Positions 1 to 64,000 of a DNA stretch of 64,000 nucleotides are shown here, piece after piece (positions within the stretch are counted from its first letter, which is position 1; the number at the start of each line of letters is the position of its first letter). The stretch covers positions 79,324,142-79,388,141 of the forward strand of contig CM049306.1 of NCBI GenBank assembly GCA_026874595.1, given 5' to 3'. Both the position numbers and the translations under genes were made by a program. The notes under the pieces are model-generated. The model was not told where the DNA came from. It saw only the letters and a program-made list of their open reading frames with translations, and searched no databases. This DNA comes from Sipunculus nudus. Its lineage: Eukaryota > Annelida > Sipuncula > Golfingiida > Sipunculidae.

Positions 1-1500
1 TGTATTATATCGAGTATAATGTATCCCCAAGGCTTCTAATCTCGGCGCATTTGCCGACAGAACTGTATGATTGATATGAACTATACAAGATAGTTATCCG
101 CCATTAAGCTACTGAATGTATAAGTTAATCGATCTTACATAAACAGGATGCAATGCTGGCTTGAACCGGGCAGTGAAAAATTGCTTTTTTGTTGCACTGT
201 GTTAAGGGCTTTCTCACAGCAACAATAATTATATTGGACGATTCTTCCCCGGGAAAAATGACTCCCTTGTTTCCTTTATCTACAGTGTCTGTGTTTACTA
301 GGGTATCCAGGGAGACATGCCTCAGAATTAATATTCCCTGGATTACAAGTGCAATAAAACTCGTATGTACGTCAAGGGTGTATTGGACATTTCTTTCGCA
401 TTGGCTGGAGTGGTATATCGGCTTCAGGCTATACGGCCGTTAGACCCAGTTGTGGCTCTGTTTTAAACACAGAGGACACACTCTTTGGTTTTCTTGCTAT
501 GATGAATATAAGCCATATCACTTGTGGGCATTGATATGAACCGAGAATGACTCATATTCCCTGACCTTGTTGCCCGTCGGAATCCGTCCCAAAAAGCTGA
601 GGGACGGCCCCAGATCGACTGTTCACGGACCATCCTTGGGAAACGCATTTTTTCCTATCGCTGCCATGATATCAGGGAACCTTTTCACGGTTTGAGTACA
701 GCGACCGTGCTTTCAGGACGGGTGCTCACGGTCTTCGGGGGCGTCGGTTTGGCTCCGATACGGTTTCAATGCAACAACATCAGAGAATGGGAGAGATTTC
801 TGCGGTCAGCCACGAACAATATATGGATAGGTAATGATTCCCATTGGTCAGAGCGGTCTGAGCAGGAACTTTCAAGGAAGCACTACGTATTTTCGACCTC
901 GATGGATGCCCTCCCGAGACCTCACTCAACCGTACTCCTGCAACGGACGCATGTTCGGAAGCAGGAAGACCAGCACGGTGGCGTAACGGTGTTACGGCCA
1001 ATGGCGGTAGTGTCTCGGTCTATCCACGGATTGGTTCATCCGTACCGGCAACACGGAATTTTCGAACTTTTCAAAACAGCGTGGTGTATGACAGTACAAG
1101 AACAGTCAACAAAGAACATGGCGGATGACGACGGGCAAAGCTAAGGACTCTCCGCGTTTCCATACGGTTCACCAGGGATTGCTAACAGATCACGAGGGAT
1201 GGTCCTTAGCTGCCCATCTGTGGTGAGATCCGTGACAGTGTGACCTAGGCTTCAAAAAGCTCATGACCATTATCTTTTCCGTGAATGTTCACGGAAAAGT
1301 CACGGAAATTCCTTGTGTCCGCATTAAAACCCTAGTTGTCGTTACTAGATCCTAGCGGTCTCTAGCTACACCGTAGGAAATATCCATCCGCCATCATTCA
1401 CCACGGTTTGCTGGTCCTTGGCCGCCTCTGGTGAGGGTAAGCTGTCCCGAGGCAGTCTGACTGGAGCCGAGTTCCATGCGGGAAATGAAGATTCGCTACA
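1..1500. other. Non-coding start of window, no gene supported
   Basis: This stretch looks somewhat richer in G+C than the AT-rich DNA that follows. Its longest open frame (692-1144, plus, 150 codons) resembles no family I know, has no recognisable domain and overlaps an equally open frame on the minus strand (780-1001). Both are therefore more likely chance frames. I see no repeat partner for this segment elsewhere in the window. Confidence 0.5.
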
Positions 1501-4480
1501 CCTGCTCGTTACCAGTTGAAATTAATCATTTTGAAGAAATCCGTTTTACATTTTCCATATTTTTCCTTTTACTTTGGAATGTAGAATCAAAACAGAATTG
1601 TTAAATCATCAACCATATATATTGACGAAATATTTAAATGGGTTTTTATAAAATAAAATAATTTCTAATTCTTTTATTCTGTGGATATGGAATCGAGAAG
1701 GTATCAAATTTAGCTGACCTGACTGCAGCCAGGGTCTCCAGATATTTAGGGCCCGCACCCCACAAAACAATTATCATAAAGGGTAAAATGTATTTCATAG
1801 CCAGGTGAGGACAGAGGGGCGCCGACTGTCGGCAATTCGCGGTGTGAAGGATATCTAGACGTTTACTGTTGAGGTATAATTTCCAAAGGCAGGGTGCAAA
1901 TACTTCCATCTTAATTTTGTTGTAGTCATTGTCAGAAATACATTGAGATGATGCGCATAGTAATAATTATTGCTTCTTGCTCCTTCAATTAAGATCACAA
2001 CATTCTGTTGTAACTAAATTTCGTTGTGGCAAAATTCTGTTGTGAAAAAAAGTCAAATGAAGAATTTAATTAAAAATAGTAGGGGGCATTATTATAGAGG
2101 ACCAACAATCTTTCCAATTACTTTGCCAACTTCATAAATTATACAATCGAGTATAAATCCCTAGGAAAATATCCTTTCTTTCAAACTGATTGATTCCAAT
2201 TCAGTATAGCTGCATCTGTGTTTAATTACATCTCTAGAACAAGTTATAAACCACACATTTAGTCACAATATCCATGTGATATAGTTACAGTATATTTTAC
2301 ATTTCTGTAATAGTTATATATCTATATTATGTTTTATCCCAATTGTCAAGTTAAAATTTTCTGATAATTCCGGTTCTTATATCCTGGTGATGCCTGATGA
2401 GCCGTGCATCAGCTGTTACTAGGGGCAATTCCTTTTCAGCATAAATTATGGGATATTTGGAAATATATATTTCTGGAAAGCGGTGTCTATTTTTGGGATT
2501 CTTGTTTTACAAACTATCGGATTTTGCAAATAAACACATGCAGTAATAACCGTTCGTAAGGAACTAGCGTTATCAAAATACATGTTTTTACTTTGCGTTT
2601 TTACGCAGTATTTTCTTTCTAATTGTGGAGGGCGTAAGTCCCTAGGGGAAGGGGTATAGAGACATAGGAACAAACTATGAATCTCCCTAAGGACCAAACG
2701 TCAGATTTTCAGTCAATATGAGATACAAAGGCAGCATTGATTCCATTCTTTAAATGAATTGATTTAACATATTACTGCTCATCAGAATAAAAAAGTGTAA
2801 ACTTTGGGAACCTTAAGTCAGATATTATGTCCGATCGATATTTTCCCCAATGGTATTTGGGATATTGTAGAATGTGAGATATTGAGACATTCCATCCATG
2901 AATGGTGACCCTAATATATACATAATAAATTGGAATGAACACCAGATAGATCAAGGCTAATATGGGTTAAAGATTGTTTTCTAACCTTTATAGACGAAAT
3001 GTGGATATAAATTGAAACTGTTAAACTGGTTAATGTTCCTAAATCGGGTTCTGAATATGGTAAAAAAAATGATAAATTGGAAAATGTATTCCAGAAAACC
3101 TTAATATGACCTCGTTTTGAATTATTACCCTTTAATTACGCTCATAATTTGCTAACGCAGTTGATGTTACTTGAACAGGAAACATTACCTGACATGTCCG
3201 GTAACGCTGCTTAAATATTGCTTAATTTTCCAGAGTCGACCCCTGGCAGGTTCTCAGTAACGACCCATAGCTGTTCAACTGCTGTTGCGCAATATATTAA
3301 GCGGATGAATGAGCAAAAAAATACTTTTATACATAAAGTTGTCCAAACCGCTCTCTCTTAATGTTTAGATTAATTTTACATTTCTGACACTGAGAACTTG
3401 GATAATGTATATATTTACATTTTATCTGATAACTCGTTCAGTTTTCCTTGAATCTTTTCAAAATTTTCAGCAGAGGCTACAGGTATCCGGAACAGCATAA
3501 TGACCCCTTTATTCTTTAAGCTAATCATTCATATGTCTTACCTATAAGTATAATAACACCAGGTAAATTACGTAAATCCGGGTTAGCATGGAACCTGTGG
3601 TACTTTTAGCGTGTGTGTAAAGATGTTAAGTCTACAATGTTCTAAGTTTGAGATGAGGAATATTAAGGACATTTTAATACACCTTCATCTGGAGCATGAT
3701 CGTTGAAGATCGTACACTCTTTACACAGCGCTTTACCCATAGGCAAACTACCTATATCGTAAGCGCTGTTTGTTATGACCTTGTATCCTGAATCTCTACA
3801 CCAGAGGGGAGCACTGTATTTTTGTCCAATCAGATGAGACCCTGTGCTGGAAGCAAAATGTTTTACCAGCCAAGCGAGGAATACACGGAGCCAATGTTCT
3901 ACATTTCGTTTTGATTGACAGCTCATCGCCCGTTTGAACAGGCCAAAAGCTCAGAAATAATTGCCCTACACGTGGTTTCTGGGCGGAGCCTGATGCCTGT
4001 CGAGTGTTTTTTTACTTGCATTTGGTTGGCTGATAGTCACATCAGCAGTTCCTCAAGCAGACAGGCCCATGTGCACAACCTGGTGTTTCATGCATCATAA
4101 ACGGTCAAAGCTGGCAGCGTGAAAATCATTAGCTTCTTTAGAAACGCAAGATTTCCGCTGCCTCGGGAGCGTAGGAAGATCTTGGTAAACCAGCTTAATC
4201 ATAAAAGAAATACAATTAAATTAAAAATAACTTGGTGGGGAATTCTAACATGAATTTGGACATAAATCAACGTATGGATTGCTCCAGATATTAATGATAA
4301 AAGCTTATCGCATTTAAAAAGAAAAATGATATTAAATTCAAATATGGATAAAACTGCAATATCCTACCTTCCATGTTTGAATGACTAAATAGGAGCCGAT
4401 AGACTTAAAAGACTGGTGACGAAAAATATAACATTGAAAAATGTATTGATGATAAAATATATGTAAAAAAATAATTAAAA
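1501..4480. other. AT-rich intergenic DNA, nothing recognised
   Basis: About 3 kb of AT-rich sequence. Open frames are at most 87 codons and carry no recognisable motif, including the minus-strand frame at 3663-3926. I see no splice-bounded exon, tRNA-like fold or clear repeat family here. Confidence 0.5.
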
Positions 4481-4481
4481 G

Positions 4482-4499
4482 TGGTCAAACGTTTGACCA
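4482..4499. repeat. 18-bp perfect palindrome
   Basis: The sequence TGGTCAAACGTTTGACCA reads identically on both strands with no spacer. It lies just left of the compound repeat domain and may be a dimeric protein-binding site or the edge of an element. No partner copy was found in the window. Confidence 0.6.
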
Positions 4500-4550
4500 A
4501 ATGGTGAAATATAACTTTTCTGTGTGCACTTTCCACATGTAAAATTTATT

Positions 4551-5070
4551 GCTTGCCGGAATCAAAGATTTCGGCAAGCATATTACTCAGTTGCGTATGT
4601 CTGTTTGTTGCTTGCCGGAAATCTTCGATTTCGGCAAGCATGTTCGTCAGTTGCGTATGTCTGTTTGTCTCTTTGTTTGTTTGTTTGTTTGTTTGTTTGT
4701 TTGTTTGTTTGTTTGTTTGTTTGTCACGACTCTCCAGGTCACACTTTTGCATCAATCAACTTGAAACTTACAGGCTTGATTGACAAACCGATTTCTAGGT
4801 GCCCTATTGTTTTGGGTCAACATTGCTCCAAGGTCAAGGGTCAAGGTCACGACAGGTGTGGTTAACGGTTTTTGCACTATAACTTCGCCATAAATAGGCT
4901 TATCCACATCTGCAATAGCTCATTTTTTTCGTCATCACCTGGCCTTTCTTTTGACATGTAGCATACTAAAATTTGCCGTTACCATGGTTACATTTTTTGG
5001 GCAAAAATCACGGAAATTGGAAATAACACGACCATTTTTTGTAACTTTGTCAGTTTTTAAGCTAGGCAGA
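4551..5070 (+). repeat. Head module of compound repeat, copy 1
   Basis: In order: a hairpin at 4551-4579, a second at 4610-4639 (arms GCTTGCCGGAAATC / GATTTCGGCAAGC), a GTTT microsatellite at about 4672-4722, a conserved stretch with three nuclear-receptor-like half-sites at 4831-4849, and a block around 4976-5070 that leads into the 148-bp satellite. The same order recurs from 6705 and, without the full hairpin, from about 9925. The open frames here only translate the microsatellite and are not genes. Confidence 0.8.
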
Positions 5071-6530
5071 TCTAGTTTTCGGCATTTTGTTCCACATGAC
5101 CAGCTTGACACGACAGAACTGAAAGTCACGCCAAATCTCGCGCCATATCTCGTCAAACGAGAAAAAACGAGACTTCGCGGAAATGCTTATAACTCGGCGA
5201 CTTTTACAGCTAGACAGGTCTGGTTTTCGGCATTTCGTTCAACCAAACAAGCTTGACACGACAGAGCTGCAAGACAGGCCAAATCTCGCACCGTATCTCG
5301 TCAAACGAGAAAACACGGGATTTCACGGAAATGCTTATATCTGGGCCAGTTTTACAGCTAGACACGTCTGGTTTTCGGCATTTAGTTCCACTAGACCAGC
5401 TTGACACGACAGATATGCAAGTGCCGTTACCATGGTTACATTTTTTGGGCAAAAATCATGGAAATTGGAAATAAAACGACCATTTTTTGTAACTTAGTCT
5501 GTTTTTAAGCTAGGCAGATCTAGTTTTCGGCATTTCGTTCCACCAAACAAGCTTGACACGACAGAGCTGCAAGACAGGCCAAATCTCGCACCGTATCTCG
5601 TCAAACGAGAAAAAACGAGACTTCGCGGAAATGCTTATAACTCGGCCAGTTTTACAGCTAGACAGGTCTGGTTTCCGGCATTTCCTTCCACATGACCAGC
5701 TTGACACGATAGATGTGCAAGTCAGGCCAAATCTCGCACCCTATCTCGTCAAACGAGAAAACACGAGATTTCACGGAAATGCTTATAACTCGGCGAGTTT
5801 TACAGCTAGACAGGTTTAGTTTTCGGCATTCATTAACATTTGGACGGCTTGACATGACAAACCTGCAAGACTGGCCAAATCTCGCACCATATCTCGTCAA
5901 ACGATAAAAAGGAGATTTCACAGAAATGCTAATAACTCGGCGACTTTTACAGCTAGACAGATGTAGTTTTCGCCATTTCATAACATTTAGAGAGTTTGAT
6001 ATGACAAATCTACAAGACTGGCCAAATACTACACCGTATCTCGTCAAACGAGAAAACACGAGAGTACACGGAAATGCTTATAACTCGGCGACTTTTACAG
6101 CTAGACGGATCTAGTTTTCGCCATTTCGTAACGTTTGGCCGTCTTGACATAATTAAACTGATCGTCTCGCCAAATCTCGTACTATATCTCGTCAAGCGAG
6201 AAAAAAACATGATTTCACGTAAATGCTGATAAGACGGCGACTTTTGCAGCTAGACAGGTCTAGTTTCCGGCATTTTGTAATATTTGACAAACCTGACATG
6301 ACAAAACTGGAAATCTCGCCAAAGCTCACACCATTTCCCGTCAAACGAGAAAACACGAGATTTCATGCAAATGCTTATAACTCAGCGGCTTTTATAGCTA
6401 GACAGGTCTGGTTTTCGGCATTTCATATCATCTGGCCAGCTTGACATGACAAACCTGAAAACGTCTCACTGCTTCTTGTGAAACGAGATTAACGGGATTT
6501 CATGAAAAAATTTTGAACTTGGTCCCTTTT
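5071..6530 (+). repeat. Satellite array 1, ~148-bp unit
   Basis: The core TCTCGTCAAACGAGA (arms TCTCGT/ACGAGA, loop CAA) or a close variant starts at 5148, 5296, 5596, 5744, 5892, 6039, 6187, 6336 and 6474. Spacing is almost always 147-149 bp. The 300-bp gap between 5296 and 5596 is caused by a second copy of the head-module block (about 5421-5530) inside the array. Each unit also carries a conserved GCTTATAACTCGGCGA-type segment. Short open frames on both strands reflect this repetition. Confidence 0.9.
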
Positions 6531-6700
6531 ACACTAGAAAGATATGCGGCTGTTAAAGGTCAGCATGGATTAATAAACATATTATCCGTTTCTGCTGCCC
6601 CCACAATGTTGCTCATTCATATGACTGTTTCTACATGCACTCTCTGTCTATCTGTCTGTATCATTTCCATTTCCGGCAAGCGCGTGACCTCTGGTCATCT
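6531..6700 (+). repeat. Tail module following satellite array 1
   Basis: After the last satellite unit comes about 170 bp that recurs almost unchanged at 11,930-12,110 after array 2. It ends with a TTTCCGGCAAGC half-hairpin. The repeated order head, satellite, tail shows that these modules spread or duplicated as a block. Confidence 0.75.
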
Positions 6701-6704
6701 TGTT

Positions 6705-7740
6705 GCTTGCCGGAAATCTTCGATTTCCGCAAGCATATTGGTCAGTTGCGTATGTCTGTTTGTCTGTCTGTCTGTTTGTTTGTTTGTTTGTTTGTTTGTT
6801 TGTCACCACTCTCCTGGCCACAATTTTGCCACAATAACCTTGAAACTTACAGGGATGTTCGAAAACGTAATTTCTAGGTGCCCTATTGTTTTTGGTCAAC
6901 ATTGCTCCAAGGTCAAGGGTCAAGGTCACGACAGGTATGGTTAACGGTTTTTGCACTATAACTTGGCCATAAATAGGCTTATCCACTTCTGCAATAGCTC
7001 ATTTTTTTCGTCATCACCTGGCCTTTCTTTTGACATGTAGCTTACTTAAATTTGCCGTTACCATGGTTACATTTTTTGGGCAAAAATCATGGAAATTGGA
7101 AATAACACGACCATTTTTTGTAACTTTGTCAATTTTTAAGCTACAGACGTCTGGTTTTGGTCATTATGTACCTTATGGGCAGCTTGACAGGATAAAACTG
7201 AAAGTCTCGCCAAATCTCGCACCATTTCTCGTCAAACGAGAGTCTTCGAGATTTCATTAAATATGACCTACAGGTTGCATTTTTTTTAACAATGGCTTTG
7301 AAATTGATATATTTTGTGTTATTTATAAATATCTCGAAATCAGTTTTCCATTTTTTGGAAATAGCCACCAGGGGGCGTGGTACATGAAACACTGTAACAT
7401 TTCATTTTTCTGCAATATCTCAAAAAATATTAAACGTGACACCATTTTTTTTGGTCGTATCTGAAACTAGGAACATTGGCTTATCTCTTCGCACATGTTG
7501 CTTTGTGCTGCCGTTACCATGCTTACCAAATTTTGGGGTAAAACTTGACAATCTGAAAATTCGGAGTTTTCCAGCTTCTATCTCTGTTGATATTTGCGAT
7601 AGAAAGGTCTGGTTTTTGGCGTTAGACAGCATCCCTCTAGTTCTAAGCCGTTCAATCGCAAGTCTCGTCATATCTCGCACCGTTTCTCGTGAAACGAGAA
7701 CACGTGACCATTCAAAGAAATGCCTATAATTCTGTCATTT
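6705..7740 (+). repeat. Head module of compound repeat, copy 2
   Basis: Begins with the GCTTGCCGGAAATC hairpin (6705-6734) and a CTGT/GTTT microsatellite to about 6801. The conserved half-site cluster follows at 6910-6928. The module then runs through a CTCF-like motif at 7365-7378 and a stretch ending in TCTCGTGAAACGAGA-like sequence near 7684. It matches 9,930-10,860 closely, with small differences. Confidence 0.8.
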
Positions 7741-9925
7741 TTCACGCTACAGACACATGGTTTGCAGCGCTGGATAGCGGCTGACACTCGCAGTCACATT
7801 CATGGGTCACATTGTTAGTCTCGTCAAATCTCGCGCCGTTTTTCGCCATACCACGAAGACACTCGCCGTCGCCGCAAGTGGCGGCAGGGTCCTTACGGTG
7901 GGCGGCCGGCGTGTGCAGCGGTCCGTGACGGCCTCTCCGGGCCCCATCTATTATCATATACATGTTGGAGGCACAGTCCAGACTTTATTGCTTTCCGGAA
8001 ATCTTCGATTTTCGCGAGCATGTTCGTCACCCGCGTATGTTTGTTCCTTCATCTTATGTTTTACACTAATATCTCAAAACTTATTTTTCATTTTCCGGAT
8101 ATGGCTGCTAGGGGGCGCTGCACTAGACCCGTCCAAACAAATCAGCTTTTGGACATATTTCCGTAAGAGTAAACCTATATTACACAAACTGTAGCTTATT
8201 TTCTTTCTCTTAGCCTTCTGCAAAACATGGTAACGTCATCTGGTGTCCATCTTGTGTTACTTTGTCAGTATATCTGTCTGTTTGTCAGTTATCTTCGAAT
8301 TCGCCTACTTGCTGGTTCTTGCATCTCACATATAGCAATCAACAAGCCAGATATTGGGAGGAATCCTTTTGAAACGATTACATCTCATGCCATTCACTAA
8401 CATCACGAAACGCATTTGTCGTCTTCAGGATATGTCCACTAGAGGGCGCTGCAGTCGAACATCCCCAATATATCATTATTTGGCCATATCTCCAAAACTA
8501 GAAACCTCAATTTTATAAACCATCCCTTTTTTTTTTCCTCTGAGTCTTCCCCATAACCTGGTTAAGTCATCTTGTCTTCATCTTGTGTCCCTTTGTCAGT
8601 ATGTCTGTTTGTTTGTCAGTTGTCCTCAAATTCGCCTGCTTCTTTGTTCTTTCGTCTCACTAATAGAATTCTACAGGCCACAGTTTTGAAAGAATCTTTT
8701 TTAAACTATTAAATCTTATGTCTTACAGTTATATCTCGAAACAAATTATTAGCGAATCTGTGAGCTTATGCTATGGTGCAGCGTCGTCCGTCGTCTGTAG
8801 GATAACCATAGCTATCTCAAAAACGGCAGGAACTAGCACTACCAATTTTATTTTGTAAATAAACAGTCATCTGAAAAGCTCTATCGTATTTTGTTTATTT
8901 TTTGGCTTTCTGCATTTACTGAGATTTTATAGGGAAAAAGCTACAAAAGCTTTAAAAATTTTCTTCTGCGAAACAGTCCAGCCAAATTGTCCAATATTTC
9001 TAAGAAATGAACTCTTGAACAATCTATCTCAAATTTGTTCGAATGGTTTCAGTACGGAGATTGAACAGGAGGTTGAACTTAGTCATCTGTCCAAAAAAGC
9101 AAACTAAAATTAAAATCTCAGAAACGGCTAGAGCTGTCATTACCAAATTTTATACCTATGTTTGTCTCATATGTCATATCTGAAATTCAGGTATTGATGG
9201 CGCCACTTATATTGATCTGTTTTTTACAAGGGAAAATGTAATTTTAGACTCTCCAGCTTATACTCTGTTTTATGATGAAACTGTTTAGCTAATTGTTTTA
9301 AACTTTACAAGAATTATTCTATGGTAGGTTTCTGCCAGTTTTATAAGGAGGGATTGGGTAAATAAAACTTTAAAAAAAGCAGTGTAGCCAATTGAAAACT
9401 ATGATTTATTTTCTTCCTCTGAATCTACTCGATAATCTGAGTAGGTCATCTGGTCTTATTCTTGTGTCATTTTTTGAGTATGTCTGTCTGTTTGTCAGTG
9501 ATCCTAAATTTCGCCTGCTTGCTGGAACTTGCTTCTTCCAGTTAGCAATTTTCAGGACACAGTTTTGCGGGAATCCTTTTGGAACTGGAACAACTTCTTA
9601 TTCCTTACATTAAAGTCTCAAAAGAAATTTTTAATGTTTGGGATGTGGCCTCTACCATATATTGGCCATACCTCCGACACTTTAAACTCTACCTACTAAA
9701 ACTATAGCTCATTTTGCTTCTCTTTACGTTCCCAACTTTTTTCTGGTAGTCTGTTATCTCAGGTGTGTCAGTATATCTGTCTGTTGTGAGCTATGTCTGC
9801 TTTCATGATCTTTTGTGTGATATATGTCATTCAACAGGCAAAACTTTCCAGCAATCGCTCTGAAAGTCATTCAATTGATAGAAACCGACAGTTTGTCCTG
9901 TTTGTTTCGCTATCTTATTTCCGGC
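7741..9925 (+). repeat. Diverged copies of the head-module repeat
   Basis: Older copies of the same family can be traced by recurring phrases: a degenerate hairpin at 7990-8019, CTGTTTGTCAGT-type stretches near 8280, 8605 and 9490, and CTCF-like cores at 8105-8118 and 8436-8449. Units are irregular, roughly 300-1,000 bp apart. No coding frame is convincing; the 130-codon frame at 7802-8194 runs through the repeat. Confidence 0.6.
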
Positions 9926-10835
9926 CATTTCCGGCAAGCGTTCGACCTCTGGTCGTCTAGTTTGTTTGTTTGTTTGTTTGTTTGTCACCACTCTCCTGGC
10001 CACAATTTTGCAGCAATCGACATGACCCTTACAGGGTTGATTGACAACCGAACACCCTGGAACCCTATTGTTTTTGGTCAACATTGCTCCAAGGTCAAGG
10101 GTCAAGGTCACGACAGGTGTGGTTAACGGTTTTTGCACTATAACTTCGCCATAAATAGCCTTATCTACTTCTGCAATAGCTCATTTTTTTCGTCATCACC
10201 TGGCCTTTCTTTTGACATGTAGCTTACTTAAATTTGCCGTTACCATGGTTACATTTTTTTGGGCAAAAATCATGGAAATTGGAAATAACACGACCATTTT
10301 TTGTAACTTTGTCAATTTTTAAGCTACAGACGTCTGGTTTTGGTCATTATGTACCTTATAGGCAGCTAGACATGATAAAACTAAAAGTCTCGCCAAATCT
10401 CGCACCATTTCTCGTCAAACGAGAGTCTTCGAGATTTCATTAAATATGACCTACAGGTTGCATTTTTTTAACAATGGCTTTGAAATTGATATATTTTGTG
10501 TTATTTATAAATATCTCGAAATCGGTTTTTCATTTTTTGGAAATAGCCACCAGGGGGCGTGGTACCTGAAACACTGTAACATATCATTTTTCTGCAATAT
10601 CTAAAATAATTTTAAACATGGCACAATTTTTATCGTTGTATCTTAAACTAGGAACATTGGCTTATTCCTCCGCACATGTAGCTTTGTGCTGCCGTTACCA
10701 TGGTTACCAAATTTGTGGGTTAAACTTGACGAACTGAAAATATGCAGTTTTTGGCTTCTATCTCGGTTAATATTTATGTTTCAAGGGTCTAGTTTTTTGC
10801 ATAAGGCTGCTTCCCCTTGATTCTAAGTCATTCAA
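9926..10835 (+). repeat. Head module of compound repeat, copy 3
   Basis: Starts at a TTTCCGGCAAGC half-hairpin and a short GTTT run (about 9959-9983). The half-site cluster lies at 10092-10110 and a CTCF-like motif at 10547-10560. It parallels 6,690-7,690 almost throughout and leads into satellite array 2. Confidence 0.8.
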
Positions 10836-11925
10836 TTGCAAGTCTCGTCAAATTTCGCTCGGTTTATCGTCAAACGAGAAAAAACGAGATTTCACGGAAA
10901 TGCTTATAACTCGGCGACTTTTACAGCTACACAGGTCTATTTTCGGCATTTCATAACATATGACCAGCTTGACACGCCAGAAAAGAAATCAGGCCAAATC
11001 TCGCACCATATCTCGTCAAGCGAGAAAAAACGAGATATCATGGAAATGCTTATAACTAGGCGACTTTTACAGCTACTCAGGTCAAGATTTGGCATTTGGT
11101 AACATTTGGCCAACTTGACATAGTAAAACTGCGATACTTGGCGAAATCTCGCACTATATCTGGTCAAATGTGGAAAAACAAGATTTCACAGAAATGCATA
11201 TAAGTCGGCGACTTTCACGGCTAGACAGGTCTAGTTTTTGGCATTCATTAACATTTGGACGGCTTGACATGACAAACCTGCAAGACTGGCCAAATCTCGC
11301 ACCATATCTCGTCAAACGATAAAAAAGGAGATTTCACAGAAATGCTAATAACTCGGCGACTTTTACAGCTAGACAGATGTAGTTTTCGCCATTTCATAAC
11401 ATTTAGAGAGTTTGATATGACAAATCTACAAGACTGGCCAAATCCTGCACCATATCTCGTCAAACGAGAAAACACGAGAGTACACGGATGCTTATAACTC
11501 GGCGACTTTTACAGCTAGACGGATCTAGTTTTCGCCATTTCGTAACGTTTGGCCGTCTTGACATAATAAAACTGCTCGTCTTGCCAAATCTCGTACTATA
11601 TCTCGTCAAGCGAGAAAAAAAAATGATTTCACGTAAATGCTGATAACACGGCGACTTTTGCAGCTAGACAGGTCAAGTTTCCGGCATTTTGTAATATTTG
11701 ACAAACCTGACATGACAAAACTGGAAATCTCGCCAAAGCTCGCACCATTTCCCGTCAAACGAGAAAACACGAGATTTCATGCAAATGCTTATAACTCAGC
11801 GGCTTTTATAGCTAGACAGGTCTAGTTTTCGGCATTTCATATCATTTGGCCAGCTTGACATGACAAACCTGAAAACGTCTCACTGCTTCTTGTCAAACGA
11901 GATTAACGGGATTTCATGAAAAAAA
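10836..11925 (+). repeat. Satellite array 2, ~148-bp unit
   Basis: Variants of the TCTCGTCAAACGAGA core start at 10864, 11011, 11159, 11307, 11455, 11601, 11750 and 11888, a regular spacing of 146-149 bp with a shorter last step. From about 11,220 onward the units match, in the same order, those of array 1 from about 5,810. Part of array 2 is therefore a block copy of array 1 rather than an independent expansion. Confidence 0.9.
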
Positions 11926-12115
11926 ATTTGAACTTGGTCCCTTTTACACTAGAAAGATATGCAGCTGTTAAAGGTCAGCATGCATAAATAAACATATTAT
12001 CCGTTTCTGCTGCCCCCACAATGATGCTCATTCATATGACTGTTTCTACATGCACTCTCTGTCTATCTGTCTGTATCATTTCCATTTCCGGCAAGCGCTC
12101 GACCTCTGGTTGTCT
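11926..12115 (+). repeat. Tail module following satellite array 2
   Basis: Nearly identical to 6531-6700, ending in the TTTCCGGCAAGC half-hairpin near 12,087. After this point the two copies no longer match, so the right edge of the duplicated block lies here. Confidence 0.75.
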
Positions 12116-13096
12116 AGTTTACATTTTGTTTCTCGGGACATTAGGTATACGATGTATGATCGCCCTTGCGCTGGAATCCCCGTTGAATGGCATGATAGTT
12201 CGGCGATGTGGAAGCAATGTCCGACGTCATTTTCTCTTTAAAATTAAAGATAAAAAATTTCAGCTTGTTAAGACACCTTTATTAAAAACTTCTTCTTGAA
12301 TTTCTCTAAAATTTAAAATAATTAAAGTTGCAGAGCTCAATTTGAGTAAAGGGGCGCCATGGTGCCTGTCATGAGAGACTGAAATATGCCATAATTAGAT
12401 TTAAAATGTGTGTTCAATTACACGTTTCCCATGGAGGGCCAAAAAAAGGTACACATATAAGGTAAAATTACAAATATACAAATGGGAGGATGATGGGACG
12501 AGGGTGAGACATGCCCATAATTACATCTAGGCGGGCCGCCAAATTCTGTTCACGCCAATAAAGACTGGTTATACGCATGGAAGAATATCCTTGGATTATG
12601 TAACAGGGTCTATCATTGGATGTGCAGTAATATAATAATAGCTGAGGGCGCTAAGGCAAGCAAATTCAATCAAATGTTACATGCTGTTCACTCCCTTATT
12701 TATATATTCAGTACTCAAGCCCGTTTTAGTCACACAATTCCACGGTAGGGGTCACTTGTATATAATTGCATTTTACTCGAATATGGCACAATTAGACTCA
12801 CAAGAGTACGACTCTACTGTTTTGAGTTTGTGGGGGTCAGATTCTTAATTCACAGATGGCGTGTTCCTGGAACTATTCATGAACGTACTCTCATGAAATT
12901 TTCAGAGCATTGCTTAAATGTGCCAGTGACGAATTAATTAACTTCCGGTGTGGGTCGGAAGCATGATCAGGATTCAGGGACGTCGTCAGGAATATTCACA
13001 AATGTACTGTCACTGATGCACGAATGAAGATGAGAATACGGGCCGAATAAGTGAATGCAAATATGGCAGAGGCATGTATTCCGTAGAAAGCAGATT
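12116..13096. other. Intergenic DNA, nothing recognised
   Basis: Non-repetitive within the window. Open frames are short and without recognisable domains. I see no exon-like segment. Confidence 0.5.
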
Positions 13097-13495
13097 CTAT
13101 AGTCTGTTCCACAAAAGGGTGCCCTTTGAAATTTGGCAATATTTTCATAAACTGGCAGATTAATTTCAGATGGCATGTTGCAATGAAGGAATGGGGTGTT
13201 GGCCTAATTTACTATAATTAAATTATAATCATACCTAGCAAAATATTTAGCAATGCAATTGAATCGATACCTGAGAAAACAGTCTATTTTTGACAACACC
13301 TCATCCCTATTGATGACGGTTAAGGTCACAGGTCACATGCAAAATATAAATATTGGTTTTTGTGATGAGGTTTTACATCTGATATTAGGCCGTTGGTCCT
13401 CCATCAGCTTTAAGGTCAGAGTGTGTGATAATGTTTGAGTTTAAGCGATTTATTGCCAAAATTCAGTGGGCACCCTTTTGTGGAACAGACTATAG
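13097..13495. repeat. ~400-bp unit bounded by a perfect 28-bp inverted repeat
   Basis: Positions 13097-13124 are the exact reverse complement of 13468-13495 (outer end CTATAGTCTGTTCCAC). The similarity continues inward for about 20 more bases with mismatches, giving arms near 50 bp. This fits a MITE-like non-autonomous element or a stem-loop-forming sequence. No transposase frame lies between the arms. A TA flank is possible but ambiguous because the arm itself starts with TATA-like bases. Confidence 0.7.
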
Positions 13496-14400
13496 TTGAA
13501 CATATTCTCTTGTGAGCCATTTATGTCATAGCTTTTATGTTTTCAAGAAGATTTGGTAATCTCATCCTCCAACGATACTCTTTCCAGTCACACAAACTAG
13601 TTTTGCCCTGTCAGGCTTTAGTATTTACGTTTGTTACTAACATGCGTAAAATAAAACGTCATTCCATGTACCGATGGACGTTACTCGGTGAAACTGTCGG
13701 CCAGAGAGTCGTAACTTGGTTATATAACTTGCCGCCAGGTCGCAGTGCCTGTTCTAAGCGTTTCGACACAGCAATAGCAAGTTTGACGGCTCTGTCAGTG
13801 GGAGGTATTATGTCTAAACCATTACATCAATTTGGTCAGTCTATATCTAGTTTAAAGATGTTCCTTCAGTTTCCTCCTAATCTCTCCATCACCATGCATG
13901 AAGCTTTTCAACATTACCACACAAATAACTTTGTCTTATACAAGGCTCATATTAATTCATTTAGCATCACGTGTTTATGGACTGAAATGGCCTAAAGGGC
14001 ATCCCATTGAACTTTTTTTTGTAATTGAAAAAAAAATAATTTAATTTTGACATATTTCAAATCTGTCAAATGAAATTGTTTATCATTTCTACTGTGGAAG
14101 TAACCAGGGAAGTGGTTCGAGATTACATCCTTGAAGAGGTTCAATTTGAGTAGAAAGGACGCCTGGCGGAATGGTGCTGAAGCAATTGACCATCATGGTG
14201 ACAGGTAGCCTGATGTCTGGTTGTCATTTTTAGTGATTTGTTTTGATGAAAAGCCAAATATATATTTTTCTCAACTGGAAATAAACTGGAAGAACCAACA
14301 AAAAAGTCCAAAGTCCAAGTGAGCCATGTCTAACGGTAAAAAGAATTAATTCTAGCTAATCAGTGTACTTAACTCTTGATTGTACATAGTAGATACACGC
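13496..14400. other. Intergenic DNA with an unassigned 152-codon frame
   Basis: An open frame of 152 codons lies at 13537-13995 (plus). It has no family resemblance I can name, no signal peptide and no domain pattern. It starts just after the inverted-repeat unit and could be a chance frame or an exon of an unknown gene. I do not call it a gene. Confidence 0.35.
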
Positions 14401-15540
14401 AAAGCAAAGTACATGTAGGAAATAACACGTGGCCTATGGGCTAAGACACTCAGCTGAATTTAAGGAACCTTAAACAATGGTTAAAATGGGCTCAAAATCA
14501 TTCATTTTGCCAATAATTCTTAGATACCGGTTACAGTGACTTTGTTCTACATCCAGCTGCTACTATTTGTGCCCATCTGACTAAAAGATCAAAAATAATG
14601 TTCTTTCACACAGCTTGCAGAACATGGGTCACAGTGACAATATTTCAGGTTTCTAAGAAATTTTAACAGGAAGAACCTCCCTGATTCTTAATTAGATTAG
14701 AAGTTTCTAGGTCCACCTGTAACCAATCTTACAAATCTGTCATATAGGCTACTCAAATCATGTTCTGTCACATATCTTCATATAGGTCATTAAGACCTTA
14801 TTTCAGGTTTCTGAGATTTGCCTCGGACCAATATACATGCATGGAATCATGGCAATCAATGCTTTAGTTATTCAGTTGCTGAAGCTTTTGCATAAAATTT
14901 TAAAGTAATCTTGGAGGAATTACGAGCCCAGTAGCTCAAGTTTATGGATAACAGAGACCTTATTTCAAGTCCAAGATTTGCCTAGGACCTTCATGGATGT
15001 AGAGTTAGAAGATTCTAGGTCCAACGGTTACAGTTTGTGCCCTATCAACAGCGGGATTGCTTCTTCCGAAGTCTCAAAAAAAAGAGAAAAAAAGCGTAAA
15101 AATTCGCAGAATACAGGTGGTGCCACAATACTGCAGGAACTGATGAAATACTCAATATGCATGCAAAGAGTCATGGCAATCAATGCATTATTTATTCAGA
15201 TACCGGAGCTTTCGTACCAAATTTTTAATTCTTCTGGGGGAACTTACGTGCCCAATAGCTCGGAGGATATGGTTGACAGAGACCTAATTTCAGGTTTCCA
15301 AGGAGATTTTTTATGAACCTCCCTGGACGTATAATTAGACGATTCTAGATCAGAAGGTTACGATTTGTGTCCTGTTAACGGACGCCCCTTCCTTTTGAAG
15401 GTGTCAACATTAATAAGAAAAATTAAAAAATGCGTAAAAATTCAAACAAATACAGGTGGCGCCACCATACTGCTTGAACTGATGAAACACTCCATGAAAA
15501 GATATTACATTTAAACATGTCTCGGGGTCCTGACAAACTG
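14400..15540 (-). repeat. Diverged ~325-bp repeat family, inverted copy
   Basis: This segment is related, in reverse orientation, to the repeats at 33.9-36.1 kb. Shared landmarks are a GGTTACAGTTTGTGCCC-type phrase (near 15,024 and 15,355), a GGTGGCGCCACC-type palindrome (near 15,116 in a variant form and 15,456) and an ATGGCAATCAATGCATTA-type phrase. The minus strand here is the direction of the 34-kb copies. The 112-codon frame at 14978-15316 lies inside the repeat and is not supported as a gene. Confidence 0.7.
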
Positions 15541-15683
15541 TTCACTGGCTGCTTCGGTATTGGGGGATTATCATCTAGATCATGTAGCCACTGCCACTAC
15601 ACCCCCCCCCCCCCCCCCCCCCACCTAGATATAAAATACAGCTCCTTTTATTAGCTGTGCACTTTAAAATGCACCATGTTTTA

Positions 15684-15685
<2 letters not shown>

Positions 15686-15733
<48 letters not shown>
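15686..15733. repeat. (AT)n microsatellite
   Basis: Uninterrupted AT dinucleotide run of nearly 50 bp. Confidence 0.95.
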
Positions 15734-15736
<3 letters not shown>

Positions 15737-16273
15737 TAGTACATTGTATATGCAATTCGGATATGCAATTAGCAAGTGCGTAACACCGAGCACGCGACCC
15801 ATATCAATTCTCTGGCAAAGACCACAGTAATTTGCACTCATATGTTGATGGAATTACCAGGTCATGAACTAAATCACTGACAGCATGAGAGTCTGAACAT
15901 TTGCTTAGGCCTCTCCATCGCTTGACTGACTTTCTTAATGATATACCGACAACGCATTTCTGATATATCTCATTCAAGGAGGTCAAGTGTCTACACGCCT
16001 CCCTTCCTTAAACAAAATTGTAGTCTCTTTGACAAATACGCCTCTTGACACTGTGGCATGTTGACTTACTGTATTAAATTTCTTGCCACGGATTGGAAAT
16101 CGGTCATGCCTGAATAAAAACAGAATATTCGAGACAGAGCATGCATCGAGCATGAACCGACTTATACATGGGTATCTATGGCTTGTCTGCATGGGATATA
16201 TGCACTACATGAATAAAGTCCTTTTAGCAGAAAATGGCGAGGTAAAAGGTACAATTAAACTATACTTATTGAG

Positions 16274-16278
<5 letters not shown>

Positions 16279-16330
<52 letters not shown>
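16279..16330. repeat. (TA)n microsatellite
   Basis: Uninterrupted TA dinucleotide run of about 52 bp. Confidence 0.95.
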
Positions 16331-16332
<2 letters not shown>

Positions 16333-17541
16333 AAGTTTAAGTGACACATAACAATATAACAAGATAACATACATAAAAAATTTAATGCATATGTGGTATA
16401 TGTATATTCATTCTTTATTTTTCATGTACTTTTCTAATTTCTATGAATCACAGAACACTTTTCATTTCACTTTTACTTATGATCTGATTATTTTATTTCT
16501 TTCATGATAGGCTTACTTTTGATAAGTATTATTGTTTGCGCCACGGTTTCATATTTATTTTATGAGACCTATCGTCAATGATATGCGTGATACATAGATT
16601 CCTATCGCTTTGATTCACTTGTCAAAATAGACTTATCATTGGCTAATAATTGATTCAGCGATGTAAAATTGTACCGGTTGACGGCTATAAGAGTTATACA
16701 TTTCACAACTATGCAGAGACTCGTGTATTGAATTGCTGTCAGACAAATAGGTGACTTTGTATGGAGCAGTTTCTCAGGGAATAGACCTTGTCGGGGCCCC
16801 AAAGAATGATTCTGTTTAGTCTGAGGTTAATATTTTATGATATATTAAGAAGAAATGTCGTACACGCATTCATTTTATATAATATAATATTGTTAATAAC
16901 AGAGGTTTTGCTTAGTATGAGATGTGCTTTTATATTTATCTTTATTTTATCAAGTTTTCACATTTTTCAGTATTGATGAATCAGATTATATAAAACCTAT
17001 CGTTTTAATTTCCTCTCTTATTATGCAGATTTGGGCAAACAAAACAGCTATTCCAAATTATGATAAATAGTTACTTAAGCTAGCAACGAGCAGTTATAAG
17101 ACTCTTGATAGTGAAACCTGACTCAGGCGACCATTTCGGAAATGTGACCACTTTATTGTGGTCCCGCCGGTGGTCGTAATTCCGAGGGTTAAAATCCTAG
17201 GTTGATCCTCGCGTATGTAACTGAATTGCATACACATCTGAATATTCTTCACAGCATTTTGGTTTTATTAATTCTTATGGTGTCTGCCTGGGGTTAGTTG
17301 CGGTGATTCGTTCTCGTAGGCTATGGACCAGGTTCAACAGTCGAATGTCGGCAGGTGTATATGTGTGTGCTCGTGGGAACATTTATAGAACATATTTGAC
17401 ATGGCAAACTTCACGACAGTTCAAGACAATAAACGGGCATTTCTGAGACGTGGCCACAAAGGAGTTGTGTGACAAAGATTTAATGCCACCACCTTTAATT
17501 ATTTTATTATCATTATAATTATATATAAAACAAATATTTAT

Positions 17542-17548
<7 letters not shown>

Positions 17549-17589
<41 letters not shown>
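17549..17589. repeat. (AT)n microsatellite
   Basis: AT dinucleotide run of about 40 bp. Confidence 0.95.
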
Positions 17590-17591
<2 letters not shown>

Positions 17592-17695
17592 GTATCATAT
17601 ACAGTTAGTTTTACTTCATGTACTACAGAACTGTTTCGTGAGTACAACTAACTAGCCGGCTCAATCTTAAGGTACTAACTGAATTTAGATATAAG

Positions 17696-17866
<171 letters not shown>

Positions 17867-18320
17867 GAGCTGTTCGGACTGTAAACTGCTCAATTTCCAA
17901 TAATAATGAGGTGCTCTTTACAAATATTCAATTTGGCAAGGATGAAGGTAGTAAAGAGTCTCACGTCTTGAGTTGACATTCCCGCGCTGCGAAGCTTGCA
18001 TTGTGATGTCTCTGTTGTAAGGTTAGGCAGACCCGACACATAAAAGCATAATTACATGTATGAGTAAACATCCAAAGTCATCCATAAAAGCCGCAGGCTC
18101 GAGCATTCGCCATATCTGTTAGTTGATCTCCGCCTGACAACTCATTTATTATACACATGTGGTTTTGTAAGAACCCTGAATTTTATTAGGCGTTGTCCTA
18201 TCTATATATGTAATAAATATATTCATCAGAACAAAGCCACAAATGTTTGTCATAAATGCTCCATGCATGCGGAGATTCCCACTGGATCCACTCACACACA
18301 CATACACACACAGATATTAG

Positions 18321-18356
<36 letters not shown>

Positions 18357-19054
18357 TTTAGAGAGAAAGAAGAAGAATATGGAAACGGCTCGATATAAAA
18401 TCATACATGCACGTTTTAAGTATTATGCTATAGCAAATTAAATAATGATACGGTTCTTAGTTATAAGACGTGACAAAAACGAACAAAAACGCTACTGACG
18501 TTTTTGTACACTATTATGAATGCAGAATGGTTAACATTCTCACCAGCTCACTGCACGCTTGCCTTCATGCATTTAAACTGCACCGTTTGGCGTGTGGGGG
18601 TTGATAACAACTTTTAATATAACATATCGCATCACAACAAATCAGTAAGAACAAGAAATGGCACTCCGCAAAGCGCATACCTCCGCAAGGGGAAAACTTT
18701 TCCTATCCCGTTTTCCATCCCTTCGTGTAATCAGGTTCTTTGTGCATAACCAGTCTGTCTAATTATCGTATTATCTTATATTATCTTATATACCAACAAG
18801 CCCATAAAACACCGAACACGTCTGAAAACATAAGCTACAATACATATTATACAATCATTATATAACCTTTCATAAAAAGCTCAAGTATTAAAGTATTATG
18901 ATAAAGTATTATATTTATAGTATAATATAATCTTAGTGTAATTTGAGAATTTGGGCGGGGGTTGGAGAAAGCGTCATTCCGCTTTAAACTTTGCTGATAC
19001 ACGTCTCCCTGCCATCAAAATTTCTCCGCAGCTTGATTCACGGCTGGACCCTGT

Positions 19055-19056
<2 letters not shown>

Positions 19057-19126
<70 letters not shown>
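19057..19126. repeat. (AT)n microsatellite, ~70 bp
   Basis: Longest uninterrupted AT run in the window. Confidence 0.95.
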
Positions 19127-19129
<3 letters not shown>

Positions 19130-19792
19130 CTTGAGAAAAAAGAAGAACCGTGAAACTTCACACTTTGTACACTAAAAATTCCCATTACCCGGAGCAAATA
19201 AAATATAATAATACACACCTTGTCTCTGTACTTAAGAACCGGTATTCCGAGGGTGCTCACAATTAAGAGCAAATACACCGGCACTGTTCACTTGCGTGAG
19301 GGGGGGGGGGCTTTTGACCTTAAAACATGAAAAGTAAAAAATAATCACAATTGTTACCGATAAAAGCAGGTTATCCCTGCACACTTGTTCTCCCGGGCCA
19401 GGCATGGTGTTGTGCGCCCCCTCTCCTATTCTATAGAATCCTCTTTTGGCCCTTTTGTTGGAAAACCATTCAGTGGCAATAAGTTCCGATTCATACCGTA
19501 ACGAAATCAAGTTTTTATTACTAACTTTTGTTTATTCAAACTTGGCTCCACCCTGAATATAAAGTGAGCCGATATAATAGGGTTTTGTGTGTGAATATAC
19601 GAGTATATATAAAGGTTTGTACATACACGTATACAAATATATTTACATGGATGTTTGCGTGCGTGCCTGGCTGTGCTTACTTCAGTATAAGTAACCTTTT
19701 GAATACACGGTGACACACACATACGCGGTGACACATACATGTTTGTTTAGGCTGTGCGGGCTGTTATGTTTACCTCAGGGCTCGGGACGTGT

Positions 19793-20037
19793 CAGGGGCG
19801 GATCCAAGATTTTAGAATAGGGACACAGAGGGGGTGGGGTCAAGGGAGGGGTTTTCAAATCTACATAGCGCAGATACCTATTGAAACTTATTGAAAATTT
19901 AGGTTGCAATGACGCAATGTGGGGTAGTTTTAAATGAATCCAGATGCGTAATCGGATTGTTCTTTCTCTAAATCGCGCGTATTGATCTTTTTACCCAACA
20001 ATATTTAGGTAGAAAGGGGGGCCTGAATTCGGCCCTG
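19793..20037. mobile_element. Possible short hAT-like MITE (245 bp)
   Basis: The left end reads CAGGGGCGGATCCA and the right end, reverse-complemented, reads CAGGGCCGAATTCA: 11 of 14 bases agree. CAG-type ends are typical of hAT elements. I do not see a clean 8-bp target duplication, so the call rests on the ends alone. Confidence 0.35.
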
Positions 20038-21017
20038 CGTTTGTAGAGCTAATTTCATCTATGATATCCCTGTCACTGCAGGTCATGAGCCGACCGAGTG
20101 AAAGCAAACAGGAAGAGAGCTAAGGCTTTTGAGGTACAAATGAAACACATATAAACTGGGCCACTGCTGTATACAGAACAAGAATTGTTCGTCTTTGGGT
20201 ATACCTAGCCTCAAGATTAGTAAATACACGCCACTCACTCAGCATACTTCAACTCGAGGCTTCATTAAACACTTTGTGAGGAAGAACACCACGCCAAATT
20301 GGCAACTCTCATGTACGTACACAACAGAGCAAGGCGCAGGTTTACCATTGCTCACGAGTACGTACAACAACGTTGCCACACAGGAAGGGACAGTGACATT
20401 TTCCATCCAACATTTTATCTGATGTGAGCGTTTACCGTTTTTCTGTGCTGCTTATAATCATGTTTTTTATGTACCGACTGCAAGTAAATTGGAATACGCC
20501 GCCTCGGACGTTATAATAAACCAGTGTTTTCGGTTCACAGAGGGCCTTATAGATATACGATTTTGGAGAGGAATATCTTATGCACTGGATATAAATGAAA
20601 GGAAGGATGATTTTATAATTATGTATCACGGACCGGTCCTTTACAACTAAATAATGAGCAAGTGTCATGAAAATTTTATCGACTAGGTTATAACTGTAAT
20701 CATTATATGTTCAGAAGAGTGAAGCGCTAGCATTAATAAATCTCCATTGACGGAGCACCGGAAACCTTGGGGACAGGAAATGTGTGTATAGAACATGCTC
20801 TTTGTCGTATGCCGCCCAGCAATGTCATTAACTCCAAAAATGATATCATCGCTTCATGAGTAGAAAGAAGCTCACGGTTTGTGCTGGGGATATTCATGAC
20901 TAACAGAGGAAACCAGGGTATGTATATGTAAATGAGTGATACAGTGCGCACTCGATACTGGAAACTGATAGCTGTAGAACTTTTCTTTTAACCACTGTTG
21001 ATAGTAACTCCTGAGAA

Positions 21018-22097
21018 ATGGCTAACAGTGAATGTGTGAGCCACAAACACCTAAAGGTGGCGCTATTAATATGCGTTTTAACATTTGCTATTGCTATTTG
21101 TGGGATATTACAGTCTATAAGCGCGTGCTCATGGAGAAATACAGGCGATGCGAAGAAACTGGAAATACATTATCATCACTTGATCAACAATGGTATAATT
21201 CTGTCCGGTCCGGCTCTGACCAACAGAGCTGGTATTACGTCATGCGTTGGGGGTCACGTGATCGGCTTCCCTCCGGTATGTGGCGCTGATGGTTGTCTTC
21301 AAATTCTTCAAAAGCCGAAACATCCTCAAAGATCGCCAAACGTTAACTTAACGCAAGAGCAAATCAGCCGGATAGAAAAGATAAACGGATGGATGCATAG
21401 TGTGCATATTAATATGGTTTCTCACATAACAGCAATGCAGCATCGATTAGGAATCTACGGATCTGTCGGGGAAATTGGTGTTCACCACGGGAAATTCTCC
21501 AGCGTTCTCGCGCTTAACACGGCCACCCGAGAAGGTGAACGATTTTTCGTTTGCGACATTTTTGAACAGCAGGAACATAATATAGATAAATCAGGCAAAG
21601 GAGACGAGTCAATATTTGCTACAAACTTACAACACGTGGGGTTTTATTTAAATGATGAAGGGACGGATGATACAAGAATTCGTGTGTGGCGAGATAGCTC
21701 CGTCTACCTCAGTAAAGCTGCTTTTCTGGCGATGGGACTGCCTGCATTCAGAATGATTAGTATCGATGGCAGCCACCAGGCGGCGATAGTGTTAAATGAC
21801 ATGGTGAAAGCTGCCTGTGTCTTGAGACACGGGGGTGTGATTATAATGGACGATGTGTTCAATTCCTTCAAGTCAGATGTCACAAAAGCTACCAAAGATT
21901 ACTTTGCATTGTACGGCGAAAGGGGTATAGTGCCATTTTTATTTCTGGAAAACAAACTATACCTTACCACTAAGGAATGGGTCTCTACCTATATTTCATC
22001 AATCAAACAGGTTCAGTTGCCGGGATACAAGCTGGAGATCAGACTGGATGACAAACTAGGTGAAAAATTTAGTTATCTTATGCCATCTAATGTCTGA
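21018..22097 (+). CDS. Membrane-anchored SAM-dependent methyltransferase, single exon
   Basis: A complete 359-residue frame. It begins at an ATG with a purine at -3 and G at +4, followed by a hydrophobic segment at residues 13-35 after a short polar N-terminus, which suggests a type II anchor facing the ER/Golgi lumen. The rest fits a class I methyltransferase of the Methyltransf_24/TylF-CmcI group: motif I GEIGVHHGKFSS at 151-162, an acidic residue after strand 2 at D180, MISIDGSHQ at 246-254, and GGVIIMDDVFNS at 272-283 with the paired Asp 278-279. Family knowledge says such proteins transfer methyl groups to small molecules, sugars or lipids; the substrate cannot be read from sequence. There is no intron in the frame. 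No AATAAA signal is visible within 160 bp downstream. The nearest neighbour is a transposon 156 bp after the stop. Retro-copying or ancient transfer from a microbe are possible origins. Confidence 0.85.
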   Translation: MANSECVSHKHLKVALLICVLTFAIAICGILQSISACSWRNTGDAKKLEIHYHHLINNGIILSGPALTNRAGITSCVGGHVIGFPPVCGADGCLQILQKPKHPQRSPNVNLTQEQISRIEKINGWMHSVHINMVSHITAMQHRLGIYGSVGEIGVHHGKFSSVLALNTATREGERFFVCDIFEQQEHNIDKSGKGDESIFATNLQHVGFYLNDEGTDDTRIRVWRDSSVYLSKAAFLAMGLPAFRMISIDGSHQAAIVLNDMVKAACVLRHGGVIIMDDVFNSFKSDVTKATKDYFALYGERGIVPFLFLENKLYLTTKEWVSTYISSIKQVQLPGYKLEIRLDDKLGEKFSYLMPSNV

Positions 22098-22245
22098 TTA
22101 AAACCTCATGATATCATTGAGCGGATGTAAGTCAAAACATGAATTAGCAGAAATCATATTGCAACTCTGAAATGCTTAGCTTACGTTAGGAGTATAGGAC
22201 GGGTGTCCACCTACCATTTTATAAAGGTTTTTAAATTTTCGATCC

Positions 22246-22253
22246 TACCTACA
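22246..22253. repeat. Target-site duplication, left copy
   Basis: TACCTACA, identical to 24717-24724, immediately before the CAGTGGCG end of the element. Confidence 0.9.
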
Positions 22254-24716
22254 CAGTGGCGTACCTAAGGGGGGCGGCAGGGGCGGTCCGCCCCGGGCGG
22301 CACATTTTGGGGGGGGGGCGGCATTTCGGGGAATTAGTATAATGAGTGGCACAAGGAGTTGTTCAAAAAGTACAATTTGGCTTATTTTGTCCAATTTCAA
22401 GTATTTCAGGAATTTTAAACTGGGCAGTGGAACCTACCAAAAGATTACCGAACAGTTTGCACATATAGGGGGGGGGGGGGGAGGGGCGGAATTTCGGTGA
22501 ATTAGTATAATGAGTGGCATAAGGAATTTCTCAAAAAATACAAATTTGGCTTTTTTATCCCATTGCAAGTATTTTAGAGATTATAACTGGGCAGTGGAAC
22601 CTACAAAATGAGCAGCGAACGATTTGTACATTTTAGGGGGCGGCATTTCTGGGATTTAGTACATAATCAGTGGCAGAGAAGTTCCTCAAAAAGTACAAAT
22701 TTGGCCTTTTTGTCCCATTTCAAATATTTTAGAGATTATAAACTGGGGAGTTGAACCTACAAATTGATCAGCGAACGATTTGTAAATTTGGTGTGTGTGT
22801 GGGGGGGGGGGCATTTTTGGGATTTAGTATAACCAGTGGCATAAGGAGTTCCTCAAAAAGTTCAAATTTGGCATTTTTGTCCTATTTTCAAGTATTCCAG
22901 GGATTATAAACTGGGCAGTGGAATCTACAAAATGATCAGCGAACGATTTGCACATTTTGGGGGCGGCATTTATGGGATTTGGTACATAATCAGTGGCATA
23001 AGGAGTTCCTCAAAAAGTACAAATTTGGCCTTTTTGTCCCATTTTCAAGAATTTCAGGATTAAAAACTGGGCTCTGGAACCAACTAAATTATTTGTGGAA
23101 GATCTCAATAGAGGCTAGATATACGCAAAAAAAGAGAACATATTTGTAGTTATTCTTTGTTATATCTGTGGTCTTGCAATGTCAGAACGCCATCAATAAA
23201 CTGACCAATCATGCAAAGGCCAGCATTACAGGGCGGTCGTCGTTTACAGAAATCCCTAGCAGCAGCTGGTAATCACCAGGGAAAAACCCTGCCAGAAGAC
23301 CAATGGCCCCCTGTGGTGGAGGTGGGGTGTCTGTCGTCCACATTGTGCGAACAATATTTTGACGAATTTTGTTGCTCTTTCCTTGGAAAGTATAAAGAAT
23401 TTCCATTCTAGAACCCTAGAATTTCCGATATTCCATGATATTTAAACGGTCTGAAACAACCTGAAGTGTCCTTTTTCAGTGATTCTCCCTATACTATCAC
23501 ACCAGTTTCGTTAAAATACAGACGTATACACTATTGTGTATATAATGAGTACTACCTAAATGGCTTGTCTTTTGATTACCCAACATGACCTGCATGATCT
23601 TTTATGTAACGTGAATAAACACAATGAACACCCAGACCTATGTAGGAATTATTTTAACTTTAAGATATTATTCTATTATAACTGTCCGACGGGATGAATC
23701 CCCCTGGCCGCTTAGCCACATGTTAAATATACGTATCAAGCATCAGTTTTATTTTTAGATTTCAAAACTTAAATTAAAGATATATTTACCTGTACTGTTA
23801 ATTCTGTTATTAACAGTTTAATGATCCACTACCTACAGATAATTGTCGTATTTTGTGACAAATTATTTAAAATTAAAATATAATATGTATTTAAATGATA
23901 TTATTACTAGAAATTTATTTAAATACTTTATTGAATAACATATAGTCATAAGTTCATAAATAAAACCGAGAGTTAAAGTGTGCATATTCACTATAATTCT
24001 AAAATGATTTTGATGTAGCCTTGAATTAAGGTATGCTTTTAACTTTGAGGAAATTTTATTAAACCAAGTCAGTTTTTCCAAACATTTGATTTTTTATGTG
24101 AAAATATTAAACATGCCCTGCCTATATATATATAAGCCTAACTCATGAAATTACGCGTTTTTTAGTAAAGACTATAAAGTGCCTTGCAATCAGCAGTACC
24201 ATGCATATCTCAGTAGCTCTATTAGGTGTACCTGCTGTCATATGCGATAACAAGAGGTGGAATTATAGATGTGACAAGGTATTTGTATGCGTTAAGAATG
24301 GAATAACACCAAATAAAGTTTTTTTCCCAAGTAAAGTATAAAGTAATCATGAATTGTGTTTACATGAATGATGAAAGATCACATTATATGTGTATCCTGC
24401 AGTTTAATCTGTTTTGGTTACAATATATTCGTTTTATTCCTTTTTTTTCTCTTTATAATGAAATATACTCGTTTGAACTTCGAGCGATCTGTTGATTTAC
24501 ATTAGCAAAGAGATGTTTGCTCTTTAATATGTGGAGGAAGACTTCCCTGCCAGTGAATCCATCCACATAATTGCGTTGCTGTCAAATACAAACCTGTAAC
24601 AAGGACATTTGACATGATATGTTTCAATATGTTATCCAGTTTTGTATAATGTTTTGTTAGAGGGGCGGCAATTTCTAAGACCGCCCCGGGCGGCAATAAG
24701 GCTAGGTACGCCGCTG
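22254..24716. mobile_element. Non-autonomous hAT-type DNA transposon (2,463 bp)
   Basis: The left end is CAGTGGCGTACCTA and the right end, reverse-complemented, is CAGCGGCGTACCTA. Both ends then carry a GCCCCGGGCGGC-type GC-rich palindromic stretch. The element is flanked by a perfect 8-bp duplication (TACCTACA), the length made by hAT transposases, and CAG ends are a hAT hallmark. No transposase frame is present, so it must have been mobilised in trans. The left third is a tandem array and the remainder is AT-rich and non-coding. Confidence 0.88.
22296..23095 (+). repeat. Internal tandem array in the hAT element, ~155-170 bp unit
   Basis: Units are marked by GGCGGCATTTCGGG-like phrases at about 22317, 22484, 22638, 22807 and 22963. 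Each is followed by AGTGGCATAAGGAGTTCCTC-like and ACTGGGCAGTGGAACC-like phrases. G-runs of up to 12 bases precede several units. Confidence 0.9.
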
Positions 24717-24724
24717 TACCTACA
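24717..24724. repeat. Target-site duplication, right copy
   Basis: TACCTACA, identical to 22246-22253. Confidence 0.9.
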
Positions 24725-25258
24725 TGTAATATGAGGTAACTCTAACATTTCTAAGGTAACAGGATTTAAGCAGTCATTTTTTATTACTCTAAAGCTGAAG
24801 GAAAACGTTTGATTTATACAAAGTAATATGAATATTAATATGTCCGCTAATACTTTAGCATGAGGTGTATACATAAAAAGGAAATTTATGTGGAATGGAT
24901 TCGCTGGTACAGAGACCTGTTATAGTCACCATGATCTTTCGGTGATGGGTGGCCAGGTGGGACTTTCAGCAAGTATCTTGTTATAATCGTCTTCTTATGT
25001 GTGTTTTTGTTTGAAGACGAATGAGAGAATATTGAGACATAACTTTACGTGGCACCTAACATAGTAGTTAGTTGTCGCCACTGCCTTCGGATGGTACGTC
25101 AGGTTTATTTCTAGGTTTATTGTTATTGCTTTCACTGGTGACTGTTCACATTGTTTGAAGCGAGATGTAGCATGTAATCCATTGGTTTTAATGAAGTTTG
25201 TACATTATTTAAACGTGTGGTAAGATTTATGAAACTGTCTGTGTCTCTGTTACTCTGT

Positions 25259-25312
<54 letters not shown>

Positions 25313-25622
25313 GAGAGTCATGATTTTTGTTGTTCAGATGTTTACATTGTAGTTATTGAAATATTAAGTGGTTTTAAGATGTGAAACAATTTACATGTTG
25401 TTTTTTTACTGAATTTATTTCAATATTATTTGGTAAATTTGAAACACCTGTCGAATAAACAGAACATTTGTATTTGCGTCTTGTGATTTTATTTTATACC
25501 ATCCGTATATTGTGCCTCTTTCGTTAAATATGCAGCTTCAAAATGAGTTTCACATTTAAAGGAAGTGAACCGTACTTCATACAAGTGAGAGCTATATTGT
25601 TAAATTAGAAAACACTCACTGA

Positions 25623-25674
<52 letters not shown>

Positions 25675-25762
25675 CACAAATAAAGAACGTACTAATAAAC
25701 TATTTACCATCTCAAGTACCGCGATCGAAAGTGTTTTTAAAGAGTCCTCTTTCTCTTCCGTG

Positions 25763-25799
<37 letters not shown>

Positions 25800-27281
25800 C
25801 TACCGACATGAAATACTAGCAGTATAATAAATTTATCTAAAATCTGTCAAATATTGATATATATTCCCTTCTCTTATATACTTTATATAGAAAGTTTTGT
25901 TGAAAAAGGTCCGTATTAAACAGTTTTTAAAATGCCATTACTACATATTAAACGAAAGAGACTCATTAAGAATTACCGTTTTATTAAAGTTAACCTTTTG
26001 ACAGGGATGGAAAGAACTGAAAACTCCTGGTAAATGTATCCGTGTATATCTCAGAAAATATGAAAATGTTGAAGAGTCTCTACACATATGACCTTTAAAA
26101 ATATATACCAAGCACTGGATGACAGCAATAATGCGAATCATCAGCCTTATTTACACTCAAAATCTAAACGCTCTATAGATCCCCAAACGCCTTTTAAACA
26201 GATCTGGGCCGAGAGCGCTAGGTTTCGGTTTGGAGCGGTCTGAACTAGTTACACCAGGCAGTTTTACGTGGGTCTAGATTCTAACGCACTATAGACTGCG
26301 GTTGGAGCGCGCTGAATTTCGTGTGAATAGAACTGGAGCGAACGTGTTACATCTAAAGTGCTCTGGATCTTGATCCGTCCAGCACTGCCCACTCTTACTA
26401 ATAGATTAAGCACTTAAGCAGTTTAGTTTAGCATCGAGCAGGATTTCCAAATGTAAAGGAAAAAGGCAAGATTTTGACCGTTGCACCAACGGTCTACTGT
26501 AATAGCTTAGAGCGGCTTAAGCGGTCACATGGCACAGTGTAAAACAAGATAAAAATGGCTCGACCTAGATTTGGTTATCTTAGGCATATGAAACAAAGTG
26601 TTATTTGTAAGAATAATTAGTTACCTGGTCTGTGGCGCCAGCAACATGTCCAGTGCATGGACAGGCGATTAAAAGTTGTTACTGTAGTTTTGGTGATATC
26701 TCAGACCACTGGTTATTGAATCCCAAGACAAAGTCGGGGAAACAATGATTTCTGCACGGTCCCGCCGCTGAAAAAATATTTCATGAGCAAGACAACTAAA
26801 AAATTAGTTCACGGATCTGTGTCAAACTTAACATGTTCATGTGTATGATTGGGAGGACAGAGCCTTTTTTCAAATGAGGCCATGACCTTTACTATGAAAG
26901 TCCCGTTGACCTTGAATAGGTCCATTTTTTTGTGAAAATCACAAAAAATCTTGAATATCTCAAGAAAAATATCATGTATTGGTCCAAACATCAGGGTGAT
27001 CGAAGATCTTGGATATTTTGTCTTTCACGAAACACTGGTGGTGTCATCTATGATGGCAATGTCCCCTGGACCATGCGGGGGGCTTAAACTGACCTCGCCA
27101 CTGGCCTTAGGTGTTTTTTAAATTTCAAATGTTGGCATGAATGCCACCGGCCTGAATAAAGCGCAGATCTTGCACAGCACAACATTGTAGAAAAATTAGT
27201 GACCTTGACTAAAACGCAGTCACAGACCTGTTGATATTTACGAATATTTGATATTCTTGGTGAATAGTTGTTGGACTAATC
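24725..27281. other. Intergenic DNA with microsatellites, no gene
   Basis: Holds a CT run at about 25263-25311 and AT runs at about 25627-25672 and 25763-25797. A stretch near 26,170-26,530 has several GAGCG-type words on both strands and may be an old element, but I could not define ends. No coding frame is supported. Confidence 0.5.
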
Positions 27282-27284
27282 TAA

Positions 27285-29290
27285 AGGGGTGAACACACCA
27301 AGGCCGACACGCATCTCGACACAGCGCGACGCAGGCCGACACAGAAATTAGGCGACACACACCGACCCTTGGTTGTGTCGGTTTGCGTCGCCTAGTGTGT
27401 CGTGAAGTGTGTCGTGCAGCCAAAATAACAAACCAATTGACCGACACACCCGCGACACACAATGGGGTTCATGACACGGAGATTATCACGTGTTGGCCGG
27501 AAGTTGACCTTTTTAGATTATCTGTTGCAAGTGTTTAGCAATAAAGCTGTAGCCACTTTATATTTCATATTTTGAATTTTAAGACTTAAACAAGACAAAG
27601 GCTCAGATGACAATCGGGCGCGTTTGAGCGATACTCACATGAGCCGTGATTTTCAGGATATTGGGGGGGGGGGGGAGGGGGCAATCCACCGAGTTCGGGC
27701 AAAAGCACCGTTCATGATAATGAGGACAGTATAGCCACCAGCCAGAATATAAAAACTTTCGTCAATATCATTTTCCAACACATAATATGGAATGTATAAT
27801 TGGAGAATAAAAAGTATTTTTGCTTAGTTTTCATTATTTGTTTGAACATTCACGATATCCTAAATTTCTTATTATGAGATGCGCAATTGAAAGAGAATTG
27901 ATATAAATATTAAAAACAAGAAACTGAAAATATGATCTCGAAATCGTTAAGTACAAAAGTACGCGTTTTATTCCGCTAAAAGAGAAGGGGACACATGAAA
28001 TATACCCCCCCCCCCCCCCCCCAACACCACGAGGCCCATGATGACTGACGTTCCTGACGTCGATGACATCGATACTTTATATTAAATGTTGCTATTATTC
28101 AATTAAATATTTATTTATTTTTTAATTTTGTGATCACAGTAGGGCATGTTTATGGGTTTATAATTTCACTATTCACCATTACTTGAATCAAGTGTTAGCG
28201 CAACAATTTCCCCAGGTGGTTATATACCGGCCAAAGCTCCGTTTGACTAATGCTTTGAATGATCAATGTCTTGAGGGAGGAGTAAATGTTCAACAACTGT
28301 ATACTATCATGATATGGAAAAAGCGTTTGATTTTCCAGACCGAATATAAATTAATGATGGGAAAGGGGGGGGAGGGTGCAAAGGGCTTAAACAAGATCGT
28401 TGTTTAAATTTTCAGTAGTCTATCCGGTAAATGAGGTTAAGGCAACGGGGTCTGGAAAAGTTTGTACTCCACATATTACGTATTTCAAGCCTTTTATCAA
28501 ACGACAAACTTGGCTCATCCCGTGGTATGAGATTATATCCACCCTAAAGAGGAAGAGCAGCCCCTGTGGTTTTGCTCAGGTTTTTTTTTTTTTTTTAAAG
28601 GACCTGCTTTAAAGGACCTCCTTTAAAGCTTTTTATCAGTGTTTTTATTAACTGATTTGGTGTTTTTTATTTATTCAATATCAAGTATAAATGCAGAATA
28701 TAGTGAATATACTGTTTATTAAAAAAATAAGAAACATTATATATTCAGAACTTTTATGCAAAAATGATATACAAAGAAAAAATGGAGCGTATCGTCAATA
28801 CATATCGGATATCGAATTGAGTGTATTGCAATACGTATTGTACCTAAATAGGCAGACCGATACGCAGTCCTGGGCAGGACCGATGCAAGACAACAGAAAA
28901 AACAGAAAATGGTCTCCTGATCGGCTGGAAGTGACCTTGACATTGACCCACTCACTCCACGTAGTGCTGCGTATCGGTATGTGCCGTGAAAAGTGTGTCG
29001 CACGGCCAGTTCCACTGCACGATCCGTGTCGAGTTGTGTCGAGAAGAAACCGACGCAACCCGACACGCGTTTTCATCGCACGACAAATCGAACATGTTCG
29101 ATCGTGTCGCAAAGGCCGCGATGCAAAGCCGACACGCTTCTTGTGTCGTGTGCTTCTCCACGATGTGTCGTGTGAGCTGGTCCACTGCCACGACACAGGC
29201 GGACGTCGCGACACACTGGACGTCATCTGTGTCGTAAAGCGTGTCGAGAGACGTGTCGGGACGCGTTTCGGCTTTGGTTGGTTCACCCCT
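27285..29290. mobile_element. Non-autonomous TIR element with GTGTCG-rich ends (2,006 bp)
   Basis: The left end AGGGGTGAACACACCAAGG and the right end (reverse-complemented, AGGGGTGAACCAACCAAAG) match at most positions, and the similarity continues into a GCCGAMACGC stretch. Flanks carry TAA on both sides (27282-27284 and 29291-29293), consistent with the 3-bp TWA target sites of PIF/Harbinger elements. The hexamer GTGTCG or its complement CGACAC occurs about 9 times in the left ~170 bp and about 13 times in the right ~290 bp. No transposase frame is seen; the 200-codon frame at 28691-29293 runs into the right terminus and is an artefact of the repeats. Confidence 0.8.
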
Positions 29291-29310
29291 TAAGTTAGCA
29301 GGCTAATCCT

Positions 29311-29500
29311 GACAGAGCTGCAGTCACTCTGATCTTTACTTGACAAGCAACTGCTAAATAGTCAGACTGACTAACCTGCAGTCACTGCGATCCTTACTTG
29401 ACGAGCAAATCCTACATAGTCAGATTGACTAACCTGCAGTCACAGTAATCCTTACTCAACGAGCAAATGCTAGATAGTCACAGTGATTAGCCTGCAGTTA
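29311..29500 (+). repeat. 58-bp tandem repeat, ~3 copies
   Basis: CTGCAGT starts at 29318, 29376, 29434 and 29492, an exact 58-bp period. Units share TTACTTGACGAGCAAAT-like and ATAGTCAGA-like segments. It abuts the right end of the GTGTCG-rich element. Confidence 0.9.
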
Positions 29501-31270
29501 AGATGATTTACTTAGTTCAAAGGCCAGGAATATAATCAACCAAAGATGCTCCATACTACCTGTCATATGTGTTTTTTAGTTCTCCAGGCTCGCCTAAGGT
29601 AGACTATGCACAGTGTTGCAATTGGAAGGATTCAGTTGCAAATAACTCGCTCTCCTGGGATATGCAGGATAAATTTAAAGACATCACAGGTTATAAGAAA
29701 CACGAAGACTCTTGGGCCGGATTTAATCGTTTTTGAGAAAAGGGTGCAAAGAACATTTGTATATGTAGTCAAATATTCAGCCAGAGAGTTAAACAAATTC
29801 ATCAGAACAGGATGTAATGTATGACATGTACTGAGCGCACTGAACGATGCTGCCCCCTATCGACAGCCTGGAAACCTATTTCAGAATAAAGCCCCACAAT
29901 TTATCAGTCTCCCACCATGCTCAAGCTATCTTTAAGAAATTATGTGTTTGTATGTGTGTGGATATGTGCGCGCGTGGGGGGGGGGGGGGGGGATTGCAAA
30001 ATTTGGTGCTAGGGTTCGGGTAACCAATAGCTATTATTTATTTATTTATTTTATTGGTCCAGACGAGGGTCTTTATCTCTAATCTCAGTCTGTGACAGCA
30101 AGCCGTGCATGTCAGGTGACTTGGATTTTTTAACTATCTAAAATGTTATGATAAATATTATTTGCATGGGTCTCTTACCGGGTTCCGGCACTCAAACCAA
30201 ATACAATGTGTTGGCAAAGTGGAGGATTTGTATCTCATATCTCAGAGTCTGTTACAGCAAACCATGCATATCACTTTGAGGAAATTTAATTTTCCATGAA
30301 TATTTTCTGCAAAGATCTCTCACCTGCACCCTGCCCAAAACGGGGTTCAAAATGAGGCAATATATACGGTAATACCAATTATCTTAATTCATTATGTAAG
30401 TCAACTTGAGAGCTTTTCTCTCTAATCTCAAGCGTAGGATAAGTAAATTAGGAAATGCATATATATCACGTGACTGCAGTGGATTTCAATATGGCTTTTC
30501 GTTGTTAGACATCACACAGGATAGGTATATCAGTAAAAATCTCAAATTTGAAGAAAAAAAGTTAAATTTTAGTATGAGCAGATAGCTTTTTGCAAAAAGT
30601 ATTTAATGCAATTTGAATGTTTTCAATGTGTTCATTAGAACCAAAGTTATTGGGGAATAAATGTGAAAATAACAGGGAATGTGTACACAGATTTGAGCAC
30701 CATAACTGTGTCCACTGGTCCAGGGCCAAGCAGCAGCCTAATCAGCAAGGGCTGGCCAGCCTGGGCATGACTCAAGTGCAATTAGCCCCGATCTCTGTCA
30801 GCTGTCCTCTGATTGGCTAATTAGACCCACTTGTGGGATTGGAATAGAGATTTAATTAATGATTTAATTGTGAGCCATTAATACAATAAAATAAACAATA
30901 TTTTTATTATTTAATATATTAATTTTTATAATATTGATTTTTGTTCTGGTTCTACTGCTTTCAAGTTATCCAAAATTCTCTGCAAGTATCAGGTATCAAA
31001 AGAAAGATCACAGTAGAGCATATTATTTGTTTTATGTAATTCTTTATAACTAATATATATTGTTTGTTAGCACGAACATTTATTTTTTATTTGATTTAAA
31101 TATTAAAATATATTTAATTATTAAAATAAATTATTTATATTTATATATTTGTATCATACTGTATTATATTATATTACATTATATACAAAACAAGATCTTT
31201 AGTATCTTTGAAATCTGTTGCTGTCTTAAACGAAATATGACAGGACAGTAATAATAACAATTATCAATAC
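29501..31270. other. Intergenic DNA, no gene
   Basis: Contains a poly(G) run near 29,977-29,992 and two weakly similar passages near 30,060-30,130 and 30,220-30,280 (shared phrase ATCTCAGWSTGT, then ACAGCAARCC). From 30,850 to 31,200 it is strongly AT-rich. No supported coding frame. Confidence 0.5.
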
Positions 31271-31272
31271 TG

Positions 31273-33300
31273 TGCAAGAAGCGGATCCAGGTAGGGAGGG
31301 GTACAGGGGGTCCGGACTACCACCCATGCTTAAGTCCGTCACTGCCAGCAGGGTTTATTCATCATGCACAATTGACCCTAACCCTTCGCGAAGGTTGATA
31401 CAAGGGAAGGTACACGGATGCGGCATATTTTCAAATGCGCCTTCGCGACCATATCGCCATCTGTCGGTGTCCTCTATAATCATATTAACATGACTAAAGG
31501 ATGCGGTGACGTGTGAAATGTGTCCCGGGTCCTGGTGGTACTTACTTTTCCTCATCGAGTGATATATGAATCTGTCTCCATCCTTACAAATACACAACAA
31601 CAGAAGAGCCAGGTCATAATCCATGAACTTCCAATCTCTCACGGACTTCCTGGAAGAACATTTCAAGGAAGTTCGGAAGAATGCAACATGCAAAAGTAAA
31701 ACCAGAATGAGTCGATGTGATCGGAGATGAAATATTGTCTTTATTTGTCACAGACCTAAAAGGAGCATCACACTTGTATATTGTCCGACTCAGGAGCGCA
31801 AATGAAAAAATGTCCCCAGGTCTCGAAACGGGGGGGGGGGGGGGGGGTCCAGGTCGATCAATTTTGTCTGAAGCCCTTAAAAAGGTTACGGCGGATGACC
31901 CCCCCCCCCCCCCCCGATCTGCATCTGAAGTGTTCTGATTTTCTGGATTGCAAATCATCAGCTTTACTGCTGAATGATGCTGGATCCCATGAGAACAGTA
32001 GCTTCCGCAACATCATGCCAATAGCCGACTAAGTTTTTAGGATTTGCCGATTTCATCCTCACGTGAGAGTTTATATCCGAGCAGGTAGATCGGCTGATGA
32101 AAGAGGAGGCAGCTGAAACAGTTTTTTTTCAGGACTCTTTGGAATAAAAGATATAAAGCCTTTGAAGATTCCTTGATATATTTGAATCTATAGTGGTGGC
32201 ACTCTTAGAAATAAGTCTGAGTGGATAGGGCAGTGCAAAGTCTGCCGGCAGATGAAAAAAATATCCTTAATTGTATCAGAAGAAAATATATTTTTTTTAT
32301 CAGATCACTACAAACAAATTGATGGGATACTTGAATTTTCTATCAGCACAGTTAGAGTGTCGAAATGTGGATGTCGATAACGGCTTTGGTATGATCAACA
32401 CTGTACAGACAACTCTCAAAGAGATACTGATAGAGGTTGATAATAATTACAAGCACTGGTTTGATGAGAGATAAATGTCTAGTAAAGTATGCCGAGGACT
32501 GTACGGCGACAAACACTGTGTGTAAATGTACCTGCGTTTTGTCCAGCGCAATACATATTTAATGTAAGGATTCCCCTCTTAGACCATGTTCTAACAGAAT
32601 TCAAAACGATTTACCGCAATGAAAAAAAAAAACAAGCAGTGTTGGCCATGAAATTGATATCAAATATAAAGGCCAAATGGTCCGCAAAACCACGTCACCC
32701 ACTTTATTCCGGACCTTCAGGCGCAGCCAGCATAGATCAGAAGCTTCGTCCCTGGAACCTAGATCCCGCAGCTAAAGACGTGAGCATATAGTACAAGGTG
32801 CCCTTAACGTCAAATCAGTCTTATTATCCAAAGCTGCATCGAGTTTTGCCATTTCTTTCCTTACAAATAGTGTTTCCGCTTACAGGTTGTGAATCTAAAC
32901 GTAGTTTCAGCCAGTTTGGTCAACATGCTTGCAACAGGTTAACGGGAAAAAAAATACCCAGCGGAAGAAAGAGGGAATGATCATGGAAAACATATTTAAG
33001 AAAGTCTGAACTCAGTACCTATGAAGGAATAAACTCTTCTGAAATAAAATGACTAAATAAAAATGTTCGTCTGAAAACTGTACTTACAGCGTACAATTCA
33101 CTCACCTTCTTTAAATGAAGTACTTTATTTCAGAAGGCCTGATGCAGAAAAAAGTTTTATCAATGGTAATGTGTTTACGTCAACATGATACACAGCAAGG
33201 GTGTGTTGGATGGTGGGAGGTTTCAAAAGGTCTATGGACACCCCTCCCCCCCCCCCCCCCCCCCCCCGCCGTCACTAAATTCTCAATTCGGCTCTTTGCA
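31273..33300. mobile_element. Probable degenerate hAT element carrying the broken transposase
   Basis: The left edge near 31,271 reads TGCAAGAAGCGGATCCAGG. A weakly complementary stretch near 33,280-33,300 reads, reversed, TGCAAAGAGCCGAATTGAG. These could be worn terminal repeats around the transposase remnant. No target duplication is visible and several poly(C)/poly(G) runs interrupt the interior, so the borders are tentative. Confidence 0.35.
32271..32983 (+). pseudogene. Broken hAT-family transposase (C-terminal part)
   Basis: Three adjacent frames read like the C-terminal half of a hAT transposase of the DUF4371/ZMYM1-like type. The first frame (32271-32474) ends in a segment resembling the region before the dimerisation domain. 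A frame change follows. The next frame starts at 32489 and contains RRQTLCVNVP followed by IPLLDHVLTEF, a pattern characteristic of this group. An in-frame TAG at 32789-32791 interrupts it, and the same frame then continues with YYPKLHRVLPF and GCESKRSFSQF, matching the hAT C-terminal dimerisation motif. At least one frameshift and one stop make it non-functional. The N-terminal part and catalytic residues upstream were not recognised. Confidence 0.7.
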
Positions 33301-33839
33301 TCACACTTTACCATACATCCACCAGGTAGAGAGGTATTGTTTTCAACACTTCGGTAGTCAGTTATTTGGAAATTAGTTTGTTTGCCAGCAACATTAATCA
33401 GAGAGTTATTGGCGGATTTGACGAATATAATTTCACTGTTAGGCATCGCGCCCAAGATACAAATCATTAAAATTGGAAGAAATCAGGACACCATAATCTG
33501 TTTGAAATAAAATGGTATAATTAAATTTGGAAAAACAAGTAAAAAATGAAAAAAAAATAATACAGAATGAACTTAATGTGTGCAAAAATGACACTGTACA
33601 TTCAGACAGTTTAGTTTCATTTCAAGAGTACTAATTCCCATTAATTTGACTTGATTTAGTATTATTTATATGTATCAGGAATGTCACAGTTTGAGTATAA
33701 AACTAAATTGTATACAATATTTTATATCACCTAGTAGTGATTTTCGCACTTTAGCGCTACAAAAAGCGTAAAGACAAAAATGACGATGGATTGCTTATCC
33801 ACTGAAGACAAATGTAGAAATATTTAATCTTTAGCTAAG
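33301..33839. other. Short AT-rich spacer
   Basis: No coding frame or repeat recognised between the hAT remnant and the next TIR element. Confidence 0.5.
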
Positions 33840-36538
33840 CTGACTGTACGTCACCTGAGCTATTGCGATCACCCTTTGTCAGTGGTCCGTCCAGTTGTCC
33901 GCCCGCCTATCCATTAATTTGACACAAATCGTAACCGTTAGACCTAGAAAATTCTAACTGTACTCCTAGGGAGGTCCATGTAAAATCTTCTTGGAGTCTT
34001 GAAATCAGATCTCTGTTACCCATATCCTCCCGAGGTATGGAGCTCGTAAGAACCCCCAAGATTAATTTAAATTTTGATACAAAAGCCTCAGAATCTGAAT
34101 AACTTAAGCATTGATCGTCATGATTATTTGCATGCATGGTGATCATAGAATGTTTCAACAGTTCCTGCAAACTGGTGCGCCACCTGTTTTTTTTTTCGAC
34201 TTTTTGCGCATTTTTTTAAATTTTTAGATCAAATGACTTGATCATCTGTTTACAGAGCACACATTGTCATAGAATCCTCTTACTTGACATACTGGGAGAA
34301 CCATGAAAAATCTCTACAGAAACCTGAAATAGGTCTCTGTTACCAATATCCTGCTCGTAAATACCCCCCCCCCCCAGAATAATTAAAAAAAGCTCCAGTA
34401 TCTGAATAACTAATGCATTGATTGCCATGATTCTTTGCATGCATAGTGATCATGACGTGTTTCATCAGTTTCTGTAGACTTGTGGCGCCACCTGTATTTT
34501 TCGAATTTTTACGCATTTTTTTCTGTATTTTTGAGACCTTCAAATGAAGTGATCGTCCGTTAACATGGCCCAAATTGTAACCGTTAGACCTAGAATCTTC
34601 TAACTTGACATCCTGGGAGGTCCGTAAAAAATCTCTTTTGAAACCTGAAATTACGTCTCTGTTACCCATATCCTCTCTAGCTATTCGTCTCATATGTACC
34701 CCCCCCCCCCAGAATAATTAAAAAATTTATACAAAAGCTCCAGTATCTGTATAACCAATTCACTTATCGCCATTTTTCTTTGCATGTATATTGATCATGG
34801 GGTGTTACATCAGTTCCTGTACACTGGTGGTGCCACCTGTATTTCTTGGTCTATTTTCGAGACCTTCAAATGAAGCGGTCATTTGGTAACAGGACACAAG
34901 TCGTAACCAATTGACCTAGAAAATTCTAACTAGATATCCTTCGAGTTTCTAGGCAACTCTCCTTGGAAACCTGAAATTAGGTCATAATGACCTATATTTA
35001 ACGAATTACGGGCTGAAAACTTGATTTTTAAGCACTCAGTGAGTCAGATAGGGCACATATTGTTTCCATTTGGCCTAGAATCTTGTAACCTGACTTTCAG
35101 GGAGGCCCATAAAAATATCCTTGGACACCTGAAATAAATTCATTGTGACCTATTTTCTGTGAAAGAACATAATTTTAACCCTCTATTAGTCAGATGGGCA
35201 GACCTTGTAGCAGCTGGATGAAGCATTAGGTCACTGTAACCTACCGGTATATCTAAGGTCTATTTGCAAAATGCATGATTTTAAGCACTCTAGAGTCATT
35301 TTACCCATTGTTCAAGGAACCAGCTGAGCGTCATCGCCTATAGGCCACCTGTTTATGCATTACAACGGCGAGTTCAGTTTTGTTATACTGCCAGCAACCC
35401 GACCTCGCAACAAGTGACCCGTTGGTCATGACATTCAGCTGATAAGAACAGTCTATAATGTTGAAATGTTAAAGTGCTAAAAGCACAAAAGTACACATTA
35501 CTCGCACAAGATAGGTCACAGTGGCCAAAATTATGGTATGCGCCAATATTTACCAAAGACCTATCTGGATATTAGGTTAAAGAAATAATTTCTAGGTCAA
35601 GCGGTAATGATTTATGCCCTGTTAACTCCTGGCCAGCTGTAATTTCTTATTACATAAACATACAATAAAGATATGCGTGAAAATATGGAAAATGTATCCG
35701 CTAGACCAAGAATCATCTTACATCACACCCATGGACTTCCATAAAAGAATCTACTTGGAAACCTGAAATAAGGTCACTGTGGCTTAAATCCTATGAGCTA
35801 TGTACATCCAGGGAGGTCCTAGGCAAATCTCCTTGGAAGCCTGAAATTAGGTCATAGTGACCCAAGTTTTGTGAACTACAGGCCAAAAATATGATTTTGA
35901 GCATCACTCAGTCAGACCGGGCACAAATTGTATCCGCTAGCCCTATAATCTTCTAACGCTATACCCATGGAGGTCCATTAAAAATCTCCTTCGAAACGTG
36001 AAATTAGGTCACTGTGACCTAAATCTTTTGAGCTATGGAGCTCGAAAGTACTCTCCAGAATATTTAAAAATGTGATACAAAAGCTCCAGTATCTGAATAA
36101 CTAATGCATTAATTGCAATTATTCTTTTCATGAATATTGATTTTTTTTTAATTTTTTTTTGGGTAAAGGTAACCGCCTCCATTTTTTAATGCTTACTTAA
36201 CTACATATGTGTACATCTGCAGAATTCCAATCTGGCTTCGTACTACGTGACAGGGCAGTATCACATGCTTCCTCTCATTTTATATCCTTGCGTTAACCAG
36301 GCAGGTGACTACTGCACCTGCGGACCCTGGGTGCGTAATCATCCCCATTATTGGGTCATACTACCGAGACCCCGAAAGGCGCACTCGTTTGCGAGTGAAA
36401 TGCGGCCGTTGGGCCGTTGTTAAAATATCGCATGGATCTGTCTGAAATGTGGCAGGCCTATTTATCATAGATAGCCCTTTCAACTGTGGAAGACTGGTGG
36501 CGCCATCTACATTTTCTTTTTTTTTATTACGCATTATA

Positions 36539-36574
<36 letters not shown>

Positions 36575-36780
36575 TTGTACTCAGAAATCACAGCTGGCCA
36601 ACAGTTATCAAGGCACAAATCGTAACTGCTGATGCAAAAACGTTGCAAGACCCTGCGAGGAAATTGATATTAAATAAAATGATTATAGGTCGAACGGTTA
36701 CAATTTGTGACTTTTCGAGCGGACGGACGGACGACGGACAAATGATGATCGCTTAAGCTCAGATGACCATAGTTAATCTG
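33840..36780. mobile_element. TIR element filled with ~320-bp diverged repeats
   Basis: The left terminus (about 33,858-33,900, CACCTGAGCTATTGCGATCA then GGTCCGTCC) and the right terminus (about 36,722-36,765, reverse complement) agree at about 35 of 43 positions. Such ends with GTCCGTCC repeats are common in invertebrate genomes. Between them, a repeat of about 320 bp is marked by GTAACCGTTAGACCTAG-like phrases near 33,931, 34,577 and 34,897, GGTGGCGCCACC-like palindromes near 34,490 and 36,500, and CTCCAGTATCTGAATAAC-like phrases. No transposase frame. The left edge of the 11-kb duplication lies inside this element. Confidence 0.6.
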
Positions 36781-36862
36781 AGATAAAAACCGGGGAAAAA
36801 CTGTGAGTATTTAAGAAATCTTTCTTTCACTGGGCATATCAATTATTCAGTAGAACTTCTGT

Positions 36863-36891
36863 TTAAGGCCACTCTTGGGAAGTGGCCTTAA
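36863..36891. repeat. Perfect 11-bp stem hairpin (copy A)
   Basis: Arms TTAAGGCCACT and AGTGGCCTTAA surround a 7-base loop. The same structure is at 47578-47606 in copy B. It lies just outside the right end of the TIR element. Its role is unknown. Confidence 0.8.
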
Positions 36892-38854
36892 TATAGCAAG
36901 AGACCAGGCGTGAGGACTGGCATTGAGAGACGTCAGCATTTTTCTGTTTCATAACCTGAATTATTTTCACTTACTGTTTGTCGGTTCGATCAAATCTTGT
37001 TTCCAGTTGTCAGTTTGCGTGTGGTGGTCGTGTGACCAGGTACAAGCACGAAGAAAGGTAAAATTCCTCAGTTTGTCTTTTCCTTCTTTTTTTTGGTGAC
37101 TTAATGATAAGGACTAACTAATTAGCATATGTTAATTAACTGCCCAAACACGATAATAAAGCGCCAATGCACACAGCTTAAGGACAAACAAACACACTCG
37201 GGTGTAAACCGGGCCATAGCGCATACTAATGAGGTTGAACCGAGCGTTGAGACTTGGCTAGCTGTCAATCATGTTCCCGTCCTAATGGTAGACCTAAATA
37301 AGGCACTCGTTGGTAAATATGAATGTTGAGCATAATAATAATGCAAAACAGGGTCTCTGGACATGCAAATCACCGAGCTCCGATCACTGGCCGTAATCCT
37401 GGCGAAAACTTGCCATCCGGTTCCCGTAATATGGATTAGAGGAGGCGTTACCGTAATGGACAACAAATCGATCATGAAATGTACCGGCGTAATACTCGGG
37501 ACCAGGAATTCTTACCGTTATTGAGGCGTGCCAGTAAGTAGGAGTTGTACATTAAATATTGGGATGGTTCCCTCTTTGAAATATAATTGTATCCGCTAAT
37601 ATTTCATTTCCCTATATACCTTTACACATGCATTTAAACTAAACTTTGACCGGCTGCGATCAGTGGCGCGAAAGAAAACATAATACAGCCTCCGGTGCTA
37701 CCATAATAAAAGAAGATGGCAACCTAAGTAAATTTATTTATAATTCATTCCAAGTGAATTCTGCTCAACTGATTGCCAGTGTTATCGTATACACAATATC
37801 TCCGGTCAAGTGGTAGGTCTTATTAGGCCAAAATAAAAAAAAAGGTATGGTGCACTTTTTTTCAGAAATCAATGCGGGCGGGCGGTTTTTTTTTTTTATT
37901 TTTAATTTTTTGCTATGTTTCGATAAAAATGACAAATGATTAGGGAAAAGCGTGATAATAACAGATTTATTTTGCTAAACAAGTAAAAGCCCTAAATAAA
38001 AAAAGGAAATTGTATGATTTTATCACCTTGAAAGAAATGTCCGAGCGGTTGCAGCACAAAATTGGTAGGTTTCTATTGAAAATCAAAATAAAAATGTTTA
38101 ATGCGGGGGTTTAAAATTGATGCGGGCGGTGCCTGAGTACCATACCTTTTATTTTTTGGCCTTATGATAACCGGATACCTATGTATTGTATTTATCACAC
38201 ACAGGGATGACAGAATTAGAGCAGATGAGAAAAGAAACTTGTCAACTGGAGCGATTTCGCTGGGATACGGTCACAATGGACAAATGGCTAATAAGATAAT
38301 TCACATTTAATCAGGTGACTATGTAAAAGTATGATAACCATGGTATAACCTTGGATGGTTTTGTCTGTGTGCGCAGAAAAAAAACAAAAGTTTGGCGCCT
38401 TTGTTTAAACTAGCTGAATGAACTCTTTCTCTCATATCTCGATCTCTCTCTCACACACAAACACACACTATATATCTTCCGGATACCCTATAGTGTTCGG
38501 GTGCACAGTCAGATTCCTACGTCATCTACACTTTAAAGCTGGCTTCATGTCAGGCTTAAAAAACAATTTGTTAGACAAGAAGCACTGAGCAGAGCACATG
38601 CAAGGTGTCTCTTTACACTGTTATCATCAATCCTACAAGAGCCTTCGACGCTATCAACAAGATGATTCTTTGCATTATCCTTTGGTGTATCGGATGTCAA
38701 CAGACATTTGTTAAGAATATTGGTAAGAATATTGTGTAATGGGCGGTGCACCCGACATAGTCAACACCTTCATCTGCTTACTGTCTACAGGAGATTGACG
38801 TCATGAAATAGATGGACCTCTGGTATCATCTAGATGGCTACTCTCGTACTACCT
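36892..38854. other. Intergenic DNA in copy A, no gene
   Basis: A 66-codon frame at 37129-37329 is preserved in copy B (47846-48046) with a single residue change, but the whole region is nearly identical between copies, so this is no evidence of coding. It resembles no known family. Contains CT and CA runs near 38,440-38,470. Confidence 0.5.
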
Positions 38855-40976
38855 CAGGGGCGTAGCCAGAGGGGGACCGCAGGGGGCCATGCACCCCCCC
38901 CCCCAAATCCTGGTGGTATCTTTACTCCCCGTCTTCCCGGAATATCACTCAGTCTAATAATGATAAACATTTTTAAAACACAACCATGAAAATCCATGTC
39001 ACTGATATCTGCAGTTTCGGGACTTATTTTCTATACATTTTATTAGGTTTGATCCTGCAGACATTTTTTTGGCTCAGCTGACTACGATCATCTGAGCTAT
39101 ATAGCTATGGTCCTGCCTTCCGTCGGTTAACATGTAAACCGTTTTAAATTGCTGGAGCTAGGAATACAAAATTCAATATTCAGTTAGATGTCATTAAGCT
39201 CTCCTACCAAACCCAAAACTGGGTCACTGCGACTTTGTTCCCTTGAAAAAATTAAGGAAAAACCTCCGTTTTCCAGTAAAAGCCTGCTGTTACACTTCAA
39301 TAGTTTCCTTTTTTAAAATAACAAACGTTTTGTTCATATTTGGCATAGATAATCCTCTATAGATTTCCTGTGTACATGCATAAAATTAGTCAATACAAAT
39401 TGGCATAATTTTTAGAAGTTATGGATCTGAACATAATGTACCTTGTCAAAACATCAGGAAATATGTTTTCTCAATAAACAAGGAAACTGTTAAAGCTTAA
39501 AGCTTTTTTTTCAAGGATAAAAGTTTATCTAATCAAACTTTAATCGTATGCCAGAAGATAGATCAGATATTTTTTTCAAGTTATTAGCATAAATATAATA
39601 CTAGTAACTATACCTTAAATTTTTACCCAAATTTGACCATGGACATTTTTTACCCTGTAAGAACTGATCATTTTTTTTTCACAGAAAAAAAACACATCAT
39701 GATTTATTCTATTGAAATCTGAAAGAAATTATTCAATTACAGTAGCTTTTATTCAAGTTTTCAGACACCATGTGTAGTATAGTTTATAACAAGTCAACCC
39801 AGCCCGGGAAGGTGCAGTGAGTGTCGGAGCCCTCACCTAGTCACCTGTATTGGAACTTACTTCAAACAACGCAGCTAGTTCCCGCTGCTCAGCAGAGCTA
39901 GGCTTCTCCTACAACCCCCCCCCCCCCCTTCTCAATGGAGAGGATGTATAAATAAGTTATGTTATATGTTATTATTTTCTAGGTTAAATTAATTTTTTTC
40001 TAGACTTTTTATAGATAGTGGATTTTTTGAGTGCACATTGAATTATTAGTGTTTGGTTTTGCTGTAAAAGATTGAATGTACATGTTGAGAGGAATTAATT
40101 GCTCCAGAAGAGGTCAAAACTGTTTGCTTTTATTTTTTAACATGTGTGTCAGTATATAATTATAGTTGAGTTAATATTTAGCATAATGATGTTATTTGTT
40201 CCTAATCTAAGCAGGAGTGCCTATACCTGATTTGAAAAGGGTATTTCTTACCAATTTTACTCATTTTTTTATTTTAGTAAATAAAATGAAGCATGTACAT
40301 TGAACTAAAAACCCTATGTATAAACCTTTTTTGGGGAATAGTGATTCAAGGAATAATCTAGAATATACCATATTTTAGCGTTTCATCTTTAAAAAATAAT
40401 TTTCTTTTCAGTTAAGTAAAAGCACTTTATGATTTTAAAAAAAAAGTAGTAAAATAAATTTGTATGCTCAATCTGATATGACCAAACTGAGGATAAATAA
40501 TGATGCAGCTTATAATTCTAAATTAACCTATATTTGCAATTTTTTTGGTATTACATAATTGTCATATTTGTAAATATGAAAATTCAATATGATAACATTT
40601 ATTCATTAAAAAATCGTGACTTCCCTGCCAAACATGGACATGCTAAAAAATGTTTTAATATTAATATAAAATTTCCCTGTCTCAGCAGAAAGTGAAATAA
40701 ACCTATCAGTCGTTTTTGTCAATTTGTGTCTATCTGTAAATATTTCTTATGCAACACGGTATCTCGGAAACCTATACTGCATGGTTCCATGGTAGTCATG
40801 TCAGATTATTAGTTTGGCAATCAAATATTTGGTATTTGATTATCACCAACAACAGGATCATGTTCTCTGAATTTTGGTAATACTAATATATAAAAACAAT
40901 AACAATGGGAATAAGTATATTTTACATTTGCTTACAACTTCCAAAATATACCTGACCGCCGTGACCCATGGGTCCC

Positions 40977-41025
<49 letters not shown>

Positions 41026-41077
41026 TTGCCTTTGCCAAATATTTCGGCCCCCTCCCTCAATCCTAGCTACGCCCCTG
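38855..41077. mobile_element. CAG-ended element, possibly hAT-like (copy A)
   Basis: The left end is CAGGGGCGTAGCCAGAGGGG and the right end, reverse-complemented, is CAGGGGCGTAGCTAGGATTG. They agree for the first 15 or so bases with one change, and G-rich (left) and C-rich (right) runs follow inside. No 8-bp duplication is apparent at the flanks, so the two ends may not be from one insertion. Inside, near 39,068, sits a terminus related to the TIR family at 33.8 kb, which suggests nesting. No transposase frame. Confidence 0.5.
40979..41023. repeat. (AT)n microsatellite, length differs between duplicate copies
   Basis: About 45 bp here. The equivalent site in copy B, near 51,717-51,751, is a shorter interrupted run. 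Confidence 0.9.
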
Positions 41078-41860
41078 CGACCGCTCCTTTTATCCAGAAC
41101 AAAGACCCCATTAAGATCCTCCATGAAACACTTTGCACCTCAGATCGTGCGCTCATGACAACAGCCACTCATGACCACAGCCATGATACACACGACTAAG
41201 GATTATTGGACTGATAACCTACTTTAAGTCTTTACACTAGTCTGTATACAGACATCCACACTTTAGAGCTGGCTTCATGTCAGTGGCTGTCTATCAATCA
41301 TTCTTCGATATGTAAGTTCTGGAGACGCCCAAAACCCCATCCGTCCATTTAAATAGGCCTATCGGAACAGGCTATAGTACTGCACTGCAATGGGGATCCT
41401 TCCTATTGCACTGCCATCGGTGCCAACAGCCACGAAAGAAGTGGTAACCAACCCAAGCATAAGGCAGCGGCATCATGAGATCAAAGTACATGGAAAGCGC
41501 CATCTATCGCGATTCAGGAAATGTACGGGAAAATAAAATAAAATTCAAACCGACAGAAATTGGTATAAACAGGCAAATTTCTCCTTCTTTTTTGATTAAA
41601 AATACTCCTTTTTTAACATGACACACCTGTATCTCTCCTAATTACAGCCATAGGAGAATATCAAATTGCCAAGATATATGGTCATGCCAGAGTTCTTATT
41701 TACTCACGCCATGCAGTAGGTCACATATTTTCTATGGTCTTTGGCCGACGTCAGGTGCCGTTTTTTGTTTTGCAGATAACACCAACGGTCCAGTCAATAA
41801 CCACGGTTGTTTAGTACATAGTTTTGTCACAAGCAGGTTTGCTTCTGACGAGTAGAAATC
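41078..41860 (+). promoter_or_regulatory. Upstream region of first deaminase gene
   Basis: The 780 bp between the CAG-ended element and the start codon are conserved in copy B (51,802-52,584). I see no convincing TATA box at a fixed distance and cannot place the transcription start. A non-coding first exon is possible. No other gene lies here. Confidence 0.35.
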
Positions 41861-44800
41861 ATGGGGGTGCAACATGTGGTATCGCTGGCAGCACTTTTCA
41901 CTTTGCTAGTCGCAGCAAGTTGTTTCCCCAGAAATGAGTATGAATACGCGATTAACCGAGACTGGCTGAAGTTTGAGGAGAGCCTTTTCCGACTGAAAGA
42001 TACGACATTGACTCCGGTACGTACTATGTATTTTTAATCCAGCAAACTTAACATTATCGGTCGGTCATATTTCTTCTTTTTCAATCATCTATTTAATTTA
42101 TGTACGACACTAACGAGTTATTGAACGTGTATCGTAGGAAAAATCACCTTCATTGCCTTCATTAGGGCAATTTATGGCAGCAGGATTATAAATTATGTGT
42201 GTTAAAGTTACAAATAAACTTGACATGTTGCGTTTAAAGTTCCCAAAAACGTAGCATAAATTGCTTTGTATGTTTGTGCAGCAATAACCACAAATGACTT
42301 TAAATGGCGCCCAAAAGAGATCAATGTTCGTCTTAAGGATCAGCATGATAAAGAACTGATATAGGATCACTCCGAGACTATTTATGGCTGCCTCCGCCTG
42401 TCCTTGGCATATTGCACTTCCTCATTAATATTATTTCTATGCGATTTTGGGGAGCGTTGTGGTCGATAGTAAAGAGCAATGCTGCAGCCTTTGATCTCTG
42501 ATTAAACAGGCAACAGTAAATAGTAGTAGTTGTGGCTGATTCCTGCTCTCCGGTTTTAACTATGTGATGATGCATCGTCCGCCGTCCACTGTCATTTTCC
42601 TACTTTTTGTCCGCAAGGAAGCATCTTGCTAATCGCTGAAACAGTTTGCATTTAGCGTACACTTAAAGCACGGTTTTCTCTGCTGTTTTCCAACGCTTCT
42701 TATTAAAATACAGTCACCACACGGTGAATTACACTTACAGACACTTAAGTTGTTTATTTTTCAATCAAAAGATGTATTGCAGACACACCAGTTTTTACCA
42801 TAATAAGCAAAGATGCTGAATATGTTTCATTTTAGGATGAGGCCACAGTAGACCAGTACCTGAGTTACCTGAAATGGCAGGAGTTTCAGGCCACACGGCC
42901 GGCAATCCCGCCCCTTCGGCCAATAGAGGAAACCCTTCCATACATCCTGCAATCTGAACTTTTTCAAGTCTTAAAACCACTGCCGAAAGGAGGTGATATG
43001 CATGGCCATGAGAGTGAGTATACATGCAAACACAACAAACATATGATTGTGTCCTTCAGAGCGGATAACTCTTAATCTTCTGTCTGGGAAAACCAATAAT
43101 TACCTCATATTAAGCAATTTTGAAATGTTTATATATCGCTTATTTTCTTTTTTTTTATAGATCATATGTTGAGTAAACGAGTGCTACTTGACATAGTTTG
43201 GGAATCGGAAGATTTTCAGCACCTGTACATGTTACCTGAGAATGCATCAACTCCGTATCGGCTCGACTTCTTCATTAATCCTCCAGAAGGGGAAGGCTGG
43301 TTTAACGTCAGAGACAGCGGTTTATCCAAAGAAGACATCTACCGGACCCAAGTGTTCATTGAAATCATGGACGACAATGCCAAACGGTACCCCACGGACA
43401 GCCGGGAACGATGGAAGCAAATGAATCCTCTTTGGGGTAGAGGTTCGTATCAGCTAATCAGCAATGTTAAGATCAGACCAGAGTACGTGTGGAAAATGTT
43501 AGAGACTGCAATGGAAGATGGGGTACAATACATGGAGACTCGACGTAGTTTGGGAGGTTATATGTACGTGCTGGACCCCTCTCCAGAATACGAACCAAAC
43601 AACGGTAAACATGTAATTGATGTGTATGATGGAGAACTCGATGTCAATATTACCTTTGATGTGGTGTCAAATTTTACACAACACCATCCGTCCTTCATTG
43701 GTTATAAGAATATCATACATTCGAGTCGCTGGAGACCCGCAGACCAGATACAACAAGAATTAGAACGCGCGCTCAGATTCCATCAGAAGTTTCCAGATAA
43801 AATCGTTGGCTACGATCTGGTGTCAGAAGAGGATAATGGCCGTTCCCACCTCTTCTTCTTGAAGAACTTTCTAACCCTTTACGATGATCAGACACAAAGA
43901 AGTAAGTTTGATTTGTACTTACACACAGCAGAGACTAATTTCCCAAATGACTTGCGCACGAGTGACCCTGACGACGACCCAGTTGCAACTTTGGAGAATA
44001 CATATGAATCTATCCTCCTTGGTGCAAACAGAGTGGGTCACGGCATTGGTTTCTTCAAGCATCCGTATTTACTGGAGATTATCAAGGAGAGGCGAGTTGC
44101 CATAGAAACATGCCCAGTCAGCAATCAGCTTCTTGGATTTATGGCAGATTTGCGAAATCACCCTGCACTGAACTACATCCGCTCTGGGATACCTGTTGTT
44201 ATGGGATCAGACGATCCTGGGACCTTTGGGTACGACCATTTCACCGTCGATTGGTACATGGCTTATTTGGGATGGGGCCTCGACTTGGCCGACCTTAGGC
44301 AGTTAGCAAGAGATTCGTTAAACCACAGTGCTCTGGACGTGCAGGAGAAAGTTGAAGCCTTCATCAAATGGGAACTCAGTTGGACGCAGTTCATCACAGA
44401 CACACGAGTTCGCGCCTGTTCCACAACCTTTCCTGGTCCTCCAGTGTTTTCTCGCATACTTCCTGATGAAGGAAGTCTGGATGATCCTACGAAGGTCTAT
44501 ATATTTGGCCATGGATTTGAAATTGGTATTTGCAGAATTGTGCTCTGCCGGTTCGGGGACCTTATATCTCCAGCTACTAGATTGGTATCAAATCAGCTGA
44601 TCATCTGCGATTCTCCAGTGCCCATTGCATCAAAAATAAAGGAAGAATCGAATGACTACAGATATCATCCGAAATTTGGTTTCTTGACGAAAGGCTCTCA
44701 GAAGACTAATAAACAGGACACCACTGTTCCAGTGCTGGTTTCATTTGACGGAGGCCAGAACTTTGTCGATGTGGGTCACAACTTCACATATAGATACAAC

Positions 44801-44905
44801 ACGTATATACCACAACAGAATGAGGTGCACTCTCGGGGCACGGCCTTGGGTTCACTTATTGGTTTTACTGTTCTTTTAATCCCATTGGTTAATTATCTGA
44901 TCTAA
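41861..44905 (+). CDS. Secreted ADGF/ADA2-type adenosine deaminase with IPT/TIG domain and GPI-like tail (copy A)
   Basis: Three exons, 41861-42016, 42836-43013 and 43161-44905, encode 692 residues. Donors are GTACGT and GTGAGT, acceptors TTTTAG and TTATAG. Intron phases are 0 and 1; codon 112 (Asn) is split. The start has A at -3 and G at +4. Residues 1-20 form a signal peptide. The deaminase part shows PKGGDMHGH (zinc-type His108 and His110), MET at 236-238, HTAET (His366, catalytic-type Glu369), VGHG (His405) and GSDDP (Asp462-463). The family converts extracellular adenosine to inosine and acts in growth and immune signalling. Residues ~539-658 (44441-44800) form an IPT/TIG domain, with Cys574 and Cys594 and the SFDGGQNF...NFTY ending. 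The last ~20 residues are hydrophobic with no charge, preceded by SRGTA, as in GPI signals. N-glycosylation sequons at 139, 274, 282, 499 and 652 support secretion. Human ADA2 is about 510 residues, so the extra length is the TIG and tail. Departures: HTAET for the usual HAGET, and Asn at the third position after the HxH. Confidence 0.92.
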
Positions 44906-45108
44906 TTAAAATTAAAAAGAAGCCACAGCTTGGTTCCACAATTAGCGGAGCTACCAGTAACACATAATGTGATCGGTCAGTGGCAATGTAACCTTCCATT
45001 ATCTCGGATATTTTACTATGATTGTTCCCCATTCGTACAGTCATTAAAGGGGCCCAACCACCTATAAAGCATGTTGAATTAACATGAAAAAAAGCTGCTT
45101 CCCTTTAA

Positions 45109-45114
45109 AATAAA
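45109..45114 (+). promoter_or_regulatory. Polyadenylation signal AATAAA, first deaminase gene
   Basis: Lies about 204 bp after the stop codon and is conserved in copy B. A second AATAAA about 545 bp further on, near 45,656, is an alternative. Confidence 0.5.
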
Positions 45115-45671
45115 GTCTGAACCTGCAAAAATATTGCCTTGAAATCGTTTGCTTACTCCTGTAAACGAGTGTTAAAAACGAGACCGGGCGCGATCATATG
45201 TGTCAACATAAACACAGCGCCTTGGGCTGTGTGCTTTGCAGAGCCACAATACGTGTCAATCAGGAGGTCCCCTAACTGACTTAGCCCAAAAAAATATAAT
45301 ACATGTTCCCGGAGGGTGAAACACCGCATTTTGTGGCTCCCAATTGGAACACCAGTCACGCGGCCTTGTTATCTTAAACATACACACGTGGACTGTGTTT
45401 ATCAACACGCAGAGCCATTACAAGGGGATAAAGAGCCGTGTGCGAGGTACTGAGGTTGGTTGCTGGGATGGTTTTGCTGGGATACTTTCGTATAAAGCAA
45501 AACTGAACTGATAGTGTGAAAGAATAGGCTCAATATTGCTCCTGATTATGTCTCTTTAAGTTCGGAAAGAAAGACTGAAGCGTCTTTCAGTTTACATATC
45601 TGTATAAGAGAAACAGGAATAATACTATGTATATATAACCAAATCATTAGTACAAAATAAAGTAGACTTTA
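45115..45671. other. 3' flank of first deaminase gene up to the duplication junction
   Basis: Conserved in copy B. The 68-codon minus-strand frame at 45153-45359 is not supported as a gene. Ends at the blunt junction 45671/45672. Confidence 0.5.
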
Positions 45672-46859
45672 CATATCCTCTCTAGCTATTCGTCTCGTAT
45701 GTACCCCCCCCCCCCCCCCAGAATAATTAAAAAATTGATACAAAAGCTCCAGTATCTGTATAACCAATTCACTTATCGCCATTTTTCTTTGCATGTATAT
45801 TGATCATGGGGTGTTACATCAGTTCCTGTACACTGGTGGTGCCACCTGTATTTCTTGGTCTATTTTCGAGACCTTCAAATGAAGCGGTCATTTGGTAACA
45901 GGATACAAGTCGTAACCAATTGACCTAGAAAATTCTAACTAGATATCCTTCGAGTTTCTAGGCAACTCTCCTTGGAAACCTGAAATTAGGTCATAATGAC
46001 CTATATTTAATGAATTACGGGCTGAAAACATGATTTTTAAGCACTCAGTGAGTCAGATAGGGCACATATTGTTTCCATTTGGCCTAGAATCTTGTAACCT
46101 GACTTTCAGGGAGGCCCATAAAAATATCCTTGGACACCTAAAATAAATTCATTGTGACCTATTTTCTGAAAAGTCTGTGAAAGAACATAATTTTAACCCT
46201 CTATTAGTCAGATGGGCAGACCTTGTAGCAGCTGGATGAAGCATTAGGTCACTGTAACCTACCGGTATATCTAAGGTCTATTAGCAAAATGCATGATTTT
46301 AAGCACTCTAGAGTCATTTTACCCATTGTTCAAGGAACCTTGAATTCAGCTGAGCGTCATCGCCTATAGGCCACCTGTTTATGCATTACAACGGCGAGTT
46401 CAGTTTTGCTATACTGCCAGCAACCCGACCTCGCAACAAGTGACCCGTTGGTCATGACATTCAGCTGATAAGAACAGTCTATAATGTTGAAATGTTAAAG
46501 TGCTAAAAGCACAAAAGTACACATTACTCGCACAAGATAGGTCACAGTGGCCAAAATTATGGTATGCGCCAATATTTACCAAAGACCTACCTGGATATTA
46601 GGTTAAAGAAATAATTTCTAGGTCAAGCGGTAATGATTTATGCCCTGTTAACTCCTGGCCAGCTGTAATTTCTTATTAAATAAACATACAATAAAGATAT
46701 GCGTGAAAATATGGAAAATGTATCCGCTAGACCAAGAATCATCTTACATCACATCCATGGACTTCCATAAAAAAATCTACTTGTAAACCTGAAATAAGGT
46801 CACTGTGGCTTAAATCCTATGAGCTATGTACATCCAGGGAGGTCCTAGGCAAATCTCCT

Positions 46860-49566
46860 GTGATTTTTTTTTTGTGTAAAGGTAACCGCCTCCATTTTTT
46901 AATGCTTACTTAACTACATATGTGTACATCTGCAGAATTCCAATCTGGCTTCGTACTACGTGACAGGGCAGTATCACATGCTTCCTCTCATTTTATATCC
47001 TTGCGTTAACCAGGCCAGGTGACTATTGCACCTGCGGACCCTGGGTGCGTAATCATCCCCATTATTGGGTCATACTACCGAGACCCCGAAAGGCGCACTC
47101 GTTTGCAAGTGAAATACGGCCGTTGGGCCGTTGTTAAAATATCGCATGGATCTGTCTGAAATGTGGCAGGCCTATTTATCATAGATAGCCCTTTCAACTG
47201 TGGAAGACTGGTGGCGCCATCTACATTTTCTTTATTTTTTACGCATTATAATTATTATTATTATTATTATTATCATTATTTTGTACTCAGAAATCACAGC
47301 TGGCCAACAGTTATCAAGGCACAAATCGTAACTGCTGACGCAAAAACGTTGCAAGACCCTGCGAGGAAATTGATATTAAATAAAATGATTATAGGTCGAA
47401 AATGATTATAGGTTACAATTTGTGACTTTTCGAGCGGACGGACGGACGACGGACAAATGATGATCGCTTAAGCTCAGATGACCATAGCTAATCTGAGATA
47501 AAAACCGGGGAAAAACTGTGAGTATTTAAGAAATCTTTCTTTCACTGGGCATATCAATTATTCAGTAGAACTTCTGTTTAAGGCCACTCTTGGGAAGTGG
47601 CCTTAATATAGCAAGAGACCAGGCGTGAGGACTGGCATTGAGAAACGTCAGCATTTTTCTGTTTCATAACCTGAATTATTTTCACTTACTGTTTGTCGGT
47701 TCGATCAAATCTTGTTTCCAGTTGTCAGTTTGCGTGTGGTGGTCGTGTGACCAGGTACAAGCACGAAGAAAGGTAAAATTCCGCAGTTTGTCTTTTCCTT
47801 CTTTTATTTTTGGTGACTTAATGATAAGGACTAACTAATTAGCATATGTTAATTAACTGCCCAAACACGATAATAAAGCGCCAATGCACACAGCTTAAGG
47901 ACAAACAAACACACTCGGGTGTAAACCGGGCCATAGCGCATACTAATGAGGTTGAACCGAGCGTTGAGACTTGGCTAGCTGTCAATCATGTTCCCGTCCT
48001 AATGGTAGACCTAAATCAGGCACTCGTTGGTAAATATGAATGTTGAGCATAATAATTATGTAAAACAGGGTCTCTGGACATGCAAATCACCGAGCTTCGA
48101 TCACTGGCCGTAATCCTGGCGAAAACTTGCCATCCGGTCCCCGTAATATGGATTAGAGGAGGCGTTACCGTAATGGACAACAAATCGATCATGAAATGTA
48201 CCGGCGTAATACTCGGGACCAGGAATTCTTTCCGTTATTGAGGCGTGCCAGTAAGTAGGAGTTGTACATTAAATATTAGGATGGTTCCCTCTTTGAAATA
48301 TAATTGTATCCGCTAATATTTCATTTCCCTATATACCTTTACACATGCATTTAAACTAAACTTTGACCGGCTGCGATCAGTGGCGCGAAAGAAAACATAA
48401 TACAGCCTCCCGTGCTACCATAATAAAAGAAGATGGCAACCTAAGTAAATTTATTTATAATTCATTCCAAGTGAATTCTGCTAAACTGATTGCCAGTGTT
48501 ATCGTATACACAATATCTCCGGTCAAGTGGTAGGTCTTATTAGGCCAAAATAAAAAAAGGTATGGTGCACTTTTTTTCAGAAATCAATGCGGGCGGGCGG
48601 TTTTTTTTATTTTTAATTTTTTGCTATGTTTCGATAAAAATGACAAATGATTAGGGAAAAGCATGATAATAACAGATTTATTTTGCTAAACAAGTAAAAA
48701 CCCTAAATAAAAAAAGGAAATTGTATGATTTTATCACCTAGAAAGAAATGTCCGAGCGGTTGCAGCACAAAATTGGTAGGTTTCTATTGAAAATCAAAAT
48801 AAAAATGTTTAATGCGGGGGTTTAAAATTGATGCGGGCGGTGCCTGAGTACCATACCTTTTATTTTTTGGCCTTATGATAACCGGATACCTATGTATTGT
48901 ATTTATCATACACAGGGATGACAGAATTAGAGCAGATGAGAAAAGAAACTTGTCAACTGGAGCGATTTCGCTGGGATACGGTCACAATGGACAAATGGCT
49001 AATAAGATCATTCACATTTAATCAGGTGACTATGTAAAAGTATGATAACCATGGTATAACCTTGGATGGTTTTGTCTGTGTGTGCAGAAAAAAAAACAAA
49101 AGTTTGGCGGCTTTGTTTAAACTAGCTTAATGAACTCTTTCTCTCATATCTCGATCTCTCTCACACACACAAACTTACGCTATATATCTTCCGGATACCC
49201 TATAGTGTTCGGGTGCACAGTCCGATTCCTACTTCATCTACACTTTAAAGCTGGCTTCATGTCAGGCTTAAAAAACAATTTGTTAGAAATGAAGCACTGA
49301 GCAGAGCACATGCAAGGTGTCTCTTTACACTGTAATCATCAATCCTACAAGGGCCTTCGACGCTATCAACAAGATGATTCTTTGCATTATCCTTGGGTGT
49401 ATCGGATGTCAACAGACATTTGTTAAGAATATTGGTAAGAATATTGTGTAATGGGCGGTGCACCCGACATAGTCAACACCTTCATCTGCTTACTGTCTAC
49501 AGGAGATTGACGTCATGAAATAGATGGACCTCTGGTATCATCTAGATGGCTACTCTCGTACTACCT
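46860..49566. other. Intergenic DNA in copy B, no gene
   Basis: Counterpart of about 36,140-38,854: an ATT-rich run near 47,251-47,281, the right terminus of the TIR element near 47,434-47,490, the hairpin at 47578-47606 and the same unassigned 66-codon frame. Nothing additional is seen. Confidence 0.5.
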
Positions 49567-51801
49567 CAGGGGCGTAGCCAGAGGGGGGCCGCAGGGGGCC
49601 ATGCCCCCCCCCCCCAAATCCTGGTGGTATCTTTACTCCCCGTCTTCCCGGAATATCACTCAGTCTAATAATGATAAACATTTTTAAAACACAACCATGA
49701 AAATCCATGTCACTGATATCTGCAGTTTCGGGACTTATTTTCTATACATTTTATTAGGTTTGATCCTGCAGACATTTCTTTGGCTCAGCTGACTACGATC
49801 ATCTGAGCTATATAGCGATGGTCCTGCCTTCCGTCGGTTAACATGTAAACCGTTTTAAATTGCTGGAGCTAGGAATACAAAATGCAATATACAGTTAGAT
49901 GTCCTTAAGCTCTCCTACCAAACCCAAAACTGGGTCACTGCGACTTTGTTCACTTGAAAAAATTAAGGAAAAACCTCCGTTTTCCAGTAAAAGCCTGCTG
50001 TTACACTTCAAGAGTTTCCCTTTTAAAATAACAGACGTTTTGTTTATATTTGGCATAGATAATCCTCTATCGATTTCCTGTGTACATGCATAAAATTAGT
50101 CATTACAAATTGGCATAATTTTTAGAAGTTATGGATCTGAACATAATGTACCTTGTCGAAACATCAGGAAATATGTTTTCTCAATAAACAAGGAAACTGT
50201 TAAAGCTTAAAGCTTTTTTTTCAAGGATAAAAGTTTATCTCATCAAACTTTAATCGTATGCCAGAAGATAGATCAGATATTTTTTTTCAAGTTATTAGCA
50301 TAAATATAATACTAGTAACTATACCTTAAATTTTGCTCAAATTTGACCATGGACATTTTTTACCCTGTAAGAACTGATCATTTTTTTTCACAGAAAAAAA
50401 AACACATCATGATTTATTCTATTGAAATCTGAAAGAAATTATTCATTTACAGTAGCTTTATTTCAAGTTCTCAGACACCATGTGTAGTATAGTTTATATC
50501 AAGTCAACCCAGCCCGGTAAGGTGCAGCGAGTGTCGGAGCCCTCACCTAGTCACCTGTATTGGAACTTACTTTAGTCAACGCAGCTAGCTCCCGTTGCTC
50601 AGCAGAGCTAGGCTTCTCCTACAACCCCCCTTCTCAATGGAGAGGATGTATAAATAAGTTATGTTATATGTTATTATTTTCTAGGTTAAATTATTTTTTT
50701 TTCTAGACTATTTATAGATAGTGGATTTTTTTCTGTATTACATGCATGGGGTTACAATGAGTGCACATTGAATTATTAGTGTTTGGTTTTGCTGTAAAAG
50801 ATTGAATGTACATGTTGAGAGGAACTAATTGCTACAGAAGAGGTACAAACTGTTTGCTTTTATTTTTTAACATGTGTGTCAGTATATAATTATAGTTGAG
50901 TTAATATTTAGTATAATGATGTTATTTGTTCCTAATCTAAGCAGGAGTGCCTATACCTGATTTGAAAAGGGTATTTCTTACCAATTTTACTCATTTTTTT
51001 TTATTTTAGTAAATAAAATGAAGCATGTACATTGAACTAAAACCCTATGTATAAACCTTTTTTGGGGGGAATAGTGATTCAAGGAATAATCTAGAATATA
51101 CCATATTTTAGCGTTTCATCTTTAAAAAATAATTTTCTTTTCAGTTAAGTTAAAGCACTTTATGATTTAAAAAAGTAGTAAAATAAATTTGTATGCTCAA
51201 TCTGATATGACCAAACTGAGGATAAATAATGATGCAGCTTATAATTCTAAATTAACCTATATTTGCAATTTTTTTTTTTTTGGTATTACATATTTGTCAT
51301 ATTTGTAAATATGAAAATTCAATATGATAACATTTATTCATTAAAAAATCGTGACTTCCCTGCCAAACATGGATATGCTAAAAAATGGTTTAATATTAAT
51401 ATAAAATTTCCCTGTCTCAGCAGAAAGTAAAATAAAGCTATCAGTCGTTTTTGTCAAAATGTGTCTATCTGTAAATATTTCTTATGCAACACGGCATCTC
51501 AGAAACCTATACTGCATGGTTCCATGGTAGTCATGTCAGATTATTAGTTTGGCAATCAAATATTTGGTATTTGATTATCACCAATAACAGGATCATGTTC
51601 TCTGAATTTTGGTGATGCTAATATATAAAAACAATAACAATGGGAATAAGTATATTTTACATTTGCTTACAACTTACAAAATATACCTGACCGCCGTGAC
51701 CCATGGGTCCCCTTTTTATATATGTATATTCATTATATATATATATATATTGCCTTTGCCAAATATTTCGGCCCCCTCCCTCAATTCTGGCTACGCCCCT
51801 G
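49567..51801. mobile_element. CAG-ended element, possibly hAT-like (copy B)
   Basis: Counterpart of 38,855-41,077 with the same ends and the same flanks, so it was present before the segmental duplication. Confidence 0.5.
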
Positions 51802-52584
51802 CGACCGCTCCTTTTATCCAGAACAAAGACCCCATTAAGATCCTCCAGGAAACACTTTGCACCTCAGATCGTGCGCTCATGACAACAGCCACTCATGACC
51901 ACAGCCATGATACACATGACAAAGGATTATTGGACTGATAACCTACTTTAAGTCATTACACTAGTCTGTATACAGACGTCTACACTTTAGAGCTGGCTTC
52001 ATGTCAGCGGCTGTCTATCAATCATTCTTCGATATGTAAGTTCTGGAGACACCCAAATCCCAATCCGTCTATTTAAATAGGCCTATCGGAATAGGCTATA
52101 GTACTGCACTGCAATGGGGATCCTTCCTATTGCACTGCCATCGGTGTAAACAGCCACGAAAGAAGTGGTAACCTACCCAAGCATAAGGCAGGAGCATCAT
52201 GAGATCAAAGTACATGGAAAGCGCCATCTATCGCGATTCAGGAAATGTACGGGAAAATAAAATAAAATTCAAACCGACAGAAATTGGTATAAACAGGCAA
52301 ATTTCTCCTTCTTTTTTTATTAAAAATACTCCTTTTTTTAACATGACACACCTGTATCTCTCCTAATTACAGCCATAGGAGAATATCAAATTGCCAAGAT
52401 ATATGGTCATGCCAGAGTTCTTATTTACTCACGCCATGCAGTAGGTGACATATTTTCTATGGTCTTTAGCCGACGTCAGGTGCCGTTTTTTGTTTTGCAG
52501 ATAACACCAACGGTCCAGTCAATAACCACGGTTGTTCAGTACATAGTTTGGTCACATTAGGTTTGCTTCTGACGAGTAGAAATC

Positions 52585-55500
52585 ATGGGGGCGCAACATG
52601 TGGTATCGCTGGCAGCACTTTTCACCTTGCTAGTCGCAGCAAGTTGTTTCCCCAGAAATGAGTATGAATACGCGATTAACCGAGACTGGCTGAAGTTTGA
52701 GGAGAGCCTTTTCCGCCTGAAAGATACGACATTGACACCGGTACGTACTATGTATTTTTAATCCAGCAAACTTAACATTATCGGTCGGTCATATTTCTTC
52801 TTTTTCAATCATCTATTTAATTTATGTACGACACTAACGAGTTATTGAAATGTGTATCGTAGGAAAAAATCACCTTCATTGCCTTCATTAGGGCAATTTA
52901 TGGCAGCAGGATTATAAATTATGTGTGTAAAAGTTACAAATAAACTTGAGATGTTGCGTTTCAAGTTCCCAAAAACGTAGCGTAAATTGCTTTGTATGTT
53001 TGTGCAGCAATAACCACAAATGACTTTAAATGGCGCCCAAACGAGATCAATGTTCGTCTTACGGATCAGCATGATAAAGAACTGAAATAAGGTCACTCCG
53101 AGACTATCAATGGCTGCCTCCGCCTGTCCTTGGCATATTGCACTTCCTCATTAATATTATTTCTGTGCGATTTTGGGGAGCGTTGTGATCGATAGTAAAG
53201 AGCAATGCTGCAGCCTTTGATCTCTGATTAAACAGGCAACAGTAAATAGCAGTAGTTGTGGCTGATTCCTGCTCTCCGGTTTCAACTATGTGATGACGCA
53301 TCGTCCGCCGTCCACTGTCATTTCCCTACTTTTTGCTAATCGCTGAAACAGTTTGCATTTAGCGTACAATTAAAGCACGGTGTTCTCTGCTGTTTTCCAA
53401 CGCTTCTTATTAAAATACAGTCACCACACGGTGAATTACACTTACAAATACTTTAGTTGTTTATTTTTCAATCAAAAGATGTATTGCAGACACACCAGTT
53501 TTTACCATAATAAGCAAAGATGCTGAATATGTTTCATTTTAGGATGAGGCCACAGTGGACCAGTACCTGAGTTACCTGAAATGGCAGGAGTTTCAGGCCA
53601 CACGGCCGGCAATCCCGCCCCTTCGGCCAATAGAGGAAACCCTTCCTTACATCCTGCAATCTGAACTTTTTCAAGTCTTAAAACCACTGCCGAAAGGAGG
53701 TGATATGCATGGCCATGAGAGTGAGTCTACATGCAAACACAACAAACATATGATTGTGTCCTTCAGAGACCGATAACTCTTAATTTTCTGTCTGGGACAA
53801 CCAATAATTACCTCATATTAAGCAATTTTGAAATGTTTATATATCGCTTATTTTCTTTTTTTATAGATCATATGTTGAGTAAACGAGTGCTACTTGACAT
53901 AGTTTGGGAATCGGAAGATTTTCAGCACCTGTACATGTTACCTGAGAATGCATCAACTCCGTATCGGCTCGACTTCTTCATTAATCCTCCAGAAGGGGAA
54001 GGCTGGTTTAACGTCAGAGACAGCGGTTTATCCAAAGAAGACATCTACCGGACCCAAGTGTTCATTGAAATCATGGACGACAATGCCAAACGGTACCCCA
54101 CGGACAGCCGGGAACGATGGAAGCAAATGAATCCTCTTTGGGGTAGAGGTTCGTATCAGCTAATCAGCAATGTTAAGATCAGACCAGAGTACGTGTGGAA
54201 AATGTTAGAGACTGCAATGGAAGATGGGGTACAATACATGGAGACTCGACGTAGTTTGGGAGGTTATATGTACGTGCTGGACCCCTCTCCAGAATACGAA
54301 CCAAACAACGGTAAACATGTAATTGATGTGTATGATGGAGAACTCGATGTCAATATTACCTTTGATGTGGTGTCAAATTTTACACAACACCATCCGTCCT
54401 TCATTGGTTATAAGAATATCATACTTTCGAGTCGCTGGAGACCCGCAGACCAGATACAACAAGAATTAGAACGCGCGCTCAGATTCCATCAGAAGTTTCC
54501 AGATAAAATCGTTGGCTACGATCTGGTGTCAGAAGAGGATAATGGCCGTTCCCACCTCTTCTTCTTAAAGAACTTTCTAACCCTTTACGATGATCAGACA
54601 CAAAGAAGTAAGATTGATTTGTACTTACACACAGCAGAGACTAATTTCCCAAATGACTTGCGCACGAGTGACCCTGACGACGACCCAGTTGCAACTTTGG
54701 AGAATACATATGAATCTATCCTCCTTGGTGCCAACAGAGTGGGTCACGGCATTGGTTTCTTCAAGCATCCGTATTTACTGGAGATTATCAAGGAGAGGCG
54801 AGTTGCCATAGAAACATGCCCAGTCAGCAATCAGCTTCTTGGATTTATGGCAGATTTGCGAAATCACCCTGCACTGAACTACATCCGCTCTGGGATACCT
54901 GTTGTAATGGGATCAGACGATCCTGGGACCTTTGGGTACGACCATTTCACCGTCGATTGGTACATGGCTTTTTTGGGATGGGGCCTCGACTTGGCCGACC
55001 TTAGGCAGTTAGCAAGAGATTCGTTAAACCACAGTGCTCTGGACGTGCAGGAGAAAGTTGAAGCCTTCATCAAATGGGAACTCAGTTGGACGCAGTTCAT
55101 CACAGACACACGAGTTCGCGCCTGTTCCACAACCTTTCCTGGTCCTCCAGTGTTTTCTCGCATACTCCCTGATGAAGGAAGTCTGGATGATCCTACGAAG
55201 GTCTATATATTTGGCCATGGATTTGAAATTGGTATTTGCAGAATTGTGCTCTGCCGGTTCGGGGACCTTATATCTCCAGCTACTAGATTGGTATCAAATC
55301 AGCTGATCATCTGCGATTCTCCAGTGCCCATTGCGTCAAAAATAAAGGAAGAATCGAATGACTACAGATATCATCCGAAATTTGGTTTCTTGACGAAAGG
55401 CTCTCAGAAGACTAATAAACAGGACACCACTGTTCCAGTCCTGGTTTCATTTGACGGAGGCCAGAACTTTGTCGATGTGGGTCACAACTTTACATATAGA

Positions 55501-55611
55501 TACAACACGTATATACCACAACAGAATGAGGTGCACTCTCGGGGCACGGCCTTGGGTTCACTTATGGGTTTTACTGTTCTTTTAATCCGATTGGTTAATT
55601 ATCTGATCTAA
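52585..55611 (+). CDS. Secreted ADGF/ADA2-type adenosine deaminase with IPT/TIG domain (copy B)
   Basis: Exons 52585-52740, 53543-53720 and 53867-55611 have the same lengths and phases as the upstream gene and again give 692 residues. An open frame runs upstream of exon 3 from 53731 into intron 2, but the conserved TTATAG acceptor at 53861-53866 and the intact exons 1-2 make the spliced model correct. Predicted protein differences from the upstream copy are V3A, H298L, F361I, Y480F, I678M and P686R. All catalytic-type residues (His108, His110, His366, Glu369, His405, Asp462-463) and the TIG cysteines are kept. F361I lies five residues before His366. P686R places an Arg inside the otherwise uncharged C-terminal hydrophobic segment, which could weaken GPI attachment. 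The absence of stops or frameshifts argues that both genes are functional or only just duplicated. Confidence 0.92.
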
Positions 55612-55812
55612 TTAAAATGAAAAAGAAGCCACAGCTTGGTTCCACAATTAGCGGAGCTACCACTAACATATAATGTAATCGGTTAGTGGCAATATAACCT
55701 TCCATTATCTCGAATTATACTATGATTGTTCCCCATTCGTATAGTCATTAAAGGGGCCTAATCACCTATAAAGCATGTTGAATTAACATGAAAAAAAGCT
55801 GCTTCCCTTTAA

Positions 55813-55818
55813 AATAAA
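55813..55818 (+). promoter_or_regulatory. Polyadenylation signal AATAAA, second deaminase gene
   Basis: Same context and almost the same distance from the stop as in copy A. Confidence 0.5.
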
Positions 55819-56375
55819 GTCTGAACCTGCAAAAATATTGCCTTGAAATCGTTTGCTTACTCCTGTAAACGAGTGTTAAAAACGAGACCGGGCGCGATCA
55901 TATGTGTCAACATAAACACAGCGCCTTGGGCTGTGTGCTTTGCAGAGCCACAATACGTGTCAATCAGGAGGTCCCCTAACTGACTTAGCCCAAAAAAATA
56001 TAATACATGTTCCCGGAGGGTGAAACACCGCATTTTGTGGCTCCCAATTGGAAGACCAGTCACGCGGCCTTGTTATCTTAAACATACACACGTGGACTGT
56101 GTTTATCAACACGCAGAGCCATTACAAGGGGATAAAGAGCCGTGTGCGAGGTACTGAGGTTGGTTGCTGGGATGGTTTTGCTGGGATACTTTCGTATAAA
56201 GCAAAACTGAACTGATAGTGTGAAAGAATAGGCTCAATATTGCTCCTGATTATGTCTCTTTAAGTTCGGAAAGAAAGACTGAAGCGTCTTTCAGTTTACA
56301 TATCTGTATAAGAGAAACAGGAATAATACTATGTATATATAACCAAATCATTAGTACAAAATAAAGTAGACTTTA

Positions 56376-59300
56376 TGAATAATTAATTGTGTATTTCCTG
56401 CTTTATGTTAAGATATTTTTGAAAGAAGCTGCCTATGGGTATTTGATTCCAAGTTCGTTTTCCTCTATATTTGAAACGAAGTGTACATTGTATATAAGTT
56501 ATTGACCATTATGCCTCGATTTAGAGCTAGACGTCTGGTGTCTGGGAGACGCTGCTTCTGGAGATTCGAAGGAAATCTGGCGTGCACGCTATGTTTATGT
56601 TTGCGCCATTTATCTCGTCCGAAGCAAGCTGATTTCTTAACGTGTACAGAAAAAGAAAACGGTCTTATGACAAAATACTGGCAGATATTATAATATTTTT
56701 AAAGGAAAAAAAAACCTCAATTCCATTTTTAATTAACTTACCAAGTAAGAACCAGCATAGAAGTTGAAGCTAAAAGAAGAATGTCTTACCGCCTTCTGAT
56801 GGATAGCTACTATGTGAATAACAATGAATATAATAGAACAAAACTGGAACCTTTCCTAGACTTCAGGCGAAAATACGAACGACATCTGTCATATAAAATT
56901 GCAGTCTTTGGAACTGGCACTTACAGCATTAAGATAAAGACACTTAATCTGATGAACTCCTCTTGATAAGAAATTTGAAAGACATACGTATTCTACAAGT
57001 CTCTTTTGATATCCTTTTCTGTGATTTGTAACACTTTCGTGCAAGACAAACTACCTCGGACCTCATCCCCGGTCTTAAAAGAAATTTGCAGTATCTTCTC
57101 ACAGTTACCTTTATAAACTAAAAATCCTTCTTTCTCCCTCGCCTTATACAAAATATCATGAAAAACTCTAACAACAGTACAACGAAATCATCTTGATTCC
57201 ATAGTAATCTGCTCGAGTAATCAGGGCCACAATTTAGTTTGCATTTCTCTGTCTAAATATCAAAGAGGAACTCTTGTCAAAACAAGGCCCATTTAATTAT
57301 TCCCTTGCCTTGACGTTCGATTCGCTGCTACATATAATTGGATGGTTTATGGTCTGGATGGATACCGACATGGATCTTTACATATTCCTAATCTTACCTA
57401 CGTGTTCCAGGTGTCGAGGGAAACAGAAATCCAAGAGCCGTCTGAGCATTTGTATCTTGTCATAGATAGTGTGTTCCTATAAAGACTGCATGGATTGTTT
57501 TTATGCCTACGGGAAGTGGTCGGCATTGTTAAGCTTTTGAAAGAGAAGTTTTGAACGAAGTATTGAACACACGTTGAATGCTTCTGTTTCTTTCTGTTTA
57601 TTGCAAAATGACCATTTAGTCGTGAAATATCTTGACGTATTGTATAATTGAAGCGTAGCAATCAGCTTGTGATGGCTATAAATGGCAGATCAACTTTACC
57701 CCCCCCCCCCCCCGAATCTGGATCAGCTACTGCAAACATACTTTATTTATACTTCATTTGTAGACCTACTCTGAACATGAGGAACAATGCCTTTAATATA
57801 TTCAGAATGACTCTGATTGCATGTATATATTTGATAAAACATATCTTAATAGCTATTTTCACGACATTTTACTATCCGCTTATCACTCATTCTTGTAAAC
57901 CCTTTGCCAATAGCCCATCCAGATGTTTGACGAAAATTACAATATTCGTCTAAGGCATTACTATGAAAGACAATTTTTTATGGCCCTAGGTGTTGTGCAG
58001 CTGAGTATCCATGAATACTAGGTCTACACGACTGGGAAGGCATCAGCCGACAAGGCTAACTTAATTGTTAGAATTATCAGGATCTTATAGTGAAGATTAG
58101 TGACGGAATTATCTATATAACTACATTGTAAGAAATCTTGGTTTTATGTGGCTGTTAGAGAGCATATAAGTAAAGTATGTACCGCGTCATATCTCATGTT
58201 GAAAAGATTGATTAGGGTGGTCCGTTACATATATACAGATATATTAGGAACGTTTTAGCTCAATCATTAGTCATGAGTAATGTATAGATTATTGCAGTAT
58301 GTGCTTCTCATAGGGAATTGATAAAATCGTTTCTGATCTTTTTAAAACGTGTGGTAGCCTTGTAATGGGTATGAAAAAAACATGACCAAATCTCGCCCCC
58401 TATTTACTGATTCTAAGCCCTTCTATGGCTTAAATAGAGATTCTATACAGCTGGCAAAATACTGATTCCTGCCAGGTATAGTTTGTCTTCAACTCTATAT
58501 TGCTGTATCGCACAAGTAGCTTCTATATAGGCTTTGAAATGCTAACAGATGGCTTGTCAATTGACTTGTTTAAATCAGCACCAAAGATTAATTTACTTAA
58601 AATATGTCATAATTGTTAGAGGGGCCCAATCACGTATCTGACCTTTATAAACTACAGGTAATCCCTTGGAGCTTACATAAAAATAGGCCAGAAAATGTGT
58701 ATATCACCGCACACAGGCTGCTTATTTTGTTTATATGGTGTTTTTAATATGTTGGGGCCCGCCAAAATAAAACAAATTCAACAATGGCACTTTAATTGGC
58801 AGCAAGTTAGATAAGCCAGAGCTTTCCGAATGGCGTTTTAAAACAAATGGCCTTTTAAGAACTTTATATACACAACCAAAATTACCCTTAGCTCGATCAT
58901 TAATATATACACAGAGGAAGCCAGAAATCACATAATTCTTTTTCCAAAGGTGGGTGAATGGGCACCTTTAAGCGTCTAAAGTTGGCTGTTTTGTCATTTA
59001 AAAAAAAATAAGGCATCATTGTCAAGGCATATCCGCCTGAGTGAAGGATACATGGCTGTATTTATTTTTCCTATATATCTCAAGGGTCCTGAAGTCTAGA
59101 TCGCTTTTTGTACAACTTTCAACATAGATTATGATATTACTCTCTCTTCACCTGATATATAAGAAAATCAGGGGTTGTACATCTAATTTTCCAACAATCC
59201 TGGTCCGAATGCAGTGGATCCTTAATTACCTCTCCAAGCAGTCCCAAACAAGCATTTGGACAAAATGTCTTTGATTGGCATTATTTGACTGATCCCTTCA

Positions 59301-60460
59301 ATTTTGTTTGAGATTATGCTTAACATATTACTATATGTAAGAAAAATAAAACAAATTGGAGTTCAAGACCACCTAGAATAATGGCTAGAGCCAACCAGAG
59401 CTGCAGAGCAAGCTAAACCCTTCACTGTTTAATTTCGGCGTTGTGACCCCGGGTCATGTGAATAAATAGGACCGTGTGATCTGCGACGATGGGCGGCTGA
59501 CGGCTGCATTGTTATTAACGTTCGGGCGTAATATTTTTCCATCTGAAGACCACGTGTTTATTTTATCGCCCAGTCTTCAAGCAGACAGATCTAGGTGGGC
59601 GGTAAGTTTACGTTAAAGTGTCCGAAGTAAGCATTGGACTCGGAGTCGCGAGTATAGAAACCGGTCTACATTTCTATCTGTCTACAGTTCGGGACTGTCA
59701 TAATATCATATGTCTGCGTTTAGATTAACTTTTAGCTCGCTGCTGTCAGTGTCTTAACACAATAACAGCTTATTAGATGCCATCGGGCAATGGAAATCAG
59801 CTTTAGATATAGCCACTAAGGGTGACTATATAAAATGTTCTGTCTGAGAGTACATTTTATAGCCACCATCCCTTGTATACACTTGGTTGGGATTCTAACC
59901 TCTGTATGATCTGTGTCTATAATAGGAGAAAACCCCTCAGTAACTCGAGTATATAATTGGTTTTTTTTTTACAAAATTCTGTTACGATAAGCTAATATTG
60001 CATAAATTCCCTGCTTAATCAAGTCCATAACTCCCACAAAACGGGACCAATACACAAAACATTATGGCTACTACATAAAGATTCTAACTGCTTCTGACAT
60101 GGCGGTTATGAGCAATATGACCTGTGTCTTCTTAGACCAAAATACACAATAACTAAAGTAAAATGCACTTACAGTTGCCAATATGTTGTAGTTGTATTGA
60201 AAATAAGATACATTTGCCAAGTTGAAGAAGTTCTAAATTGTCAGCCTATCCGTGACACTAAAAAATAAAACTGCCATTTCCGGAAAATATGATCGTATTG
60301 TGGCCAAATACCACTTATCTCTATAAATGGGGAGGTGACAAAACAGTTGTCCGTTAACTGTGACAGTGCAAGACATGGCGGCTACTTAAGATAATAACAA
60401 GGTAACTGGTGTGGCCAGGGTAATGGGTATAGGGACATATTGGCCGCTGGCCTCAAACAG
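56376..60460. other. Intergenic DNA, no gene supported
   Basis: Unique sequence beyond the duplication. Open frames reach 101 codons (57648-57953) but run through a poly(C) tract near 57,699 and show no domain. No exon with convincing borders was found. Confidence 0.5.
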
Positions 60461-61117
60461 ACCATGTCGGCTGCCAGCGCCCAGTGGCAGGCGATTTCGT
60501 CTGCCAGCTCAAATGAACTACAGACCAGTACTGACACTGTCTAGTCAACGATATCGGCCGCAGTGTGAACCGGAGAGTAGGCCTAACATTTCAGCCGCAG
60601 AGCTTCTTATAACTATGTACATAAACCTCAGTAGTTTACTGATAATAGCTTTTGCTATGTTTTACTGAGGGACATGAATGCACTAATTATTCTTAAGGTG
60701 CATATAGTTTTTCTTAGCTTTAACTTAAGTGAGTACGATACAATGGTGATTTATTCAGATGCTGTGATGATTTTTAGGGCAGCAGATTATGTCAACATAC
60801 ATGACCAAACGTGAAAAAAACAAATTGGTCTTATAGAAATGGCTTAAACAGAAGTAAAATACTAGCAGCACTGAAAATTCCAAGTTCGATGAAAGTTTTT
60901 TGAAATTATAATGAAAAGTTCTCCCTCAGTTCTTTTATATGCAGACGAAGGCAAACGGAGGCTTTTATTAGTGAAAATTGGTCTGGCGGCCAAAATGGTG
61001 CTCTCTGTTTCATACTGCAGCCAATGTGGTTGGCCAGACAGGGTCAGTGTTGGTCTGTGGCTCACTGGAGCTGGCAGCCGAAATTGCCCGAGGCTGGGCA
61101 CTGGCAGCCAACATGGT
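60461..61117. repeat. Inverted repeat with ~115-bp arms
   Basis: The left arm 60461-60577 and right arm 61003-61117 are reverse complements at roughly four of five positions by eye. Shared phrases include GGCTGCCAG, TGCCAGCTC and ACAGACCA. Similarity continues inward for about 25 bp. The loop is about 425 bp. Frames in the two arms give similar peptides on opposite strands simply because of the inversion. Confidence 0.8.
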
Positions 61118-61457
61118 GAGTTTTAGGCCGACAGTCAATATCAAGGAAGATGATTTGTCACTAAACCACTGGTGTGGTCCTAATGGACCTATCTAAAGTT
61201 TTTGATTGTGTTCCACACTCGCTGCTTTTATGTAAACATCATGCCTATTGTATGCATGAAGCAAGTCTTAAACTCTAAGCTAGCTACCTGAGTATTAGAA
61301 AGCAGAGGGATAGAACAGAGCTACTCTTAGTGAATGGAGAAAACATGGCCCGAGTCTAGAATTCAGGCTGCTCTTTAGGACCCGTTGAGATACAACAGAT
61401 ACATGTTAAACATTTTAATAATAAATCCAACTTACTCCTTTGTAAACTAGAATACGG

Positions 61458-61476
61458 GTAGTCGACAAGCGACTAC
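61458..61476. repeat. Small hairpin at left of tandem array
   Basis: Arms GTAGTCG and CGACTAC around a 5-base loop, immediately before the flanking direct repeat at 61479. Confidence 0.6.
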
Positions 61477-61478
61477 GT

Positions 61479-62617
61479 GTATCCGCCTAAATCAGAGTGG
61501 AACGGGTGAAGTGAGGCATGGATTGAGTGGCAAGGGGAAATAGAGTGAAGTGTTGCATATTAGCATGGATGTCTGCAGCCAAATGGTGTATGTAGGTTGC
61601 GCCACCTACCACAAAATCAGAAAGCCGTCCAAGTTGTATACATATGCAAAATTTGAGGCAGATATTAGTCAAACCACTATATGTTTATGAGTGATTTTAG
61701 CCCGTGGCAGACAAACAGATGGACGCTGTGCTAAAATGGTTGAAGGTGGCGCCACCTGTTTTGCATATGATAAAGAGCTATGTGAGAACTATACACATGC
61801 AAAACTTTGGCCCAATCGGTCAAACGGTTCCCAAGATATGAGCTTGGATGTCTGCTGCATAAACAAGAATGCAGGTGGCGCCACCTGTCATAAAATCAAG
61901 AGAGCTGTCGGGGATGTATAAACCTGCAAAATTTTAGGCAGATATGTTAAACCACTGCCGAGATATGAGTGATTTTATCCCATGGCAGACAAACAGATGG
62001 GAGCTGTGCAAAAATGGCTGCAGGTGGCGCCACCAGTTTTGAGTATGATATAGAGCTATGTGAGATCTATAGACATGCAAAATTTTGGCCCAATCGGTCA
62101 AACGGTTCCCGAGATATGAGCTTGGATGTCTGCAGCGTAAACATGAATGTAGGTGGTGCCACCTGTCATAAAATCAGAAAAGCTATCCAGGATGTATACG
62201 CATGCCAAATTTCAGGTGAATTAGTCAAATCACTGCAGAGATATGAGTGATTTTAACCCAAGGCAGACGAACAGATGGACACTGTGCAAACATGGTTGCA
62301 GGTGGCGCCACCATTTTTGTGTATGTTATAAAGCTCTCCAAGGGCTACATTTGTGCAAAAAAAATTTCCTGATCCGTCAAACGGTTCCCGAGATATGTGG
62401 ATTTATGTGTGGAGACAGACGCACAAACGGACGCAGAGCGCAGAGGAAAGGTCAGAGGTCAAAACAAAATCGGGGTGCAGCAGTTTACATGTGACCTGAA
62501 CATAATCCCGGGTTTCATAAAATTCCGCCCACCGGTTAAGGAGGAGTTCTCCGGACACCCATACGGCGGCGGCGGCGGCGGAGTGCAGCTGAAAACATAG
62601 TATCCGCCAAAACAGAG
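61479..62617 (+). repeat. Repeat block flanked by short direct repeats
   Basis: GTATCCGCCTAAATCAGAG at 61479-61497 and GTATCCGCCAAAACAGAG at 62600-62617 flank the GGTGGCGCCACC array. Just inside the right copy is a short GGC trinucleotide run (about 62564-62581). The flanks could be worn ends of one element. Confidence 0.5.
61560..62430 (+). repeat. 278-bp higher-order tandem array with GGTGGCGCCACC palindromes
   Basis: GGCAGAC marks unit starts at 61706, 61984 and 62262, exactly 278 bp apart. Within each unit two sub-units alternate, so the palindrome or a variant begins at 61595, 61745, 61874, 62023, 62152 and 62301 with spacings of 150, 129, 149, 129 and 149. Other shared phrases are CAAACGGTTCCCGAGATATG and CTTGGATGTCTGC. 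Frames of 76-93 codons here follow the repeat and are not genes. Confidence 0.9.
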
Positions 62618-64000
62618 TTTTTAATGCAATTAATGGTATCCTATATCCTTATCATGTATCTCTTACCCTGTAAAATGTACAGTTTATCCTTTTATTATCA
62701 TTGCTACTATTATAATATATTACTATAAACCAAAGTATTTGACAATATTTGATACTAAGTTTAATAAATTCTATAGTATCACTGTCCCCTGCATGCCTCA
62801 GCTTTTTAAGTGGCTCATTAAACTGCTTGTCATGATTCGCTTATCTACCAGCCTGTCATTATTAAGTGTGCCAGTTCATCTTATAATACTCTTTTCTTAC
62901 AAGTATTTTTATAACTTGATCAAAACATGCTGAAAATAAAAAACAGCTTGCACATTTCATATTTTACTATGTATATAATTTTTGCCCCAAATTGCTGAAG
63001 ATTAAGCTTTTCAAAGCTGAGAAGGCTGGTGAATAAATTTACTGCCTCCTAGATTACCACAATGCTCTGGGGGAGGGCACCCAGACCCCCAAGTGTGTGG
63101 TCATATAATTTATATTACATATTACATATATATTACACAAATAAATATGTCTGTGCCCAGACAGCTTCTGACCCCTTCTCCTTAAGAAAAACTAGATCCC
63201 AAGCTGATATGTGACTGATGTGTCTAATATTATCTTATACTGAAGATAAAGATATAATATTTTCCATGTATATAATAACAAATATTGGAAATGATGAAAT
63301 ATATGAAAGTTTAATCAAACTTGAATATTTCAAGTGAATCTGTTTTCGACAGCAAGAGACGGTATGAGACCCTTTAATGTTATCTTCAGGATATAACATA
63401 GCAGAATAATTGATACTAGCTGCTCTTGTGGAAAATCCAAGGCTCTGTCTGATGAATATTTTTGTAATTAGCTGATTATAGGAACTAAACGACACATATT
63501 TTTATCCTGAGGTTTTTACAGGAACTTTTGTCATGTGTTTCACTAATATGATATAAAGATTACTGCTGCTAGAATTCTCCAGGAACACCCTCCCCCAAAA
63601 TATCAACATAGAAAGAAAAATCAGTCTATTCCAGAAAATCATGCAAAAAAATAAATTTTGGAAAGAGTAGTGAGGCATATACAGGGTGTACAAATTTTAA
63701 AATGAGAAGTTTTTTTTTCCGATATACAACACTGCTTAGGAAATAATGTAGATATAACGATTGTATTAAAAAGCATTTACCGGGAAATTACATGAAAGAT
63801 GCTTTGTGTTAGTTGAAGCTAAGGCGAAATTGTAAAACACAATGTTTAATCAGTGTAGTCAGTTGAGGGTAAAGTCTAAGGCGTGTTAACAGACACATGA
63901 GTTATTTGTATACACATGCATATGTTGTTGAAGTCTCTTTTACGCGAAACATATAGATGCCAAAGTGGAAAAGATAGGCCAAGAAAAATATATTCCAACA
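62618..64000. other. AT-rich end of window, no gene
   Basis: Short frames only, none with a recognisable domain. No repeat partner in the window. Confidence 0.5.

Follow-up and report, generated by a model that had tools for sequence, protein, structure and literature searches.

The sipunculid worm Sipunculus nudus carries a gene in which an ADGF/ADA2-type deaminase runs on, within a single exon, into a TIG-like region followed by a C-terminus that is hydrophobic and free of charge. The gene, here called ADGF-TIG, occupies positions 41861–44905 on the + strand of the window, by which we mean the whole 64,000-nt stretch of DNA that was analysed. Its layout (leader, ADGF/ADA2-type deaminase, TIG-like region, uncharged hydrophobic end) had been noticed by an earlier, sequence-only reading of the window and is confirmed here. 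The same layout recurs in three genes on the same chromosome: the window gene, a tandem copy and a more distant paralog. The single gene of the earlier reading is thus real, but the tandem copy at 52585–55611 and the older paralog had been overlooked. Our best explanation, to which we give a probability of about 0.6, is that the protein is a divergent ADGF/ADA2 relative that has acquired a TIG domain and a hydrophobic membrane-attachment tail and that would act as a surface purine deaminase.

Gene structure, tandem copy and paralog

The ADGF-TIG gene has three exons separated by GT-AG introns, with a coding sequence of 2079 nt, including the stop, that specifies 692 amino acids. An open frame was kept by 6 of the 24 GT/AG combinations tried, and the splice model used here was chosen because the paralog has matching junctions and phases. 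From residue 113 on, deaminase and TIG-like region are read from one exon as a single stop-to-stop frame of 593 codons, as the sequence-only reading had stated. A chance open reading frame was considered and rejected, given these 593 codons and their conservation in the paralog. The features of the window gene and of the duplication that contains it are as follows.

34667–45671, no strand assigned: duplicated unit, first copy (self-comparison of the window)
41861–42016, + strand: exon 1, hydrophobic leader and start of the mature protein (gene model; phase-0 intron as in the paralog)
42836–43013, + strand: exon 2, N-terminal region and HGHE motif (gene model and alignment)
43001–43009, + strand: zinc-type residues H108 and H110 (HGHE motif, exon 2)
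43161–44905, + strand: exon 3, remaining deaminase, TIG region, linker, hydrophobic tail and stop (open frame, gene model and Pfam)
43922–44215, + strand: active-site-type residues H366, E369, H405, D462 and D463 (alignment to ADA2, Helix AMPD and the Aplysia/Helix chimera)
44432–44797, + strand: TIG-like region, residues ~536–657, with a variable insert loop at ~598–628
44837–44902, + strand: uncharged hydrophobic C-terminus, residues 671–692, with candidate GPI omega site S669-R670-G671 (general GPI signal rule)
45672–56375, no strand assigned: duplicated unit, second copy (self-comparison of the window)
52585–52740, + strand: copy 2, exon 1
53543–53720, + strand: copy 2, exon 2
53867–55611, + strand: copy 2, exon 3, with TIG region and tail (I678M, P686R)

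The two units, each of about 11 kb, lie head to tail, with 34667–35833 matching 45672–46859 at 97.1% identity and 36152–45671 matching 46865–56375 at 96.9%. The protein of copy 2 (52585–55611) differs from that of copy 1 at 6 of 692 residues (V3A, H298L, F361I, Y480F, I678M and P686R), and the complete coding sequences are separated by 12 synonymous and 6 replacement changes (dN/dS 0.14). By region, there are three synonymous and three replacement changes in residues 112–530, four and none in residues 531–660, and none and two in residues 661–692; these changes are few in number, and the regional differences are given as raw counts. The introns of the two copies differ by 2.9% and 4.1% and the flanks by 1.6–2.8%. 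The second copy could have arisen by recent duplication, or it could represent a haplotype left uncollapsed in the assembly.

The paralog lies ~110 kb away, at C1:79249823–79256483, and is 62% identical to the window gene over residues 1–557/558 of the exon-3 product. A simple count puts synonymous sites between the two at or close to saturation. Identity is 66% (275/418) in the deaminase, 61% (38/62) and 63% (19/30) in the two halves of the TIG core, 23% (7/30) in the insert loop and 18% (6/34) in the linker and tail, from which we conclude that the TIG core has been kept about as strictly as the enzyme and that the tail has kept its hydrophobic nature only. Five cysteines of the mature protein (429, 531, 569, 574 and 594) are common to both. 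Intron 1 of the paralog, near C1:79256333, is apparently of the GC-AG type (GCAAGT donor), compared with GT-AG in the window genes.

Elsewhere in the window, a 360-residue stop-to-stop frame at 21015–22094 (+ strand) contains a Methyltransf_24 domain (E 3.8e-12) and is hydrophobic over a stretch close to the N-terminus, and arrays of a ~148-base tandem repeat occupy two related blocks at 4974–6457 and 10867–11874, with 5503–6695 matching 10919–12110 at 92.0%.

The deaminase and its relatives in the genome

Profile searches and aligned residues bear out the earlier identification of an ADGF/ADA2-type deaminase with zinc-type residues. Pfam A_deaminase matches the window protein above its cut-off (E 6.3e-22), and the NCBIfam model TIGR01431, 'adenosine deaminase-related growth factor', matches residues 46–525 over positions 19–477 of its 479 (E 3.8e-72). 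The Pfam search that the sequence-only reading had suggested was fruitful in this first part; its second model, A_deaminase_N, was not found among the matches to the window protein at E<=10. The N-terminal region is nevertheless covered, by TIGR01431 from residue 46 and by phmmer from residue 24. The E-value of TIGR01431 compares with 5.1e-21 for TIGR01430 and 1.6e-07 for TIGR01429, placing the protein nearest to ADGF rather than to ADA1 or AMPD. Its TIGR01431 score, 243.6 bits, lies below the curated cut-off of 315, which we take as a sign of divergence, and we class the protein as a divergent relative rather than a standard ADGF member.

Three PDB sequences match at E<=1e-20, all of ADGF type: an Aplysia/Helix chimera (best), Helix pomatia AMP deaminase (AMPD; second) and human ADA2. 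These chains are 508–541 residues long, and their matches to the window protein end 20–24 residues before the chain end. Because they stop so shortly after the deaminase, the C-terminal extension of the window protein falls outside the usual ADGF protein.

The HxH, H, E, H and DD positions of the family are kept in the alignment as H108, H110, H366, E369, H405, D462 and D463, among which H108, H110, H366 and D462 correspond by motif to the zinc ligands and E369, H405 and D463 to the catalytic residues. The passage of PMC9598359 that lists the residues of an abalone ADGF gives four catalytic residues, including G325; when the window protein is compared by motif with that list, all four zinc residues are kept, as are three of the four catalytic ones, and G325 is unplaced, the abalone sequence lying outside our alignment. 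Two changes fall at or beside the active site. The residue after HxH is Glu instead of the Asp found in ADA2, Helix AMPD and the Aplysia/Helix chimera, and the motif HAGE reads HTAE. The Ala of this motif is shared with the chimera; in the paralog the motif is HTGE. From these residues we judge the window protein to be a probably active, if divergent, ADGF relative. Its substrate may be either adenosine or AMP: the Helix enzyme is likewise an ADGF and acts preferentially on AMP, and the 'adenosine removal' proposed by the sequence-only reading is for that reason not certain as a function.

Across the genome, PF00962 gave 14 matches and a search with the paralog protein gave 5. At least four genes are of ADGF type: the two in the window, the paralog, and a fourth at C1:53395257–53396531. 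The last has no TIG in the ~10 kb downstream by tblastn, bar one chance-level piece (24.5%, E 2.3). It is probably broken or decaying, because its frame is interrupted by a TAA and the second Asp of its SDDP motif is replaced by Ala; the part beyond the stop codon matches TIGR01431 (E 1.6e-58). Eight PF00962 matches lie on C5, of which the two that were scanned are both ADA1-like (TIGR01430), and one lies on C8, outside the classified set, as do the other six on C5. A further match, on the 112-kb contig C123, sits among genes that look bacterial by eye (MFS transporter-like, HemN-like and adenosine deaminase), and this contig may have entered the assembly from a contaminant or a symbiont. Pattern scans for relatives returned 16 and 125 pattern matches in prokaryotic contigs and, in one viral scan of eight, 46 in viral contigs, with none confirmed in either.

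The TIG region and the two hydrophobic ends

The earlier assignment of the extension to TIG holds by way of the paralog, the score of the window protein itself being just below the threshold. Against a Pfam TIG (PF01833) cut-off of 20.9 bits, the window protein scores 13.9 bits as a whole and 18.5 bits (E 0.002) as an isolated C-terminal fragment of 164 residues, compared with 34.6 bits for exon 3 of the paralog and 37.6 bits for its fragment. The two stretches are 52% identical, and the call stands in the window protein because the homologous stretch of the paralog passes the cut-off. The lack of any TIG hit, which the sequence-only reading had named as one way of being refuted, was thus not observed. 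A call by motif resemblance alone was set aside in favour of paralog, profile and shuffle tests.

When the 1.43-Gb genome was searched with the window C-terminus, four matches were obtained: the two window copies, the paralog and a protein encoded on C14 (E 0.3). This only non-ADGF match is itself a TIG-repeat protein, four of whose repeats match Pfam TIG (E 1.2e-52). Comparison of this region, as a profile, with five C14 repeats gave a probability of 78% and a score of 33.4, for which the best of 60 column shuffles reached 18.9 and the reversed profile 16.6. A PDB sequence search with the C-terminal fragment returned eight sequences at E<=10, the best at E 0.2 and not one of them named as a TIG protein, and a search with a two-sequence profile returned seven, led by the gamma heavy chain of 7k5b (E 0.009). 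An AlphaFold model of the C-terminal 164 residues alone, computed with no alignment, has a mean pLDDT of 38.8, too poor to show an immunoglobulin fold; in this low-quality model the TIG part is drawn with low-confidence strands and the tail, whose last 14 residues score 84–89, as a helix. The C14 gene (C14:47996567), fibrocystin-like by eye, has a frame of 528 codons in which there are at least four TIG repeats.

Both ends of the protein are hydrophobic in all three genes. At the N-terminus, the core LAALFTLLVA makes residues ~1–21 of the window protein a probable signal peptide. At the C-terminus, the last 22 residues of copy 1 are uncharged and mostly hydrophobic and follow S-R, in agreement with the sequence-only reading. 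Copy 2 has an Arg at 686 (P686R), and the paralog ends in GILFLYALTSVFIQFCRVH, with a polar CRVH that is less typical of a GPI signal. The hydrophobic character of this end persists in the three genes despite the low linker and tail identity between the paralogs. A GPI signal requires a signal peptide, a small-residue omega site, a short spacer and a hydrophobic end. Copy 1 is compatible with this rule at S669-R670-G671; copy 2 has the Arg in its tail, and the paralog its polar end. The leader and hydrophobic end kept in three genes make surface tethering plausible. Membrane attachment is the reading that we favour, with a GPI anchor more likely than a transmembrane helix lacking a cytoplasmic part, and with real doubt for copy 2.

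Taken together, these features suggest how a tethered deaminase could have arisen and might work. The TIG region and tail were probably gained in a common ancestor of the three present genes. The leader would direct the protein into the secretory pathway, where the hydrophobic end would be exchanged for a GPI anchor or would itself hold the protein in the membrane. Lying between membrane and enzyme, the TIG domain may serve as a spacer, a docking module or both, and the zinc deaminase, if active as its kept catalytic residues suggest, would act at the cell surface to remove adenosine or AMP from the extracellular space. Purine signalling would then be switched off locally, with the protein as a stationary, surface-bound sink for purines.

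Alternative readings and known systems

Alternatives to this proposal concern either the attachment of the protein, its chemistry or the gene itself. With the same domain layout, the protein could be secreted and soluble, its hydrophobic end a leftover or only weakly directing it to membranes, at least in copy 2. The paralogs share only 6 of 34 linker and tail positions, as given above, both changes between the tandem copies in residues 661–692 are replacements, with P686R one of them, and one passage of PMC9598359 describes the abalone ADGF as secreted; but the end stays hydrophobic in all three genes, and the PDB chains of ADGF type, stopping 20–24 residues past the matched deaminase, offer no ancestral tail to inherit, so that we hold a soluble form to be unlikely. 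An ecto-AMP deaminase, converting AMP to IMP as the Helix pomatia ADGF does and pre-empting adenosine formation, would be compatible with the tethered layout. The two best PDB matches are the chimera and Helix AMPD, and excerpted text of PMC10358891 puts deamination of adenosine by the latter at 0.04 of the AMP rate; the same text, however, has adenosine as the preferred substrate of Aplysia and human ADGF, and we regard AMP specificity as possible though doubtful. A deaminase that is weak or dead, leaving the protein to act as a surface ligand or receptor through its TIG domain and deaminase fold, could be read from the Glu for Asp after HxH and from HTAE for HAGE. This seems improbable: the four zinc residues and the catalytic E, H and D are kept by motif relative to the residue list in that passage of PMC9598359, the Ala of HxAE is shared with the chimera and absent from the HTGE of the paralog, and the deaminases of the paralogs remain 66% identical while synonymous sites are saturated.

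It is very improbable that the gene model or assembly is at fault, with the TIG region lying outside the mature transcript or the tandem copy being an uncollapsed second haplotype. The divergence of the tandem copies in introns and flanks is of a size (a few per cent) that is usual between alleles in many marine invertebrates, but in three genes the TIG region shares an open frame with the deaminase, one of these genes being a paralog distinct enough to show that the region is conserved, and the haplotype idea touches copy number only, not the fusion. A further elaboration of the tethered purine deaminase would have its TIG domain dock it to one particular partner, which might be a receptor, matrix or the cell next to it, uniting site recognition and purine erasure in one protein and making a contact-dependent growth factor of a diffusible one. 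The sequence-only reading had spoken of adhesion or receptor binding, which draws on the roles of TIG domains in other proteins; we consider such docking tentative and rather unlikely.

ADGFs are described mainly as secreted tuners of extracellular adenosine, and a fused binding domain and tail would make of them fixed local purine sinks in one polypeptide. Such proteins would allow the need for diffusion in the 'growth factor' action of ADGFs to be tested cleanly, with the three genes as natural variants: a clean tail, a tail with an arginine and a diverged tail.

In open-access papers, most subscription journals being outside this scope, we found no ADGF-TIG layout; passages of PMC4460706 and PMC12711200 contain nothing on TIG domains or ADGF anchoring, and one passage of the latter leaves a membrane-bound factor open. 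As the TIG domain of the paralog exceeds the Pfam cut-off, domain-layout databases (InterPro) may well list the combination without comment. Drosophila MSI is an ADGF. The statement of the sequence-only reading that ADGFs are normally soluble needs qualifying, since PMC9598359 speaks in one passage of 'secretory or transmembrane-type ADGFs', lists IDGF within the ADGF subfamily and refers to a paper (Matsushita et al. 2000) whose title presents the male-specific IDGF of Drosophila (MSI) as membrane-bound. MSI resembles the proposed window protein in being membrane-bound, a likeness drawn from that title alone. Because membrane-bound relatives of ADGF are already on record, the new element here is the TIG fusion.

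With ADGF/ADA2 (CECR1; TIGR01431), represented by human ADA2 (PDB 3LGD), Helix pomatia AMP deaminase (9NTE) and the Aplysia/Helix chimera (9NTI), the window protein shares a hydrophobic leader, a near full-length profile match and the HxH...H..E...H...DD residues. It differs from them in its additional TIG domain and hydrophobic tail, in Glu for Asp after HxH and in a score below the NCBI cut-off. It also lacks any cysteine between HxH and residue 429, unlike ADA2, which has a disulfide in the corresponding region.

TIG/IPT domains occur in plexins, Met-like receptors and fibrocystin-like proteins, extracellular settings like that proposed for the window protein; to our knowledge, none of these surface proteins has an attached enzyme of the deaminase kind. 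CD73 and Drosophila NT5E, ecto-5'-nucleotidases presented in excerpted literature as GPI-linked, are likewise purine ectoenzymes but carry out the opposite step, making adenosine. In vertebrates, according to a passage of PMC8650063, ADA is held on the surface by CD26 and affects lymphocyte adhesion. The CD26/DPP4–ADA pair thus places a deaminase at the cell surface, as is proposed here, but with two proteins. The deaminase bound by CD26 is ADA1, a member of another subfamily. If the window protein is tethered, one chain would do what vertebrates do with ADA and CD26.
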